DNA of 64,000 nucleotides from Thermoanaerobacter pseudethanolicus ATCC 33223 (lineage in GTDB: Bacteria; Bacillota; Thermoanaerobacteria; Thermoanaerobacterales; Thermoanaerobacteraceae), in NCBI RefSeq assembly GCF_000019085.1, contig NC_010321.1, positions 2,057,001 through 2,121,000 of the forward strand, read 5' to 3'. Each line of letters begins with the position of its first letter. Within the stretch, counting starts at the first letter, position 1. The position numbers and the translations under genes were made by a program. Below, piece after piece: positions 1 to 64,000 of the stretch. The notes below the pieces were generated by a model. The model was given only the letters and a program-made list of their open reading frames with translations, made no database searches and was not told the DNA's origin.

Positions 1-686
1 ACCCATGACTCATAAGGATATTGAGATGCATAAGGGGCTATAATAATGAAACTCTCATTTTCAGCTATTATCCTTTTACCTTCTTCTTTTTCATATTTGA
101 CAATTTCACAATAAGGACATTTGCCCTTCTTCTTAATATATTCTTGTGTACCTGTTACCTCTTTTTCTACTACATCTGGAATAAAAGAAATAGCTATAAT
201 CTGCCAGTGCCCGTGTTCTAAGGAAGCTCCTCCTCTTGCTCCAAAATTTTTGAACACCTGAATGTATTTTATTTTATCGTCTTGAGCAATTTTTTTATAA
301 CGCTCAATTATTGCCATAAAAACTTTTTGCATTTGCCCTAAAGATAAACTTCCAAAAGTTACATCGTGTTCTGGTGACTCTACTATCACTTCTGCTACAC
401 CATAACCATATTCTGCTTTATAAAGGGATGGTACCTCAAAGCTCTTTAAATCCCTATTCACGGCTGCAAATTTATTTTCAAATCCTCTCACTAACCAGTT
501 CCCTTTTTTATCCTTAATTTCAACTAAAGTAGGAGGAGTCATCTCTTCATTCATGGGGCAAAAAGGGCAAGTATTATTATTTTTCTTTCCCTCATAGTTT
601 ACATTGAAATCATGAGGTCTTTTACCTCGCTCTGTAGCTATAATTACCCTTTTACCAGTTATAAGGTCATATCTTATTTCGGACAT
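1..686 (-). CDS. galT: GalT-like nucleotidyltransferase, 3' end outside window
   Basis: This is the 5' part of a gene read leftward, and its end lies beyond base 1. The start is the ATG at 684-686, behind an AGGAGAGGT ribosome site. The protein opens MSEIRYDLITGKRVIIAT and has CPFC and CPYC zinc-type pairs. A histidine-triad block reads GGASLEHGHWQI, where galactose-1-phosphate uridylyltransferases have HPHxQ, and PYES-W appears near the window edge, as in GalT. GalT moves UMP between UDP-glucose and galactose-1-phosphate in the cytoplasm. The HGHWQ variant of the triad means a related sugar-1-phosphate nucleotidyltransferase is possible. Two operator-like boxes lie upstream. Confidence 0.75.
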   Translation of the reverse strand, partial: MSEIRYDLITGKRVIIATERGKRPHDFNVNYEGKKNNNTCPFCPMNEEMTPPTLVEIKDKKGNWLVRGFENKFAAVNRDLKSFEVPSLYKAEYGYGVAEVIVESPEHDVTFGSLSLGQMQKVFMAIIERYKKIAQDDKIKYIQVFKNFGARGGASLEHGHWQIIAISFIPDVVEKEVTGTQEYIKKKGKCPYCEIVKYEKEEGKRIIAENESFIIIAPYASQYPYESW

Positions 687-716
687 TTGTAAGACCTCTC
701 CTATTCTTTTTAGTAA

Positions 717-818
717 ATGCAATCGAATGCATCCCACATTAAAAAAAGAATTTGATTAATTTTGAAAATTAATCAAATCGGGGAGAAATGTCAAGAACTT
801 TTATGCAACCGAATGCAT
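717..818 (-). promoter_or_regulatory. galT promoter with paired LacI-type operator boxes
   Basis: Reading leftward, TTGACA (789-794) and TAATTT (766-771) are 17 bases apart and would serve the galT-like gene. Two near-identical 16-base boxes, ATGCAAYCGAATGCAT, lie at 717-732 and 803-818, one on each side of the promoter. Their central CG and dyad resemble operators of LacI/GalR repressors. A 27-base palindrome (751-777, 13-base arms) covers the -10 region. The arrangement suggests repression by looping, but no matching repressor gene is adjacent. Apart from this element and the next promoter, 687-1008 holds no gene. Confidence 0.55.
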
Positions 819-929
819 TCTACTATTATAATATACTTTTCCTTTAAAATTGTCAATGTTTTTTTGAAGATTACTGCTTCATTTTTTAATAATTTCTTCT
901 CATGAAGGAAAAAATAAAACAAAAAACTG

Positions 930-958
930 TTGACAAAACTAAAAATTAATATTATAAT
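930..958 (+). promoter_or_regulatory. Consensus sigma-A promoter of the perR-prx operon
   Basis: TTGACA at 930-935 and TATAAT at 953-958 are exactly 17 bases apart, a perfect housekeeping promoter about 50 bases before the small winged-helix gene. A half-match to a PerR box (TTATAAT) overlaps the -10, so autoregulation by the downstream Fur-family protein is plausible, but the second half of the box is poor. Confidence 0.7.
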
Positions 959-1008
959 AAAATTGAAATCAATACAAAATTAAATTTAATACAAATGAGG
1001 TGAGATAA

Positions 1009-1185
1009 ATGGAAGTAAAAGAGTTGGTACTAAAAACTTTAAAAGAATCCTCTGAACCTTTAAGACCAGGAGATATTGCTCAAAAAGCTAATTTAGACAA
1101 AAAAGAAGTAGACAAAGCTATAAAAGAGCTAAAAAAAGAGGACTTGATAATGTCTCCCAAAAGATGCTACTACGCAGCAAAATAA
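1009..1185 (+). CDS. Small winged-helix-like protein (58 aa)
   Basis: This 58-residue ORF starts at an ATG behind GAGGTGAGA, directly downstream of a consensus promoter, and ends 16 bases before the Fur-family gene. The sequence (MEVKELVLKTLKESSEPLRP, then GDIAQKANLDKKEVDKAIKE) reads as three helices of a winged helix-turn-helix, followed by KEDLIMSPKRCYYAAK, which could be the wing. This suggests a DNA-binding or adaptor protein in the peroxide operon. It has one cysteine near the C-terminus. The family is not recognised with certainty. The good ribosome site, position and codon use support it being a real gene. Confidence 0.75.
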   Translation: MEVKELVLKTLKESSEPLRPGDIAQKANLDKKEVDKAIKELKKEDLIMSPKRCYYAAK

Positions 1186-1201
1186 TCGTGAGAAAGAAGT
1201 A

Positions 1202-1636
1202 ATGAAAATGACTTATACAATAGAGCAATTAAAAGATTATTTAAAGAGACATGATATAAAGCCTTCTACCATAAGGATAAAAGTATTAGAATACCTTTTA
1301 AACAATAGAATACACCCAACAGCTGATGACATTTATCAATACTTGATAAGCGAAATACCAACCCTTTCAAAAACCAGTATTTACAACACATTGGAATTGT
1401 TTATGGAAAAAGGAGTTGTAAATGCTTTATCTTTGAAAGAAAAAGAATTGCGATATGATATAAACACTTACTTTCACGGACACTTTAAATGTGAAATATG
1501 TGGCAACGTATATGATTTTCCCGTATCAGAGGAAATTATAAATGTAGAAGAATTAAAAGGCTTTGTAATTAGAAATGTTGACATAAATGTTTATGGCATA
1601 TGCAAAAAATGTAATGAGAAAAATAAGGAGGTTTAA
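1202..1636 (+). CDS. perR: Fur-family peroxide regulator PerR
   Basis: This 144-residue Fur-superfamily repressor has an N-terminal winged helix (residues about 1-80, with IHPTADDIYQYL) and a C-terminal metal-binding dimerisation domain. Visible features are the CEIC and CKKC zinc pairs, the YDINTYFHGHF segment with the Asp/His ligands of the regulatory iron site, and a later Asp in NVDINVYG. PerR proteins sense peroxide by iron-catalysed histidine oxidation and release their operators. The gene lies 3 bases before a peroxiredoxin gene, which favours PerR over Fur or Zur. It may also act on other metal genes in the window, but that is inference. Confidence 0.8.
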   Translation: MKMTYTIEQLKDYLKRHDIKPSTIRIKVLEYLLNNRIHPTADDIYQYLISEIPTLSKTSIYNTLELFMEKGVVNALSLKEKELRYDINTYFHGHFKCEICGNVYDFPVSEEIINVEELKGFVIRNVDINVYGICKKCNEKNKEV

Positions 1637-1639
1637 AAA

Positions 1640-2302
1640 ATGGAGGAAATTAGAATGAAATTGTTAGGAGAAAAATTCCCATCTATGGAGGTAGTAACAA
1701 CTCAAGGAGTAAAGAGACTGCCTGAGGATTACGCGGGAAAGTGGTTTGTGCTTTTTAGCCACCCAGCAGACTTTACACCAGTTTGCACAACAGAATTTGT
1801 AGAATTTGCAAGGAAAGCTAATGACTTTAAAGAATTAAACACTGAATTAATAGGTCTATCAGTTGACCAAGTTTTCTCCCACATAAAATGGGTAGAGTGG
1901 ATAAAGGACAACACAAACATAGCTATTCCTTTCCCAGTAATAGCTGATGACTTAGGAAAAGTCTCTAACCAATTAGGAATGATTCATCCAGGCAAAGGTA
2001 CCAATACTGTAAGAGCAGTATTTATAGTAGACGACAAAGGAACAATAAGACTTATAATGTATTATCCACAAGAAGTTGGAAGAAATGTAGATGAAATATT
2101 AAGAGCATTAAAAGCATTGCAAACAGCAGACCAATACGGCGTGGCACTCCCTGAAAAATGGCCAAATAACTACTTAATTAAAGACCATGTAATAGTCCCA
2201 CCATCCACTGATGAAGCTTCTGCAAATGAAAGAAAAGAAAAAATTAAATCAAAAGAAATTGAAGCTTTTGACTGGTGGTTTGTACACAAGCCTTTGAAAT
2301 AA
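1640..2302 (+). CDS. Peroxiredoxin, 1-Cys/Prx6 type
   Basis: This 220-residue peroxiredoxin reduces hydrogen peroxide and organic peroxides. The active-site segment [13 protein letters not shown] carries the peroxidatic cysteine near residue 49. A conserved Arg in [14 protein letters not shown] and the long C-terminal arm ([16 protein letters not shown], then [10 protein letters not shown]) mark the Prx6-like family common in thermophiles. The start is set by AAGGAGGT seven bases ahead of the ATG. It is co-transcribed with the PerR-like gene and closed by a strong terminator. In strict anaerobes such enzymes usually draw electrons from rubredoxin- or thioredoxin-like partners, and none is encoded next to it. 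Confidence 0.9.
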
Positions 2303-2334
2303 GGTCACTCATAAAATATCCCTTCTTTTCGACA

Positions 2335-2375
2335 GCGACGACCTCTTTAACAAAGTAGGTCGTCGCTTTAGTTTG
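2335..2375 (+). terminator. Rho-independent terminator of perR-prx operon
   Basis: A perfect 10-base stem, GCGACGACCT (2335-2344) with AGGTCGTCGC (2357-2366), has a 12-base loop and is followed by TTTAGTTTG. It lies 32 bases after the peroxiredoxin stop codon. Confidence 0.85.
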
Positions 2376-2442
2376 CTGATAAATGAAATCTTTATGAGAT
2401 GTGATATAATGGAAGTAAGCTTAAGTTGATAGGGGGATAAAA

Positions 2443-3480
2443 ATGAAATATATAGATTTGAGAAGCGATACAGTAACTCTTCCAACACAAGAAATGCGAG
2501 AAGCTATGTATAAAGCTGAGGTAGGTGATGACGTCTACGGCGAAGAACCTACAGTGAGAAAACTTGAAGAAATGGCAGCAGAAATGTTGGGAAAAGAAGC
2601 AGCAATGCTAGTAACAAGCGGTACACAAGGTAACCAAGTCTCAATAATGACTCACACTCATCCAGGAGAAGAAATTATTGTAGAAGAAAACTGCCATATC
2701 ATAACTTATGAAGTTGGAGGAGTGGGATACCTTGCAGGCGTACAGACAAAAGCTTTGAAAAGCAACAAAGGTGTCTTAAATCCTGCCGATGTAGAAAAGG
2801 CCATAAGGCCAAAGGACATACATTACCCCGTCACAAGTCTTATCTGCCTTGAAAATACTCATAACAGAGCTGGTGGCACTGTAACTCCAATTGAAATTAT
2901 GAAGGAAATATACGAAATAGCTCAAAAACATAATATACCTGTTCATTTAGATGGTGCGAGAATATTCAATGCCGCTACTTATCTTAAAGTAGATGTAAGA
3001 GAAATAGCCAAATATGCAGATAGTGTAATGTTTTGCCTCTCCAAAGGCTTATGCGCCCCTATTGGGTCGGTAGTCGTCGGCACAAAAGATTTCATTGAAA
3101 AAGCAAGAAAATACCGCAAAATGTTAGGTGGTGGAATGAGACAAGCAGGTTTTATTGCAGCTGCTGGCATTGTAGCACTTGAAAAAATGACAAAAAGGCT
3201 ACAGGAAGACCATGACAATGCAAGATTTTTAGCAGAAGGATTAAAAAATATACCGGGAATAAACCTCGACCTGGAAACAGTGCAGACTAATATTGTAATG
3301 ACAGACATTTCAGGCACAGGAATGACAGGTAAGGAACTATCCTTAAGACTAAAAGAGCATGGAATTTTAATAAACGACGGGAATGATTTTGCAGTAAGAT
3401 TTGTAACTCATTATTACATAAGTAAAAAAGAGATTGAAAAAACTCTCGATGCAATTGAGAAAATTGTAAGACAGTTTTAG
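2443..3480 (+). CDS. ltaE: Low-specificity L-threonine aldolase
   Basis: This 345-residue PLP enzyme of the beta-eliminating lyase / threonine aldolase family cleaves L-threonine or L-allo-threonine to glycine and acetaldehyde in the cytoplasm. The N-terminus (YIDLRSDTVTLPTQEMREAM, then DDVYGEEPTV) is typical of the family. The PLP lysine is in FCLSKGLCAPIGSVVVG near residue 205, and HLDGARIFNA carries the Asp that contacts the cofactor. Length is normal for the family. The start follows a TAGGGGGAT ribosome site, with a TATAAT box about 35 bases upstream. The gene stands alone and converges on sbcC. Confidence 0.93.
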   Translation: MKYIDLRSDTVTLPTQEMREAMYKAEVGDDVYGEEPTVRKLEEMAAEMLGKEAAMLVTSGTQGNQVSIMTHTHPGEEIIVEENCHIITYEVGGVGYLAGVQTKALKSNKGVLNPADVEKAIRPKDIHYPVTSLICLENTHNRAGGTVTPIEIMKEIYEIAQKHNIPVHLDGARIFNAATYLKVDVREIAKYADSVMFCLSKGLCAPIGSVVVGTKDFIEKARKYRKMLGGGMRQAGFIAAAGIVALEKMTKRLQEDHDNARFLAEGLKNIPGINLDLETVQTNIVMTDISGTGMTGKELSLRLKEHGILINDGNDFAVRFVTHYYISKKEIEKTLDAIEKIVRQF

Positions 3481-3503
3481 AGAGAAGGTATCCCCTTCTC
3501 TCT
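3479..3503. terminator. Bidirectional terminator overlapping two stop codons
   Basis: The 10-base stem AGAGAGAAGG / CCTTCTCTCT with a 5-base loop begins inside the stop codon of the threonine aldolase gene and ends inside the stop codon of the convergent sbcC gene. It probably ends transcription from both sides, although U-tracts are short. Confidence 0.6.
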
Positions 3504-6500
3504 ATGTATATTCTATTCTCACCTTACTCCCTTCGCCAGAGACGGCAGGTGGTGTAACAATTAGTTTTACAGGTACTCTGCCTTTTAATTCATCTACATG
3601 GCTTATTATGCCCACTACCATTTTGTCTTTTTTAAGCCTTTCTAAAGAGGTCATCACTATATCCAAAAGTTCCGCATCAAGACTTCCAAAACCTTCATCT
3701 AAGAAAAAGAATTCTAAAGGTGCTCTTCCCTTTAATTGTATATGAGAAGAAAGAGCCAAAGCCAAAGAAAGGGATGTCAAAAAAGTTTCACCGCCAGATA
3801 AAGTATCTACAGACCTTCTTACTCCGCCATTGAAGTCATCTCTCATTACAAAATTGTTGTCTGAATCAATCTCAAGGGCATACCTTCCCCTGCTTATTTC
3901 CTTAAGCCTTTTTGATGCAAAAAAGGTTATATATTTAAGCTGTCTTGCGGCAATAAAATCTACAAATTTATTTCCCTGAAAAAGATTGTCCAATTCATTT
4001 AATATATCCACTACACGCTCTAATTCCTTTTTCTGCTTTGTAAATTCTTCTACTTTTTGCAAATTCTCTTGCATATCTGAAATAGCCTTTTCTGTAGCGC
4101 CTATTTCCTTCCTTTTTTCGTTTAAGACCTGTTCCAACCCTTTAATGCTTTCTTCTAATTGATTCCATTCTTCTTCATTAATTTTCTGCCCCTTTAATAT
4201 CTCCATCAGTCTGTCTATACTTTTGTTTACAGATACATATTCATTTTCAAAATTCTTAATTTCTTCCTCAATTTTTTTAATATTTTCACTGTCTAATAAA
4301 TACTCCAAAGCCTCTTTTTTATCCTTAAATCCCTTTTCTAATAGAGCATTTTCTAATTTTTCACTTTGTTCCCTAAACATATTATTTAAAAGGTCCCGAC
4401 TCTTACAGGCAGATATCTTTTTACTCTCTATATTTTGTTTATCCTTTCTTGCCTTTTCTAAAGTTTCTTTTAAAACACTCTCCATTTTTGTAATTTTTTC
4501 TTTATTATACTGAATCTCTTTTAAATATTCTTCTATGTCTCTACCTTCTGATAAAGAATCAAACTCCTGCTGCCTCTCCCGAAGGTTTTTACTTTTTTCC
4601 TTACCTATTTCCTCTATCTGTCCTTTCCTTATTGAAAGAGCATTGAGATTGTTTGAAAGGGTTTCCTTTTTATTTGTCAATTCTTCAATCGTATTTTTAA
4701 AATTCTCTATTTCATTCCTCAGGCCTTCTATTTCCCTCTCTTTTTGATTTATTTCTTCCACTTTTTCTTTAAAATCTGAAATCCCCAATTCTTCCCTTGA
4801 TATTCTTAACTGACCTTCTAATTCACTGTAAGTTATACTAATAGCCTCAAGAGAAGACTCAAACTCTTTCAAAAGGCTAATATCTTTATTTATACCTTCT
4901 TTTAATCTTGTATGTTCTAAATCTAAACTTGCTTTTTCCTCCTTTAATTTTTTAATTAAGGTCTCTAATCCTTCCTTACTCTTATTCCATTTTTCTAATT
5001 TTTCTTTCCACTGTATAAAATCAGACTCCATCTTATTTAATTCTTCTTCTAACTTTAAAAGGTTAATGTCTTTTAATATATCCCACAGTTTATCATATTC
5101 TTTTTTATACATCTCTTCTTTGACTTCTATTCCTGATAATTCACCTTTTAATTTAAAAAGCTTACTTTGATAGTCCATTATATCCTTTTCTAAGTTTGCC
5201 TTTATTTCCTGCTTTTCTTTTATTAAGTCTTCCTCTACCTTTTGTGCCAATCTTACATGATGAATCGAACCACAGACAGGACAGGGAACACCTTCTTTTA
5301 ATCCCTCTGCCAGTTCACCTGCCATGTTGTTTTTTACAAGTTCCTCTATATCTTTTTTTACTTCTTCCAAACTATTATTTTTATTTTTTAATTTCTCTTC
5401 AATCTCTTTTATCTCATTATTTATTTCTTCTTTTATTTTTAAAATTTCTTTTAAATTATTTTCCGCCTCATTTTTTAACTTTTCTTTTTCTTTCAATTCT
5501 AAAATTTCTACTCTTTTTCTTTCTAAACTTTTTTGCAGGTCCAAAAGGTCTTCATTTGTGGGAGGCTTTTGCATTTCAAGTTTTTTTATATTATTGTCAA
5601 CCTCTTGTATTTCTTTTTCTTTTCGTTTCAATAAATTATCTATTTTTTCAATATCTTTCTGCTGCTTACCTATTAGCTCTTTTAATTCTAAAATTCTTTT
5701 CTCCTTTTCTTTTTTCTCTTTGTCTGCCCTTTCAAACTCTTTCTGAATCTCAAAAGCAGCAAAAATTTTTTCCCTTTTATTCGAATCAACTTTAATTTCA
5801 TTAATTCTTTTTTCCTTCTCACCCAACTGTCTTTTTGCTATATCTATAGAATCGGACAGGGCTTTTATTTCTCTTTCTATCCCATCTATCTGCTTTTTTA
5901 AATCTTTATACTCCTTTACAAGTTTCTCCCTTTCACTATTAATCTTTTTTATCTCATCTCTCAGTTTAAAAGCCCTTTTAAGCCTTTCTTCCTTTTCAAT
6001 TATGAGAGGAATTTTTTCTTCCTTTTCTTTTAATGAAGCCTCATATTCTTTTTCTACCTTCTCAAGTAATTTTTCAGCCTCCTCCAACTCTTTAGAATAC
6101 TTTTCCACATCCTTTTGATTTAAAATGAGTTTTTTCTCTGTCTCCACTAAAGAGTCTATATACGGTTTTACTGATAATGCCTTTTCCGCTTTTTTTAACT
6201 TTTCCTTTTTATCTTCTATTTCTTTTAATTGCTGGTCTAAGACTTCCTTCTTATGCAAAAATTGATTTAACTCCTGCTGTTTTTCCCATATCCCTTTAAG
6301 TTTTTCCCTTTCTTTATCTAATTTATCCTTTTGTTCTTTTAAAGTTTTCTCTTCTTCTTTTAAAATCTCAAACTTTTTCTTTAAATCTTCCAATGCTTCT
6401 TTAGTAACACCTTCGTGCTGACTTAACTTCGCATTTACCTCATTCAATAAATTACTTTTTTCTCTCTTTACATCTCTTATTCTAACAAGTAATTTGCTTC

Positions 6501-7044
6501 CATACTTTTCTAAGCCAAAAATCCTCTCTAACATGTCCCTTCTTTCTTTGCCTGTTAGCTTTAAAAATTCACTAAATTTCCCTTGTGGAAGCACTACAGA
6601 ACGAGTAAAATCCTCTGCTGTAAGTCCAATTAAATCCACTATTTTTTGCTGAACTTCCCTATCTTTTTCTGCCAAAACTCTTTCTCCACTTTCCCCTATT
6701 TCCCGCAGTCTTGCTAATGTAGTTTTATAACCGCCGCTTTTTGCGTCCCTTTTTACATTTCTCTCAACTATATACCTTTTTCTTGCCCCATCAACACCTA
6801 TTTCAAACTGGTATGTCAAAGACATAGATGTAGATTGAGTATTTATAAAATCCTTGCTATTTCTGGGAATTTTCCCGTACATTGAAAGAGTAATTGCATC
6901 TATAATAGTGGATTTTCCACTTCCTGTGGGACCAAATATGCCAAAAAGTCCTTTTTCTGTTAGGACTTCAAAATCAATAATTTGTTCTTCTACAAAACTA
7001 TTAAGCCCAGCAATTTTAAGCTTCAGAGGTCTCATCTTCCTCAT
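3502..7044 (-). CDS. sbcC: Exonuclease SbcC (Rad50-like ATPase)
   Basis: This 1,180-residue SMC-like ATPase partners SbcD in the double-strand nuclease that opens hairpins and processes protein-blocked DNA ends. The N-terminal Walker A is GPTGSGKSTIIDAITL near residue 38. Long charged coiled coils flank a CPVC zinc hook near the middle (VPCPVCGSIHH). The C-terminal part has the signature LSGGETFLTSLSLALAL and Walker B FFLDEGFGSLD. The gene overlaps the end of sbcD by 29 bases, so translation is coupled. An in-frame ATG three codons in, at 7033-7035, is an equally possible start. The coil-coding region gives low-complexity antisense ORFs, which are artefacts. Confidence 0.95.
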   Translation of the reverse strand: MRKMRPLKLKIAGLNSFVEEQIIDFEVLTEKGLFGIFGPTGSGKSTIIDAITLSMYGKIPRNSKDFINTQSTSMSLTYQFEIGVDGARKRYIVERNVKRDAKSGGYKTTLARLREIGESGERVLAEKDREVQQKIVDLIGLTAEDFTRSVVLPQGKFSEFLKLTGKERRDMLERIFGLEKYGSKLLVRIRDVKREKSNLLNEVNAKLSQHEGVTKEALEDLKKKFEILKEEEKTLKEQKDKLDKEREKLKGIWEKQQELNQFLHKKEVLDQQLKEIEDKKEKLKKAEKALSVKPYIDSLVETEKKLILNQKDVEKYSKELEEAEKLLEKVEKEYEASLKEKEEKIPLIIEKEERLKRAFKLRDEIKKINSEREKLVKEYKDLKKQIDGIEREIKALSDSIDIAKRQLGEKEKRINEIKVDSNKREKIFAAFEIQKEFERADKEKKEKEKRILELKELIGKQQKDIEKIDNLLKRKEKEIQEVDNNIKKLEMQKPPTNEDLLDLQKSLERKRVEILELKEKEKLKNEAENNLKEILKIKEEINNEIKEIEEKLKNKNNSLEEVKKDIEELVKNNMAGELAEGLKEGVPCPVCGSIHHVRLAQKVEEDLIKEKQEIKANLEKDIMDYQSKLFKLKGELSGIEVKEEMYKKEYDKLWDILKDINLLKLEEELNKMESDFIQWKEKLEKWNKSKEGLETLIKKLKEEKASLDLEHTRLKEGINKDISLLKEFESSLEAISITYSELEGQLRISREELGISDFKEKVEEINQKEREIEGLRNEIENFKNTIEELTNKKETLSNNLNALSIRKGQIEEIGKEKSKNLRERQQEFDSLSEGRDIEEYLKEIQYNKEKITKMESVLKETLEKARKDKQNIESKKISACKSRDLLNNMFREQSEKLENALLEKGFKDKKEALEYLLDSENIKKIEEEIKNFENEYVSVNKSIDRLMEILKGQKINEEEWNQLEESIKGLEQVLNEKRKEIGATEKAISDMQENLQKVEEFTKQKKELERVVDILNELDNLFQGNKFVDFIAARQLKYITFFASKRLKEISRGRYALEIDSDNNFVMRDDFNGGVRRSVDTLSGGETFLTSLSLALALSSHIQLKGRAPLEFFFLDEGFGSLDAELLDIVMTSLERLKKDKMVVGIISHVDELKGRVPVKLIVTPPAVSGEGSKVRIEYT

Positions 7045-8233
7045 CCTCTTCCTTTATTATACTCATAAAAAGTTCTAAAACCTCCTCTGTTGGAGGAACT
7101 TTGTTTTCCTTTAAATAAAATTCTTCAAAAAGTTCCTTTACACTTTTATCATCTATCTCATAGTCTTCAATTTCCATCTCATCCTCTGGCAAAATTGGCT
7201 TTATTTCAACTATATCCGGTAATATGCTCTTCATTTCTTTTATCTTTGAAGAAGGCAGTGGAAACTCAGTTTTAATCTCGAAATATGCCCATATATCTTT
7301 ATCCCTGTATTCATTGCAAATCTCTAAAGCTTCCTCTATACCATTACACCTAAACACTTCAATAGGCTTGTAATTTTTAAAATATATTTCCTTCACAAGT
7401 GCAGGTTCTCCTGCCTTTAAATCTACTAAATAAGCACATTTAGAATGGTTCATCTCACTTTTGCTGTACTGAAGAGGGGAACCAGAATAATAAGCAGGAA
7501 GAGTAGAAGAAATTCTCTGTGGTTTGTGAAGGTGTCCAAGAGCTATGTACTGTGCCTTTTGCGGCAGGTGCCTTATTTCTACTGTAAAACTTCCTCCCAA
7601 TTGAATTGGCCTTTCTGAACCTGACTCCTCTCCTCCTGCAACAAAAATATGAGATACCGCAATGTTTATAGTATCTTCTCTGTATTTTTTCGAAAGGTCA
7701 TTAAAAATTTCACCAACTCTTTCAGAGTAACTTTTCTGCCTTTTTTCTTCCTCCAATTCTGATGTAAAAATTTCATTTAGCCTTTTTTCACTGGGATAAG
7801 GAAGAGCTATAATTACAGCTTTTTCGCCTTTTATCTCAATTTCTAAAAAACCTTCTCCCGAATCTAAAATTTTAAACTTTCTAAAATCTCCTTTAGGAGC
7901 AATACTTTTAGGAGTACCTAAAAGTATCACTCCATGTTCATATGCAAGAGGGCTTGCAGCTGAAAGCCTCTCTGGATTATCATGATTTCCTGCTATGACC
8001 AAAATCACTCTTTCCCCGTTGGAAAGTTTTTTTAAAGTTGTGTAAAAAAGCATTTCCGCCCTTGCAGGAGGGTTTGAAGAATCGTATATATCCCCGGCAA
8101 TTATGACCAGGTCTACATTATTTTCCTCCACCATCTGCACAAAATCCTCTAAAAATTTCTCCTGCTCTTCAATCCTTGAAAAATTTTCAAGGCTTTTTCC
8201 CAAATGCCAGTCTGAAGTATGTAAAATCCTCAT
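7016..8233 (-). CDS. sbcD: Exonuclease SbcD (Mre11-like nuclease)
   Basis: This 405-residue calcineurin-like phosphoesterase is the catalytic subunit of SbcCD. All metal-binding motifs are visible: LHTSDWHLGK at the N-terminus, IIAGDIYDSSNPP, VIAGNHDNPERL, and ALGHLHKPQ near residue 230. The C-terminal capping region ends in an acidic tail (KEEDEEDETSEA). It is the first gene of the sbcDC operon, reading leftward, and sbcC starts inside its last codons. Upstream (8234-8385) lies only a long hairpin separating it from addA. Confidence 0.95.
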   Translation of the reverse strand: MRILHTSDWHLGKSLENFSRIEEQEKFLEDFVQMVEENNVDLVIIAGDIYDSSNPPARAEMLFYTTLKKLSNGERVILVIAGNHDNPERLSAASPLAYEHGVILLGTPKSIAPKGDFRKFKILDSGEGFLEIEIKGEKAVIIALPYPSEKRLNEIFTSELEEEKRQKSYSERVGEIFNDLSKKYREDTINIAVSHIFVAGGEESGSERPIQLGGSFTVEIRHLPQKAQYIALGHLHKPQRISSTLPAYYSGSPLQYSKSEMNHSKCAYLVDLKAGEPALVKEIYFKNYKPIEVFRCNGIEEALEICNEYRDKDIWAYFEIKTEFPLPSSKIKEMKSILPDIVEIKPILPEDEMEIEDYEIDDKSVKELFEEFYLKENKVPPTEEVLELFMSIIKEEDEEDETSEA

Positions 8234-8313
8234 TTTATCACCCTTAATATTTTATCTTTCACTTAGAAACGATAAACAATTGTTACAAGCTTATTATATC
8301 ATAAAACTTATAC

Positions 8314-8374
8314 CAAACAGAGGGGACGGTTCCTTTTGTTTGAGCCAAACAAAAAGAACCGTCCCCTCTGTTTG
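8314..8374. repeat. Near-perfect 29-bp-arm hairpin between addA and sbcD
   Basis: Two 29-base arms (8314-8342 and 8346-8374) pair with a single mismatch, which is G-U pairable in RNA, around a 3-base loop. Each arm carries the GGGGACGGTTC / GAACCGTCCCC core flanked by CAAAC. This core recurs as a dispersed intergenic palindrome in many Clostridia. It could act as a terminator for addBA or as a REP/MITE-like unit. A degenerate relative lies at 15588-15643, at the other end of addAB. Confidence 0.8.
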
Positions 8375-8385
8375 ACGCATGTCTA

Positions 8386-11300
8386 TCAATACTCCAAAAT
8401 GTTCCCATTGAAAAATAGATAAATGTATTTTTCTTTTACCTTTTTGCCTGTAATATTCTCTAATGCCTTTGAATATAGTTCTATCTGAACTTTATATCTT
8501 TCTTTAATTTCTTCTACTTTGCCTTCCTGTACATAGTCTGTTTTATAATCTATTAAAACTAAACCATCCTCTTCTTCAAAGAAACAATCAATAATTCCCT
8601 GCACCTGTATAAACTCATTTTCGTATTCTTCAGGCAAATCTTTGTAAATCTCCCTGCTGCTCAATTTAATGTGAAATGGCACTTCTCTTTTTACATTTTT
8701 TGAACTTAGCATCCTTTCTCCAAGAGAGGTTTTGAAAAATCCTTCGATTTTATGTATATTCACTTCTTTTGCTTGCTCCTCTGTTAATATCTCTCTATCT
8801 ACCATATCTTTTATCTGTTCTTTAATACCCTCCAAAGACAAATCCTTATCTAAATCAAGTTTTTGCATGACAAGGTGCATAGCTATACCTTTTTCAGCTG
8901 CAGTTAGTCCTTTTTTCTTTTCTAAAAATATGGGTGTTTTTAAAACTTCTCTTTCAAAAATAGATGTGGTATCTTCGTCAACTACTTCTGCATTTAAAAT
9001 GCGCTTAACCTCCGTCACAGAAAGCTTGGCAGGTAGGTAACATGCTTTTTCGTAAGGATATACATAGTTTAACCTTCTTTCAACTTCTTTGTAAAACTCG
9101 CTGTAGTGGGCATCCAAGTCTAAACTTCTTAGTCTTTCCACCACATCTACTTTGTCATTTTTCTCTTTTTCTAAAAGCACATCCTTTTTATTCCATAGTT
9201 TTACTTCCCATTTTGAAGCGTCTTCTTCTTCAGAAAGAGAAACACCTGCAAACTCTCGTAAAGGTTCTAAGTCTTTGTGCCTTATAACAGCTGCTCCAAT
9301 CCAATCCATGTAGCTTTTGCCATTTAAAATATCATATTCAGAAACCTTTTCCTGCAAAATTGCCGCATTTGCCCATTTCCTCACATTTTTCTTTATATCT
9401 CTTGCACTTCCTACAAGTATTAATTTTTCTTTTGCCCGTGTCAGTGCAACGTACAAAACCCTCATTTCTTCAGATAGGCCTTCTAACTTTATCTTATACT
9501 TTATAGCCTCTTTTACAATGCTGGGATAAGAAATCCTTCTTCTAAAATCTACAAATTCAGGACCTAATCCTAAAAAGTGATGGTACAGAATCTTTTGATA
9601 TAGGTCTTTTGTGTTAAACTGCTTGCCCAACCCTGCAACTATCACCACAGGAAATTCTAAGCCTTTGCTTTTGTGTATGCTCATGATCCGTACAACATTC
9701 TCATTTTCTCCGACAATTTTAGCACTTCCCATGTCGCCACTGCTCACTTTAAGTCGGTTGATAAAATTTATAAAGTTAAAAAGGCCTTTAAAGCTGGTTT
9801 CCTCGTACTGTTTAGCTCTTTCAAATAAAATCCTCAAATTTGCCTGCCTCTGAACCCCTTGAGGCATAGCAGCAACATAAGAATAATAACCAGTATCTTT
9901 ATATAAATACCAAAGAAATTCATCAACAGGCATATAAACAGCCTTTTCCTGCCACTTTTTCAGTGTATCTAAAAAATTCTTAGCCTTTTCACCTAATTCG
10001 TCTTCCCTTTGAGAAGCTTTTTTGATTGCTTCATATATGGTTTTCTCCATATCCTCTAATCTTAAGTCAATAAGCTCTTCTTCTGTAAAAGAAAAGATTG
10101 GAGAGCGAAGCACAGCTAACAATGGTATATCCTGCATTGGATTATCTATCACTTGTAAAAGAGATATTATAGTCTTTATTTCTGTTGTATCAAAATATCC
10201 TGTGCCCGTATCTGCAAAAGCTGGAATACCTGCCTGTGTCAGTTCCTCCAAAAATACCGGTGCCCACCTGTCAGTAGCCCTAAGTAATACTACAATATCC
10301 CTGTAATCAACTACTCTGTAACTTTTTATATTCTTATCGTAAACCATAAAATTTTGTGAAAAAAGCTGTTTTATCCTCTCTGCTACAACCCTTGCTTCTA
10401 CCTGTATATCATCAATTAAGTCCTCCTCTTCCTCCTCAAAATCTTTTTCCTCATTTTTTTCCTCCTCTTTTTCTTCTACTTCCTCTTCAACCTTTTGTTT
10501 TTCTATAAGGTGAAGTTCTACGGCACCACCTGTAACAGAATCTTCGGGAGGAATTTCATACTCTGCCCCATAATTTAATTTTTCTTCTTCTGTATAGTTT
10601 ACTTCCCCTATATTTTTTGACATTATCTTTTTAAAAATATAATTTATGGCTTCTATAACTTCTATTCTACTTCTGAAATTTTTATACAGCAGTATTTTTT
10701 GATTCTTTTCTCCTGTATCAAGAGAATAGCTATTGTATTTCTCAAAAAATATATAAGGGTTTGCCTGTCTAAATCTATATATACTCTGCTTTACATCTCC
10801 TACCATAAATCTATTGGGAGGATTTTCTCTTGCGATTATACTAAGTATCTCCTCCTGTATCAGGTTTGAGTCCTGATATTCGTCTACAAATATTTCTTCA
10901 AATTTTTCTCTATAATGCAAAGCTACTTCTGAAGGATTTACGGCTCCTTCCTCATCAATCTCAGTCAAAATTTGAAGTGCAAAATGTTCAATATCGTTAA
11001 AATCTATTATTCCTTTTTCTCTTTTCTTTTCCTTATACTTTTTATCAAAAAGTAGTATTAAATCCGCCAAAGCTTCCATAATAGGGTACAAAGCCTTTAT
11101 TTCATCTTTTATTTCCTCTACGCTGTCAGAAAAAAACTTTTCCTTTATTTCTTTTATTTTATCTTTTACTTTTTTTCTTATATTTGAAACTTCTTCTTTA
11201 ACATTCTTATTTGCATCCTTACCAGCATTGGGAAGCCTTTCAAACTCAATTGCCTGTATGTGATTTTTAAATTCATTCCAATTATCATATTGGAGGAGCT

Positions 11301-12087
11301 GCTCTATTTCATAAGCTTCCCTCTGAAAAGCATGAAAATATCCCTCAAGCCCCGCCTCGTTTTTGAGTTTGTCGACAGCCACAAGCATGGTATTTAAAAT
11401 CCCAGATATTTCTACTTTTAAACTATCCAATATAACCTCAGCCCACTTTGAAGTTTCAAATTTGAAATTATCCTCTACTCTAAAAGTGTTAATCACATCC
11501 TTTAGCCATTTTTCAGGCCAAGGGAGAGACCTCACAAATCCATAAAGTCTTAATAGGATGTCCTGCAAATCTTGGTCATCTTTTGTGCCACCATAACTTT
11601 CCACCAATGTCAAAAAACCTTCCTTATCTTTATCCTCTTTAGCATACATCTCTTCAAAAAGTTCTTCTGACGCTTCCAATTGCAAAAGCAAGGTTTCTGT
11701 ATCATCTCCAATTCTAAAGTTAGGGTCTAAATCCAGCAAAAAAAAGTTATTTCTGACTACTTCCAAACAAAAGGAATGGATTGTTGTAATAGTAGCCTTG
11801 TTAAGAAGTGTCAGCTGATTCGCCAGCCTTTTATCCTCCGGATTTTGGTCCAATATGGCAATTAAAGCCTCTGCAATTCTCTCCCTCATCTCAGATGCAG
11901 CAGCATTTGTAAAAGTAACAACTAACAACCTGTCAATGTCTACAGGATTTTCTTCATCTGTTATGAGATTTATAATCCTCTCTACCAAGACAGCCGTCTT
12001 ACCCGAACCGGCTGCTGCCGCAACTAAAAGATTGCTTCCTCTTGTCGTAATAGCTTGTTTCTGCTCTTCAGTCCACTTTGTCCCCAT
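8386..12087 (-). CDS. addA: AddA helicase-nuclease subunit
   Basis: This 1,233-residue UvrD-like helicase with a C-terminal nuclease is a subunit of the AddAB enzyme, which resects double-strand breaks for RecA and is regulated by Chi sites. The Walker A block [17 protein letters not shown] is near residue 22. [15 protein letters not shown] is the helicase Walker B region. [18 protein letters not shown] is a late helicase motif. The RecB-type nuclease motif [15 protein letters not shown] is near residue 1190. An unusually acidic insert ([20 protein letters not shown]) lies near residue 525. The ATG at 12087 follows AGGAAGTG, and its first codons overlap the end of addB by 20 bases. Confidence 0.95.
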
Positions 12088-15000
12088 CTTTATTCACTTC
12101 CTTTTGTAACATATTCCAAATCTCTTCCTCTTTTTGCTCTTTTATAAACATGTATTTATTCCCTTCAAAATTGGTTTCAAATTTGCATACAGAAGAGTAA
12201 GGACAATACTTGCAAGCAGTTTCTTTTCCTTTTCTATAAGGAGTAATAGAAATATTGCCATTGATCATTTGTTCCGCCAAATCTTTTATCATATTTTTTA
12301 CATGTTTTCTTAAAAGTTCAAACTGTTCTTTTGTAGCTCCCTTTGTTTTCTTGCCTATTGTACCGTCTTTATTAATAGAAGCAGGAATTATATATGAAGT
12401 ACCATTTATAGATTTGTCCATCTCCTTTATTATTTCGGCATCTTTAAGCACAAGGCCGTCCAATCTCAGCTTTTTTAAAATTTCTTTTTGCAGTTCTTCG
12501 TCAGTTATATCTTTATCAGCCTTCACAATCGGGTCATCTATTCTAAAATAAAATATGCCTGCCGGTTTGATATCTGTATTTTCTTTATCCGCACTTTCTA
12601 ATATCGCATCCAAATATATTAAAAGCTGAAGCTCTAAACCATAAAATACATCCTCAAGTTTTAATTCTTTGTTGCCTGACTTATAATCTATTATTCTTAT
12701 ATAAGATTCCTCGCCTTTTTCAAACACATCTACCCTATCAATTCTACCTATAAGATTTATCTCTTCTCCATTGGACAGAATTATTTTTATAGGTGGATAC
12801 ATTTGGTTTTCCCCAAATGCAACCTCATGTCCTGAAGGAATAAAAGAACTTCTCTTTATGTGTTCAGAAATCACCCAAACTGCATTTGAAAGTACCCTTG
12901 TAAGTCTTTTGGAAAGATATTCATAACGGGGACTGCTCTTTAGAATGTGTTCAGATACACCTTTTAGCATATTATCCACTACAATGTTCACTACCTCATC
13001 ACAATACTCTCTATCTAAATCCTCCCACGTCTTATCCTCTTTTTCCAATGCTTTAGAGACTTCGTTTAAAACATTGTGCATAAAGATTCCCAAGTCTGGC
13101 GGATCAAAACTGTAAATTTTTCTTTCTTTGGCTTTAAGTCCATATTGTACGAAATAGGCAAAAGGACAGGCAGCATATTTTTCAAGTCGTGAAACACTAA
13201 AGTTTATCTCATCTTTATACAGTCTCTTTATTTTAGCAGAAGGAATTACTCTAACTTGATTAGAATAATTAAATCCTTCAAGCACCTTCTCTATCCTTTT
13301 TCTCCACACTTCTTTATTTGAATACCAATTGTACACATCTAACCACAAGGAATTTATTTTATCTTTTATATCCCATTCTTTGAAAGATTTTATCATTTCA
13401 TTAAAAGTGGGATCAGGAGAAGAAACACGGTGCAAGTTTTCCTCATCTGTATCCATCTCTATTACATTGCTAAACTGCGTAATTTGAGGGAAAATCCTCT
13501 TAAACCTTGAAATTATTATAGAAGGCCTCAAACTCCTACCCTCATGGTCTGCAATAGGATAGCTTATCCTCAAAAATTTACTTGTGGAGGTCAAAGCTGT
13601 ATAAACCAAAAATTGTTCTTCAAACACCTTAGCCTTCGTATCCCTATCCAGTTCTACCTCATAAGAAGTTAGAATCTGCCTATCTTCATCTGTAAGTATA
13701 CCTTCTTCAAAAGAGGAAGCAGGAAATATCCCATCATTTGCCCCTATTACAAAAAGGGCTTTTGCATTATGGCTTTTCATCCTGTCAACACTCGTTACTA
13801 AAACTTCATCTAAAGCTGGCGGTATACTGCCAATCTGGTATGCTTCAAACCCAATGTCTAAGATTTTAGAAAAAAGGTCTATGTTGATTTTTTCTTCTCC
13901 CATAACTTCTACCATCTGATCCAATACATCCACAACTATGTCCCAAATTTGAGAATATTGATTTGCTATCTCAAACTCTTTATTCTCTTTGAACTCTCTA
14001 ATGAGATTTTCTATCCTCTGTGGAATATCCCTTTCTACTAAAAAATTGTATAAAATCTCACAGGCTTCCCTAACCGTATTTGCATTGGAAAAGTCTTTAT
14101 AAAACTTATTAAGAGGTTCCGAAATGCCGTTTTTTATTGTATTTACTTTTTCTAAAGCTTCTTTTTCATCTTGATCATCGAATAACTTGTCAAGTCTATT
14201 TCTAAAACTATATTTCCATTCTTCTTTCCACTTGCCGCCCTTTATGCCGTTTGCTAAGACATAGTTTTCTAAAAAACTTATATCTTCTTTATTCAGATTT
14301 GTAAAACCAGTCTTTAGGTGCCTGAAAACCGATTCATAAGACCAATTTTTTAAGTATATTTCGAAAAGGGAAGTTATGTAGACAATAATAGGATTGTTTT
14401 TTATGTCTAATTTTAAATCTATAAAATGTGGAATTCCATAATGGGAAAATATAGTTTTTATAAGTTTGTGATATCTTTTTAAATCCCTTGCAGTAACTAC
14501 AATATCTGAATAACGTAAATTTTCATCTCTTACAAGCCTTATTATCTCTCTTGCTGTTTCTTCTACTTCACTGTAAACATTCACTGCCTTAAAAAGGCTT
14601 ATATTTTTTGTATCCTTACTATAAATCTTGTAAGGATATGAAAAAAGATGCTTTTCTAAAAAAGCCATTTCTTCATTTTTTTCAAATCTTTTTGGCACAC
14701 CTTCGTTTAAATCTACAGGTTTTTCATAAGAAATATTATTTTCATAGCATATTTTAAGCAATTTATCTTCTGTCTTCTTGGTAGTGTAAAAAAGGTCTGT
14801 GTTATCTATTGAATCTTTCGATGTGTCCATTGTGAGAGTGACACTTACTCTGGCAGCTTTTTTGAGAAGCTTTTCTAAAACTTTGTACTGTTTTGGTGTA
14901 AACCCCGTAAAACCATCTATCCAGAATTCTGCACCTTTAAATTGCTCAGAATACTCCAATTTTTCCGCTAACAATGTAAGAGCATCCTCTTCATCTATGT

Positions 15001-15517
15001 ATTTTTGATGAAGAAGTTCATCAAATTTGCCATATATCAAGCTTAACTCTCTTAACTTTTCCCTTAAACCTTCTTTTTGTATACTTTCAGCTGTATCCAT
15101 AAGCTTTTCTGGTGTGACTTCAAACCTTTTAAACTCTGTTATTACCTCAGAAATCTTTTTTATAAACCCCTGCTGTCTTGAAGCTTTATAATAAACTTTA
15201 AGGTTTTCTTTTAAATCCTCCATTATCTTGTAAATCACCATTGACCTGCCACAAGAGTTGACGTGCTGACGTGTAAGCCCTCCAACCTCTGTAAAAACTC
15301 TGTTTGCCAAAGTTTTAAAGCTTAAAACCTGCGCCCTCATCTTTCTATCTTTTTCCACTGTCTCAAGAAGATATTTTTCTGCCTCAAAAGTAAACTGCTC
15401 TGGCACCAAAAGTATAAGAGGATGACTATTGCCGTCATTTATTTTTTCTTTTATTTCACGGAGGCAAAAATAAGTCTTGCCTGTACCTGCTCTTCCATAT
15501 ATAAACCTTATACCCAT
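12068..15517 (-). CDS. addB: AddB helicase-like nuclease subunit
   Basis: AddB (1,149 residues) is the Chi-recognising partner of AddA. The N-terminal [15 protein letters not shown] is a Walker A motif. The C-terminus has the nuclease block [15 protein letters not shown] and an iron-sulfur cluster made of a distal Cys ([13 protein letters not shown]) and the final cluster [10 protein letters not shown]. The start was set at the ATG at 15515-15517 because GGGAG lies about 8 bases ahead; an in-frame TTG five codons earlier is less likely. The gene is followed without a gap by addA. The upstream region contains an imperfect hairpin but no other gene. Confidence 0.94.
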
Positions 15518-15587
15518 AAAATCAACTCCCAAAAACTTATCTATATAGATGTTACCACATTATTTACTATTGATAAAGATAAAAAAA

Positions 15588-15643
15588 ATACAAGAGGACA
15601 CTCCCTTTGTTAATAAGATAAACAAAACGTCCCCTTGTATATT
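15588..15643. repeat. Degenerate hairpin upstream of addB
   Basis: An imperfect palindrome pairs ATACAAGAGGAC with GTCCCCTTGTAT and CTTTGTT with AACAAA. Its layout (outer AAG-rich arm, GGAC/GTCC core, inner CAAA/TTTG) resembles the perfect hairpin at 8314-8374, suggesting a decayed copy of the same repeat family. It could also terminate transcription arriving from the FAH gene, which is read in the same direction. Confidence 0.55.
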
Positions 15644-15674
15644 ACTCACCATAAACTTTGCAAATTTCTACTTT

Positions 15675-15860
15675 CTATTTTCCTTCAACCCAAATATTCG
15701 TTCCTTCCCCTGACACTGTTATTTTTAACGCATAATCAGTATTCCCATATTTAAATTTTAAGTCTGTTTCATTTTTATCTTTTTCACTTGCTTCAATATT
15801 TTCATTGCAGTACTTAACAACACAAAACTGGCAGCAGCTAAAATAAGCCCTGCATGACAT
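15675..15860 (-). pseudogene. Small ORF, probably remnant of a membrane protein
   Basis: A 61-codon ORF begins 6 bases after the FAH-family gene but has no clear ribosome site. Its first half is cysteine-rich and odd. In another frame the same DNA reads as a hydrophobic helix (AGLILAAASFVLLSTA), while the second half (DLKFKYGNTDYALKITVSGE) looks like a genuine protein end. This is best read as a frameshifted 3' remnant of a membrane protein. No family is recognised. Confidence 0.35.
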
Positions 15861-15866
15861 TTGATT

Positions 15867-16595
15867 TTATTTTACTCTGTTTGTCAGTTTACCTATTCCC
15901 TCTATTTCAATAGTTACAACATCACCAGGTTTTAATGGACCAACACCAGAAGGTGTCCCCGTCAATATGACATCGCCAGGGTTTAAAGTCATTATGTGGG
16001 ATATAAAACTTACAAGTTTTGGAACGTTAAATATGAGGTGTCTGGTGTTACTTTTTTGCTTTACTTCACCATTTACATATGTAGTTATGTCCAAAGAAGA
16101 TGGGTCTAAGTCTGTCTCAATCCAAGGGCCTATGGGCAAAAAAGTGTCAAAAGACTTCGCTCTTGTCCATTGGCCATCTTTTGCCTGCAAATCCCGCGCA
16201 GTTACATCGTTAGCTATCGTATAGCCAAGGACATAATCTAACGCATCTTTTTCAGACACATTTTTCGCTCTTTTGCCTATGACAACAGCCAATTCCCCCT
16301 CATAGTCAACCCTCTCTGACATCTTAGGAATAACTATAAAATCATCAGGGCCAATAACTGCTGTTGAAGGTTTTATGAATAATGTCGGTTCCTCCGGCTC
16401 TTTGTCCCCCATTTCCTCTATATGATCCCTATAATTTAACCCTACACATATAGCTTTTGTAGGCAGGCAAGGGGGCAAAAGCTTTACTTCCTCCAAGTTG
16501 TAAGAATTGAAACCTTCACTTCCAAATGCAATAACTTTATCCCCTTCAATTATTCCATATTCATTCAACGCTTTATCTATTCTCACAAGCCTCAC
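15867..16595 (-). CDS. Fumarylacetoacetate hydrolase-family protein
   Basis: This 242-residue FAH-fold enzyme shows the usual order of motifs: [12 protein letters not shown] near residue 51, [14 protein letters not shown], the metal-binding [22 protein letters not shown], and [15 protein letters not shown] at the end. Relatives include 5-oxopent-3-ene-tricarboxylate decarboxylases, acylpyruvases and oxaloacetate tautomerase/decarboxylases; the substrate cannot be read from sequence. With no aromatic degradation genes nearby, a housekeeping acylpyruvase or oxaloacetate role is more likely than catabolism. It stands alone, 219 bases downstream of the export operon and behind that operon's terminator. 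Confidence 0.88.
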
Positions 16596-16652
16596 AATAA
16601 AACCCCCTCAAATTTTTAGATTTAAAAATATTTTACCACATAACTTATGATT

Positions 16653-16680
16653 AAAAAATAGCCTGCATTTACAGGCTATT
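16653..16680 (-). terminator. Terminator of the MacAB-like operon
   Basis: Reading leftward, a 9-base stem (AATAGCCTG / CAGGCTATT, 6-base loop) is followed by a run of T. It lies about 135 bases after the permease stop codon. The stretch 16681-16814 holds no gene. Confidence 0.75.
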
Positions 16681-16814
16681 TATATATTTACATTTGACTT
16701 TTTATGTACTCTCCTAATTTTTATCTACTTTGCTTTGTGATTTATAAGCCAATCCACCAACGTTTTATTGACAAGCATTATAATTGATAAATTTATGCCC
16801 TCTTTCTTTGTATT

Positions 16815-17990
16815 TTATTCATATCTTAGAGCTTCAATTGGATTTAAATTGGCAGCTTTATTTGCAGGATATACGCCAAAGAACAATCCTACAATTACTG
16901 AGAAGGAAAAGGATATTAATACTGTAGAGAGAGAAGGCTTAGCATTTATATTCATAGCTGAGCCTAGTACCATCGACAATACGTATCCTACTATAATTCC
17001 CACTATTCCTCCTAATCCGCTTAAAGTTAATGATTCAATTATAAACTGAAGTAATATATCTTTCTTTTTGGCTCCTAATGCTTTTCTTATCCCTATCTCT
17101 CTCGTCCTTTCAGTAACAGATACAAGCATTATGTTCATTATGCCTATTCCACCGACTAAAAGGGATATTCCTGCAATTCCTCCAAGGAGCAAGCTCAATG
17201 TAGCAGTAACACTATTTACTGTAGATAAAATTTGTGATTGATCAATTATTCTAAAGGCATTTGCATCGCCTTTAAATATAGTTAGCAGTTTGCTGTTTAT
17301 TTCGTTTTTAGCGAGTTCAACGGTATCTGGACTTGTTGCTTCTATATATATTTGTCTTATATCTCTATTTTTCGCAAAGTAGAACATTGTTTTAAGGGGT
17401 ATAAATATTGAATCATCATCAGAACCTGCAATTGAAGAACCTTTTTGGGACAAAATACCTACTACCGTGAAGTTTTGGCCATTTAATTTTATAGTTTTGC
17501 CAATAGGGTCAGTAAAGCCAAAAAGCTCTCTCGCTACATTGCTGCCAAGAACTGCCACCTTGTTCCTTCCTTCATCATCCATCGGCAAAATGAATCTGCC
17601 AGCTGCTACTTGTAGATCGCGTATTGATTGATAATCTCCATTAACTCCATTTACTGTTGTGTTGTCCACTGAATTATTTCCGTACATAGCCGTTACACTG
17701 GTAGATATGACCGGAGATATAGCAGCTATAAAGCTTGAGTCTTTTAAAGCAATGGCTTGGTCATAAGTTAAAGAGCTTTCTCCCCCTCTCCCCATTACGT
17801 TTACCATTATGAGGTTTGAACCCATACTCTGTATCTGAGAAGTAACACTTCTTGTAGAGCCTTGGCCTATACTTACTAAGGCTATAACAGCTGTGACACC
17901 TATTATAATCCCCAACATGGTGAGAAAAGACCTCATTTTATTGCTTAAAATACTGCGTATAGCTATTTTCAAAGCTTCTACATATCTCAC
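16815..17990 (-). CDS. MacB-type ABC transporter permease (FtsX family)
   Basis: This 391-residue permease has one N-terminal membrane helix (MRSFLTMLGIIIGVTAVIAL), a large extracytoplasmic MacB-PCD domain (about 45-260), and three C-terminal helices forming the FtsX core. The conserved ERTREIGIRKALGAKKKDIL loop couples to the ATPase. Such type VII ABC proteins move peptides, lipoproteins or drugs at the outer face of the membrane and do not pump across the bilayer. It ends the operon and overlaps the ATPase gene by 4 bases. The substrate is unknown; antimicrobial-peptide or macrolide resistance is common for the family. Confidence 0.9.
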   Translation of the reverse strand: MRYVEALKIAIRSILSNKMRSFLTMLGIIIGVTAVIALVSIGQGSTRSVTSQIQSMGSNLIMVNVMGRGGESSLTYDQAIALKDSSFIAAISPVISTSVTAMYGNNSVDNTTVNGVNGDYQSIRDLQVAAGRFILPMDDEGRNKVAVLGSNVARELFGFTDPIGKTIKLNGQNFTVVGILSQKGSSIAGSDDDSIFIPLKTMFYFAKNRDIRQIYIEATSPDTVELAKNEINSKLLTIFKGDANAFRIIDQSQILSTVNSVTATLSLLLGGIAGISLLVGGIGIMNIMLVSVTERTREIGIRKALGAKKKDILLQFIIESLTLSGLGGIVGIIVGYVLSMVLGSAMNINAKPSLSTVLISFSFSVIVGLFFGVYPANKAANLNPIEALRYE

Positions 17991-18682
17991 GGTGTTACCA
18001 CCTCGTTTTCTAAAATGCGCCCATCTTTTATTCTTACTATTCTTTTGGCTTGTGCAGCTATATTAGGATCATGCGTTATGAGTACTACTGTATTTCCTCT
18101 CTCGTTTAACTCTTTTATTATTTTCATTATCTCACTACCACTTTTTGAGTCTAAGTTTCCCGTTGGTTCATCTGCCAATATGAGATGGGGATTATTTGCT
18201 AGTGCCCTTGCTATTGCTACTCTTTGTTGCTGACCACCTGATAATTCATTAGGCCTATGGTGCATCCTTTCCTTAAGTCCTACCATCTCTAAAAGCATCT
18301 CTGCTCTTTGCCGCCTTTCTTTTGTAGGCACACCTTTGTATATCATAGGCAATTCCACATTTTCTAAAGCCGTCATTTTTTGAAGCAAATTGAAATTTTG
18401 AAAAACAAACCCTATTTCACTACATCTTAAATCTGCTAATTGATTGTCAGAAAGTTTGCTTGTATCTATGCCATTTAAAAAATATTCTCCAGAAGTTTTT
18501 ACATCTAAACAGCCTATTATGTTCATTAAAGTGGTTTTGCCTGAACCTGATTGACCAACAATTGATACAAATTCTCCTTTTTCAATGTCAAGGTTTATAC
18601 CATCTAACGCTCTTACTTCATTTTCCCCCATTTTGTAAATCTTTGTTAAATTCCTTATTTTTATCAAAACACTATCCATCAT
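17987..18682 (-). CDS. MacB/LolD-type ABC transporter ATPase
   Basis: This 231-residue ATPase drives the adjacent MacB-like permease. Visible motifs are Walker A GQSGSGKTTLMNIIG near residue 41, Q-loop FVFQNFNLLQ, signature LSGGQQQRVAIARAL, Walker B LILADEPTGNLD, and the switch LITHDPNIA. Two consecutive ATG codons follow the stop of the adaptor gene directly, inside a GGGAGG context. The second is better spaced, so the true protein may be one residue shorter. Confidence 0.93.
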   Translation of the reverse strand: MMDSVLIKIRNLTKIYKMGENEVRALDGINLDIEKGEFVSIVGQSGSGKTTLMNIIGCLDVKTSGEYFLNGIDTSKLSDNQLADLRCSEIGFVFQNFNLLQKMTALENVELPMIYKGVPTKERRQRAEMLLEMVGLKERMHHRPNELSGGQQQRVAIARALANNPHLILADEPTGNLDSKSGSEIMKIIKELNERGNTVVLITHDPNIAAQAKRIVRIKDGRILENEVVTP

Positions 18683-20272
18683 TTACCTCCCTTTGGAAGA
18701 GTTATTTTGCCATGTCCTGTTAAAGCTTCCGCCTGGGTAACTACCACCTTGGCTTGTGCTGTTCCCGTTGAAATTGCCTCCTGGCCTAAAGCCACCCATT
18801 CCACCAAAACCACCTAGATTACTGTTATTTGCGTTTGTTGAAGAATTAAAGGTTGGAATTAATACTTTGTCTCCCTCCTGTAAACCGCTCACGATTTCTA
18901 TAAAGTTGTCGTTGTAAATGCCTGTCTCTACAAATCGCATGTTGTTCCTGAAAGAGTTCCTGTTATTAGTGCTATTGTTAGTGCTATTGTTAGTGCTATT
19001 GTTAGTGCTATTGATATTTTGATTTTTTAAATCGTCTGTGTAGAGTATTACGTATTTTCTATCACCGTTTGTCTGAACAGCTTGTATAGGAAGTATTAAA
19101 GCATCTTGTTTTTCTGCAACAGTTATTGAAACATTCATTGACATTCCTAAAAGTAAGTCTTCACTTGGCTCTACTTCAATAGTTACATTATAAGAAGCTA
19201 CTCCGTTTTGTATTGTTGGAAGTTGTGATACTTGTGAAACAGTACCGGTAAAAGTCTTACCCGGTAAATTATCTGTCGTAAGCTGTGCTTGCTGCCCTAC
19301 TTTTATATTTTTTATGTCTGTCTCGTCAACAGAAAGATTGACAACATAATTAGAATTGCCCACTATTACCGCAGTTTCTGGTTGACTCTCATAAGTAGAT
19401 AATTGTGTTATATCTAAAACGGGCACAAAACCTGCTTGCTGCGATTGGCTATTTGTATTGCTTATGTTAGTGCTCGCTACAGAAGTACCTAGTATATCTC
19501 CTTCGTTTATATTTTGGCTAAGGATCTTCCCATCTATAGGAGAGTAAATTTTTAAGTTATCAATTTGTTGCAAAATCTGATTGTACTGGTTTTGTGCTTG
19601 CTTCAGTTTTAATTCGGCATTTTTTATTTGTGCATCACTTATATTATTCGAGGATAGTTTTATTAAAAGTTGGCCTTTTTTTACATTTTGTCCCTGGGAC
19701 ACATATACTTTTTCTACTGTACCTGCAATTTGTGCTGTAACATTAACTGAATTTTGAGTAGTTTGCCCATTATTTTCTGCAGTTTCATTCTCTTTTGAAT
19801 TATCCCCAATTATTGCAACAGGCATACCTGGAGTAACATCCTGTCCTTCTTTTACTAATACCTGTACAACTCCATCAGAAGGTGCAGTTATACTCAACTT
19901 AGCAAGGCTATTATTATAATTTTGCTTTTCTTGATTTAATTGCTGCTGTGCTAAATCAAGATTTAATTTGGCTTCTTCAAGCTGATTATTTAAATCGTCA
20001 TCTTCAATTTCGTATAATAGGTCTCCTTTCTTTACAGTATCTCCTACCTTAAAATACACTTTCTTTACTGTTCCACTGCCTTTTAACGTAATTGCTCTTA
20101 CATCGCCACTTAAGTTTCCTGTTCCAGTGACTTCCATAGAAATATTACCACGAGTAACTGTAACATATGAAAGCTGCTGGGGTTGTGATGATTTTGCCCT
20201 GTTTACAAAGTAAAAAGTGGCAATTCCAATGATTAATACTGCAACAATCGCATATAAATATTTCCTCTTCAT
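18683..20272 (-). CDS. MacA/HlyD-like periplasmic adaptor protein
   Basis: This 529-residue membrane-fusion-type protein is anchored by one N-terminal helix (YLYAIVAVLIIGIATFYFV). It has two lipoyl-like half motifs (VKKVYFKVGDTVKKGDLLYE and VEKVYVSQGQNVKKGQLLIK), a coiled coil rich in Gln/Asn, and a beta-barrel domain. Near residues 420-440 lies an Asn-Ser-Thr-Asn repeat encoded by a perfect 12-base tandem repeat. The C-terminal tail is rich in Gly, Asn and Ser (GGFGGMGGFRPGG). In Gram-positives such adaptors help MacB-like transporters to capture substrates outside the membrane. It is the first gene of a three-gene operon. Confidence 0.9.
   Translation of the reverse strand: MKRKYLYAIVAVLIIGIATFYFVNRAKSSQPQQLSYVTVTRGNISMEVTGTGNLSGDVRAITLKGSGTVKKVYFKVGDTVKKGDLLYEIEDDDLNNQLEEAKLNLDLAQQQLNQEKQNYNNSLAKLSITAPSDGVVQVLVKEGQDVTPGMPVAIIGDNSKENETAENNGQTTQNSVNVTAQIAGTVEKVYVSQGQNVKKGQLLIKLSSNNISDAQIKNAELKLKQAQNQYNQILQQIDNLKIYSPIDGKILSQNINEGDILGTSVASTNISNTNSQSQQAGFVPVLDITQLSTYESQPETAVIVGNSNYVVNLSVDETDIKNIKVGQQAQLTTDNLPGKTFTGTVSQVSQLPTIQNGVASYNVTIEVEPSEDLLLGMSMNVSITVAEKQDALILPIQAVQTNGDRKYVILYTDDLKNQNINSTNNSTNNSTNNSTNNRNSFRNNMRFVETGIYNDNFIEIVSGLQEGDKVLIPTFNSSTNANNSNLGGFGGMGGFRPGGNFNGNSTSQGGSYPGGSFNRTWQNNSSKGR
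18966..19013. repeat. Four perfect 12-bp tandem repeats inside the adaptor gene
   Basis: The unit TTAGTGCTATTG (plus strand) occurs four times without a mismatch and encodes repeated NSTN in the adaptor. Because the unit is a multiple of three, copy-number change would alter linker length without breaking the frame. Confidence 0.95.
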
Positions 20273-20363
20273 AAATCCACCTCTTCTAAAAAATTGATGT
20301 TATAATTAAAATATCAAAAAATTGTTATGTAAAAATTAAGAATATGTGATAAATTTGTGTAGT

Positions 20364-21734
20364 CTAAACTTTTATATATTTCCATCTACCCGCTTTAAAC
20401 CTATAGCTATACATTACTGACCTTACAACAAAGTCGATACATATACCAATCCATATTCCATATACTCCCATACCAAATACTTTTCCCAGAGTGTAACCAA
20501 TTGTCACTCTAAAAAGCCATAAACCAATAAAAGCCGAGAGAACAATATAAGGAATATCGCCTGCAGCCCTTAATACTCCTGCCATGACATTTAATATAGC
20601 AAGCAAAGGTTCCACAACAGCAAAAATCCTAATAATATCCGATGCCATTTTTATAACAATAGGATCAGTAGTATAAAGCGCTGCAAGCTGCCTTGAGAAT
20701 ATAAACATAAAAACACCTATAACAGAAATTACAACAACAGCAATGTTTCTTGAAACCTTTGCGTATATTTCCGCTAACATAAAATGTTTTGCACCAAGAC
20801 TCCGTCCCACTAAACTGGTTGCCGCTATTGAAAATCCAAATATAGGCATAAAAGCAAGACTATTAGCATTCATACCTATTTGATATACAGCAATTGCAAT
20901 AGTCCCCATTGTGGAAACGATAACTTGCATTACAAGGAAACCACCTTGCATTATTACCTGCTCTAAAGAAGCTGGTATTCCTACTCGTATAATCCTCGTC
21001 ATCATGTTAAAGTCAAATCGAATCTTTTCTTTTATATCAAGATTAATCCTTCTTTTAGCAAAATATAAAACATATAACTGCAAAAAACCTCCTATTATTC
21101 TTGAAATTGTAGCAGAAAGTGCAGAACCTTTTACTCCTAAAGGAGGTATTAAATATCTACTCTGATAAGTTACTCCAAATACAAGCGTGCTATTTAACAA
21201 AAGATTTATCACATTTACTGTAGCAGTTATGTACATTGGGGTTTTGGTATCCCCTGCACCTCTTAAAGCCCCACCTATGATGATATCAATTATCACAAAA
21301 GGTAGACCAAAAAGCACTATTCTATAGTACATTAAAGCCAATTTAAAAACATCAGGGGATACACTTCCAAAGAAGGTTTTAACAATAGGTACTGCAAAAA
21401 TATAGCCCAAAGTAGTGAGTCCTATAAAAATGGCAATACTCATAATAAGGGACTGCATAACTGCAAGGCGAGCCCCTTCTTTGTCTTCTTCACCAATAAG
21501 CCTCGCTACAATTACTGTGGAACCAGTGGCAAGCCCTGAAAAGATTGCCTGAAAGAAAAAAATAAGGGAATTAATCATCCCAACAGCCGCAATTGCACTG
21601 GCACTTATTCGACCTACAAATATAGTTGACACCATTCCAACTGTCATTATAAGCATTTGTTCTGTTATAGAAGGCCAAGCCAATTCTATAATTTCTTTAG
21701 CAACATTGCGCTTATGCCTCTCTTTTGCTTCCAA
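20364..21734 (-). CDS. MATE-family efflux transporter
   Basis: This 456-residue MATE-family protein is expected to have 12 membrane helices in two six-helix bundles. It opens KEIIELAWPSITEQMLIMTV and contains typical loops such as GALRGAGDTKTPMY and its second-half counterpart GVLRAAGDIPYIV. MATE proteins export cationic drugs or metabolites using sodium or proton gradients. It lies one base after dinB and is the last gene of a trmL-dinB-MATE operon. The substrate is not predictable. Confidence 0.92.
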   Translation of the reverse strand: MEAKERHKRNVAKEIIELAWPSITEQMLIMTVGMVSTIFVGRISASAIAAVGMINSLIFFFQAIFSGLATGSTVIVARLIGEEDKEGARLAVMQSLIMSIAIFIGLTTLGYIFAVPIVKTFFGSVSPDVFKLALMYYRIVLFGLPFVIIDIIIGGALRGAGDTKTPMYITATVNVINLLLNSTLVFGVTYQSRYLIPPLGVKGSALSATISRIIGGFLQLYVLYFAKRRINLDIKEKIRFDFNMMTRIIRVGIPASLEQVIMQGGFLVMQVIVSTMGTIAIAVYQIGMNANSLAFMPIFGFSIAATSLVGRSLGAKHFMLAEIYAKVSRNIAVVVISVIGVFMFIFSRQLAALYTTDPIVIKMASDIIRIFAVVEPLLAILNVMAGVLRAAGDIPYIVLSAFIGLWLFRVTIGYTLGKVFGMGVYGIWIGICIDFVVRSVMYSYRFKAGRWKYIKV

Positions 21735-21735
21735 T

Positions 21736-22905
21736 TTAATCCCTCCGTTGCTTCGTTTCCTCTTTTAAAAGTTCACTTGCCTTTTTCACTACTTCCTGCC
21801 CCATCTTTTTATTTATTTCTCTAACTACATTTTCTGCTTTAATAAATTTAATAACCCTTTTATCCAAAAAGGACAATTGCTCATATTTTACTGCACTCAA
21901 GTTAGAAACAGATAGACCAATAAGCCTTATATATTGGTCTAATTTTAGACTTTCAATAATTTCGTAGGCTACATCGTATATGTCCTCACCTAATCGTATA
22001 TATTTATTTAAAGTTTTGCTTTTGGTGTGAACTGTAAAATCTGATGTTTTTATCTTAACAGTAACTGTTCTGGCATAAAGCCTTTCTCTAAACAATTCTT
22101 CGGATATTATGTCGGAAAATAATTTCGCATAGCGAAGCAAAAGTTTTTTATCTTTTGTATCTTTTTCCAATGTTTTTTCCTTTCCTATAGACTTAATCTC
22201 CCTCATAGTTTCAACAGGCCTCTCATCAATGCCACGGATTCTTAAATATATCTCCACACCTACTTTACCAAAAATTTCAACAAGATTCTCCTGTGACAGT
22301 TTTAAAAGGTCACCTATTGTATTTATTCCCATAGATTTAAGTCTTTCTTCGGATTTTTGCCCTATACCATAAACTTTGGAAACGGGAAGTGGTTTTAAAA
22401 TGTCGGGAATCATGTCTTCTGTTATGACCATAAATCCGTCTGGCTTATTCCAATCTGAGGCAAGTTTTGCAAGAAATTTATTATAGGAAACTCCTGCAGA
22501 AATAGTAAGTCCTGTCGTTTCCTTCACTTTCTTTTTTATTTCCAGGGCAATAATCTCTGGATTTTTGTCAATATCTGTAACATCAAGATAGGCTTCATCT
22601 ATAGAAACAGGTTCCACTAAAGGAGTTATACTGTACAGGATATCAAAAATTTGAGCTGAAACCTCTTCATATCTTTTTCTCCTTACAGAAAGAAAAATAC
22701 CGTGTGGACATAGCTTCCTTGCCATGTACATCGGCATTGCAGAATGTATTCCGTACTTTCTTGCCTCATAGGAGCAAGTTGAAACTACCCCTCTTCCCGA
22801 CAGACCTCCTACAATAACAGGTTTCCCTTTGTATTCCGGATTATCATGTTGTTCTACAGATGCAAAAAAAGCATCCATATCAACATGAATAATCTTTCGT
22901 TTCAT
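21736..22905 (-). CDS. dinB: DNA polymerase IV (Y family)
   Basis: This 389-residue translesion polymerase has the catalytic motifs HVDMDAFFASVEQ at the N-terminus and SIDEAYLDVTD near residue 100. The steric and fingers region is CSYEARKYGIHSAMPMY, the helix-hairpin-helix is YGIGQKSEERLKSMGI, and a little-finger domain ends the protein. No obvious beta-clamp motif was picked out at the tail. The start is the second of two ATGs (22903-22905), because GAGGG sits 7 bases ahead of it and abuts the first. It lies between trmL and the MATE gene. No LexA-type box was recognised. Confidence 0.93.
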   Translation of the reverse strand: MKRKIIHVDMDAFFASVEQHDNPEYKGKPVIVGGLSGRGVVSTCSYEARKYGIHSAMPMYMARKLCPHGIFLSVRRKRYEEVSAQIFDILYSITPLVEPVSIDEAYLDVTDIDKNPEIIALEIKKKVKETTGLTISAGVSYNKFLAKLASDWNKPDGFMVITEDMIPDILKPLPVSKVYGIGQKSEERLKSMGINTIGDLLKLSQENLVEIFGKVGVEIYLRIRGIDERPVETMREIKSIGKEKTLEKDTKDKKLLLRYAKLFSDIISEELFRERLYARTVTVKIKTSDFTVHTKSKTLNKYIRLGEDIYDVAYEIIESLKLDQYIRLIGLSVSNLSAVKYEQLSFLDKRVIKFIKAENVVREINKKMGQEVVKKASELLKEETKQRRD

Positions 22906-22923
22906 AATCATCCCTCAATTTTT

Positions 22924-23394
22924 TTATTTCATATTAGGAAAACCCAGTTGTCTCAAGGCCTCATACAGTACTATAGCTACAGAGTTGGACAAATTTAAAG
23001 ACCTTGTAGATATCACTTCATGCATTGGTATCCGTATACAATCCTCGTAGTATTTTTCAATCAACCACTTAGGAAGTCCTGCAGTTTCTTTCCCAAAAAG
23101 TATATAAGAATTGTCTTCATATTTCACATCATGATAATATTTTCTAGCCTTTGTGGTAGCAAGATAAAACTTTTTCCCTTTGTTTTGTTCAAGAAATTGT
23201 TCGAGATTATCGTAAACAGTAAGGTCTAAAAGAGGCCAGTAATCTAAGCCAGCTCTTTTTACGTATTTTTCGTCTATACTGAAACCTAAAGGTTTTACAA
23301 GATGAAGCCTGCTGCCCGTAAGTACACAAGTCCTTGCAATATTCCCCGTGTTCTGTGGTATCTCAGGTTCAACAAGTACTACATTAAGTGGCAT
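22924..23394 (-). CDS. trmL: tRNA (cytidine/uridine-2'-O)-methyltransferase TrmL
   Basis: This 156-residue SPOUT methyltransferase modifies the wobble base of certain leucine tRNAs. The N-terminal NVVLVEPEIPQNTGNIARTC carries the conserved Asn/Arg, followed by LFGKETAGLP, and the C-terminal knot IPMHEVISTRSLNLSNSVAI binds SAM. Length matches the family. It is the first gene of the operon continuing into dinB, and an AGGAGGTAGAG ribosome site precedes the ATG. Confidence 0.93.
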   Translation of the reverse strand: MPLNVVLVEPEIPQNTGNIARTCVLTGSRLHLVKPLGFSIDEKYVKRAGLDYWPLLDLTVYDNLEQFLEQNKGKKFYLATTKARKYYHDVKYEDNSYILFGKETAGLPKWLIEKYYEDCIRIPMHEVISTRSLNLSNSVAIVLYEALRQLGFPNMK

Positions 23395-23630
23395 ACTCTA
23401 CCTCCTGTATTGTAACTAACTTTATTTTATTATATCACAAGAGCTTTATAATTAAAAAAGAGTGAAAAATTTTTACACTCATCTCACTTATTAAATATTT
23501 TTACTAAAAATTTAATCATCACAAATAATATAACTACCACCAAAAATCTATCTCTCCAATAGCAACTTTAAACACAGTTCGTATTTTTTATTGCAAGATA
23601 TACGATAGTGCCTCCAATGATAAAATTAAG

Positions 23631-23706
23631 CCTTCTGCTTTTATGCTCTTGTCTGCAGGCTCCCGTAGTTACTCCCGCAATGCATTCTACGCATAAAAGC
23701 GAAGAC
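23631..23706. other. Structured intergenic element before nikR
   Basis: A long stem pairs CTTCTGCTTTTATG (from 23631) with CATAAAAGCGAAG (to about 23706), enclosing about 50 bases that are far more GC-rich than their surroundings. On the minus strand one frame through it stays open for about 47 codons (including CVECIAGVTTGACRQEHKSR and NFIIGGTIVYLA) but lacks a normal start, so a gene remnant is the alternative to a structured RNA. It does not match the nickel/cobalt or cobalamin riboswitches as far as can be judged. The rest of 23395-23723 shows only a short GAGTG/CACTC dyad near 23461. Confidence 0.4.
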
Positions 23707-23723
23707 TTTAGTTAATTTTTAAA

Positions 23724-23780
23724 TTGACTCTCCCATAAAATAGTGTTATTATTTTTAAGAAGATAACACTATTTTATGGG
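23724..23780 (+). promoter_or_regulatory. nikR promoter with NikR-type operator
   Basis: TTGACT (23724-23729) and TATTAT (23747-23752) are 17 bases apart. Overlapping the -10 is a perfect inverted repeat with 18-base arms (23732-23749 and 23763-23780) and a 13-base spacer, whose inner part is AGTGTTAT-N13-ATAACACT. NikR repressors bind widely spaced half-sites of this kind. Position over the promoter implies nickel-dependent autorepression of the whole nikR-cbiMNQO unit. Confidence 0.8.
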
Positions 23781-24207
23781 AGTGATAAGTCTGGAAGAAA
23801 TAACACGTTTTGGAGTTTCAATGGAATCAAAACTTCTTTATCAATTTGACGAGCTTATAAAGAAAAAAAATTACAACAACAGGTCTGAAGCTATACGAGA
23901 TTTGATAAGAGATTTTATCGTGGAAAATCAGTGGGAAGCAGAGGATGTAGAAACTATTGGAACAATTACTTATGTTTTTAATCATGAAGTGAGGGAAATA
24001 AGTGACAAACTGACAGATATGCAACACAAGCACTATCAAAACATAATCTCAACAATGCACGTACACTTGGATAAGCACAACTGCCTCGAAGTAATGGTAG
24101 TAAAAGGCACTTCAAAAGAAATTACAAAAATTGCAGATGAAATTATAAGCACAAAAGGAGTAAAGCATGGAAAACTGGTAATGACAACAACAGGTGAAAA
24201 TTTGTAA
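23776..24207 (+). CDS. nikR: Nickel-responsive regulator NikR
   Basis: This ribbon-helix-helix repressor has a C-terminal ACT-like nickel domain. The DNA-binding part contains [20 protein letters not shown], then [15 protein letters not shown]. The metal site is visible as [26 protein letters not shown], giving the conserved His-His-Cys set. The start is uncertain. The ATG at 23776 lies inside the operator with no ribosome site, GTG at 23782 or CTG at 23791 follow GGGAG more sensibly, and the ATG at 23821 would remove the DNA-contacting strand. The gene is 13 bases before cbiM, consistent with control of nickel or cobalt uptake. Confidence 0.88.
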
Positions 24208-24220
24208 GGGGGAATTTTTT

Positions 24221-24913
24221 ATGCACATACCTGAAGGCTATATAAGTCCTCAAACCTGCGCTGTTATGGGTGCTGCTATGGTACCAGTCATTTCAGTTGC
24301 AGCAAAAAAAGTCAATGAAAGTTTTGACAAAAAAGACATACCTACTTTGGCTATAGGGTCTGCTTTTGCATTTACAATAATGATGTTTAACGTACCAATA
24401 CCAGGTGGTACAACTTCCCATGCCATTGGTGCAACTCTCCTTGCAATAACTTTAGGGCCGTGGGCAGCAAGTATATCTCTTACTATAGCTTTATTTATAC
24501 AAGCATTGCTTTTTGGTGACGGAGGAATTTTAGCTTTGGGTGCAAATAGTTTTAATATAGCTTTTATAGCTCCTTTTGTTGGATACGGAATTTATAAACT
24601 TATGTTGTCACTTAAGTTAAATAAAGTCATATCATCTGCTATAGGGGGATATGTAGGAATAAATACTGCAGCTCTTGCTACAGCAATAGAACTTGGACTT
24701 CAGCCATTGCTTTTTCATACAGCAAATGGAACACCTCTATATTTTCCCTATGGATTAAACGTAGCAATACCTGCAATGATGTTTGCTCATCTTACTGTAG
24801 CTGGTATTGTAGAAGCCATCATAACAGGCCTTGTAGTATATTATTTACAAAAAGCGGATGAGGAAAATATACTGTATAAATTTTCATACAAGCTTAGAGG
24901 TGATAATAGATGA
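24221..24913 (+). CDS. cbiM: Nickel/cobalt ECF transporter substrate subunit CbiM/NikM
   Basis: This 230-residue integral membrane protein binds the metal ion. The mature start MHIPEGYISPQTC gives the N-terminal Met-His that forms the metal site in this family, so the ATG at 24221 behind AAGGGGGAA is preferred over an in-frame ATG 27 bases earlier. Six or seven helices follow, including VPIPGGTTSHAIGATLLAI, which carries further metal ligands. It overlaps cbiN by ATGA. Control by NikR suggests nickel, although cobalt is possible. Confidence 0.92.
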   Translation: MHIPEGYISPQTCAVMGAAMVPVISVAAKKVNESFDKKDIPTLAIGSAFAFTIMMFNVPIPGGTTSHAIGATLLAITLGPWAASISLTIALFIQALLFGDGGILALGANSFNIAFIAPFVGYGIYKLMLSLKLNKVISSAIGGYVGINTAALATAIELGLQPLLFHTANGTPLYFPYGLNVAIPAMMFAHLTVAGIVEAIITGLVVYYLQKADEENILYKFSYKLRGDNR

Positions 24914-25227
24914 AAAAATTCTACATTGCAGCTATAGTTATAATACTTCTCACTCCTCTCGGGCTTTTAGCTCCTGGTTCGGCATGGGGAGAATGGGGCT
25001 TAGATGAAATTAAGAACATGATAGGATATGTACCTGAGGGAATGAGTAGATTCTCAGAAGTTATAAAAGCAATATTACCCGATTACAGTATACCAGGATT
25101 TGATGTTAATTTCTTCCAACAAGCTTTAGGTTATATTTTTTCGGCAGTTATAGGAATTGCAGCTATTGTATTGATATTTGCAATATTAGGGAGGATTATG
25201 GGAAAACCCCAGAAGAAAAATGGATAA
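24910..25227 (+). CDS. cbiN: Small membrane subunit CbiN/NikN (PDGLE-like)
   Basis: This 105-residue protein has two membrane helices, one at the N-terminus (IAAIVIILLTPLGLLAPGSA) and one at the C-terminus (AVIGIAAIVLIFAILGRI), joined by an extracytoplasmic loop containing AWGEWGLDEI. This matches the auxiliary N component that helps load metal into the M subunit. Its start overlaps the stop of cbiM and its end overlaps cbiQ, so translation is coupled. Confidence 0.85.
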   Translation: MKKFYIAAIVIILLTPLGLLAPGSAWGEWGLDEIKNMIGYVPEGMSRFSEVIKAILPDYSIPGFDVNFFQQALGYIFSAVIGIAAIVLIFAILGRIMGKPQKKNG

Positions 25228-26035
25228 CTTTTTAGAAAAGACAATCTTAAGTATACAAAATGCATTTGAAGATATGTTTTATTCTGACACAATTTTTGCT
25301 AAGAAAGGTATTATGCAGTCTCTTGATACGAGAATAAAACTCGTCTCCGTTTTTATATTAATCATTATAGTCAATTTTGGAAAGACAATATCTTTTATGA
25401 CCATATTTCTTATTTATACACTTTTGTTGGCTTATTTTTCTAAAATACCTTTAAAAGCATATGTTATGAGGGTATCAGCAGTCTCAATATTTTTTACAGG
25501 TATTGTCCTGATACCTTCACTTTTTAATGTAGTAAAAGAAGGACATCCTTTAGTATATTTCACAAAAAATTTTTACATAACAAAAGAAGGTTTGTATAGT
25601 GCCATTATTTTTATGATGAGGTCATTTATATCTTTATCTTTTGTATATATACTAGCACTGTCAACAAAATGGGTAGAAATATTAAAAGGATTGAGGTCTT
25701 TTAAGCTTCCCCGCATTTTTACTGCTACACTTGAAATGGCCTTACGTTACATCTTTTTGCTTTTAGAAATTGCTACAAACATGTTTCTCGCAAGAAAAAG
25801 CAGAAATGTCAGGAAAAGTGATAGTAGTGAAGGAAGAAAATTTGTCGCTTCTGCTATGGCAAATGTTTTGATAAGGTCTCAACAACTGAGCGATGAAGTT
25901 TATAACGCTATGATTTCACGAGGTTATAATGGAGATTACAAAGCACTAACTACTTTTAAAATGGCTTTTTATGATTATATATGGATAGGTTTTAATATAA
26001 CTTTTTTATTCATCTTGTGGTATATCCACCCATAA
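25220..26035 (+). CDS. cbiQ: ECF transporter transmembrane subunit CbiQ
   Basis: CbiQ (271 residues) is the T component that couples the ATPase to the substrate subunit. It begins with a cytoplasmic N-terminal segment containing SLDTRIKLVSVFILIIIVN, followed by several membrane helices. The coupling region carries ARKSRNVRK and the motif AMISRGYNGD, equivalent to the conserved A-R-G coupling helix. It overlaps cbiN by 8 bases and is followed 11 bases later by cbiO. Confidence 0.9.
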   Translation: MDNFLEKTILSIQNAFEDMFYSDTIFAKKGIMQSLDTRIKLVSVFILIIIVNFGKTISFMTIFLIYTLLLAYFSKIPLKAYVMRVSAVSIFFTGIVLIPSLFNVVKEGHPLVYFTKNFYITKEGLYSAIIFMMRSFISLSFVYILALSTKWVEILKGLRSFKLPRIFTATLEMALRYIFLLLEIATNMFLARKSRNVRKSDSSEGRKFVASAMANVLIRSQQLSDEVYNAMISRGYNGDYKALTTFKMAFYDYIWIGFNITFLFILWYIHP

Positions 26036-26046
26036 GGAGGTTTAAA

Positions 26047-26775
26047 TTGAGCACAGTATTTGAATTAAAAAATGTCTATTACTCTTATAATAAATCAGTT
26101 CCTGCTTTAGTTGACATAACTTTTGAAGTAAAAAAAGGAGAAAAATTAATTCTTCTCGGTGCAAATGGCAGTGGAAAATCCACTCTTTTAAAATTGATGG
26201 ACAATTTAATTTCTCCTGACAGCGGTGAAATATGGGCATTTGGCAAATTGCTTGGCGATAAAAAAACTTTTGATGAATATGAATTTAGAAAAAAAGTGGG
26301 TTTTGTGTTTCAAGATTCCGATGTGCAACTTTTCAGCACTACAGTCTTTGACGAAATATCATTTGCTCCTCTTCAAATGGGTTTAGAAAGAAATAAAGTT
26401 CAAAAAACCGTAGAAGAAACCCTTAACTCTTTTGGAATTGAAAAGTTAAAAGATAGGCCCCCTCACAGATTAAGCGGCGGAGAAAAGAAAAAAGTCGCAT
26501 TAGCGTCAGTCATGGTGATAAATCCTGAAGTTTTGCTTCTTGACGAACCTACAAATGGCCTTGACCCACGGTCAAAAAAGTGGCTTTTAGTGAAACTACA
26601 AGAATTAAACAAAAAAGGTACTACAATAGTTATTGCAACTCACGACCTTGATATGGCAGCAACGCTTTCAGACAGGATAATAGTGCTAAACGAAGACCAT
26701 AGAATAGAAACTATAGGTAAACCTGAGGAAATTCTTAATAATGAGGAGCTTTTGCTAAAAGCCAATCTGATTTGA
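26047..26775 (+). CDS. cbiO: ECF transporter ATPase CbiO
   Basis: This 242-residue ATPase energises the metal transporter. Motifs are Walker A GANGSGKSTLLKLMD, Q-loop FVFQDSDVQLFSTTVFDEI (typical of ECF ATPases), signature LSGGEKKKVALAS, Walker B VLLLDEPTNGLD and switch ATHDLD. The start is a TTG at 26047, chosen because a consensus AAGGAGGT lies 6 bases ahead. An upstream in-frame start inside cbiQ would add ten residues unlike the family. A terminator closes the operon. Confidence 0.93.
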   Translation: MSTVFELKNVYYSYNKSVPALVDITFEVKKGEKLILLGANGSGKSTLLKLMDNLISPDSGEIWAFGKLLGDKKTFDEYEFRKKVGFVFQDSDVQLFSTTVFDEISFAPLQMGLERNKVQKTVEETLNSFGIEKLKDRPPHRLSGGEKKKVALASVMVINPEVLLLDEPTNGLDPRSKKWLLVKLQELNKKGTTIVIATHDLDMAATLSDRIIVLNEDHRIETIGKPEEILNNEELLLKANLI

Positions 26776-26780
26776 TAAAA

Positions 26781-26812
26781 AAATAGAGTAGGTCTAGTGT
26801 CCTACTCTATTT
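26781..26812. terminator. Bidirectional terminator between cbiO and feoB
   Basis: The 12-base perfect stem AAATAGAGTAGG / CCTACTCTATTT with an 8-base loop has A-rich and T-rich flanks on both sides. It lies just after the cbiO stop and before the feoB stop of the convergent operon. Confidence 0.88.
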
Positions 26813-26869
26813 TCAATTTATTTTTTCTATAAATTCTATTGTTTTTCACCCATTAACATTATAGCACAA

Positions 26870-28840
26870 TTATACAAAAGTAAGAATTCTATTTAATATT
26901 CCCCCTATTAGTATTGCAATAAAAATATTAACAAAAACTACCCACCATGTTTTTCTCCATCCAATTGTCCTTTTTAATGCCGCAATTGTAGCAATACAGG
27001 GAATATAAAGCATTGTAACAACACCAAAGACAATCATCTGCCGCGGCGTCAAAATCTGTGTTATATGACTTGTCCCAGACAGTGTTAAAAGCATTATAAG
27101 TGTCAGTTCTTTTCTCAAAATCCCAAAAATCAATACTATCCCTACTATTGATGGCAATCCCAACCATTTTACTACAATAGGGTCCGTTACATACGTCACG
27201 TATTTAAATATACCTGTGTATTTCAATATTTCAAGCACAAGACTTCCTACGACAATTATAGGAAGTGCCACATACAAAAAGTCTTTAATCCTAATCCATA
27301 TTTGCTTTAATGTAGGTTTTAAGGCGGGCATTCTGTAACCAGGAAGCTCCATTATCAAATCATAGGGTTTTCCAGGCGCTATTTTATCTGCAAAATACGC
27401 CGCTATATAAATTACCAAAACGTCTAAGGCAAAAACAGCAAGTGCATATTGTGGCCCCATGAAGACCCCTATTGTGCCTAAAATTATCACGATCCTTGCA
27501 GAACAAGGCACAAGAGTGGACATAAAAGACGCAACAAATATTTCTCTATCAGTTTCTAAAATTTTTGTGCCTAATACTGCCGGGACATTGCACCCAAAGC
27601 CCATCAATATTGGAATGAGAGCTTTGCCGTGAAGTCCCACTTTGTGCATTATCTCATCCATTAAAAAGGCAATTCTTGCGAGGTAACCTGTGTTTTCAAG
27701 TATTGATAAAAATACATAAAATGGGAGTATATAAGGTAGTACGATGGTTATGGCAGAAATAAGTCCTTCAGCAAAACCATTCCATAAAATGTCTTTATAC
27801 ATATTTGGAATATGCAAATTATACACCAAAGGTCTTAATACATCAAAAAATCCCTCCAACACGCCAGAAAAATACTCTCCAAATTTAAATATGCCGTAAA
27901 ATGATATGAAGACAATAGCAAACATTGATATATAGCCAAATATTTTATGAAGAGCAACATTGTCAATCAAATCAGTCCATGTAATTCTATTGTGAATTTC
28001 TGACACCGTTTGACTTGCTATAAAAGAGGCAATGTCATACCTGTCTGCTGTAACTAAAGTCACAAGAGGATTCTCTGTCTTCGCCTTTAAACCTTCTAAT
28101 TCTTTTTGAATTTCTTCATAAGCTTTTTTCCCGTTAGGCTCTCCTTTTAACTTTTCTATTATATCTCTATCCTCTTCTATAAGTTTTAGAGAAATCCACA
28201 GAGGATGGAACAAATTTATAATATTTGCATTATATTTTAAAAGAATGTTATAAATTCTCATTACATATTCGCTTACTTCATTTCTGTATTTGAGAATTTT
28301 TTCTTGTTTTATGTCATACTCTTTTACAGCCGTTTCTTTATGTGAATCTACAACTTCTAAAGCTTTATCTATCAATTCTTCAAGGCCTTTCCCCTTTGTA
28401 GCGATAGTTTTTACAACAGGAATTCCTAAAAGTTCTTCAAGCCTTTTTACATTTATATCTATACCCTTTTTAAGGGCATAATCCACTTGGTTTAAAGCCA
28501 TAACCATAGGCACATGAAGCTCTAAAAGCTGAACTGTAAAGAACAGATTTCTTTCAAGGTTAGAGGCATCCACCACATTTATTACAACATCTGGCTTTTC
28601 AAAAGCTATAAACTCACGAGAGACAATTTCCTCTTGAGAATAAGCAGAAAGTGAATAAATGCCGGGAAGGTCAACAATTTTTATAGTTCGTCCTTTAAAT
28701 CTCAAAACCCCTTCTGCCCTTTCCACCGTTTTGCCCGGCCAATTACCAATTATCTGAGTTAAGCCTGTCAATTGATTAAATATGACGCTTTTTCCTACAT
28801 TAGCATTTCCCGCTAAAGCTATAACTATTTCTTTTTTCAC
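26870..28840 (-). CDS. feoB: Ferrous iron transporter FeoB
   Basis: This 656-residue iron(II) permease has an N-terminal G-protein domain: G1 GNANVGKSVIFNQLTG, G3 DLPGIYSL, G4 NQVD. A helical guanine-dissociation-inhibitor-like domain follows, then about eight membrane helices with Gate repeats such as MGFGCNVPAVLGTKI and PCSARIVIILG. The cysteines in these gates are conserved in FeoB. The start overlaps the end of feoA by ATGA-type coupling. Expression should follow the Fur box ahead of feoA. Confidence 0.95.
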   Translation of the reverse strand: MKKEIVIALAGNANVGKSVIFNQLTGLTQIIGNWPGKTVERAEGVLRFKGRTIKIVDLPGIYSLSAYSQEEIVSREFIAFEKPDVVINVVDASNLERNLFFTVQLLELHVPMVMALNQVDYALKKGIDINVKRLEELLGIPVVKTIATKGKGLEELIDKALEVVDSHKETAVKEYDIKQEKILKYRNEVSEYVMRIYNILLKYNANIINLFHPLWISLKLIEEDRDIIEKLKGEPNGKKAYEEIQKELEGLKAKTENPLVTLVTADRYDIASFIASQTVSEIHNRITWTDLIDNVALHKIFGYISMFAIVFISFYGIFKFGEYFSGVLEGFFDVLRPLVYNLHIPNMYKDILWNGFAEGLISAITIVLPYILPFYVFLSILENTGYLARIAFLMDEIMHKVGLHGKALIPILMGFGCNVPAVLGTKILETDREIFVASFMSTLVPCSARIVIILGTIGVFMGPQYALAVFALDVLVIYIAAYFADKIAPGKPYDLIMELPGYRMPALKPTLKQIWIRIKDFLYVALPIIVVGSLVLEILKYTGIFKYVTYVTDPIVVKWLGLPSIVGIVLIFGILRKELTLIMLLTLSGTSHITQILTPRQMIVFGVVTMLYIPCIATIAALKRTIGWRKTWWVVFVNIFIAILIGGILNRILTFV

Positions 28841-29115
28841 CGCATATCCCCCTTCCCATCAAGGGTTTTTACATATATCTTTGAAGCAAGACCATATCCA
28901 ATCACAAGGTGAGAATTTCTAACTTCAAGCTCAACAGGCCCCCGCAAAGGGCCTTTTCTAACCAGCTTAACTTTTGTCCCTGGGACAAGTCCCATTTCAT
29001 TCAATCTTTGCATAGCTGTCCTTCCAGCTTTTATTAGTATAATCTCTCCTTCATGATTTTCCCTTAATTGTATAAGATTTATAATAGTATTCTCTGCCAT
29101 TTGTGATGCCTCCAT
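28837..29115 (-). CDS. feoA: FeoA iron transport accessory protein
   Basis: This 92-residue SH3-like FeoA contains the usual GRTAMQRLNEMGLVPGTKV core and the KGPLRGPVELEVRNS stretch. FeoA is thought to assist FeoB from the cytoplasm, though its exact role is unsettled. Its first codon lies 4 bases from a Fur box. Confidence 0.92.
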   Translation of the reverse strand: MEASQMAENTIINLIQLRENHEGEIILIKAGRTAMQRLNEMGLVPGTKVKLVRKGPLRGPVELEVRNSHLVIGYGLASKIYVKTLDGKGDMR

Positions 29116-29118
29116 AAT

Positions 29119-29133
29119 TGAAAATAATTATCA
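29119..29133 (-). promoter_or_regulatory. Fur box upstream of feoAB
   Basis: Reading leftward the site is TGATAATTATTTTCA, a 7-1-7 dyad differing at one position from a perfect repeat of TGATAAT. This is the classic Gram-positive Fur box, placed directly ahead of feoA and consistent with iron repression. Confidence 0.8.
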
Positions 29134-29248
29134 ATATCTATATAAAAATTGTAACATTCTTTATGCAAACATGTCAACCCAGAATTCACACATTCGTTAA
29201 ATTTCAAACGTTTTTATTTAAATTTTTATACTTCAATTTATTAAATTA

Positions 29249-29277
29249 TTGAATTACGCCTATCTTTGTATTATAAT
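29249..29277 (+). promoter_or_regulatory. Sigma-A promoter of the lrp-aminotransferase operon
   Basis: TTGAAT at 29249-29254 and TATAAT at 29272-29277 are 17 bases apart, and AGGAGGTG follows about 20 bases downstream, before the Lrp-family gene. Confidence 0.75.
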
Positions 29278-29309
29278 GTGCATAAAATATATTTTTAGGA
29301 GGTGCAAAA

Positions 29310-29798
29310 ATGGATAAAAGCATGGAGATCCTTGACCTTCTGTGCGAAAACAGCCGTCTTACAGAAAAGCAAATGGCAGCAATCACAGGGCTTAGTGAAG
29401 AAGAAGTTAAAAACACAATAAAAAGTCTTGAGGACAAAAAAGTGTTGTTAAAATACACTGCTCTCGTGGATTGGGAAAAGGCTGGCCGGGAAGTCGTAAC
29501 TGCCCTCATAGATGTAAAAGTAGCACCCCAGCAAGGACTTGGATTTAATGCAATAGCTGAAAGAATATGCCAGTACGAAGAAGTAAAATCAGTTTCCTTA
29601 ATTTCCGGAACTTACGACCTTTCCGTTGAAGTAGAAGGTAAAACAATGAAAGAAATAGCCTTCTTTGTCGCTGAAAGACTTGCCCCCATTGATGGCGTAT
29701 TAAGCACTACCACACATTTTATTTTAAAAAGATATAAAAAAGACGGAGTTTTTTATGAAGAAGGACAAGACGACAAAAGATTGGTGATAACACCATGA
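29310..29798 (+). CDS. Lrp/AsnC-family transcriptional regulator
   Basis: This 162-residue regulator has an N-terminal helix-turn-helix (LDLLCENSRLTEKQMAAITG) and a C-terminal RAM ligand-binding domain (VVTALIDVKVAPQQG, then SLISGTYDLSVEVEG). It overlaps the following aminotransferase gene by 4 bases. The pair suggests local control of amino-acid metabolism by an amino-acid effector, but neither the effector nor the targets can be read from sequence. Confidence 0.9.
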   Translation: MDKSMEILDLLCENSRLTEKQMAAITGLSEEEVKNTIKSLEDKKVLLKYTALVDWEKAGREVVTALIDVKVAPQQGLGFNAIAERICQYEEVKSVSLISGTYDLSVEVEGKTMKEIAFFVAERLAPIDGVLSTTTHFILKRYKKDGVFYEEGQDDKRLVITP

Positions 29799-30961
29799 AT
29801 ACAGACAAATACATATCCAACGTAGTAAAAAGTATTCCACCGTCCGGAATCAGAAAATTTTTTGACCTTGTGACTAATTCAAAAGACATAATATCACTGG
29901 GAGTTGGCGAACCAGATTTTGTAACTCCGTGGGAAATAAGAAAAGAAGGCATTAACGCACTAGATAGAGGTAGCACAACATACACCTCAAACTTAGGCTT
30001 GCCCGAACTTAGAATGGCCATATCCTATTTCTTAAAAACTCATTATAATTTAACCTATGACCCTGAAAAAGAAATAATGGTAACTATTGGTGCTAGTGAA
30101 GCCATTGACCTTGCTCTGCGAGCTCTTTTAAATGACGGTGACGAAGTCTTAGTTCCTGAACCTAGCTATGTTTCATATGCCCCCTGTGTAACTTTGACAA
30201 GAGGCATCCCTGTATTTGTTCCTACTGATGAAAAAAACAATTTTATACTAACCCCTGATGACCTAAAATCAAAAATAACCTCGAAAACAAAAGCATTAAT
30301 TCTTCCTTACCCCAATAACCCTACAGGTGCTATCATGAAAAAAGAAGAATTAGAAGAAATTGTAAACATAATAATCGAGCATGATTTAATAGTAATTTCT
30401 GATGAAATATATAGTGAATTGACTTATGAAGGAAGACACGTAAGCATAGCCTCACTTCCGGGCATGAAAGAAAGGACAATACTTATAAACGGTTTTTCTA
30501 AAGCTTTTGCCATGACAGGTTGGAGACTTGGATATATTGCAGCAGAACACGGATTCATTGAAGCGATGAATAAAATCCATCAGTACACAACTATATGCGC
30601 TCCAATAACAGCACAATATGCAGCTATAAAGGGTATATATCAATGTGAAGAAGACATAGTAAAAATGAGAGAAACATATGATAAGAGAAGGAAATTTATT
30701 GTAAACGGATTTCGCGAAATAGGTTTTGACTGCTTTGAGCCAAAAGGAGCTTTCTATATTTTCCCGTCAATAAAAAAGACGGGTATGACTTCACAGGAAT
30801 TTTGTGAAAAACTCTTAAAAGAAGAAAAAGTAGCTGTAGTACCAGGAGACGCATTTGGCCCAAGCGGTGAAGGATTTATTCGTGTATCATACGCATATTC
30901 TCTAGATAAAATAGCAAGAGCGCTTGAAAGAATAGAAAATTTTGTAAAGAGAATATTGTAA
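29795..30961 (+). CDS. PLP aminotransferase, class I/II
   Basis: This 388-residue fold-type I aminotransferase has GVGEPDFVTPWEIRKEGI at the N-terminus, YPNNPTGAIMKKEE in the middle, and the PLP lysine in NGFSKAFAMTGWRLGYIA near residue 234. RVSYAYS near the end carries the Arg that binds the substrate carboxylate. Relatives include alanine, aspartate and aromatic aminotransferases; the specific substrate is not resolved. It is translationally coupled to an Lrp-family gene and followed by a hairpin at 31005-31031. Confidence 0.9.
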   Translation: MNTDKYISNVVKSIPPSGIRKFFDLVTNSKDIISLGVGEPDFVTPWEIRKEGINALDRGSTTYTSNLGLPELRMAISYFLKTHYNLTYDPEKEIMVTIGASEAIDLALRALLNDGDEVLVPEPSYVSYAPCVTLTRGIPVFVPTDEKNNFILTPDDLKSKITSKTKALILPYPNNPTGAIMKKEELEEIVNIIIEHDLIVISDEIYSELTYEGRHVSIASLPGMKERTILINGFSKAFAMTGWRLGYIAAEHGFIEAMNKIHQYTTICAPITAQYAAIKGIYQCEEDIVKMRETYDKRRKFIVNGFREIGFDCFEPKGAFYIFPSIKKTGMTSQEFCEKLLKEEKVAVVPGDAFGPSGEGFIRVSYAYSLDKIARALERIENFVKRIL

Positions 30962-31003
30962 AGGAATAACATCTGACATATCGCAAAATGTTTTTAATGT
31001 AAA

Positions 31004-31321
31004 AAGGAATCCTTATATCAAAAGGATTCCTCAGTTTGTTGACAAAGCAAAAATTTTTTAAAATAGGATATTTTGCATCGTCACTCCGATGTTCCAAAGC
31101 GACAAAACTAAGCTCGACCTTCGGGTTCCGGCAGGGTCCCGGGCACATTCGACCTCCTGTCTCAGGTGCCCGCCTCCGCCATCCTTGGCTTCGGCCCTGC
31201 CTCCGCCCTCGGTCTCGCTAAGTTTTGTTAACGCTTTGTCACAAGTCGTTCCTTATGCAAAATATCCTATTTCCGAAAGTTTGTATACAGTCTAAGGAAT
31301 CCTTATATCAAAAGGATTCCT
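31004..31321. repeat. GC-rich foldback flanked by identical 28-bp hairpin repeats
   Basis: An identical 28-base sequence, itself a hairpin (AGGAATCCT / AGGATTCCT), occurs at 31004-31031 and 31294-31321. Between them lies a nested foldback. Perfect 18-base arms AAATAGGATATTTTGCAT at 31061-31078 pair with 31255-31272. Imperfect arms at 31095-31119 pair with 31211-31238. Inner GC-rich pairings join GGCAGGG with CCCTGCC and CGGGCAC with GTGCCCG. The core is strikingly GC-rich for this genome and has no convincing ORF. It could be a non-autonomous mobile element or a structured RNA. The rest of 30962-31378 shows nothing else. Confidence 0.75.
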
Positions 31322-31378
31322 TAAACTTTGTATGGCAATTAAGCTTCTTGGCATTTATTTCTCAATATGTATACATTT

Positions 31379-32527
31379 TTATTCCATAAAAACCTTTCCC
31401 TCTATTATTGTCATATAAACAGTCAAATCATTGTTTAGCACAACTATATCTGCATCTTTCTCAACTTCTATGCTCCCTTTTCTATCATCTACTCCAATTG
31501 CTTTTGCAGGATTTAAAGAGGCCATCTTGCAGGCTTCAAAAAGTGGTACTCCAAGAGAAGTAATATTCTTTACAGCTTTATCTAACGTTAAAGTACTTCC
31601 TGCTAATGAACCACTTTCTAATCTTGCTTCTCCATTTTTTACAAATACCTTTTGCCCTCCAAGTTTATATTCTCCGTCTCCCAATCCGCAAGCAGACATT
31701 GCATCTGATATAAGTATCACTTTGTCTGTTCCTTTTATTTTAATCAAAAGCTTTACTGAAGCAGGGTGTGTGTGTATAAAATCTACAATTACTTCACTGT
31801 ATATTCTGTCGTCTAAAAATACTTCCCCTAATGCACCAGGTTCCCTATGATGTAGCCCTTTCATGCCATTATAAGTGTGAACCGCAATTGTAGCACCATG
31901 CTCTACTCCATTTTTCATCTCCTCATAAGTGGCATTTGTATGTCCCAAGGATACTTTTACACCCTTTTTAGTGACATGTTCTACAAAGCTTCCATCCGGG
32001 TCTTTTTCAGGTGCTAATGCAATTACTTTTATGTTACCTCCCGCTATTTCCAAGAACTCGTCAAATAAGTTTTTATCAGGTGGTATTATATATTTTTCAT
32101 CCTGTGCTCCTTTGTGTTCTTTGCTTATAAAAGGTCCCTCAACATATGCCCCTAAAATTTGTGCTCCAGCCGTCTTCTTTTTCATCGTCTCATTTATGTT
32201 TTTAAGAGCATTTAGGATATAGGGTATATCCATTGTCATAGTAGTAGGACAAAAAGAAGTCACTCCATGTTTTGCAAGATGAATTGAAATAGCATTTAAT
32301 GCTTCATAAGTAGCATCCATTGTATCATGTCCAACACCGCCGTGAATATGTATGTCTATAAAGCCAGGCACTATTTTTTTGCCTTTTAAATCAATTACTT
32401 CTGCATCATTAGTACTTAAATTTTTACCTATACTTGAAATTTTCCCATTAGAAATTAATAAATCTCCATTATATATTATCTCATTCTGTGTATATATTTC
32501 ACCATGTTTTAATAAAAGGTTTTTCAT
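31379..32527 (-). CDS. nagA: N-acetylglucosamine-6-phosphate deacetylase
   Basis: This 382-residue amidohydrolase removes acetate from GlcNAc-6-phosphate in amino-sugar catabolism and cell-wall recycling. Visible metal and substrate motifs are FIDIHIHGGVGHDTMDA, YVEGPF, SLGHTNATYEEM, HTYNGMKGLHHREPG and the catalytic Asp in LISDAMSACGLGDG. The start is the ATG at 32525-32527 behind GGAAGGAAG, not the in-frame GTG three codons earlier. It lies downstream of broken nagZ and acetyltransferase remnants on the same strand, suggesting an original muropeptide or chitin-sugar recycling operon. Confidence 0.93.
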   Translation of the reverse strand: MKNLLLKHGEIYTQNEIIYNGDLLISNGKISSIGKNLSTNDAEVIDLKGKKIVPGFIDIHIHGGVGHDTMDATYEALNAISIHLAKHGVTSFCPTTMTMDIPYILNALKNINETMKKKTAGAQILGAYVEGPFISKEHKGAQDEKYIIPPDKNLFDEFLEIAGGNIKVIALAPEKDPDGSFVEHVTKKGVKVSLGHTNATYEEMKNGVEHGATIAVHTYNGMKGLHHREPGALGEVFLDDRIYSEVIVDFIHTHPASVKLLIKIKGTDKVILISDAMSACGLGDGEYKLGGQKVFVKNGEARLESGSLAGSTLTLDKAVKNITSLGVPLFEACKMASLNPAKAIGVDDRKGSIEVEKDADIVVLNNDLTVYMTIIEGKVFME

Positions 32528-32565
32528 GCAAATCACTTCCTTCCAATAACAACTTGTCTTTTATT

Positions 32566-32764
32566 TCAATTCTTTTTATACACTGTGTATTTTTTCCAAA
32601 TTTTGCACCCCAGTCTTGAATAAAAATCCACAAATTCAGTCCAATCTATCACCACATTTCTAATTCCTCTATTATACAAAAAGTACATGCCAGCCTGAAC
32701 AATTGCCAACCCCAATCCAACACCTTTTTGAATTTTTAAACATTCCATATCTTCTTTTCATGTT
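32566..32764 (-). pseudogene. C-terminal remnant of a GNAT acetyltransferase
   Basis: The last about 60 codons of a GNAT-family protein remain open. They include GVGLGLAIVQAGMYFLYNRG, the acetyl-CoA-site helix, and NVVIDWTEFVDFYSRLGCKI, a typical end for Firmicute GNAT proteins. The N-terminal part is missing. Sequence immediately upstream in the same direction belongs to a nagZ-like gene in another frame, so a deletion seems to have joined the two. Confidence 0.7.
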
Positions 32765-33149
32765 TTCGATACTATAAAAAAGCTCTTTACCTGCTATCTC
32801 CCCTATTTTATATGCATTTTCAGGATTGTTTGTAGCTCCTATAGCCATATTACCTGGCAAGTAAGTGGCATCTTTATAAATTCTCGTAACCATTCCACCT
32901 TCTTGGTCAATAGCAATTAAAGCTGGAATACCGGTATGCTTTATCATATTCATTTGGATATTATTACATAAACTTTGGAAGTTGTACTTTATCTTTTACA
33001 TTTCGAGAAAATAAAATCACATTACCGATTTTATACTCACTAATCAGCTCCTCAATATGGTCATCATAAATCGGCAATGGAAAGCCAATCATTAGTATCT
33101 GACCTATTTTTTCTTCCAGTGTCATGTCTTTAATCCCCATAATCTTCAA
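32765..33149 (-). pseudogene. nagZ: N-terminal remnant of beta-N-acetylhexosaminidase (GH3)
   Basis: The first about 60 codons (DMTLEEKIGQILMIGFPLP, then EYKIGNVILFSRNVKDK) match the start of GH3 NagZ enzymes. A one-base frameshift near 32975-32985 moves the reading into a second frame that continues MIKHTGIPALIAIDQEGG, TRIYKDATYLPGNMAIGA and NAYKIGEIAGKEL. Homology then stops at about 32765, where the GNAT remnant begins. Only about 130 of the usual 350-550 codons remain, without the catalytic domain end, so it is non-functional. Confidence 0.8.
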
Positions 33150-33271
33150 TCCTTTCAGATGATATTTTTAAAAGGACTTTCATTTTCTTTACGCACCAAT
33201 TCTATTTTATGTTTTCTATAATTAATTCTACATTTTTTTTATAAATCCTTTTTTATTTTTCTCACGATGTT

Positions 33272-33297
33272 GGTTAGTTGTATAATTAAATGCAACA
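33272..33297. repeat. Solo copy of the IS30-type left end
   Basis: These 26 bases (starting GGTTAGTTGTATAATTAAAT and ending GCAACA) are identical to the left end of the complete IS30-family element at 48535-48560. No transposase or right end is nearby, so this is a relic end or an end-only element. It lies between the broken nagZ and the Uma2 gene. Confidence 0.7.
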
Positions 33298-33385
33298 AAT
33301 AAAAAGGGAGATATTTTTGCTCTGGATATTAAGAATATAAAATGTTAAACTTAGTATAAGAAGAGTTTTAAAGGGGTGTTTAATT

Positions 33386-33961
33386 ATGCCTTTACCAAAA
33401 AGAGAGGATATTTATACTTATGAGGATTATTTAAACTGGCCAAATAATCAAAGAATAGAATTAATAAACGGGCAGATTTATTTAATGACTCCTCCATCGA
33501 CAGTTCATCAAAGAATATCAAGAGAAATATTTACAAGCTTCGCTGTATATCTTAGAGGTAAGCAATGTGAAGTATTTAGTGCACCTTTTGGAGTAAGGTT
33601 TCCTTCTGGAAATGAGAAAAGTGATAAAGAAATAAAAACTGTTGTAGAACCCGACATCGTGGTAGTATGCGATAAGTCAAAGCTGGATGACGAAGGATGT
33701 AAAGGAGCTCCTGATTTAATTGTTGAAATTACATCACCTTCAACTGCAAGTAGAGATAAAATAGAAAAGTTTAATTTATACGAAAAGCATGGAGTAAAGG
33801 AATATTGGATAGTAGAACCAGATGACAAAGTTGTAAGTGTGTTTATTTTGCAGGAAAATTCCAGATATGGAAGACCTGATGTATATACTGTAGGAAATAA
33901 AATTAAAGTCTCTATCTTTGAAGATCTAGAAATAGATTTGAAAGATGTATTTGCTTACTAA
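33386..33961 (+). CDS. Uma2-family putative restriction endonuclease-like protein
   Basis: This 191-residue protein belongs to the DUF820/Uma2 family with a PD-(D/E)XK nuclease fold. It has YLNWPNNQRIELINGQIYLM at the N-terminus, VEPDIVVVCDKSKLDD near residue 90, and GAPDLIVEITSPSTASRDK with KEYWIVEPDDK, giving the acidic and Lys residues of the nuclease core. Uma2 proteins are abundant in mobile, repetitive parts of genomes and their biological role is unknown. The start follows AAAGGGGTG. It stands alone between an IS30 relic end and an IS256 element. Confidence 0.82.
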   Translation: MPLPKREDIYTYEDYLNWPNNQRIELINGQIYLMTPPSTVHQRISREIFTSFAVYLRGKQCEVFSAPFGVRFPSGNEKSDKEIKTVVEPDIVVVCDKSKLDDEGCKGAPDLIVEITSPSTASRDKIEKFNLYEKHGVKEYWIVEPDDKVVSVFILQENSRYGRPDVYTVGNKIKVSIFEDLEIDLKDVFAY

Positions 33962-34096
33962 AACACCCGTGCATTTATTATATAGAAGCATTATTATCGA
34001 GTAGGGAGACTGTAAAAAATTTTGTGTAAACTGATTAAAAACCTCTTTCTTGGTAAGAATTAGAATATATACAAAACCAAGAAGGAGGTTTTAAAA

Positions 34097-35314
34097 ATGT
34101 CACTATTGACAAAAGAACAATTAAGAAATTTCATTAGTGAAAACAATATTCAATCTATTCCAGACCTTTATACATCATTAAAAAACCTTTTTAAAGATAC
34201 TATTCAAGAAATGCTTGAAGCAGAACTTTCAACAGAACTTGGCTACGAAAGATATGACAAAAAAGACAAAGATACTCAAAATTCAAGAAATGGCTATACT
34301 CAAAAGACGGTAAAAACTCAATTTGGTGAGATGGAAATTGATATTCCAAGAGACAGACAAGGAGAATTTGAACCTAAAATAGTTCCAAAATACAAAAGAG
34401 ACATATCAGGAATTGAAGAAAAAGTAATAGCTCTATATGCAAGAGGAATGTCAACAAGAGATATTCATGACCAGATAAAAGACCTGTATGGAATAGAACT
34501 ATCTGCAGAAATGGTAAGCAAAATAACCGAAAGAATAGTACCAGAAATAAAAGAATGGCAATCAAGGCCATTAGAAAAGATATACACTTTCATATTTATG
34601 GATGCCATCCATTACAAAGTAAGAACAGACGGTCATATTATCAATAGAGCAGCTTATGTAGTATTAGGGGTAACGATAGAAGGCATAAAAGATGTATTAG
34701 GGATTTGGATTGGAGAAAATGAGAGTTCAAGATTCTGGCTTGGAGTATTAAATGAGCTAAAGAACAGAGGAGTAGAAGATGTTATAGTATTTTCTGTAGA
34801 TGGATTAACAGGGATAAAAGAAGCAATACAAGCAGCATTTCCAAAATCAGAGATACAAAGATGTATAATACATCAATTAAGGAACTGCTTCAAATATGTG
34901 TCATATAAACACCTTAAAGAATTCAGTAAAGATTTTAAAGCAGTATATCAATCAGCTAATGAAGAAATAGCAAGGGATGAATTTGAGAAATTAAAAAACA
35001 AATGGCAGAATCTATATCCTTATGCCATAAAGAGTTGGGAGAATAACTGGGATGTATTAAGTCCATTTTACAAATTCCCTGAAGAAGTAAGGAAAATAAT
35101 GTATACAACAAACATAATTGAAGGATTCCACAGGCAGTTAAGGAAAGTTACAAAATCAAAAACAATATTTCCATCTGATGAAGCATTAGAAAAAATGCTA
35201 TACTTAGTAACAATGAATGTATTAAAGAAATGGACAGTGAGGTATAAAAACTGGGATATAGTATTAAATCAATTAATCATAATGTATCCTGGAAGACTTG
35301 AAAAATACTTATAG
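34097..35314 (+). CDS. IS256-family transposase
   Basis: This 405-residue mutator-type DDE transposase shows family marks: NSRNGYTQKTVKTQFGEMEI, IPRDRQGEFEPKIVPKYKR, IFMDAIHYKVR with the first catalytic Asp, VFSVDGLTGIKEAI with the second, CIIHQLRNC (the C/D(2)H-type motif), and NIIEGFHRQLRKVTKSK with the Glu. Full length suggests an intact enzyme. The start follows AAGGAGG. Confidence 0.95.
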   Translation: MSLLTKEQLRNFISENNIQSIPDLYTSLKNLFKDTIQEMLEAELSTELGYERYDKKDKDTQNSRNGYTQKTVKTQFGEMEIDIPRDRQGEFEPKIVPKYKRDISGIEEKVIALYARGMSTRDIHDQIKDLYGIELSAEMVSKITERIVPEIKEWQSRPLEKIYTFIFMDAIHYKVRTDGHIINRAAYVVLGVTIEGIKDVLGIWIGENESSRFWLGVLNELKNRGVEDVIVFSVDGLTGIKEAIQAAFPKSEIQRCIIHQLRNCFKYVSYKHLKEFSKDFKAVYQSANEEIARDEFEKLKNKWQNLYPYAIKSWENNWDVLSPFYKFPEEVRKIMYTTNIIEGFHRQLRKVTKSKTIFPSDEALEKMLYLVTMNVLKKWTVRYKNWDIVLNQLIIMYPGRLEKYL

Positions 35315-35337
35315 GGGGCGAAGCCCGAAAAAATTTT

Positions 35338-35381
35338 TTCTCTAGAACCTTTGAATCCCTGGGTCTTCAAAGGTTCTAGAG
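35338..35381 (+). terminator. Hairpin at the IS256 3' end
   Basis: An approximately 17-base stem pairs TCTCTAGAACCTTTGA with TCAAAGGTTCTAGAGA around a short loop. It follows the IS256 transposase stop and probably ends its transcript or blocks read-through. Confidence 0.6.
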
Positions 35382-35551
35382 AAAAGCTTACAGTATCCCT
35401 AATTAAATATTTTAACCAAAATTATTCACTTTCATGCATAAGATGTAGAAAAAAGGTTATACTAAAGATTGATCAAATAAAAAATGTTAACTGATTCTTG
35501 CTGAGAAAGAGGATAAAATTAATCTAAATACACAAAATATTTTTCACTCCC

Positions 35552-37183
35552 CGAGTAGGAGCTGAATAATTATTTTATTCAGCGTCCTCTCACACCACCG
35601 TACGTACCGTTCGGTATACGGCGGTTCATTAGGAATTGTGTACAATTAGATATCTTTGGGATAAACTCTTATAACCTATGCTTTCAAAGTATTTATTTGT
35701 AAGAGTCTTATTTAGGATTGGGCTATTGGATATTCTCCAGTAGCCTTTCCTTGTATTGGCGTATTCCCAGGCTTTTTGTTCTTCTACTCCTAGTTTTACT
35801 AAGTTATCATGCTTCGTTTTTATCTTCTTCCATTGTTTCCATATACATGCCCTTAGTCTTCGCCTTATCCATTCGTCAAGGGTTTTCATTATGCTTTTCG
35901 CGTCTGCTAATCCAAAATAGTTGACCCATCCTGTTGTTATTTGATTTAGTCTTTTTATTCTGTTTTCCATGCTTATTCCCTTGTTCCGATTGGTTATTTC
36001 TCTTACTTTTTCCTTAAACCTTTTGATGGATTTTTCATGGATTCTTATTCTTACTTCGTTTTCTTTTGTGTAGAATGAAAATCCAAGAAATTTTCTTCTC
36101 CATGGTCTATCTACAGCACTTTTTGCTTCGTTGACTTTTAGTTTTAATTTGCTTTCTATGAATTTCTTTATGCTTTTCATTACTCTGTTTCCTGCAGACC
36201 TGCTTTTTACATATATGTTGCAGTCATCTGCATATCGGCAGAATTTATGCCCTCGTTTCTCAAGTTCTTTGTCTAGTTCGTCCAACATTATGTTTGCTAA
36301 TAGTGGACTTAATGGCCCTCCTTGGGGTGTCCCTTCTTCTGTTGATACTTTGATTCCGTTTATCATTACTCCTGATTCTAGGTATCTTCGTATTAACTTT
36401 AGTACTCTTTTGTCTCCTATCCGCTTTTCTAGTTTGGACATTATTATGTCGTGGTTTACTCTGTCAAAGAACTTTTCTAAGTCCATATCTACAACCCATG
36501 TGTATCCTTCATTTATGTATGCTTCTGCGGCTTTTATTGCGTCTTTTGCACTGCGTCCTGGTCTGAATCCATAACTGCTATCAGAAAATGTATGGTTGTA
36601 GACTCTATTTAGTATTTGGGCTATTGCTTGTTGTATTAACCTATCTAGTGCTGTAGGTATTCCTAGTAGTCTTTTTCCTCCATCTGGTTTGGGAATTTCT
36701 ACTCTTCGCACTGGTTGTGGTTTGTATTTCCCCTCCAGCAGTTGTTGTTTTATGGTTGGCCAGTTTTCTTTGAGATACGGTAGAAGTTCATCTACTTCCA
36801 TCCCATCGACTCCATGGCTTCCTTTATTTGCAACAACGCGCTTGTATGCTGCTCTCATGTTTCCTCGTTCTACTATCATTTCAAGCATCTTGCTGGTATA
36901 TCTTTGTACCTCGTTTCTTCCATCTCTTGACGCCGATGATATACTATGCACTTCCGTTGTCTTTTGAAATTCCATTTCTCTATCCAACGGATAGCCTCTT
37001 TGTTGAGTTGTCTGCAGTCTTTGCATATCTTTCGAGTCCATAAGATTTCCAAAACCTCCTAACGTTCGGTCCTTCCTTATCTATTCATGTCTAGATAAGT
37101 ACTATGACCTCTGCTGACTTCTCAAGGTTCAGCCATACATCACTGCATGGGTTGTCACTTCAGATTTTACTCCCATGACTTAT
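35552..37183 (-). mobile_element. Group IIC intron copy 1, 3' part (split by transposon A)
   Basis: Reading leftward this holds the end of domain III, the reverse transcriptase gene, and domains V and VI. Domain V is CCGCCGTATACC-GAAC-GGTACGTACGGTGG. The 5' part of the same intron lies at 40397-40614, separated by the 3,213-bp transposon A. The 3' end reads CTACTCGGG where copies 2 and 3 read CTACTCGAT, so the exact 3' boundary is uncertain. About 61 bases present in copy 2 are missing at the transposon junction, so this copy is unlikely to splice. Confidence 0.85.
35629..37041 (-). CDS. ltrA: Group II intron reverse transcriptase/maturase, copy 1
   Basis: This 470-residue class C reverse transcriptase has AYKRVVANKGSHGVDGM at the start of the RT domain, SYGFRPGRSAKDAI, DMDLEKFFDRVNHD, TPQGGPLSPLLANIMLDELD, and the catalytic FCRYADDCNIYV. 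Maturase domain X follows (RKFLGFSFYTKE, then WVNYFGLADAKS). There is no HNH endonuclease domain, as expected for group IIC. It is nearly identical to copy 2. The protein is intact even though its intron RNA is interrupted, so it could act on other copies. Confidence 0.93.
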   Translation of the reverse strand: MDSKDMQRLQTTQQRGYPLDREMEFQKTTEVHSISSASRDGRNEVQRYTSKMLEMIVERGNMRAAYKRVVANKGSHGVDGMEVDELLPYLKENWPTIKQQLLEGKYKPQPVRRVEIPKPDGGKRLLGIPTALDRLIQQAIAQILNRVYNHTFSDSSYGFRPGRSAKDAIKAAEAYINEGYTWVVDMDLEKFFDRVNHDIIMSKLEKRIGDKRVLKLIRRYLESGVMINGIKVSTEEGTPQGGPLSPLLANIMLDELDKELEKRGHKFCRYADDCNIYVKSRSAGNRVMKSIKKFIESKLKLKVNEAKSAVDRPWRRKFLGFSFYTKENEVRIRIHEKSIKRFKEKVREITNRNKGISMENRIKRLNQITTGWVNYFGLADAKSIMKTLDEWIRRRLRACIWKQWKKIKTKHDNLVKLGVEEQKAWEYANTRKGYWRISNSPILNKTLTNKYFESIGYKSLSQRYLIVHNS

Positions 37184-37395
37184 TGTCAATTCTCAAATTA
37201 AATCTCCAAAGATTTTCAAATTATAATGGCATTTTTTAAGTGCATAAAAGTATTTTTTCTCAAATTATCACAGCCTGATTAAAAATTTTTTTCACTTTTT
37301 AAGAGCATAACCGCCAAAATATGTTAATATCTGTTATTGGCAATTTGGGTTAATTGAAGTATAATAAAAAATGAGAGTAGCGAAAGCTACTACTC

Positions 37396-38196
37396 TCATA
37401 AACTGATTTCATTTTGTGCCTGGTATATTACTTCTTCATCTATTTCTCTTAGCCTTTTAGAATACGCATAGAGAAGAGAAGCCGTTACCAGGTTATTTAT
37501 TATCCTTGGCAGCCCTTTTGTTAGAGAATATATTGCTTCATATGCCGATGGTGTAAATATATCATCCATCACTCCAGCTATTTTCATTCTTGTTTTTATA
37601 TAATCTTGAATTTCTTCTTTTTTTAGCCCTTGCATTACATACTTTATAGAAATTCTTTGCCTTAGTGCACTGTTTACATTCAAGGCTAGTTTGTTTCTTA
37701 TGTGTGGTTGTCCTGAAAGTATCAGTATATACGGGTTTTGAGAATCCATATTAAAGTTAAATATTATTCTCAAATCTTCAAGAACATCATTAGAAACCAG
37801 TTGTATTTCATCTAATATTATGACAGGAGTTATCTTCTGGCTATAGTAAAGTTCTGTTATCGCTCTTTGTATCTGGTGAAAGAGCGTTACTTTTTTGTAT
37901 GAGGGGGTTTCGCCTAAAATCATAGCCAATGCTTGATAGAATTCTCTCACTGTGAGTGTAGATAGAGCAAAGTAACATGGTTTAAATGTAGAACGGTTGA
38001 GGCTTTCAGCATATCTTCTTAATGCGGTAGATTTGCCTGAACCCGCCTCCCCAACGATAAGTCCTATACCCCTTGTTTCTTGTAAATATTTTAGCCTGGC
38101 ATTTAATTCAGCAATGTCTTCACTTATATAAAGGTCATTTACACTTATCTCTTTAGAAAATGGATTAAATTTCATTCCAAAATATTGGGTAAACAT
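37396..38196 (-). CDS. TnsC/TniB-like AAA ATPase of transposon A
   Basis: This 266-residue AAA ATPase of the ExeA/TniB/TnsC type opens FGMKFNPFSKEI. Walker A is VGEAGSGKSTALRRYAE, Walker B VIILDEIQLV, sensor 1 LILSGQPHIRN, and ALRQRISIKYVMQGL carries an arginine-finger region. In Tn7-like systems the ATPase picks target DNA and activates the transposase. The start is the ATG at 38194-38196 behind AAGAGGTG. The longer reading from 38229 overlaps the transposase end and lacks a ribosome site. The protein is identical to the copy in transposon B. Confidence 0.88.
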   Translation of the reverse strand: MFTQYFGMKFNPFSKEISVNDLYISEDIAELNARLKYLQETRGIGLIVGEAGSGKSTALRRYAESLNRSTFKPCYFALSTLTVREFYQALAMILGETPSYKKVTLFHQIQRAITELYYSQKITPVIILDEIQLVSNDVLEDLRIIFNFNMDSQNPYILILSGQPHIRNKLALNVNSALRQRISIKYVMQGLKKEEIQDYIKTRMKIAGVMDDIFTPSAYEAIYSLTKGLPRIINNLVTASLLYAYSKRLREIDEEVIYQAQNEISL

Positions 38197-38212
38197 TGTA
38201 AACACCTCTTTT

Positions 38213-39538
38213 TTAATCAATGATATCATTAAAGGATATTACTGGGGGATTAGGTTTTGCAGCAAAATCCACAGTATCTTCATTTTCGCTTACAACCTTT
38301 CTGTCTTCGATATATTCTACAGGAATTTTAGCATTCTCATGAAAATTTACCTTATACGCTTCCCCCACTTTTTTGCCTTCATGAAAAAGTAAAAGGGGTG
38401 TATTATCCTTAAGCCACTGCGGGTCATATCTGACTTCTAAGCGCATACCTTTAAACTTTTCTTCTGTTTCGTAAAGTATATTTTCCACTTTAAGTGTGGC
38501 ATCTTTGTTTACTTTACGATTTACTCTTATGAGAAAACATTCATTCAACATATCTATGTCACCACACATATTTACCCTTGATATTTGAGACATGAAAAAA
38601 TCTAAAGGACTCATGCCAATACTGCTATGTTCTTTTCGGTTGTAATCATCCTCCAGCCATTTAAAAAACATCATATTGAGCTCATCTATACTCTTTATGG
38701 ATGTAGGATCTATTGTGCTTAAAAATCTCATTCTCACCGTATGAAAGAATCTTTCTATTTTCCCTTTTGAATGAGGTGAAAAGGGCTCAGCATGAATAAG
38801 AGATGTACCTAATGATGCACATATATATTCAAATTGAGTGCTTCTATATATCTTTCCATTGTCAGTGTAGAGCATTTTGGGTATTCCCCTTCTTAGCACT
38901 GCTTCTTTAAATGAGTCTCTTAAAGCTAAAAAATTCTGGGTATAGTAAAAGTGAGCATAGGTACACAGCCTTGAAGCATCATCTATATATGCAATAAGAT
39001 ACGTTTGTCTCTTTGTTTTACCTTCTTTAATATATGGCCCATACATGACATCAGTTTGCCACAGTTCATTGATGTATTCATGGGAAAACCTCTTTGTTTT
39101 ACCCTCTTTTTCTTTATCTAAAGATTTTACAGGAATGTTTTTCAAAAACCTATAGAATGTCGAAATGGATACTTTATCCGGTGATATTATTCCCTCTCCT
39201 ATCAATGTCTCATAAAGAAGTTTGTTTGGCATTTCAGGATGTTCAAGCTTCTTTTGCTTTATTCTCTCTGAAAGTTCAAAGTCTATCTTTCTGTATTTGC
39301 CTCTGTCGCTTCGATAACCCGGCTTTAACGCTTCTATACCGCCTCTTAAATACTGATATAGCCACCCTCTAAGTGTCTTGGGAGTATATCTTCTCATTCC
39401 AAGATAAGGTATCTCAATAGGTTTATCGGAAAGAGCATCAAAATATTCTTTCTGATTTTTTACCTGTCCGTTTAGCACCGGACTTATCAGTGAAAATCTC
39501 TTTAATGCTATAGCTTCTCTCGCTTTTTCATCAAGCAT
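38213..39538 (-). CDS. TnsB/TniA/Mu-like DDE transposase of transposon A
   Basis: This 441-residue transposase has N-terminal helix-turn-helix domains (PYLGMRRYTPKTLRGWLYQY) and an rve integrase core. The first catalytic Asp is in ELWQTDVMYGPYI, the second in MLYTDNGKIYRST, and the Glu in PHSKGKIERFFHTVRMRF. A beta-barrel-like C-terminal region follows (RVNRKVNKDATLKVENILYE), as in Mu-transposase and IS481-like proteins. It is followed by the AAA gene with a short gap and preceded by the zinc-ribbon gene. It differs from copy B at a handful of residues, all in the N-terminal half. Confidence 0.9.
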   Translation of the reverse strand: MLDEKAREAIALKRFSLISPVLNGQVKNQKEYFDALSDKPIEIPYLGMRRYTPKTLRGWLYQYLRGGIEALKPGYRSDRGKYRKIDFELSERIKQKKLEHPEMPNKLLYETLIGEGIISPDKVSISTFYRFLKNIPVKSLDKEKEGKTKRFSHEYINELWQTDVMYGPYIKEGKTKRQTYLIAYIDDASRLCTYAHFYYTQNFLALRDSFKEAVLRRGIPKMLYTDNGKIYRSTQFEYICASLGTSLIHAEPFSPHSKGKIERFFHTVRMRFLSTIDPTSIKSIDELNMMFFKWLEDDYNRKEHSSIGMSPLDFFMSQISRVNMCGDIDMLNECFLIRVNRKVNKDATLKVENILYETEEKFKGMRLEVRYDPQWLKDNTPLLLFHEGKKVGEAYKVNFHENAKIPVEYIEDRKVVSENEDTVDFAAKPNPPVISFNDIID

Positions 39539-39674
39539 TTATATGTTCCCCCTTCACTTTTTTGATTTCTTAATCGTAATTTTAGCTCATACCTGGGGGA
39601 CATTAAAGGAAAAAGTTATGTTGCTAAGAAAAAATCAAAATTTTTATTTAAATCTTTCGGATTTAATGCTAAAA

Positions 39675-40271
39675 TTATGTGAGAGAGGCCAGAAATGATT
39701 TTTGGCAATGAGCATAAAACCGTTGGGAGAAGAGTGGTACAATGCTTATTATGTCCAAAATCTCTCTGGCCCTCTCTCTTTGTGAGTCAGTCTCAGATAA
39801 CTTTATGTAAGGGTCTATTTGCCTTAATCCGTATATGATAAAACTTAAATTATTCATTATCCTTTTGGTGTAAAAATATATATGCTGTCTTGAAAATAGT
39901 ATGGTGGGAAAGTTTCTTTTTAAGTCACTTATGAAAGAACTGAGAGTTTTTTCTCTTGTAAGTGTCTCTTTTAAAGACTTTACAATCATATTGAAAGAAT
40001 ACTGAAAATGGGGAAGACAGAAATCAGGAAGGTAGGAAAGAGTTCTTTTACACACAGGACATATATATCTTCTTATGGCTATTTTTATACAGTTGGATCC
40101 GTCTAAATAGTAACGGTAATAAAACCCGTGCTTTTTTAGTTTTACTCTACACTTGCAATCGGGATAAGGACATCTATCTGGCGGGGCAGGGAAATTGTAA
40201 TCTTTGCCCTTTCGTAAATATTCTTCAATGTTATCAACATGGAAAATTATTTGCATAAGTAACCTCTCCAA
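39675..40271 (-). CDS. Zinc-ribbon protein (DUF6431-like) of transposon A
   Basis: This 198-residue protein has two zinc pairs, DRCPYPDCKCRVKLKKHGFY and RRYICPVCKRTLSYLPDFCL, followed by a helical region with a possible helix-turn-helix (SFISDLKRNFPTILFSRQHI). It resembles DUF6431 proteins found beside transposases. As third partner of a TnsB-TnsC pair it could fill the target-selection role played by TniQ/TnsD, which also have zinc motifs, but that is inference. A 20-base-arm palindrome lies directly upstream of its start, and ATTGGAGAGG is the ribosome site. Confidence 0.75.
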   Translation of the reverse strand: MERLLMQIIFHVDNIEEYLRKGKDYNFPAPPDRCPYPDCKCRVKLKKHGFYYRYYLDGSNCIKIAIRRYICPVCKRTLSYLPDFCLPHFQYSFNMIVKSLKETLTREKTLSSFISDLKRNFPTILFSRQHIYFYTKRIMNNLSFIIYGLRQIDPYIKLSETDSQRERAREILDIISIVPLFSQRFYAHCQKSFLASLT

Positions 40272-40273
40272 TT

Positions 40274-40331
40274 AAAATTAATGCTAAAGGAATCTGAAAA
40301 AATTTTTTTAAATTCCTTTAGCATTAATTTT
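40274..40331 (-). promoter_or_regulatory. Palindromic leader before the zinc-ribbon gene (copy A)
   Basis: Perfect 20-base arms (40274-40293 and 40312-40331; core TTAATGCTAAAGGAAT) flank an 18-base AT spacer, immediately upstream of the ribosome site. A further TTAATGCTAAA occurs near 39663, before the transposase. This is an operator or protective hairpin in the mobile element's right end. The same arms are kept in copy B while the spacer differs. Confidence 0.7.
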
Positions 40332-40396
40332 ATCACAAGATTATTTAATCTGAAAAATTTTATCGGTTTTGGGCTAAATTAATTTGAGAAATGACA

Positions 40397-40614
40397 ATAT
40401 GGGATTCGGGTAGTGTTGGACTTCGTTTTGTTACGCAAACTCATCCATCCCAATTCAGCCTCTTATCTGGTTCTTGTTCATCAGACCGAGATTTTGCCTT
40501 AAGCTTCCTTCAGATTCCACCTCACGATGGACACCCTTGCTCTTGGCTAGTGGTTCCCACTACCAAGCCCACAGCGGACTTTCACCGCCTAGTTATCGCC
40601 CATGCCGGGCGCAC
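40397..40614 (-). mobile_element. Group IIC intron copy 1, 5' part
   Basis: This 218-base segment begins, reading leftward, GTGCGCCCGGCATGGGCGA and matches the first 217 bases of intron copy 2 almost exactly. It ends where transposon A begins. Its 5' end directly abuts the 3' end of intron copy 2, so the two introns are in tandem. With 35552-37183 it makes up one interrupted intron. Confidence 0.88.
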
Positions 40615-42526
40615 ATCGAGTAGGAGCTGAATAATTATTTTATTCAGCGTCCTCTCACACCACCGTACGTACCGTTCGGTATACGGCGGTTCATTAGGAA
40701 TTGTGTACAATTAGATATCTTTGGGATAAACTCTTATAACCTATGCTTTCAAAGTATTTATTTGTAAGAGTCTTATTTAGGATTGGGCTATTGGATATTC
40801 TCCAGTAGCCTTTCCTTGTATTGGCGTATTCCCAGGCTTTTTGTTCTTCTACTCCTAGTTTTACTAAGTTATCATGCTTCGTTTTTATCTTCTTCCATTG
40901 TTTCCATATACATGCCCTTAGTCTTCGCCTTATCCATTCGTCAAGGGTTTTCATTATGCTTTTCGCGTCTGCTAATCCAAAATAGTTGACCCATCCTGTC
41001 GTTATTTGATTTAGTCTTTTTATTCTGTTTTCCATGCTTATTCCCTTGTTCCGATTGGTTATTTCTCTTACTTTTTCCTTAAACCTTTTGATGGATTTTT
41101 CATGGATTCTTATTCTTACTTCGTTTTCTTTTGTATAGAATGAAAATCCAAGAAATTTTCTTCTCCATGGTCTATCTACAGCACTTTTTGCTTCGTTGAC
41201 TTTTAGTTTTAATTTGCTTTCTATGAATTTCTTTATGCTCTTCATTACTCTGTTTCCTGCAGACCTGCTTTTTACATATATGTTGCAGTCATCTGCATAT
41301 CGGCAGAATTTATGCCCTCGTTTCTCAAGTTCTTTGTCTAGTTCGTCCAACATTATGTTTGCTAATAGGGGACTTAATGGCCCTCCTTGGGGTGTCCCTT
41401 CTTCTGTTGATACTTTGATTCCGTTTATCATTACTCCTGATTCTAGGTATCTTCGTATTAACTTTAGTACCCTTTTGTCTCCTATCCGCTTTTCTAGTTT
41501 GGACATTATTATGTCGTGGTTTACTCTGTCAAAGAACTTTTCTAAGTCCATATCTACAACCCATGTGTATCCTTCATTTATGTATGCTTCTGCGGCTTTT
41601 ATTGCGTCTTTTGCACTGCGTCCTGGTCTGAATCCATAACTGCTATCAGAAAATGTATGGTTGTAGACTTTATTTAGTATTTGGGCTATTGCTTGTTGTA
41701 TTAGTCTGTCTAGTACTGTAGGTATTCCTAGTAGTCTTTTTCCTCCATCTGGTTTGGGAATTTCTACTCTTCGCACTGGTTGTGGTTTGTATTTCCCCTC
41801 CAGCAGTTGTTGTTTTATGGTTGCCCAGTTTTCTTTGAGATACGGTAGAAGTTCATCTACTCCCATCCCATCGACTCCATGGCTTCCTTTATTTGCAACA
41901 ACGCGCTTGTATGCTGCTTCCATGTTCCCTCGTTCTACTACCATTTCAAGCATCTTGCTGGTATATCTTTGTACCTCGTTTCTTCCATCTCTTGACGCCG
42001 ATGATATACTATGCACTTCCGTTGTCTTTTGAAATTCCATTTCTCTATCCAACGGATAGCCTCTTTGTTGAGTTGTCTGCAGTCTTTGCATATCTTTCGA
42101 GTTCATAAGATTTCCAAAACCTCCTAATGTTCGGTCCTTCCTTATCTATTATTGTCTAGATAAGTACTATGACCTCTGCTGACTTCTCAAAGTTCAGCCA
42201 TACATCTCTGTATGGGTTGTCATTTCAGATTTTACTTCCATGACTTATCCTTGAGACCTCCCCGGGTAAGAACGATAGCTTTCATCTCATATATCTGCCA
42301 GATTTACTGTATGGGATTCGGGTAGTGTTGGACTTCGTTTTGTTACGCAAACTCATCCATCCCAATTCAGCCTCTTATCTGGTTCTTGTTCATCAGACCG
42401 AGATTTTGCCTTAAGCTTCCTTCAGATTCCACCTCACGATGGACACCCTTGCTCTTGGCTAGTGGTTCCCACTACCAAGCCCACAGCGGACTTTCACCGC
42501 CTAGCTATCGCCCATGCCGGGCGCAC
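40615..42526 (-). mobile_element. Group IIC intron copy 2, complete
   Basis: This 1,912-bp intron runs from GTGCGCCC at 42526 to CTACTCGAT at 40615. It has about 420 bases of structured 5' domains, a reverse transcriptase gene in domain IV, domain V (from about 40680), and domain VI with its bulged-A-type helix. Its 5' splice site lies a few bases after the T-run of the rbs operon terminator, the typical target of group IIC introns. It looks complete and potentially active. Confidence 0.92.
40694..42106 (-). CDS. ltrA: Group II intron reverse transcriptase/maturase, copy 2
   Basis: This 470-residue class C reverse transcriptase/maturase carries FCRYADDCNIYV and the same domain layout as copy 1. 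It differs by a few substitutions (for example MNSKD for MDSKD at the N-terminus, NMEAAYK for NMRAAYK, and IPTVLDRL for IPTALDRL). It lies in domain IV of an apparently intact intron. AGGAGGT precedes the ATG. It lacks an endonuclease domain, so mobility would rely on single-stranded DNA or replication forks, as known for IIC introns. Confidence 0.94.
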   Translation of the reverse strand: MNSKDMQRLQTTQQRGYPLDREMEFQKTTEVHSISSASRDGRNEVQRYTSKMLEMVVERGNMEAAYKRVVANKGSHGVDGMGVDELLPYLKENWATIKQQLLEGKYKPQPVRRVEIPKPDGGKRLLGIPTVLDRLIQQAIAQILNKVYNHTFSDSSYGFRPGRSAKDAIKAAEAYINEGYTWVVDMDLEKFFDRVNHDIIMSKLEKRIGDKRVLKLIRRYLESGVMINGIKVSTEEGTPQGGPLSPLLANIMLDELDKELEKRGHKFCRYADDCNIYVKSRSAGNRVMKSIKKFIESKLKLKVNEAKSAVDRPWRRKFLGFSFYTKENEVRIRIHEKSIKRFKEKVREITNRNKGISMENRIKRLNQITTGWVNYFGLADAKSIMKTLDEWIRRRLRACIWKQWKKIKTKHDNLVKLGVEEQKAWEYANTRKGYWRISNSPILNKTLTNKYFESIGYKSLSQRYLIVHNS

Positions 42527-42528
42527 GT

Positions 42529-42561
42529 AAAAAAGCCCGCCCAAAACACGGCAGGCTTTTT
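42529..42561 (-). terminator. Rho-independent terminator of the ribose operon
   Basis: Reading leftward: AAAAAGCCTGCC, loop, GGCGGGCTTTTTT. The stem has one G-T pair, and a T-run follows it. It ends the rbs operon after rbsB. Intron copy 2 begins two or three bases beyond the T-run. Confidence 0.92.
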
Positions 42562-42608
42562 AGATTCGCATTCGTTTTTCTATTTTCCTTATCTGTATTG
42601 ATATCATA

Positions 42609-43532
42609 TCACTTCGTTATAAGTTTAAGCTCAGCTGGTATAAATTTTTCTACCTTTTCACCTTTTAGATATTTGTCAGCCATTTCTACTCCAAGAGAAC
42701 CTATTAAAGCTGGTTGCTGAGCAATCGTTGCAGCCATTTTGCCATCTTTTATAGCTTTCAACGCATCATCTGTCCCATCGAATCCAACTACTAAAATTCC
42801 TTGCCTATTTGCACTCTCTATTGCCTTTATTGCACCTAATGCCATTTCATCATTTTGCGCAAATACTGCATCAATTTTAGGTTGGGCTTGAAGGATATTT
42901 TCCATTACTGATAAACCTTTTGAACGATCAAAATCAGCAGCTTGTTTTGCTATAATTTTTATATCTGGATATTTAGCGATAGCTTCATCAAATCCTTTGC
43001 CTCTATCTCTTGCTGCGGAAGTACCTGGTATGCCTTCAAGTTCTACTACGTTTCCTTTCCCATTTAGCGTTTTGGCAATAAACTCTGCTGCCATTTCTCC
43101 ACCTTTTACGTTATCTGAAGCTATGTGACAAATAACATCTCCACCATTTGCAGACCTGTCCAAAGTAATAACTGGTATATTTTTGCTATTTGCTTCTTTT
43201 ATCGCATTAACTACAGCATCGCTATCTACAGGATTTATAAGCAAAACGTCTACTTTTTGTTGAATTAAATCTTCTACATTAGAAAGTTCTTTTGAAGAGT
43301 CATTCTGTGAATCTGCTACTATTAATTTATAGCCTAATTCTTTTGCCTTAGCTTCTGCTCCATCTTTCAATGTTACAAAAAATGGATTATTAAGTGTCGA
43401 TATTACCAAGCCTATAGTCTTTTCTTCTTTAGCATTTGAAGTATTATTGGTATTACCTGTACTGCATCCAGCAATTAACGCAACAGGTAAAATAAATGTT
43501 AATAAAAGGAACAAAATTTTTGATTTTCTCAT
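42609..43532 (-). CDS. rbsB: Ribose ABC transporter substrate-binding lipoprotein RbsB
   Basis: This 307-residue periplasmic-binding-type protein is anchored as a lipoprotein: the signal [19 protein letters not shown] has the lipobox Cys near residue 23. The mature part is a type I sugar-binding fold with [40 protein letters not shown] and [20 protein letters not shown], close to ribose-binding proteins. It is the last gene of the rbs operon, followed by a terminator. It captures ribose outside the cell for RbsC/RbsA. Confidence 0.94.
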
Positions 43533-43614
43533 AATTCAACTCTCCCCTTTTAATTAAATTTTTAATTTTTAAAACTTTTTGTTTTTCAATTAAAACCTTC
43601 CTAAAACACCCCCT

Positions 43615-44571
43615 TTATCTACTTTCTTTTTTGTCTAATGCTATAGCAAGTAATATTACTGCACCTTTAGCTATAAGCTGATAAAAAGGCGAAACGTTAA
43701 GTAAATTTAAGCCATTATTTAAAATGCCTATTATCAAAGCACCTATCAGAGTACCTATTACTCCCCCTTCGCCACCTGATAAACTTGTACCTCCAAGTAC
43801 AACCGCAGCTATGGCATCAAGTTCAGCACCCTGTCCCGCTGTTGGAGCTGCGGAATTTAACCTTGAAGTAATTATTAAACCACTTATTGCTGCTAAAAAG
43901 CCACTTAAAGAATACACAAATAGAATTATATTGTTAGTATTAATACCAGCCAATTTAGCAGCCTGTATATTGCCCCCTGTAGCATAGACATATCTTCCAA
44001 GTCTATTATTCTTTAAAATGTAATAACCTATCGCAAAGATAAGAACCGTAAGAATTATTGGTACAGGTATCGGCCCAATATAACCGTTGCCAATATAACC
44101 AAAAGCCGCACCTAAACCCGTTATTGGTTGTCCATTAGTATATACAAGTGTTAGACCTCTTGCTACTGTCATCATGGCAAATGTCGCAATAAAGGGTGGT
44201 ATATTCCATCTAATTATGACAAAACCATTAAAAAATCCTAAACCGGTACCTATTATTAAACCTGCTAATACCGCTATAATTAATGGAGAACCGTCTTTTA
44301 ACATGCCAGCTGTAATTGCACTTGAAAAGGCTAATATAGAACCTACAGATAAGTCTATTCCACCTGTTAATATTACAAACGTCATACCCACAGCCATTAT
44401 TGCATTTAGGGAAGTCTGTCTTAAAACATTTGTAAGATTATAATAATCTAAAAATCTTGGTGATAATATTGAAAATACAACGATTAACCCTACTAAGCCT
44501 ATCAAAGATTTTGCTTTGAGTAAAAATTCACTAATATTTATTTTTGTTACTTTTTCTTCCGGTAAATTCAA
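43615..44571 (-). CDS. rbsC: Ribose ABC transporter permease RbsC
   Basis: This 318-residue permease of the BPD_transp_2 family has about eight to ten membrane helices. VGMTFVILTGGIDLSVGSIL and LGGTSLSGGEGGVIGTLIGA are the signature loops of RbsC/XylH-type permeases. It lies one base after rbsA, and the gap of 82 bases to rbsB contains no gene. It forms a homodimer channel for ribose. Confidence 0.94.
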   Translation of the reverse strand: MNLPEEKVTKINISEFLLKAKSLIGLVGLIVVFSILSPRFLDYYNLTNVLRQTSLNAIMAVGMTFVILTGGIDLSVGSILAFSSAITAGMLKDGSPLIIAVLAGLIIGTGLGFFNGFVIIRWNIPPFIATFAMMTVARGLTLVYTNGQPITGLGAAFGYIGNGYIGPIPVPIILTVLIFAIGYYILKNNRLGRYVYATGGNIQAAKLAGINTNNIILFVYSLSGFLAAISGLIITSRLNSAAPTAGQGAELDAIAAVVLGGTSLSGGEGGVIGTLIGALIIGILNNGLNLLNVSPFYQLIAKGAVILLAIALDKKESR

Positions 44572-44572
44572 C

Positions 44573-46063
44573 TCATTCCCCTCCTACAGCTTTTAACATT
44601 ACCTTTTCTTCTGTCGCTTCTTCATGAAGTATTTCGCCTGTTATCCTTCCTTCATGCATTACAATAATTCTATCGCTAATATTCAAAACCTCTGGCAATT
44701 CTGAAGATATTAAAATTATACCAATACCTTGCTTTTTTAAATTATTAATCAATTTATATATTTCATTTTTTGCTCCAACATCAATGCCTCGAGTTGGTTC
44801 ATCAAGAATAATTAATTTAGGATTTGTCAATAAACATTTGGCAATAGCAATTTTTTGTTGGTTTCCTCCACTCAGTTTAGATATTTTTTGATTTATTGAA
44901 GAGGTCTTAATGTTTAATTTTTCAATCATTTGGTTTACTAAATATTTTTCTTTAGAATGGTAAATAGTGCCTATATAATCAGAAATACTTTTTAATGCCG
45001 AAAGTGTCATATTTTCTTTTAAAGTATGCTTTAATATCAAACCGTCATTTTTTCTATCTTCAGATAAATATATTATTCCATTATCAATAGCATCTTTTGG
45101 ATTATTTATCTTTAGCTCCTCATTTTCAAGATAAATTTTACCTGAGGTTTTCTTATAAAAGCCAAATATTGTTTTGGCCACTTCAGTTCTTCCTGCACCT
45201 ATCAAACCAGCAACCCCTACTACTTCACCTTTTCTGACTGTGAAATTAATATTTTCAAATAAACCCTTCACACTAAGATTTTCTACTCGCAATATTTCCT
45301 CTCCCAGCGGAACAGATTCACGAGGATATTGTTCTTTTAGTTCTCTTCCAACCATCATTGTAACTAACTCATCACGTGTAACTTCGTTAATTTTACCTTG
45401 AGAAATAAAGCGTCCATCTCTTAAAACAATATAGTCATCACAAATTTCAAAAATTTCATTCATTCTGTGAGATATATAAATAATAGATCTGCCTTCTGAT
45501 TTAAGCGATCTTATGACCTCAAATAATTTCTTTGTCTCTGCCTCTGTTAAAGCAGCAGTTGGTTCATCCATTACTAATATCTCAGCATCCATCAATAAAC
45601 TTCTAGCTATTTCAACCATTTGTTGTTCTCCAACACTCAAGTACTTTACCAGTCTATTAACGTTTATATTCATACCCAATTCGCTAAGCTTTTTAGCAGC
45701 TTCTTGCTTTATTTTTTTCCAATCTATAACGTTAAATGATTTTAGATATTCCCTCCCTAAAAAAATATTTTCAGCAACACTAAGTGATGGTATAAGATTG
45801 AGCTCTTGATGAATCATAGCAATGCCATATTTTTCAGCATCTTTGACATTTCTTATATTTACTTCTTCCCCTTTTATATAAATACTTCCTTCATCTTTCT
45901 CATAAATGCCGCAGAGAATTTTCATCAAAGTTGACTTTCCTGCCCCATTTTCACCTAATAAAGCTAAGACATGACCTTTATAGAGCGTTAAGCTCACATT
46001 ATCCAGAACTTTAACATTGCCAAACTTTTTCGTTATATTCCTCATCTCTAAAACGGGTTCCAA
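44573..46063 (-). CDS. rbsA: Ribose ABC transporter ATPase RbsA
   Basis: This 496-residue ATPase has two fused nucleotide-binding domains. The first has Walker A LLGENGAGKSTLMKILCG, signature LSVGEQQMVEIARSL and Walker B ILVMDEPTAALT. The second has the degenerate Walker A AGLIGAGRTEVAKTIFG, usual for this family, with signature LSGGNQQKIAIAKCL and LIILDEPTRGIDVG. It energises ribose import with RbsC and RbsB. It is transcribed from the rbsR promoter. Confidence 0.95.
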   Translation of the reverse strand: MEPVLEMRNITKKFGNVKVLDNVSLTLYKGHVLALLGENGAGKSTLMKILCGIYEKDEGSIYIKGEEVNIRNVKDAEKYGIAMIHQELNLIPSLSVAENIFLGREYLKSFNVIDWKKIKQEAAKKLSELGMNINVNRLVKYLSVGEQQMVEIARSLLMDAEILVMDEPTAALTEAETKKLFEVIRSLKSEGRSIIYISHRMNEIFEICDDYIVLRDGRFISQGKINEVTRDELVTMMVGRELKEQYPRESVPLGEEILRVENLSVKGLFENINFTVRKGEVVGVAGLIGAGRTEVAKTIFGFYKKTSGKIYLENEELKINNPKDAIDNGIIYLSEDRKNDGLILKHTLKENMTLSALKSISDYIGTIYHSKEKYLVNQMIEKLNIKTSSINQKISKLSGGNQQKIAIAKCLLTNPKLIILDEPTRGIDVGAKNEIYKLINNLKKQGIGIILISSELPEVLNISDRIIVMHEGRITGEILHEEATEEKVMLKAVGGE

Positions 46064-46086
46064 AAATTATTCCCCCCTTTGGATTG

Positions 46087-46479
46087 TTAAAATTCCACAC
46101 CTGACTCTAAAATAATATTTGCATATGGCTTATATTCACCAGTCCTAATAATAGCTCTAGCGTTTTTTGACATTGCCTTTAAATCTTCATGGCTAATAAT
46201 TATTAGCTTTTCTCCAAATAGCTCGAGAAGGTATAGGTATAAATCGTTATTTTTATCTATCATTTCTTTCGCAATATATGCTTTTTCTACTCCCAACTCA
46301 GTAAGTACCGTATTTAATGTATCTTTAAAACTCGGTATCCCTTTTGTTAAAGCAATATCAATTCTTTTAACACCATCTGGTATAGGTAATCCACTATCAG
46401 CAATCACCAACAAATCTGTATGCCCTAATCTTGCAACAACTTCTGAAATTTCACTATTCAGCAAATATGTCTTTTTCAT
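46087..46479 (-). CDS. rbsD: D-ribose pyranase RbsD
   Basis: This 130-residue mutarotase interconverts pyranose and furanose forms of ribose before phosphorylation. The motifs [36 protein letters not shown] and the final [20 protein letters not shown] are those of RbsD. It overlaps rbsK by 4 bases. Confidence 0.95.
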
Positions 46480-47405
46480 TTGTTATAACCCCTTTCTTTA
46501 ATAAATTTTTCTACCTCATCTCTATAAGGCAAGGATGACTGAGCGCCTTCTTTAGTAACCGTTAATGCTGCTACGTATGTAGCAAATTCTATTGCACTTT
46601 CAATGTTCTTCCCTTCACTTAATGCCACTGCTAATGCTCCTGTAAATGAATCACCTGCTGCTGTTGTATCAACAGCAGTAACTTTGATCGCATCAAATAG
46701 TTTTTCTGTATCCTTATTGATAAAAAAGCTTCCTTTTTCTCCAATAGTTGTTATAACGTTTTGAACTCCTTTGTCCAGCAAATATTTTGAGGCCTTTTTT
46801 ATATCTGCAATTGTTTCTGTTTTACTTCTAGATAAAAGAGCTAATTCTGTTTCATTTGGAGTTAAAATATAAACCTTTTCTAAGAGCGTATCAGGCAATT
46901 CACATGCTGGTGCAGGATTTAATATGACTTTTATACCCTTTCGGTAACATAAATCCACTACAAATTCTACTGTCTCAACTGGTATTTCTAACTGAATTAC
47001 ACACATTTTTGCTTCATCAAAAATATCTTCGTGTTTTTCTATTTGCTCTATATTAAGCCTTTTATTTGCTCCCTGATAAACAACTATGTTATTTTCTCCT
47101 CTTTCACTCACATTAATATAAGCTGTACCCGTCGGTATTTCGTAATCAAATTCTATTCCTTTAATGTCAACGCTATCATTTTTTAAATCCTCATATAATT
47201 TCTTACCATATTCATCATTTCCCACTCTGCCGATCATAAAGACCGTTCCACCCAACCTTGCAATTGATACCGCTTGATTTGCGCCTTTACCACCGCCGTA
47301 ATTTTTTAAATCATAAGCAATAACTGTCTCACCAACTACAGGAATATGCGGAACTCGTATCACAACGTCCATATTAATACTTCCAACAACAACTATCTTC
47401 TCCAT
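46476..47405 (-). CDS. rbsK: Ribokinase RbsK
   Basis: This 309-residue PfkB-family kinase makes ribose-5-phosphate for the pentose phosphate pathway. Substrate motif [18 protein letters not shown] lies near residue 36, and the catalytic anion hole and Asp are in [20 protein letters not shown] near residue 247. It lies 16 bases after rbsR and is coupled to rbsD. Confidence 0.95.
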
Positions 47406-47420
47406 CTTTTTTTACCACCT

Positions 47421-48425
47421 TTAGCCAATATTTTTTGTGCTTTGGCGTATTATCAACTGTGGTCTAAAATTAATAATTTTTTTCTTTAACTTTTTCCCTT
47501 CTACAAGTTTTATTAGCATTCGAGCAGCAGCCAGTCCCATATCATATGCAGGTTGCCTTATAGTTGTAAGCTGTGGTTCTAGTATTTGTGAAAGCTGTAT
47601 ATCATCAAATCCTACAACTGAGATATCGTCAGGAATCTTATAACCATATGAGCGTATGGCTTTATACGCTCCATATGCCATTAAATCATTAGAGGCAAAA
47701 ATAGCTGTTACTTCATGCTCTAACAATTTTTCCGCCCCAATTATGCCGCTATTTATCTTATAATCTCCTTCAAATATGAGCCTATTATCGACTTCTATTT
47801 CATTATCTACCAAAGCTCTTTTATACCCCTCCAATCTTTCAATAGCATTACTAATATACAGTGGTCCTGTTATACAACCAATCCTTTTATGCCCTAAATC
47901 TATAAGGTACTTTGTTGCAATGTAACCACCTTCGTAGTTATCAAGAAACACACCATAAATATCTTCAGAATCAATGCGCCTATCCATTATGACAACTGGA
48001 ATACCACTTTTTATAAGGTCTGTAATATGTTCATGTTTAGGAATAGAACTGCTGGTAAATATTATACCATCGACATATTTTTCTTTTAGTGCATTTATAT
48101 ACTCGCTTTCTTTCTCCAAATTGTCATCTGTATTGCACAAGAAGACGTTGTAACCGTAAATGTGAGCACTATCCTCTACACCACGGGCAATATCAGGAAA
48201 GAATGGGTTGGAAATATCAGGAATTATAAGACCGACAGTTTTAGTTTTTTTAGTAACTAATCCTCGTGCTATTGCATTAGGTTGATACCCTAATTCTTTT
48301 ACTAATTGAAGAATCCTATTTCTAGTTTCTTCACTGACCCCTTCAGTTTTATTGTTTATAACTCTCGATACTGTTGTAATTGATACATTCGCTAGTTTTG
48401 CAATATCTTTTATTGTTACAGCCAT
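47421..48425 (-). CDS. rbsR: LacI-family repressor of the ribose operon
   Basis: This 334-residue LacI/GalR repressor has the N-terminal helix-turn-helix TIKDIAKLANVSITTVSRVI and hinge YQPNAIARGLVTKKTKTVGL. The periplasmic-binding-like sensor domain includes IPVVIMDRRIDSEDI and ISVVGFDDIQLSQILEPQLT. As first gene of rbsRKDACB, with a dyad operator at its own promoter, it most likely represses the operon until ribose or its phosphate is present. The operator between promoter and start supports autoregulation. Confidence 0.92.
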   Translation of the reverse strand: MAVTIKDIAKLANVSITTVSRVINNKTEGVSEETRNRILQLVKELGYQPNAIARGLVTKKTKTVGLIIPDISNPFFPDIARGVEDSAHIYGYNVFLCNTDDNLEKESEYINALKEKYVDGIIFTSSSIPKHEHITDLIKSGIPVVIMDRRIDSEDIYGVFLDNYEGGYIATKYLIDLGHKRIGCITGPLYISNAIERLEGYKRALVDNEIEVDNRLIFEGDYKINSGIIGAEKLLEHEVTAIFASNDLMAYGAYKAIRSYGYKIPDDISVVGFDDIQLSQILEPQLTTIRQPAYDMGLAAARMLIKLVEGKKLKKKIINFRPQLIIRQSTKNIG

Positions 48426-48450
48426 AAATTCATCACCTATTAAATTTTAG

Positions 48451-48508
48451 TTTAACGTTTTAGTAAAACGCTTAACTATATAATAAAATAAAAATCACAT
48501 TTTGTCAA
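48451..48508 (-). promoter_or_regulatory. rbs operon promoter and RbsR operator
   Basis: Reading leftward: TTGACA (48503-48508), 17 bases, TATTAT (48480-48485), then a dyad GTTAAGCGTTTTACTAAAACGTTAA-like site at 48451-48475 whose core CGTTTTACTAAAACG is a perfect inverted repeat about AGT. The operator overlaps the expected transcription start, as for LacI-type autorepression. It may also serve as a catabolite (cre-like) site. Confidence 0.8.
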
Positions 48509-48603
48509 TAATAAAAATAAAAATTTTTTATAACGGTTAGTTGTATAATTAAATGCAACAGATAAAAGAATAGAAACCATAGTGAAAATCGTGTATGATA
48601 TAG

Positions 48604-49802
<1,199 letters not shown>

Positions 49803-50159
49803 GTTATATATGATTTGTTCCAAATCCTATATCTACATGATTTTCATTAGGTGTTGCATTTAATATTGCAATTTATAAAAAAATTTTTTATAACTCTTCA
49901 CGTGATTTAATCGAGTAGGAGGCGGTGACTAACCGCCGTCCTCTCACACCACCGTACGTACCGTTCGGTATACGGCGGTTCGGTAAATAAATAAGTGAGA
50001 TTACCTCCCTCTATTATCTTTTATTTTCTCTTAATATCTTAGTTTTTCTTTAATTTTCTCATCACAACAAGAGCATCTCATGGCTTATATTATCATTTCT
50101 TACTTATCTAACCATTAAATAGGTAAGTTTAATAAACCTCATATCCTATTTCCATATTA

Positions 50160-50330
50160 TGGCGGGATAGCTCCACTTATCTCATGGGGTTTACCCTCCC
50201 ATGTCTCACTGGATCTCCGTCCTTAATTCCTTCGTTCTACCTGCCATGAGGTGGATGTCATTTCTGCTCCATTGCAGGGTCTTTGCCCGTATGGTGATTA
50301 TTTTTTATGACAATTCCCGCTCTTGTTGTC
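50160..50330 (-). ncRNA. Structured region downstream of the IS110 transposase (candidate RNA)
   Basis: The 171 bases contain tight hairpins such as CATGGG-CCCATG (50183-50203) and CTGC-GCAG (50264-50277), are GC-richer than their surroundings, and carry no good ORF. IS110-family elements encode a non-coding bridge RNA in one non-coding end, so this is one of two candidates here. The alternative is intron domain IV sequence. The remaining 49985-50159 and 50331-50515 are AT-rich with nothing recognised. Confidence 0.4.
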
Positions 50331-50515
50331 AATATACCATCTTGACTAGTTGTTTTTGCTTTATTTCTTCCTTTACCTTTTATGTCACGTCGTTCACACT
50401 TTCGTTTTCCCTAAAAATTAATTCTTCTTAAGGATCAGCTTTTTAGATGTGAGTAAGTTAAAGCTGAAGAGAAGATAATTAACCCTTAATTGATTTTATA
50501 GTATGTTGGCACTTT

Positions 50516-51799
50516 TTATGCAGCTTCCTGTAAGGCTGGCCTCTTTATATCCTTCATCATCTTGATTGGGTCATATTTTACTCCTTTCTTTAATATGACA
50601 TAAAATATCCTTATCAGTTTGTTGCACAATACTATTAGTGATTGCTTCTTTTTTAACGGGTTTTGCGCTCTGGTAGTGTAATATTTGTGAAGTTCACGAA
50701 ACTCTTCGTTTTTTGCAACCAAGGCCATTACTGCAGTAAATAGTACTCTCCTCAATCGTTTCCTCCCTCTTTTACTTATTGTTGTTTCTCCTTTATACTT
50801 ACCAGAGCTATTCTCTACTAGGTTTAATCCTCCTAGTTTTTGTATCTGTTTTGGATGTTCATATTTCTCAATGTCTCCTACTTCTGCAATAAACCCTGCT
50901 ACTGTATTCATCCCTATCCCTTTGATTTCTAGTAGTTCTTTAACCCCTGGTATCTCAACTATTAATTCTTCCATCTTCTTCTCTATTTCTTCAATTTGTT
51001 TTTTGAGAAATTCGTATTGTTCAATGAGAGTCTTTATCTCGTATTCCGCCATCTTTATGCCCTGCTTCTTCCCTATGCTCTCCTTAGCAGTTTCTATCAG
51101 CTTTATAGCCCTTTTTTCTCCTACCCCTCTTTGTACTTCTTTCTTCCATATCGATATTATTTCTTCAGCACTCTTTTTTGCTATCTTCTCAGGCGTTGGA
51201 AATTCTCTTAATGTGATAAGTGCTGCTTTCCCTTCCCAGTCTGAAAATACGGTGTTAAACTCCGGAAAGTATATGTCCATCCATCTTGTTATTTGATTTT
51301 TTGTCATCCCTATTTGTTTGTTCAACCTGTCTTTTATGTCCATCGCTACCCTTAATTCTGCATATACTCCTTCAGGTATTGTCGGTTCTACATATCTCCC
51401 GTCTTTTACTAGCATTGCTATTGTTTTTGGGTCTTTTTTATCGCTTTTTGTGGGAGAATTGTCATCTAATTCTTTGCTCCTCTTTACATGGAATGGATTA
51501 ACCAATACTACCTTTATGTTATTGTCTTTAAGGTATTGGGCAAAACATAGCCAATATTGCCCTGTCGGTTCTATCCCTACTATTAGTTTGTTTTTCTTAT
51601 GTCTCTCCATCAAGTCTTTTGCCCATCTAAGAAATTTTGTTATACCTTCTCTATTGTTCTCAAATCTTAGGTATTTTCCATATTCTACTCCTCTGTAGTC
51701 AAATGCTCTGGCATAATGGCTTTCTTTTGCTATGTCTACTCCCGCAATTAATGTGTCTTCTGTTACTTGCAAAATCTTTTCATTTTGTGTATACTTCAT
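50516..51799 (-). CDS. IS110-family DEDD transposase (RNA-guided recombinase type)
   Basis: This 427-residue protein has an N-terminal RuvC-like DEDD domain (LIAGVDIAKESHYARAFDYR, VGIEPTGQYWLCFAQYL, NSPTKSDKKDPKTIAMLVKD) and a C-terminal Tnp20 domain (EIKGIGMNTVAGFIAEVGDI, then QIQKLGGLNLVENSSGKYKG). The Tnp20 domain should hold the catalytic serine, probably in the NSSGKYKG segment. A coiled coil lies between the domains. It appears intact. The exact IS ends could not be fixed, since IS110 elements have no clear inverted repeats. The leader carries a hairpin that pairs with its own ribosome site. Confidence 0.93.
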   Translation of the reverse strand: MKYTQNEKILQVTEDTLIAGVDIAKESHYARAFDYRGVEYGKYLRFENNREGITKFLRWAKDLMERHKKNKLIVGIEPTGQYWLCFAQYLKDNNIKVVLVNPFHVKRSKELDDNSPTKSDKKDPKTIAMLVKDGRYVEPTIPEGVYAELRVAMDIKDRLNKQIGMTKNQITRWMDIYFPEFNTVFSDWEGKAALITLREFPTPEKIAKKSAEEIISIWKKEVQRGVGEKRAIKLIETAKESIGKKQGIKMAEYEIKTLIEQYEFLKKQIEEIEKKMEELIVEIPGVKELLEIKGIGMNTVAGFIAEVGDIEKYEHPKQIQKLGGLNLVENSSGKYKGETTISKRGRKRLRRVLFTAVMALVAKNEEFRELHKYYTTRAQNPLKKKQSLIVLCNKLIRIFYVILKKGVKYDPIKMMKDIKRPALQEAA

Positions 51800-51802
51800 T
51801 TT

Positions 51803-51882
51803 AGGTACCTCCTGTTTATTTTGATAATTCGAGGTAAGTTCTAGAACTTACACTCTGTATTTTATCAGGAGGTACTTATTTT
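51803..51882 (-). promoter_or_regulatory. Leader hairpin masking the IS110 ribosome site
   Basis: Reading leftward, AAGTACCTCCTG is followed about 50 bases later by CAGGAGGTACCT, which contains the ribosome site of the transposase. Between them lies a second palindrome, GTAAGTTCTAGAACTTAC. Transcripts reading in from outside would fold and hide the ribosome site, a known way to limit transposase synthesis. Confidence 0.7.
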
Positions 51883-51904
51883 TTCAAAGTTCATTCTCCC
51901 TTAT

Positions 51905-52060
51905 TTTTTATTCATTACAGGAATGCTCCATATATTAGGCGTAGATTTCACTAAGCACTCCTAACCTTTATCTTCGAGTTCCACTCTATTTTCTGTTAGG
52001 CAGTCCCTATCAGGGTTGACAGCTTTCAAACATGAATAGTCTATCCTAATATCTACTTAA
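51905..52060 (-). ncRNA. Structured region upstream of the IS110 transposase (candidate bridge RNA)
   Basis: This stretch has an outer pairing TATTAGG/CCTAATA (about 51933-51939 with 52045-52051), a stem CCTAAC/GTTAGG enclosing a 29-base internal loop (51960-52000), and a small hairpin at 52005-52015. Large internal loops of this sort are the target- and donor-binding loops of IS110 bridge RNAs, which for the IS110 group lie ahead of the transposase. Domain IV of the intron is the alternative origin. No ORF is present. Confidence 0.4.
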
Positions 52061-52486
52061 ATACTACCGTCAAGTCCTTCCCTTACCTATCCTTTCGGTA
52101 GGTTCAAACAGTACTATGACTTGAGCTGACTTCTGAATGTTCAGCTATATCTCACGATATAGGTTACTCATGGAGAAAATTTATTCTCGACTTGAGCATA
52201 TCATTCAGACCTCCCCGGGTAAGAACGATAACCTTCATCTCATATATCTGCCAGATTTACTGTATGGGGTTCGGGTAGTGTTGGACTTCGTTTTGTAATG
52301 CAAACTCATCCGCCCCAATTCAGCCTCCTATCTGGTTCTTGTTCATCAGACCGAGATTTTGCCTGCCGCTTCCTTCAGATTCCACCTCACGATGGACACC
52401 CTTGCGGTTCGGCTAGTGGTTCCCACTACCAAGCCCACAGCGGACTTTCACCGCCAAGTTATCGCCCATGCCGGGCGCACATTATT

Positions 52487-52519
52487 ATAAAATCAGGGCT
52501 TTTTGTGCCCTGATTTTAT
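52487..52519 (-). terminator. Terminator of the oxidoreductase gene, intron target
   Basis: A 13-base perfect stem, ATAAAATCAGGGC / GCCCTGATTTTAT, has a 7-base loop and overlaps the stop codon of the split oxidoreductase gene. Intron copy 3 starts 6 bases beyond it. Confidence 0.85.
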
Positions 52520-52714
52520 ACTGTCTTTTTTAATATTTCCTCTATAATCTCTTGAGATTTTAACGTGCATTTTAATTCGTCATTTGCATAATTCCCTTCT
52601 AATACGTCCTTTAAAAAGCTTTTTACAGCAGTCTCAAAACCTCTTCTATAAGATATAGTATCCCAGCTTTCAAAATTATGCACATATATTTTGCCATTTT
52701 CCATTATTCTTATA
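52516..52714 (-). pseudogene. C-terminal part of split Gfo/Idh/MocA oxidoreductase
   Basis: The last about 64 codons (MENGKIYVHNFESWDTISYR, then GFETAVKSFLKDVLEG) continue the gene at 55928-56652. Removing transposon B and one copy of the 6-base duplication joins the parts in frame as DMESIRIMENGKIYVH, giving a 305-residue protein of normal family length. The local ATG could give a useless fragment. Confidence 0.88.
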
Positions 52715-52926
52715 TGTCAATTCTCAAATTAAATCTCCAAAGATTTTCAAATTATAATGGCATTTTTTAAGTGCATAAAAGTATTTTTTCTCAAATTATC
52801 ACAGCCTGATTAAAAATTTTTTTCACTTTTTAAGAGCATAACCGCCAAAATATGTTAATATCTGTTATTGGCAATTTGGGTTAATTGAAGTATAATAAAA
52901 AATGAGAGTAGCGAAAGCTACTACTC

Positions 52927-53727
52927 TCATAAACTGATTTCATTTTGTGCCTGGTATATTACTTCTTCATCTATTTCTCTTAGCCTTTTAGAATACGCAT
53001 AGAGAAGAGAAGCCGTTACCAGGTTATTTATTATCCTTGGCAGCCCTTTTGTTAGAGAATATATTGCTTCATATGCCGATGGTGTAAATATATCATCCAT
53101 CACTCCAGCTATTTTCATTCTTGTTTTTATATAATCTTGAATTTCTTCTTTTTTTAGCCCTTGCATTACATACTTTATAGAAATTCTTTGCCTTAGTGCA
53201 CTGTTTACATTCAAGGCTAGTTTGTTTCTTATGTGTGGTTGTCCTGAAAGTATCAGTATATACGGGTTTTGAGAATCCATATTAAAGTTAAATATTATTC
53301 TCAAATCTTCAAGAACATCATTAGAAACCAGTTGTATTTCATCTAATATTATGACAGGAGTTATCTTCTGGCTATAGTAAAGTTCTGTTATCGCTCTTTG
53401 TATCTGGTGAAAGAGCGTTACTTTTTTGTATGAGGGGGTTTCGCCTAAAATCATAGCCAATGCTTGATAGAATTCTCTCACTGTGAGTGTAGATAGAGCA
53501 AAGTAACATGGTTTAAATGTAGAACGGTTGAGGCTTTCAGCATATCTTCTTAATGCGGTAGATTTGCCTGAACCCGCCTCCCCAACGATAAGTCCTATAC
53601 CCCTTGTTTCTTGTAAATATTTTAGCCTGGCATTTAATTCAGCAATGTCTTCACTTATATAAAGGTCATTTACACTTATCTCTTTAGAAAATGGATTAAA
53701 TTTCATTCCAAAATATTGGGTAAACAT
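52927..53727 (-). CDS. TnsC/TniB-like AAA ATPase of transposon B
   Basis: This 266-residue protein is identical to the ATPase of copy A, with Walker A VGEAGSGKSTALRRYAE and Walker B VIILDEIQLV. The start is the ATG behind AAGAGGTG. It is inferred to choose or license target DNA for the DDE transposase. Identity between copies indicates recent duplication. Confidence 0.88.
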   Translation of the reverse strand: MFTQYFGMKFNPFSKEISVNDLYISEDIAELNARLKYLQETRGIGLIVGEAGSGKSTALRRYAESLNRSTFKPCYFALSTLTVREFYQALAMILGETPSYKKVTLFHQIQRAITELYYSQKITPVIILDEIQLVSNDVLEDLRIIFNFNMDSQNPYILILSGQPHIRNKLALNVNSALRQRISIKYVMQGLKKEEIQDYIKTRMKIAGVMDDIFTPSAYEAIYSLTKGLPRIINNLVTASLLYAYSKRLREIDEEVIYQAQNEISL

Positions 53728-53743
53728 TGTAAACACCTCTTTT

Positions 53744-55069
53744 TTAATCAATGATATCATTAAAGGATATTACTGGGGGATTAGGTTTTGCAGCAAAATC
53801 CACAGTATCTTCATTTTCGCTTACAACCTTTCTGTCTTCGATATATTCTACAGGAATTTTAGCATTCTCATGAAAATTTACCTTATACGCTTCCCCCACT
53901 TTTTTGCCTTCATGAAAAAGTAGAAGGGGTGTATTATCCTTAAGCCACTGCGGGTCATATCTGACTTCTAAGCGCATACCTTTAAACTTTTCTTCTGTTT
54001 CGTAAAGTATATTTTCCACTTTAAGTGTGGCATCTTTGTTTACTTTACGATTTACTCTTATGAGAAAACATTCATTCAACATATCTATGTCACCACACAT
54101 ATTTACCCTTGATATTTGAGACATGAAAAAATCTAAAGGACTCATGCCAATACTGCTATGTTCTTTTCGGTTGTAATCATCCTCCAGCCATTTAAAAAAC
54201 ATCATATTGAGCTCATCTATACTCTTTATGGATGTAGGATCTATTGTGCTTAAAAATCTCATTCTCACCGTATGAAAGAATCTTTCTATTTTCCCTTTTG
54301 AATGAGGTGAAAAGGGCTCAGCATGAATAAGAGATGTACCTAATGATGCACATATATATTCAAATTGAGTGCTTCTATATATCTTTCCATTGTCAGTGTA
54401 GAGCATTTTGGGTATTCCCCTTCTTAGCACTGCTTCTTTAAATGAGTCTCTTAAAGCTAAAAAATTCTGGGTATAGTAAAAGCGAGCATAGGTACACAGC
54501 CTGGAAGCATCATCTATATATGCAATAAGGTACGTTTGTCTCTTTGTTTTACCTTCTTTAATATATGGCCCATACATGACATCAGTCTGCCACAGTTCAT
54601 TGATGAATTCATGGGAAAATCTCTTTGTTTTACCCTCTTTTTCTTTATCTAAAGATTTTACAGGAATGTTTTTCAAAAACCTATAGAATGTCGAAAGGGA
54701 TACTTTATCCGGTGAGATTATTCCTTCTCCTATCAATGTCTCATAAAGAAGTTTGTTTGGCATTTCAGGATGTTCAAGCTTTTTTTGCTTTATTTTCTCT
54801 GAAAGTTCAAAGTTTATCTTTCTGTATTTGCCTCTGTCGCTTCGATAACCCGGCTTTAACGCTTCTATACCGCCTCTTAAATACTGATATAGCCACCCTC
54901 TAAGTGTCTTGGGAGTATATCTTCTCATTCCAAGATAAGGTATCTCAATAGGTTTATCGGAAAGAGCATCAAAATATTCTTTCTGATTTTTTACCTGTCC
55001 GTTTAGCACCGGACTTATCAGTGAAAATCTCTTTAATGCTATAGCTTCTCTCGCTTTTTCATCAAGCAT
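53744..55069 (-). CDS. TnsB/TniA/Mu-like DDE transposase of transposon B
   Basis: This 441-residue transposase has the same DDE residues as copy A (QTDVMYG, YTDNGKIY, KGKIERFF). Substitutions relative to A include KINFELSEKIKQ for KIDFELSERIKQ, KVSLST for KVSIST, HEFINE for HEYINE and TYARFYY for TYAHFYY. None touches the catalytic residues, so both copies should be active. The AAA ATPase gene follows on the same strand. Confidence 0.9.
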   Translation of the reverse strand: MLDEKAREAIALKRFSLISPVLNGQVKNQKEYFDALSDKPIEIPYLGMRRYTPKTLRGWLYQYLRGGIEALKPGYRSDRGKYRKINFELSEKIKQKKLEHPEMPNKLLYETLIGEGIISPDKVSLSTFYRFLKNIPVKSLDKEKEGKTKRFSHEFINELWQTDVMYGPYIKEGKTKRQTYLIAYIDDASRLCTYARFYYTQNFLALRDSFKEAVLRRGIPKMLYTDNGKIYRSTQFEYICASLGTSLIHAEPFSPHSKGKIERFFHTVRMRFLSTIDPTSIKSIDELNMMFFKWLEDDYNRKEHSSIGMSPLDFFMSQISRVNMCGDIDMLNECFLIRVNRKVNKDATLKVENILYETEEKFKGMRLEVRYDPQWLKDNTPLLLFHEGKKVGEAYKVNFHENAKIPVEYIEDRKVVSENEDTVDFAAKPNPPVISFNDIID

Positions 55070-55205
55070 TTATATGTTCCCCCTTCACTTTTTTGATTTC
55101 TTAATCGTAATTTTAGCTCATACCTGGGGGACATTAAAGGAAAAAGTTATGTTGCTAAGAAAAAATCAAAATTTTTATTTAAATCTTTCGGATTTAATGC
55201 TAAAA

Positions 55206-55802
55206 TTATGTGAGAGAGGCCAGAAATGATTTTTGGCAATGAGCATAAAACCGTTGGGAGAAGAGTGGTACAATGCTTATTATGTCCAAAATCTCTCTGG
55301 CCCTCTCTCTTTGTGAGTCAGTCTCAGATAACTTTATGTAAGGGTCTATTTGCCTTAATCCGTATATGATAAAACTTAAATTATTCATTATCCTTTTGGT
55401 GTAAAAATATATATGCTGTCTTGAAAATAGTATGGTGGGAAAGTTTCTTTTTAAGTCACTTATGAAAGAACTGAGAGTTTTTTCTCTTGTAAGTGTCTCT
55501 TTTAAAGACTTTACAATCATATTGAAAGAATACTGAAAATGGGGGAGACAGAAATCAGGAAGGTAGGAAAGAGTTCTTTTACACACAGGACATATATATC
55601 TTCTTATGGCTATTTTTATACAGTTGGATCCGTCTAAATAGTAACGGTAATAAAACCCGTGCTTTTTTAGTTTTACTCTACACTTGCAATCGGGATAAGG
55701 ACATCTATCTGGCGGGGCAGGGAAATTGTAATCTTTGCCCTTTCGTAAATACTCTTCAATGTTATCAACATGGAAAACTATTTGCATAAGTAACCTCTCC
55801 AA
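55206..55802 (-). CDS. Zinc-ribbon protein (DUF6431-like) of transposon B
   Basis: This 198-residue protein differs from the copy A version at about one residue (MQIVFHVD for MQIIFHVD). Both zinc pairs (CPYPDCKC and CPVC) are conserved. It is the first gene of the transposon, reading leftward, behind a palindromic leader. A regulatory or targeting role is inferred only. Confidence 0.75.
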   Translation of the reverse strand: MERLLMQIVFHVDNIEEYLRKGKDYNFPAPPDRCPYPDCKCRVKLKKHGFYYRYYLDGSNCIKIAIRRYICPVCKRTLSYLPDFCLPHFQYSFNMIVKSLKETLTREKTLSSFISDLKRNFPTILFSRQHIYFYTKRIMNNLSFIIYGLRQIDPYIKLSETDSQRERAREILDIISIVPLFSQRFYAHCQKSFLASLT

Positions 55803-55804
55803 TT

Positions 55805-55862
55805 AAAATTAATGCTAAAGGAATCTGAAAAAAATTTATCAAATTCCTTTAGCATTAATTTT
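55805..55862 (-). promoter_or_regulatory. Palindromic leader before the zinc-ribbon gene (copy B)
   Basis: The same perfect 20-base arms as in copy A (55805-55824 and 55843-55862) surround an 18-base spacer with several substitutions relative to A. Conservation of arms but not spacer suggests the dyad matters. Confidence 0.7.
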
Positions 55863-55927
55863 ATCACAAGATTATTTAATCTGAAAAATTTTTTCGATTT
55901 TAGGCTAAATTAATTTGAGAAATGACA

Positions 55928-56652
55928 CTTATACTTTCCATGTCTTCCACAACTGCACTTTTGCCATGCCCGTGTATCTCTAACCTTTCATAATCTTTTC
56001 CACCATTTCTATGCATGACTCCTATCGCTGTAGAACTATTAGATTTTAATACTACTTCTATGGATTTTAATGAATCTCCTTCTTTTAAAATATTTACATC
56101 TATGTCATCAACATCTTTAACTATATAGCATAAAGTGTCTATTACATGAATAAAATCGTCATAAAGTGTAAACTTAACACTATTTTTGATGTCATTATTC
56201 CTATTTTTCACCATAATGCACAATTCAGGTTTTAAGCCTTCAAACAAAGCTAAGGCTTTTTGATACATAGGCGCATATCTTCTGTTAAAACCTACCTTCA
56301 AAATAAGAGATTTGTCCATAGCCAAATCTATAAGTTCTTTTGTCTTATCTATCTCTTCAGTTATAGGCTTATCAACATATACGTGAATACCGCTTTTTAG
56401 TAGTTCTTTTACTATTTCATAATGGCTATCTGTGGTTGCATGTACAAAAGCACAATCTGGCTTTTGTTTTATCACAACGTCTATTTCTGTGTAAACATCA
56501 TAACCATATCTTTCTTTATATTTTTGGAGCTTTTCTTTGTTTCTTCCAACAATACCTAATATATTTAGTTCATCTAAATTAAATATGAAAGGCAAATAGG
56601 CTTTATTAAAAATATTCCCTGGCCCTATAATAATTGCTTTTAATTTTCCCAT
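55928..56652 (-). pseudogene. N-terminal part of split Gfo/Idh/MocA oxidoreductase
   Basis: This part holds about 240 codons of an NAD(P)-dependent oxidoreductase: nucleotide-binding start LKAIIIGPGNIFNKAYLPFI, EIDVVIKQKPDCAFVHATTD, the catalytic EKP-like HVYVDKPITEEIDK (Lys present, Glu replaced by Asp), and NRRYAPMY. Transposon B cuts it after DMESI. A reading that runs into the transposon adds a few foreign residues (VISQINLA). The family acts on sugars, inositols and glycosides; its place beside beta-glucosidase genes fits a sugar role. The gene is inactivated here. Confidence 0.9.
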
Positions 56653-56671
56653 GTCAACACCTCAGGTTATA

Positions 56672-56721
56672 AATAGTGTTTAAAATATTAAAAACCATTC
56701 AAAAATTTATTAAACACTATT
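56672..56721 (-). promoter_or_regulatory. Inverted repeat between tnpB and the oxidoreductase gene
   Basis: Perfect 12-base arms AATAGTGTTTAA (56672-56683) and TTAAACACTATT (56710-56721) with a 26-base spacer lie just ahead of the oxidoreductase start. It could be an operator for a local regulator such as the ROK protein, or belong to the right end of the IS607 element. Confidence 0.45.
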
Positions 56722-56790
56722 CTTTGCTAGGCTGTATTCAGCCTAACTGGGTGTAACCCCACACCCTCTATCCCCTCCGCAAATGCTTCG
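56722..56790 (-). ncRNA. Candidate guide (omega) RNA scaffold at the tnpB 3' end
   Basis: Reading leftward, the last tnpB codons form hairpins GGGTGTGGGGTTACACCC and AGGCTGAATACAGCCT, followed by AGCAAAG. TnpB nucleases use such RNAs from the end of their own gene, with the guide copied from DNA just past the element's right end. Here that would be the promoter region of the oxidoreductase gene. The precise right end was not established. Confidence 0.5.
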
Positions 56791-57923
56791 GGGAATACTT
56801 TTCTTATAATGTTATACCCACTGTTTACATCTGCATTTATTAAAATCCCTTTGTTGCTTCTAAATAATCCTCTTTTTATCCTGCGGTTTGAATTATAGTT
56901 TTCTTTGCTGATTTCTTCGTTATCCAAAAAACTGCAGCCGCTGGTATAACTCTCCTCTACAAGTATAAAGGTTATTCCTTCTTCTTCGCATTTATATTTG
57001 AGCATGTTTATAAAAGTATTAAAAGGAATGCTCACAAAATTTTGATTGTTTATTTTCCCTAATTCTATTTCCTGCTTCCATCCAGCATTGTATCCAACTA
57101 TAAGAGTATCTATATCATATTGTTTACACCAATTAGCCACGAATCTGCTTATTTTGTGCATAAGGTCTTTTATCTTGTTGTCCCTTTTTATTGATAATTT
57201 TTTAATTCTGTTGCTCGTGCCTCTATTACCTACATAACTCATTGGCTCTGCCTTTTTCTTGTTGTAGTATTGATTTATTGACTTAATAACTTTGCCATTA
57301 ATAACAATAGGCTTTACGCCTATGTTATTTACCAAAGTTACAAAGTTATTAAGTCCCAAATCTATTCCAGCTATTCTCTTTGAGGATTTCTTTGTTTCAA
57401 CTACTTCTTTTTCAAAGACTATTTCAATAACATAAACACTTCCTTTTGGAACTATCCTGACTTCTTTTAATTTGCCTTCCACTCTCGTTTTAAGCTTTAG
57501 ATCTGTCTTTGGAAAAGTTAAATATCCGTCTTTAATCTTACACTGTTGATTGGTGAATATAGCAATGCTTCTCCCATTTTTCTTTTTGTATTTTGGTAAT
57601 TTAGGTTTCCCATTAAACTTGCTTTTATCTTTTCTCCATTCTTTCATTGCTTTAAAAAATGATTTCCAGTTTCTGTCGAGAAGTCTTAAGGTTTGTTGTG
57701 CTGTTTGCGCCGGTAAGTTTTTGTATGTTTCGTGTTCTTTTAACGTCTTATTGAGTTTCTTGTACCTTATCCATTTGTTGTTGTTTATAAATTCCTGCCT
57801 TATAATGTAGTTAGCATAATTGTATAAGTTTTTCGCTGTGAAACATATTTTATCACAATAAGCCCATAATTCATGATTTTTATTTATCTGTATTTGTTCC
57901 ACTCTCTTGACTATTATCTTCAA
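56727..57923 (-). CDS. tnpB: TnpB RNA-guided nuclease of an IS607-type element
   Basis: This 398-residue TnpB has all three RuvC acids: Asp188 in AGIDLGLNNFVTLV, Glu323/324 in FILVEESYTSGCSF, and Asp365 in LINADVNSGYNIIR. The Cys4 zinc ribbon common in TnpB is absent, replaced by SFLDNEEI and RRIKRGLFRSNKG, as in a known zinc-less subgroup. The start is a TTG at 57921-57923 behind GCGAGGTG. It overlaps the ancestral stop of tnpA by 3 bases. The nuclease looks intact although its TnpA partner is broken. Confidence 0.92.
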   Translation of the reverse strand: MKIIVKRVEQIQINKNHELWAYCDKICFTAKNLYNYANYIIRQEFINNNKWIRYKKLNKTLKEHETYKNLPAQTAQQTLRLLDRNWKSFFKAMKEWRKDKSKFNGKPKLPKYKKKNGRSIAIFTNQQCKIKDGYLTFPKTDLKLKTRVEGKLKEVRIVPKGSVYVIEIVFEKEVVETKKSSKRIAGIDLGLNNFVTLVNNIGVKPIVINGKVIKSINQYYNKKKAEPMSYVGNRGTSNRIKKLSIKRDNKIKDLMHKISRFVANWCKQYDIDTLIVGYNAGWKQEIELGKINNQNFVSIPFNTFINMLKYKCEEEGITFILVEESYTSGCSFLDNEEISKENYNSNRRIKRGLFRSNKGILINADVNSGYNIIRKVFPEAFAEGIEGVGLHPVRLNTA

Positions 57924-58513
57924 ACACCTCGCTTTCTAAAAATTTTTATTTTTTGAATTTTTCTTTTGCTCTAAAATTTCATACTGTAACAGTGCAGCAA
58001 ACTTATAATTTCTTCAATTATTTCCTGAGAATCAAGCTTTTCATTGCCGACTTCCGATACAACAACTATTTCAGTATTAAATTTCCTAAATAAATGTTTA
58101 AACAATTCAAATCCCACTCTGCTTAACCTGTCTTTGTAAGCTATTACAACTCTTTCTACTTTGCCTGCAAGAACATCATCAAGCATTTTAAAAAATTCAT
58201 TTCTTTTTTCAAAACTAATTCCACTTGCTATATCAGAAAACACTCCGTGTATTTTGTAGCCATTATTAAAACAAAATTGTTTCAGCAACTCAATTTGATT
58301 TTCTAAATCCCTATTTTGCTTTGGAGTTGAAACTCTTCCATAGATATATGTTTTTCTTTCAACTCCATTCATAAAAATTTTATATACGTCTTCTTCATTA
58401 TAATCGTAGACACCATTTGGCATAACTGTTACTCTTATTTTCCCTTATTTTACATATTTAGTTAGTGTTGGTCTTGATATTTTTAATAATTCCAGAACTT
58501 CTTTTGCTTTCAT
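57920..58513 (-). pseudogene. tnpA: IS607 serine recombinase TnpA with two nonsense codons
   Basis: The frame starts at the ATG at 58513 (MKAKEVLELLKISRPTLTKY, a MerR-like helix-turn-helix), hits TAA at 58445-58447 where a Glu codon is expected (VK-stop-GKIRV), and continues with the recombinase domain. That domain includes the catalytic Ser in YIYGRVSTPKQNRDL and AYKDRLSRVGFEL. A second stop, TAG at 57971-57973, falls where Tyr is usual (SMKF-stop-SKRKIQK). Without these the protein would have 197 residues and end at the tnpB start. Internal reinitiation at 58423 would yield a form lacking the DNA-binding domain. Confidence 0.88.
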
Positions 58514-58634
58514 ATTTCCATCACATGTAAGTATTATAGCGTATCATACAAAACAAAACAAATATATTTTATTAAAAACTTTAATATATTTAAAACCCTT
58601 TATTATTTTTTGTTACTATATAATTAAAGTATAA

Positions 58635-59837
58635 TTAAAGTCCAGGATATGCAAACAATTCAGAAATAACAAGAGATACTGCTCCAATTGCCCCCGCATG
58701 GAATTGAAGTTTGGAAGTTTTTATTTTTACTTTATAATATCTATAAACAAGACTTTTTTCCTCTACTTCTTTTAAAACTTCATTTAAAATTAAGTCATCA
58801 GCTAAAGACAAAGTATTTCCAATAATTATAAGTTCAGGATTAAAAGTATTTATAATATTGACTACACCTACTCCTAATTTTCTTCCTATTTCTTTTAAAG
58901 CTTCTACCGCTATTTTGCTCCCTTTTCGCGCATAATCGATAATATCAATAGCACTCAGTGTATAAAAGTTATTTTTGTTTATATACTCATCAGACTTTCC
59001 CATCAGCAATTGTGTATTTATGTATTCAAGCAATGCTTTTTCTGAAGCATAATTTTCCCAACATCCTGTATTGCCACACCTACACTGATGGTCATGAATA
59101 TCAATTGTCATATGTCCCATTTCTCCAGCAAGACCTACTGTGCCTCTGTATAACTCTCCATTAATTATTATTCCTGTACCAATACCAATTCCAGCACTCA
59201 CATAAACAAGATTGTTATATTTAATCCCTGCTCCAAACCACTTTTCTCCTATAGCTCCTACATTTGCTTCATTATCTATGTGTACCTTAATTTTGAATTT
59301 ATCTTCTATAATTTGTTTAAGAGGTACATTTTCCCATTTTAAATTTGGCGCTAATAATATACTGCCTTTCTTGTAATCCACAATGCCAGGAACACCAATC
59401 CCAATTCCTAAAATTCCTCTTATTGTTTCAGGAGCATTTGAGATTGCTTCATCAATCAATTCTATCAAACGTTCAATAATCGTTTGCTGGTTCTCGCCAA
59501 TTTTTATATCTATTTTCTTTTCCCAAATAACATTTGCCATCAAATCAGTCAAGACAATTAGTATATAATTTACATCTAAGTCAATGCCTATTATGCATCC
59601 AGCTTTGTTATTTATGCTTAATATGATTGGCTTCCTGCCACCTTTTGATTCTCCTGGCCCCTCTTCTTTCACAAACCCTTCGTTTATAAGTTCATCAACA
59701 AGGAAAGATACAGTTGACTTGTTTAAACCTGTTATACCTGCAATTTCTGCCCTAGAAATATTGCCTTTTTTGCGAATAGTATTTAGTACTATTGATTTAT
59801 TTATTTGCTTAACTAATAATTGATCCGCTGTTATCAT
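58635..59837 (-). CDS. ROK-family transcriptional repressor (XylR/NagC type)
   Basis: This 400-residue protein has an N-terminal winged helix (SIVLNTIRKKGNISRAEIAG, then GLNKSTVSFLVDELINEGFV) and a ROK sugar-kinase-like domain. The ROK domain carries GIGIGVPGIVD, GIGTGIIINGELYRG, the glucose-binding GEMGHMTIDIHDHQC, and the zinc motif CRCGNTGCWE. Such proteins repress sugar operons until bound by xylose, glucose or a phosphorylated sugar. It lies 192 bases after the GH1 gene, reading the same way, so it probably controls the beta-glucoside locus. The region 59838-60029 holds no gene. Confidence 0.9.
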   Translation of the reverse strand: MITADQLLVKQINKSIVLNTIRKKGNISRAEIAGITGLNKSTVSFLVDELINEGFVKEEGPGESKGGRKPIILSINNKAGCIIGIDLDVNYILIVLTDLMANVIWEKKIDIKIGENQQTIIERLIELIDEAISNAPETIRGILGIGIGVPGIVDYKKGSILLAPNLKWENVPLKQIIEDKFKIKVHIDNEANVGAIGEKWFGAGIKYNNLVYVSAGIGIGTGIIINGELYRGTVGLAGEMGHMTIDIHDHQCRCGNTGCWENYASEKALLEYINTQLLMGKSDEYINKNNFYTLSAIDIIDYARKGSKIAVEALKEIGRKLGVGVVNIINTFNPELIIIGNTLSLADDLILNEVLKEVEEKSLVYRYYKVKIKTSKLQFHAGAIGAVSLVISELFAYPGL

Positions 59838-60029
59838 TTCTTCACCCTTCTATTTATATTGTTGTTTCTAGTGTGAATTATAACACATTAAATCTTAAAA
59901 GAAAATTAAAATAATTTTTTATTTTGTAGTTACCTTTTAATTATACAGCTAAGTTAGATTATAAAGAGAAAACATTTCAACATTACTATGAAAAATGCTT
60001 TATTCCATCCCTTATCAGAGGGATTGGGT

Positions 60030-61382
60030 TCAATCTTCGATACCATCATCCAATATTACCTCTTTATACCATAATGCACTGTCTTTTAATATTCTCTTTT
60101 GTGTAGTATAATCCACATAAACTATCCCAAATCTTTTTGAATATCCATGGGCCCATTCAAAATTGTCCATCAGCGACCATACGAAATATCCTTTTAAGTT
60201 ACCTCCTTCTCCTATAAATTTTGCTGCTGCTTTTAAGTGCTCTTTAATGTATTCTATTCTTTCATCGTCGTGTACTCGTCCATCCTCTGTCACTTCATCT
60301 TTAAATGCTGCTCCATTCTCTGTGATATACATAGGCAGTTTTGTATATTCTCTATCTAGCCTTTTTAAAAGGTCATACAAAGACTCTGGGCTTATCTCCC
60401 ATCCCATCTCCGTCCTCTTACCTGGCCCCGGCACATTCTCTGCCTTTAGCATGGAATCTTCATCATATTTTACAATACTTCTTGTATAATAATTGACTCC
60501 AAGAAAATCTATCGGAACACTTATAGTCTCTAAATCTCCTTCTTTTATAAAGTCAAATTCTCCAATTATTTTACTATATAATTCCATCATATCCTCTGGA
60601 TAATTGCCTTTGAATATTGGATCTAAAAACCATCTGTTAGCAAATCCGTCAGCATATTGGGCTGCTAATTTGTCTTCTTCTTTTTCGCTGGCTGGATATG
60701 CAGGGGTTAAGTTTAGTGTTATACCAATCTTACTCCCTTTTATATTCATTTCTCTAAAGGCTTTTACTGCTTCTCCATGGGAAAGTAGTATATGATGAGC
60801 TGCTATTAGTGCCTCTCTGTAGTTTTTGTGCCCTGGCGCATGTTCTCCTATTCCATAGCTTAATATTGAGGAACACCATGGCTCATTATGAGTTATCCAT
60901 AGGGGTATCGCATCGCCTAATTCTTCAAATAGTTTCGTGGCGTATTCTACATACCATTTTATACTTTCCCTATTTAGCCAGCCTCCTCCTTTGTCATAAG
61001 CCCATTGGGGTAAATCCCAGTGATAAATTGTTGCAGCTGGTACTATATCTCTTTTCTGTAATTCATCTATTAACTTCTTGTAAAAGTCCATCCCTTTTGG
61101 ATTGTATTTCCCTTCCTCAGGGAAAATTCTTGGCCATGCAATTGAAAATCTGTAAGCTTTTACTCCTATTTCTTTTAATATCTCTACATCTTCTTTATAG
61201 CGGTGGTAATGGTCACAGGCTACATCTCCTGTATGGCCTTTATAGGTCTTCCCTTCTGTTTTTGAAAATGTGTCCCATATGGAAGGGGTCCTTCCGTCTT
61301 CATTTACCGCTCCTTCTATTTGGTATGATGATGTGGCTGTCCCCCAAACGAAATCTCTTGGAAATTTTGCCAATTTTATCAC
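60030..61382 (-). CDS. GH1 beta-glucosidase
   Basis: This 450-residue GH1 enzyme cleaves cellobiose and other beta-glucosides in the cytoplasm. The N-terminal signature FPRDFVWGTATSSYQIEGA is present. The acid/base Glu is in WITHNEPWCSS near residue 165, and the nucleophile Glu is in PMYITENGAAFKDE near residue 350. No signal peptide is seen. It is read after the GH3 gene with a 23-base gap. Size and partner match CglT of the described T. brockii cglT-xglS operon. Confidence 0.95.
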   Translation of the reverse strand: MIKLAKFPRDFVWGTATSSYQIEGAVNEDGRTPSIWDTFSKTEGKTYKGHTGDVACDHYHRYKEDVEILKEIGVKAYRFSIAWPRIFPEEGKYNPKGMDFYKKLIDELQKRDIVPAATIYHWDLPQWAYDKGGGWLNRESIKWYVEYATKLFEELGDAIPLWITHNEPWCSSILSYGIGEHAPGHKNYREALIAAHHILLSHGEAVKAFREMNIKGSKIGITLNLTPAYPASEKEEDKLAAQYADGFANRWFLDPIFKGNYPEDMMELYSKIIGEFDFIKEGDLETISVPIDFLGVNYYTRSIVKYDEDSMLKAENVPGPGKRTEMGWEISPESLYDLLKRLDREYTKLPMYITENGAAFKDEVTEDGRVHDDERIEYIKEHLKAAAKFIGEGGNLKGYFVWSLMDNFEWAHGYSKRFGIVYVDYTTQKRILKDSALWYKEVILDDGIED

Positions 61383-61405
61383 TCCTATCTCTATTATTTG
61401 GCTTT

Positions 61406-63760
61406 CTATTTATTCTCTACCCTTACTTCCGTAATAAATTTTTTAGCTACTTTCTCTTTTTCTCCTACAATTTCAAAATAATCCCTTAGCCTTATATCTT
61501 CAGAAGAGCTCCCTATCATTACATCTACACGTCCTGGTTCTACCACATACTCCATATTCTCATCATAAAAACCCAGTTGTTCAATAGAAAGTTTGAAAAT
61601 AACTGTCTTTTCTTCACCAGCATCTAAAGTAATGCGTTTAAACCCTTTAAGCTCTTTAACAGGCCTTGTAACACTTAAAGCTTCTTGATGTATATAAAGT
61701 TGAACAACTTCATCTCCCTTTAATGTACCTGTATTTTTTATATCAACAGAGATTTCAACCATTCTGTCCCTTAAAGAAACCTTTCTATTAGAAATATTAA
61801 GATTAGTGTATGAAAACTCTGTATAGCTAAGACCATAACCAAAGGGATATAAAGGCTTTGTGCTTAATTCTACATAGTCCCCCTTCCAGTGACTGCGGCC
61901 TCCAGAAGGTTTATGGTAATAATATACTGGTAACTGCCCTACTGATTGAGGAATAGAAATTGGTAGTTTACCTCCAGGATTATAGTCACCAAAAATCACA
62001 TCTGCAACAGCTCTTCCACCCTCTTCACCAGGTAACCAAGCTTCAATAATTGCTGGAATTTTTTCAGCTATCCAAGAAATAGACATTGGTCTTCCATTTA
62101 TAAGTACCACTATTACTGGTGTACCAGTTTCATAAATTGCTTTTATCAGCTCTTCTTGTACACCCGGCAAATTAAGGTCTGCCCGATCTCTTGATTCACC
62201 AGAAGTACAGCCATCTGTTAGCCCTGATTTATCTCCTACTACTACAACAGCAACATCAGCCTGTTTTGCAATCTCAACCGCTTCTTTAAAACCATCCTTA
62301 CTATTGTTAAGAACATCGCAGCCTTTTGCATATAAAACTTCTGTATTAGAAGAAACTTTTGCCTTAATTCCCTGTAGCACAGTTACAATAGGTACATAAA
62401 TATCTTTTGCTTCTAAGCTTTCTGGCAAAGGTGTATTAAAAACATTGTCGGTCTCTCTCATTTCAAGTAATGATTCAATATGACAAGGATATGCATAATC
62501 ACCAATCATATTGCGAATACTATCAGCATTGGGGCCAATAACTGCAATAGATTTCAAATCTTTCTTTAAAGGCAGCAAATTATTTTCATTTTTCAACAAT
62601 ACTATAGACTCCTGCGCTATTTTATAAGCTAGTTCTCGTTGTTCATTTGTATCAAAAATCTCAACAGCCTTTTCTTCATTTATATAAGGATTCTCAAATA
62701 ACCCTAATTCAAATTTTATTTTTAAAACTCTCTTTACAGCTTCATTTACAAAATCTATATCAATCTCACCACTTTCAATTAACTCTCTAAGCGGCAAGCC
62801 ATAATAGTCGGTGCTTGGTAATTCCACATCAACACCAGCCTCTAAAGCCAATTTTGCAGCTCCCTTTTTATCTGATGTCACATGATGGTACTCGTAAAGC
62901 TGGCTTATAGCAAAGTAATCAGATACTACAATTCCCTCGAAACCCCAATCTTTACGTAAAATATCGTTTAACAATTTTTTTGATTTGTGACACGGTACCC
63001 CATCAAGTTCGTGGTATCCCGGCATAATCGAACTTAATTTCGCCTCTTTTACCGCCGCCTCAAAAGGATAAAGAAAAACTTCTCTAAGCTCCCTTTCAGG
63101 AATATGAGCAGGAGCCCAATTCATGCCTCCCTCTGAATTTCCATATCCCACAAAATGTTTTCCTGTAGCTACAATGCCTTCCTTTAAACTTTCAGTTTGA
63201 AGCCCACGAATATATGAAACACCCATACGCATTACTAAATAAGGGTCTTCTCCAAAAGTTTCTTCTGTTCTTCCCCAACGTGGATCTCTTGTAATATCCA
63301 ATAAAGGCGCAAGAGCTTGCCTTGCTCCAACAGCTTTCATCTGTTCCCTTATTACAGAAGCCATTTTTTCAACAATTTCATTATTCCACGTACTCGCAAC
63401 TCCTATAGTTTGTGGAAAAATAGTTGCCCCTTTTGCCATATATCCACTACAAGACTCCTCATGAATCAAAGCAGGTATGCCAAGCCTTGTATTTTCAATC
63501 AAAAATTTTTGAATCTGATTTGCTATTCTCACTGTTTCCCGTGGTGATAAATTACTTGCTCCACCAAGGCGGGTGATTTGACCTATTCCATATGACATCA
63601 ATCTTTTAGCTTTATCAAAAGAAAATTTCATATCATCTAATATTTCGTATACCCAAATACTGTTTAGTTGTGCTACTTTTTCTTCTATAGTCATTTGCTG
63701 TAATAAATCTTCTACTCTTTTTTCCACTGATTGAGTGGAATCTAAATATAATGGCGTCAT
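61406..63760 (-). CDS. GH3 beta-glucosidase/beta-xylosidase
   Basis: This 784-residue GH3 enzyme has an N-terminal barrel (PALIHEESCSGYMAKGATIF, RDPRWGRTEETFGEDPYL, ATGKHFVGYG), the nucleophile Asp in GFEGIVVSDYFAI near residue 285, a second domain (ESIVLLKNENNLLPLKKDLK) and a C-terminal fibronectin-III-like domain (VQLYIHQEALSVTRPVKELK). There is no signal peptide, so imported oligosaccharides are the likely substrates. It lies between the permease gene and the GH1 gene and corresponds in place to XglS of T. brockii. Confidence 0.93.
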   Translation of the reverse strand: MTPLYLDSTQSVEKRVEDLLQQMTIEEKVAQLNSIWVYEILDDMKFSFDKAKRLMSYGIGQITRLGGASNLSPRETVRIANQIQKFLIENTRLGIPALIHEESCSGYMAKGATIFPQTIGVASTWNNEIVEKMASVIREQMKAVGARQALAPLLDITRDPRWGRTEETFGEDPYLVMRMGVSYIRGLQTESLKEGIVATGKHFVGYGNSEGGMNWAPAHIPERELREVFLYPFEAAVKEAKLSSIMPGYHELDGVPCHKSKKLLNDILRKDWGFEGIVVSDYFAISQLYEYHHVTSDKKGAAKLALEAGVDVELPSTDYYGLPLRELIESGEIDIDFVNEAVKRVLKIKFELGLFENPYINEEKAVEIFDTNEQRELAYKIAQESIVLLKNENNLLPLKKDLKSIAVIGPNADSIRNMIGDYAYPCHIESLLEMRETDNVFNTPLPESLEAKDIYVPIVTVLQGIKAKVSSNTEVLYAKGCDVLNNSKDGFKEAVEIAKQADVAVVVVGDKSGLTDGCTSGESRDRADLNLPGVQEELIKAIYETGTPVIVVLINGRPMSISWIAEKIPAIIEAWLPGEEGGRAVADVIFGDYNPGGKLPISIPQSVGQLPVYYYHKPSGGRSHWKGDYVELSTKPLYPFGYGLSYTEFSYTNLNISNRKVSLRDRMVEISVDIKNTGTLKGDEVVQLYIHQEALSVTRPVKELKGFKRITLDAGEEKTVIFKLSIEQLGFYDENMEYVVEPGRVDVMIGSSSEDIRLRDYFEIVGEKEKVAKKFITEVRVENK

Positions 63761-63789
63761 TTAAAAATCCCCCTTTTGCTATTAGTTTT

Positions 63790-64000
63790 TTACTCTTTTA
63801 TAGCTCCCATTGCAATCCCACTTACAATATATTTTGAAAATATAGCATAAACTATTATAATAGGAATCATCGTGATTGCAAGACCAAGGTATATTGCTCC
63901 ATATTCTGTTCTATACATATCCCCACGTAATAATTTAACAATCATTGGAAGCGTATATTTTTCTATTTTTGAAATTAACATAAATGGAGTAAAAAAAGTT
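63790..64000 (-). CDS. Sugar ABC transporter permease, C-terminal part
   Basis: Only the last about 69 codons lie in the window: TPFMLISKIEKYTLPMIVKL, a short loop, GAIYLGLAITMIPIIIVYAI, and the final SKYIVSGIAMGAIKE. This is the characteristic end of MalG-type permeases for oligosaccharides. It continues past base 64000. The GH3 gene follows 29 bases later, implying one operon for uptake and hydrolysis of beta-linked sugars. Confidence 0.88.
   Translation of the reverse strand, partial: TFFTPFMLISKIEKYTLPMIVKLLRGDMYRTEYGAIYLGLAITMIPIIIVYAIFSKYIVSGIAMGAIKE

Follow-up and report, generated by a model that had tools for sequence, protein, structure and literature searches.

Some insertion sequences of the IS1182 family choose their targets by structure. 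IS1272 and TnSha1 target terminators and other stem-loops in this way and then remove them (PMC5678879, PMC4923244), and the family is said to include palindrome-targeting members (Siguier et al., cited by PMC4923244). Wan et al., in their work on IS1272, also considered an alternative, given only as a possibility (pathway b of their figure 13), whereby the stem-loop would be duplicated entire if its 5′ feet were the points of joining (PMC5678879, PMC4923244). Bacterial MITEs are short, non-coding and dispersed, carry terminal inverted repeats and depend on an IS (reviewed in PMC10969869). Finally, Rfam lists TwoAYGGAY RNA (RF01731; Weinberg et al., 2010, PMC2864571) among the cis-regulatory RNAs, with no function assigned, and the hypothesis that it binds CsrA has been published (PMC4333381).

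The locus described here lies in a 64,000-nucleotide stretch of Thermoanaerobacter pseudethanolicus ATCC 33223 (NC_010321.1, positions 2,057,001 to 2,121,000; hereafter the window). Like IS1272 and TnSha1, it involves an IS1182-family transposase and inverted-repeat targets recognized structurally and not by sequence; however, IS1272 deletes its target hairpin without duplication, whereas the Thermoanaerobacter element doubles it. The element has the traits of bacterial MITEs listed above, yet differs from them in duplicating a complete terminator, variable in length, and in having a GC-rich core in common with an Rfam RNA family. This core resembles TwoAYGGAY in its full-length covariance match and its two apical GGA loops, but the window copy falls below the gathering threshold and the core is here the cargo of a MITE. 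We consider it very probable that this MITE is mobilized in trans by an IS1182-family transposase, inserting into palindromes, duplicating the hairpin and carrying TwoAYGGAY-like cargo. Our literature searches found no paper that connects hairpin-duplicating MITEs with TwoAYGGAY or with IS1182; some ISfinder entries may contain an earlier mention of long palindromic repeats.

A dispersed MITE family

The 28-bp sequence AAGGAATCCTTATATCAAAAGGATTCCT is present as an exact direct repeat at 31004–31031 and 31294–31321, and both copies form hairpins. Between them, a stretch of 262 bases folds back on itself, with perfect 18-nt arms (31061–31078 pairs with 31255–31272). The GC content of the core is 53–57% (150-bp windows) compared with about 35% in the surroundings. 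The RNA fold of this segment reaches −133.7 kcal/mol, compared with −70 ± 5 kcal/mol for dinucleotide shuffles (z = −12), and lies about 12 standard deviations under the shuffles whichever strand is taken. The ORF list of the window contains no sizeable ORF inside the 262-bp block; a 90-aa minus-strand ORF (30876–31148) merely overlaps its edge. A scan gave three terminator-like sites in the segment against 0.5 in shuffles. The repeated hairpin with its coordinates and folds, the 18-base perfect arms, the GC-rich core in an AT-rich genome and the lack of a gene had all been noticed in a preliminary description of the sequence, and each of these observations holds. The features of the locus are as follows.

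29795–30961, plus strand: aminotransferase-like gene (named by inspection), with its stop just before the MITE locus
31004–31031, no strand: left copy of the duplicated target (28-bp TSD), a complete terminator-like hairpin (exact repeat; single at the empty site L091)
31032–31293, plus strand: MITE of 262 bp, CAGTTTGTTGACAAAG ... TTTGTATACAGTCT (about 25 places in its own genome; missing from the orthologous G008 site)
31032–31047, plus strand: terminal repeat, counterpart of IS end TTTGTCAACAAACTG (as reverse complement; 15/15 letters as in 1566-bp IS1182 copies)
31089–31244, minus strand: TwoAYGGAY-like core, a relative of RF01731 (Infernal 36.9 bits, E = 2.4e-4, model positions 1–168 of 168)
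31151–31161, minus strand: apical hairpin 2, GACAGGAGGTC, with a CAGGA loop (GGA at 31155–31157; from the sequence and GGA conservation in 91 copies)
31178–31189, minus strand: apical hairpin 1, GCCAAGGATGGC, with an AAGGA loop (GGA at 31182–31184; same evidence)
31279–31293, plus strand: terminal repeat, counterpart of IS end TTTGTCAACAGTCTG (compared with IS and MITE copies)
31294–31321, no strand: right copy of the duplicated hairpin (exact repeat; empty-site comparison)
31379–32536, minus strand: NagA-like gene (named by inspection), its convergent end beyond the MITE locus

The right end in the window, together with the next base, reads TTTGTATACAGTCTA and differs by two letters from the MITE consensus TTTGTCTACAGTCTG. 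Elsewhere in the window, a short ORF at 32672–32953 resembles part of a β-N-acetylhexosaminidase (NagZ-like) and is possibly a broken gene beside nagA. An IS256/Mutator-like transposase ORF (by inspection) lies near the MITE at 34097–35314, and group II intron parts are spread over 37069–52396 on the minus strand (seven Rfam matches: RF02001, RF01998 and RF00029), accompanied by a reverse-transcriptase ORF at 35629–37041.

Further copies, which the preliminary description suggested looking for, are numerous. A BLAST search of the block against its own 2,362,816-bp genome gave 34 hits, corresponding to about 25 separate copies, full or partial, and many more are found in nine congeners. The block is present in 10/10 genomes of the genus, with 13–76 matches per genome depending on the search, and no MITE copy has sizeable coding capacity. 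It is neither single-copy and unconserved nor part of a known IS remnant: only its ends are common with an IS1182 element, of which it is no deletion derivative. That 31032–31293 is a copy of a non-autonomous transposon (MITE) family is certain, or nearly so.

Two peculiarities of individual copies should be mentioned. In several copies, from several species (L014, L015, L021 and L159), a foldback insert that starts with CCCGGCACTCAARTAAG (ends CTTACTTGAGTGCCGGG) interrupts the MITE core at one position, nested within it. In the genome G006, MITE copies (L201–L216) bear tails, at most 98 bp long, that duplicate flanking sequence of one other site. We rejected transduction of flanks of variable length as their origin, as the true repeat comes after the tail and the lengths stay below about 100 bp; the tails are most likely assembly gap-filling artefacts rather than biology, and G006 was left out of the analysis on their account.

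Duplication of whole hairpins

In its own genome, each MITE copy is flanked on both sides by its own, different terminator hairpin. Our target statistics cover 91 MITE copies from eight genomes. Of these, 79/91 are flanked by direct repeats measuring 15 bp or longer (52 exact), and most of the 12 copies that failed this automatic test still have duplicated hairpins, carrying indels. Among the 72 distinct targets, the repeat is 17–33 bp in length (median 24 bp) and consists of an entire palindrome, in most cases an intrinsic terminator, of unrelated sequence from site to site. The repeat is centred on the dyad of the palindrome (median offset 0, interquartile range 0). The targets have a median MFE of −11.7 kcal/mol, compared with 0.0 in nearby control windows, and 65/72 of them fold below −5 kcal/mol, compared with 7/144 controls. 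Complementarity between mirrored positions is 64–81% across the outer nine positions within the repeat and drops towards background about 5 nt beyond it. The length of the hairpin, found independently, correlates with that of the repeat, although only moderately (r = 0.49), partly because A/T pairs often lengthen the stem past the repeat. At one locus (L166) the duplicated hairpin copies differ by a loop inversion, as though one hairpin had flipped.

Using joined flanks as queries, we found an uninterrupted counterpart in congeners for 6/6 own-genome loci tested. The counterpart of the window site, in G008 (L091), is 98% identical over 403 bp spanning the junction and holds exactly one hairpin, a state for which the preliminary description had proposed to search in relatives. 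The empty sites carry a single hairpin, and the duplication therefore arises from insertion. Both the whole-hairpin target duplication and the empty sites are certain or nearly so. The earlier suggestion of a non-autonomous element whose insertion duplicated a terminator is borne out by about 25 copies in the genome, by the site-specific hairpin duplications, by the single-hairpin empty sites and by an IS with like ends and behaviour (see below). The 72 distinct targets and their empty sites constitute a large natural data set on structure-dependent insertion by a DDE transposase.

The IS1182 partner and a proposed insertion mechanism

An IS of 1560–1568 bp is found in the congeners G001–G003. 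Its intact transposase of about 500 amino acids matches NF033551 (IS1182; E = 9.6e-147, 489.8 bits compared with a cut-off of 270), as well as PF13751, PF05598 and PF01609. The ends of intact copies are CAGACTGTTGACAAA and TTTGTCAACAAACTG, an asymmetric pair identical to that of the MITE; the MITE consensus agrees with the IS at 14–16 of 15–16 letters at both asymmetric ends, to which the similarity is confined. The IS1182-type nature of the MITE ends is certain or nearly so. Most IS copies are flanked by duplicated terminator hairpins, as the MITE is. One copy (L086) lies within the coding palindrome AACTCCATTATGGAGTT of a Cas10-like ORF (type III CRISPR; named by inspection), which indicates that a palindrome is enough. 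Another (L065) has a 6-bp repeat (cttcac) and two (L082 and L066) have no repeat, which points either to a preference for palindromes that is not absolute or to rearrangement of some copies. The sole IS1182 trace in the genome of the window is a decayed remnant (L031), which makes present mobility there doubtful; its right end TTTGTCGTCAATCTG is also found in the intact, hairpin-duplicating copy L278. Judging from these sequences, the MITE is probably transposed in trans by an IS of the clade with CAG...CTG ends.

Whole-hairpin duplications also accompany CAG...CTG-ended IS1182 relatives in Clostridia, Bacilli, Erysipelotrichaceae and Paenibacillus, with further cases in Sutcliffiella (30 bp), Peribacillus (24 bp), Cytobacillus (35 bp) and Enterococcus casseliflavus (19 bp). 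No hairpin duplication was found in the examined IS1182 members with GGGGCTGTCC-type (GGGGC) or AGGAGTCC-type ends, or at the ISKpn6 copy examined; the ends of the ISEfa7 copy examined gave no interpretable pattern. In the transposase tree, in which two CAG-clade rows have reading-frame breaks, a branch supported at 100/100 separates the CAG clade from the other sequences. The IS1182 family, including ISEfa7 and ISKpn6, shares the transposase family of the autonomous partner, whereas whole-hairpin duplication tracks the CAG-ended clade. One Exiguobacterium row of this clade has unlike left and right hairpins, consistent with recombination between copies. In a GGGGC-ended element (L312), a T tract directly follows the right terminal repeat, as would result if the terminator hairpin had been replaced by the IS end.

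Replacement of the stem-loop, as for IS1272, does not describe the Thermoanaerobacter sites, where the hairpin is duplicated and empty sites have one copy. The MITE/IS family instead fits the duplication alternative of Wan et al., an outcome proposed only on paper in the IS1272 literature. The transposase would recognize a hairpin or cruciform at the target, the transposon 3′ ends would be joined to the hairpin 5′ foot on each strand, and gap repair would copy the whole hairpin. A four-way junction brings the feet close to each other for stems of any length, and this geometry would account for a repeat that varies in length with the palindrome and has no fixed stagger. Cruciform-like target recognition is probable. 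As sister clades of one family delete or double like targets, the chemistry is directly testable.

Two other readings of the flanking hairpins have to be weighed. If the hairpins belonged to the element as long composite ends, and not to the target, they would abut it every time, as they do; this reading is refuted by the fact that the hairpin differs at 72 sites while the element ends are constant, and by the one hairpin already carried by the empty site, and we give it practically no credence. Alternatively, insertion could be coupled to transcription, the target being a termination event (an RNA hairpin, a paused polymerase or an R-loop) and not a DNA cruciform. Most targets do resemble terminators with A/T tracts, but the IS copy in the Cas10-like coding palindrome and the symmetry of the repeat about the dyad, and not about the T tract, argue against it, and we regard it as unlikely.

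The insertions change the surroundings of the terminator. The T count in the 8 nt after the hairpin goes from 5.8 before insertion to 2.8 at the proximal copy, which faces the element, while the distal copy retains its T tract. With the tract missing from the proximal hairpin and present at the distal one, we would expect transcription to read through into the element and to terminate behind it, with the element forming a 3′ tail of the transcript. A terminator-duplicating element can in this manner adjoin genes with termination left in place.

A TwoAYGGAY-like core with two GGA loops

The core matches the full RF01731 model on the minus strand (36.9 bits), short of the gathering score of 43; an Rfam search at the gathering threshold does not detect it, and the match is visible only in an E-value search of the short stretch, with its small search space. 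Other Thermoanaerobacter copies score 27–40 bits. Relatives in G023, found with a model of the core, reach 46–60 bits, above the RF01731 gathering score, which copies in G153 and G067 also pass. We aligned the core using copies that have diverged, elements whose ends differ (L022 and L024) and single-copy relatives from the sister genus. In the 54 pairs of the consensus, 95% of cells are paired. Two-sided changes affect 24/54 pairs and 102 cells, compared with 31.7 ± 4.1 in shuffles (0/500 as high), and this signal is lost when the partner is slid by one to three columns. The covariance analysis envisaged in the preliminary description accordingly gave strong covariation, in a relative of RF01731 below the cut-off.

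ANGGA within a hairpin loop is the established recognition element of CsrA/RsmE. Both apical loops read C-A-N-GGA in the 91 Thermoanaerobacter copies, with GGA conserved at 98–100%, and the N before it is among the most variable columns (55–60%). ATGGAT occupies both loops in many copies; in the window copy the loops are AAGGAT and CAGGAG, and ANGGA is found family-wide. In G067 the arms have almost wholly diverged and AGGA is retained in both loops. As sequences, the loops fit CANGGANG, a CsrA-type site, and the genome of the window encodes CsrA next to flagellin (L453; PF02599, E = 1.5e-20), within the 1.66 Mb of it that were searched. The most likely role of the cargo would be that of an RNA hairpin pair serving as a putative binder of a GGA-loop protein such as CsrA. 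A candidate CsrA hairpin would then be placed between the 3′ end of a gene and the duplicated terminator, and be transcribed without harming termination. A mobile CsrA decoy is speculative. The TwoAYGGAY strand is sense relative to the host terminator in 33 cases and antisense in 25, a ratio without clear bias that gives no support for selection on RNA.

The block might instead be a fixed host RNA, either a structured RNA gene or a cis-regulatory RNA, flanked by two terminators by chance. The strong fold, the compensatory changes and the similarity to TwoAYGGAY would suit it, but about 25 dispersed copies, site-specific duplications and empty sites do not, and we hold it to be very improbable. 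A structured RNA, the other possibility raised in the preliminary description, is refuted by the empty sites for the block in its entirety and survives for the cargo only, as a TwoAYGGAY relative with compensatory changes. For this cargo, the covariation could reflect homogenization of the arms at the DNA level, by template switching in quasi-palindromes, and not selection on RNA. The lack of a clear strand bias relative to the terminator and the outer helix, where two-sided changes far exceed one-sided ones, favour such a process, which leaves unexplained, however, the GGA kept beside a highly variable base in the loops and the like loops in genera with diverged arms; we take it seriously while leaning the other way. 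A functional TwoAYGGAY-type RNA as cargo is plausible.

TwoAYGGAY was found in 51/398 genomes of the phylum, often several times per genome, although no more than six candidates were scored in each. In G067 (L371/L478, L479) and G153 (L462, L463, L465 and L466), unrelated genera from two other families of the phylum, copies above the gathering score lie within IS1182-ended, hairpin-duplicating elements of 264–275 bp with CAGACTGTAGACAAA-type ends. No such carrier was seen in G210, G275, G307 and G144, so TwoAYGGAY is not confined to these elements. That many Firmicutes TwoAYGGAY RNAs are cargo of terminator-targeting MITEs, as a mobile double CsrA-binding hairpin acting as a decoy or 3′-UTR handle, is a tentative idea that we consider rather unlikely to hold in full. 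The present findings place an orphan Rfam RNA family on mobile elements and offer a link with CsrA that can be tested.

Other settings of the core were also observed. About 50 TwoAYGGAY elements in G022 and G023 (L326–L349) have quite different ends (TGTAARAAG...GAATGATAGC) and represent a second kind of carrier. In the sister genus g3 (L254–L258) a diverged core is present once per genome; at least four of the genomes have it at a shared locus, downstream of one gene. The core was found in no phage record and in one plasmid record. The latter, a Klebsiella plasmid (L350; NZ_CP061968.1:19591-19711), contains a TwoAYGGAY-like core with 74% identity over 124 bp, which lies inside a long, nearly perfect inverted repeat whose ends are unrelated.
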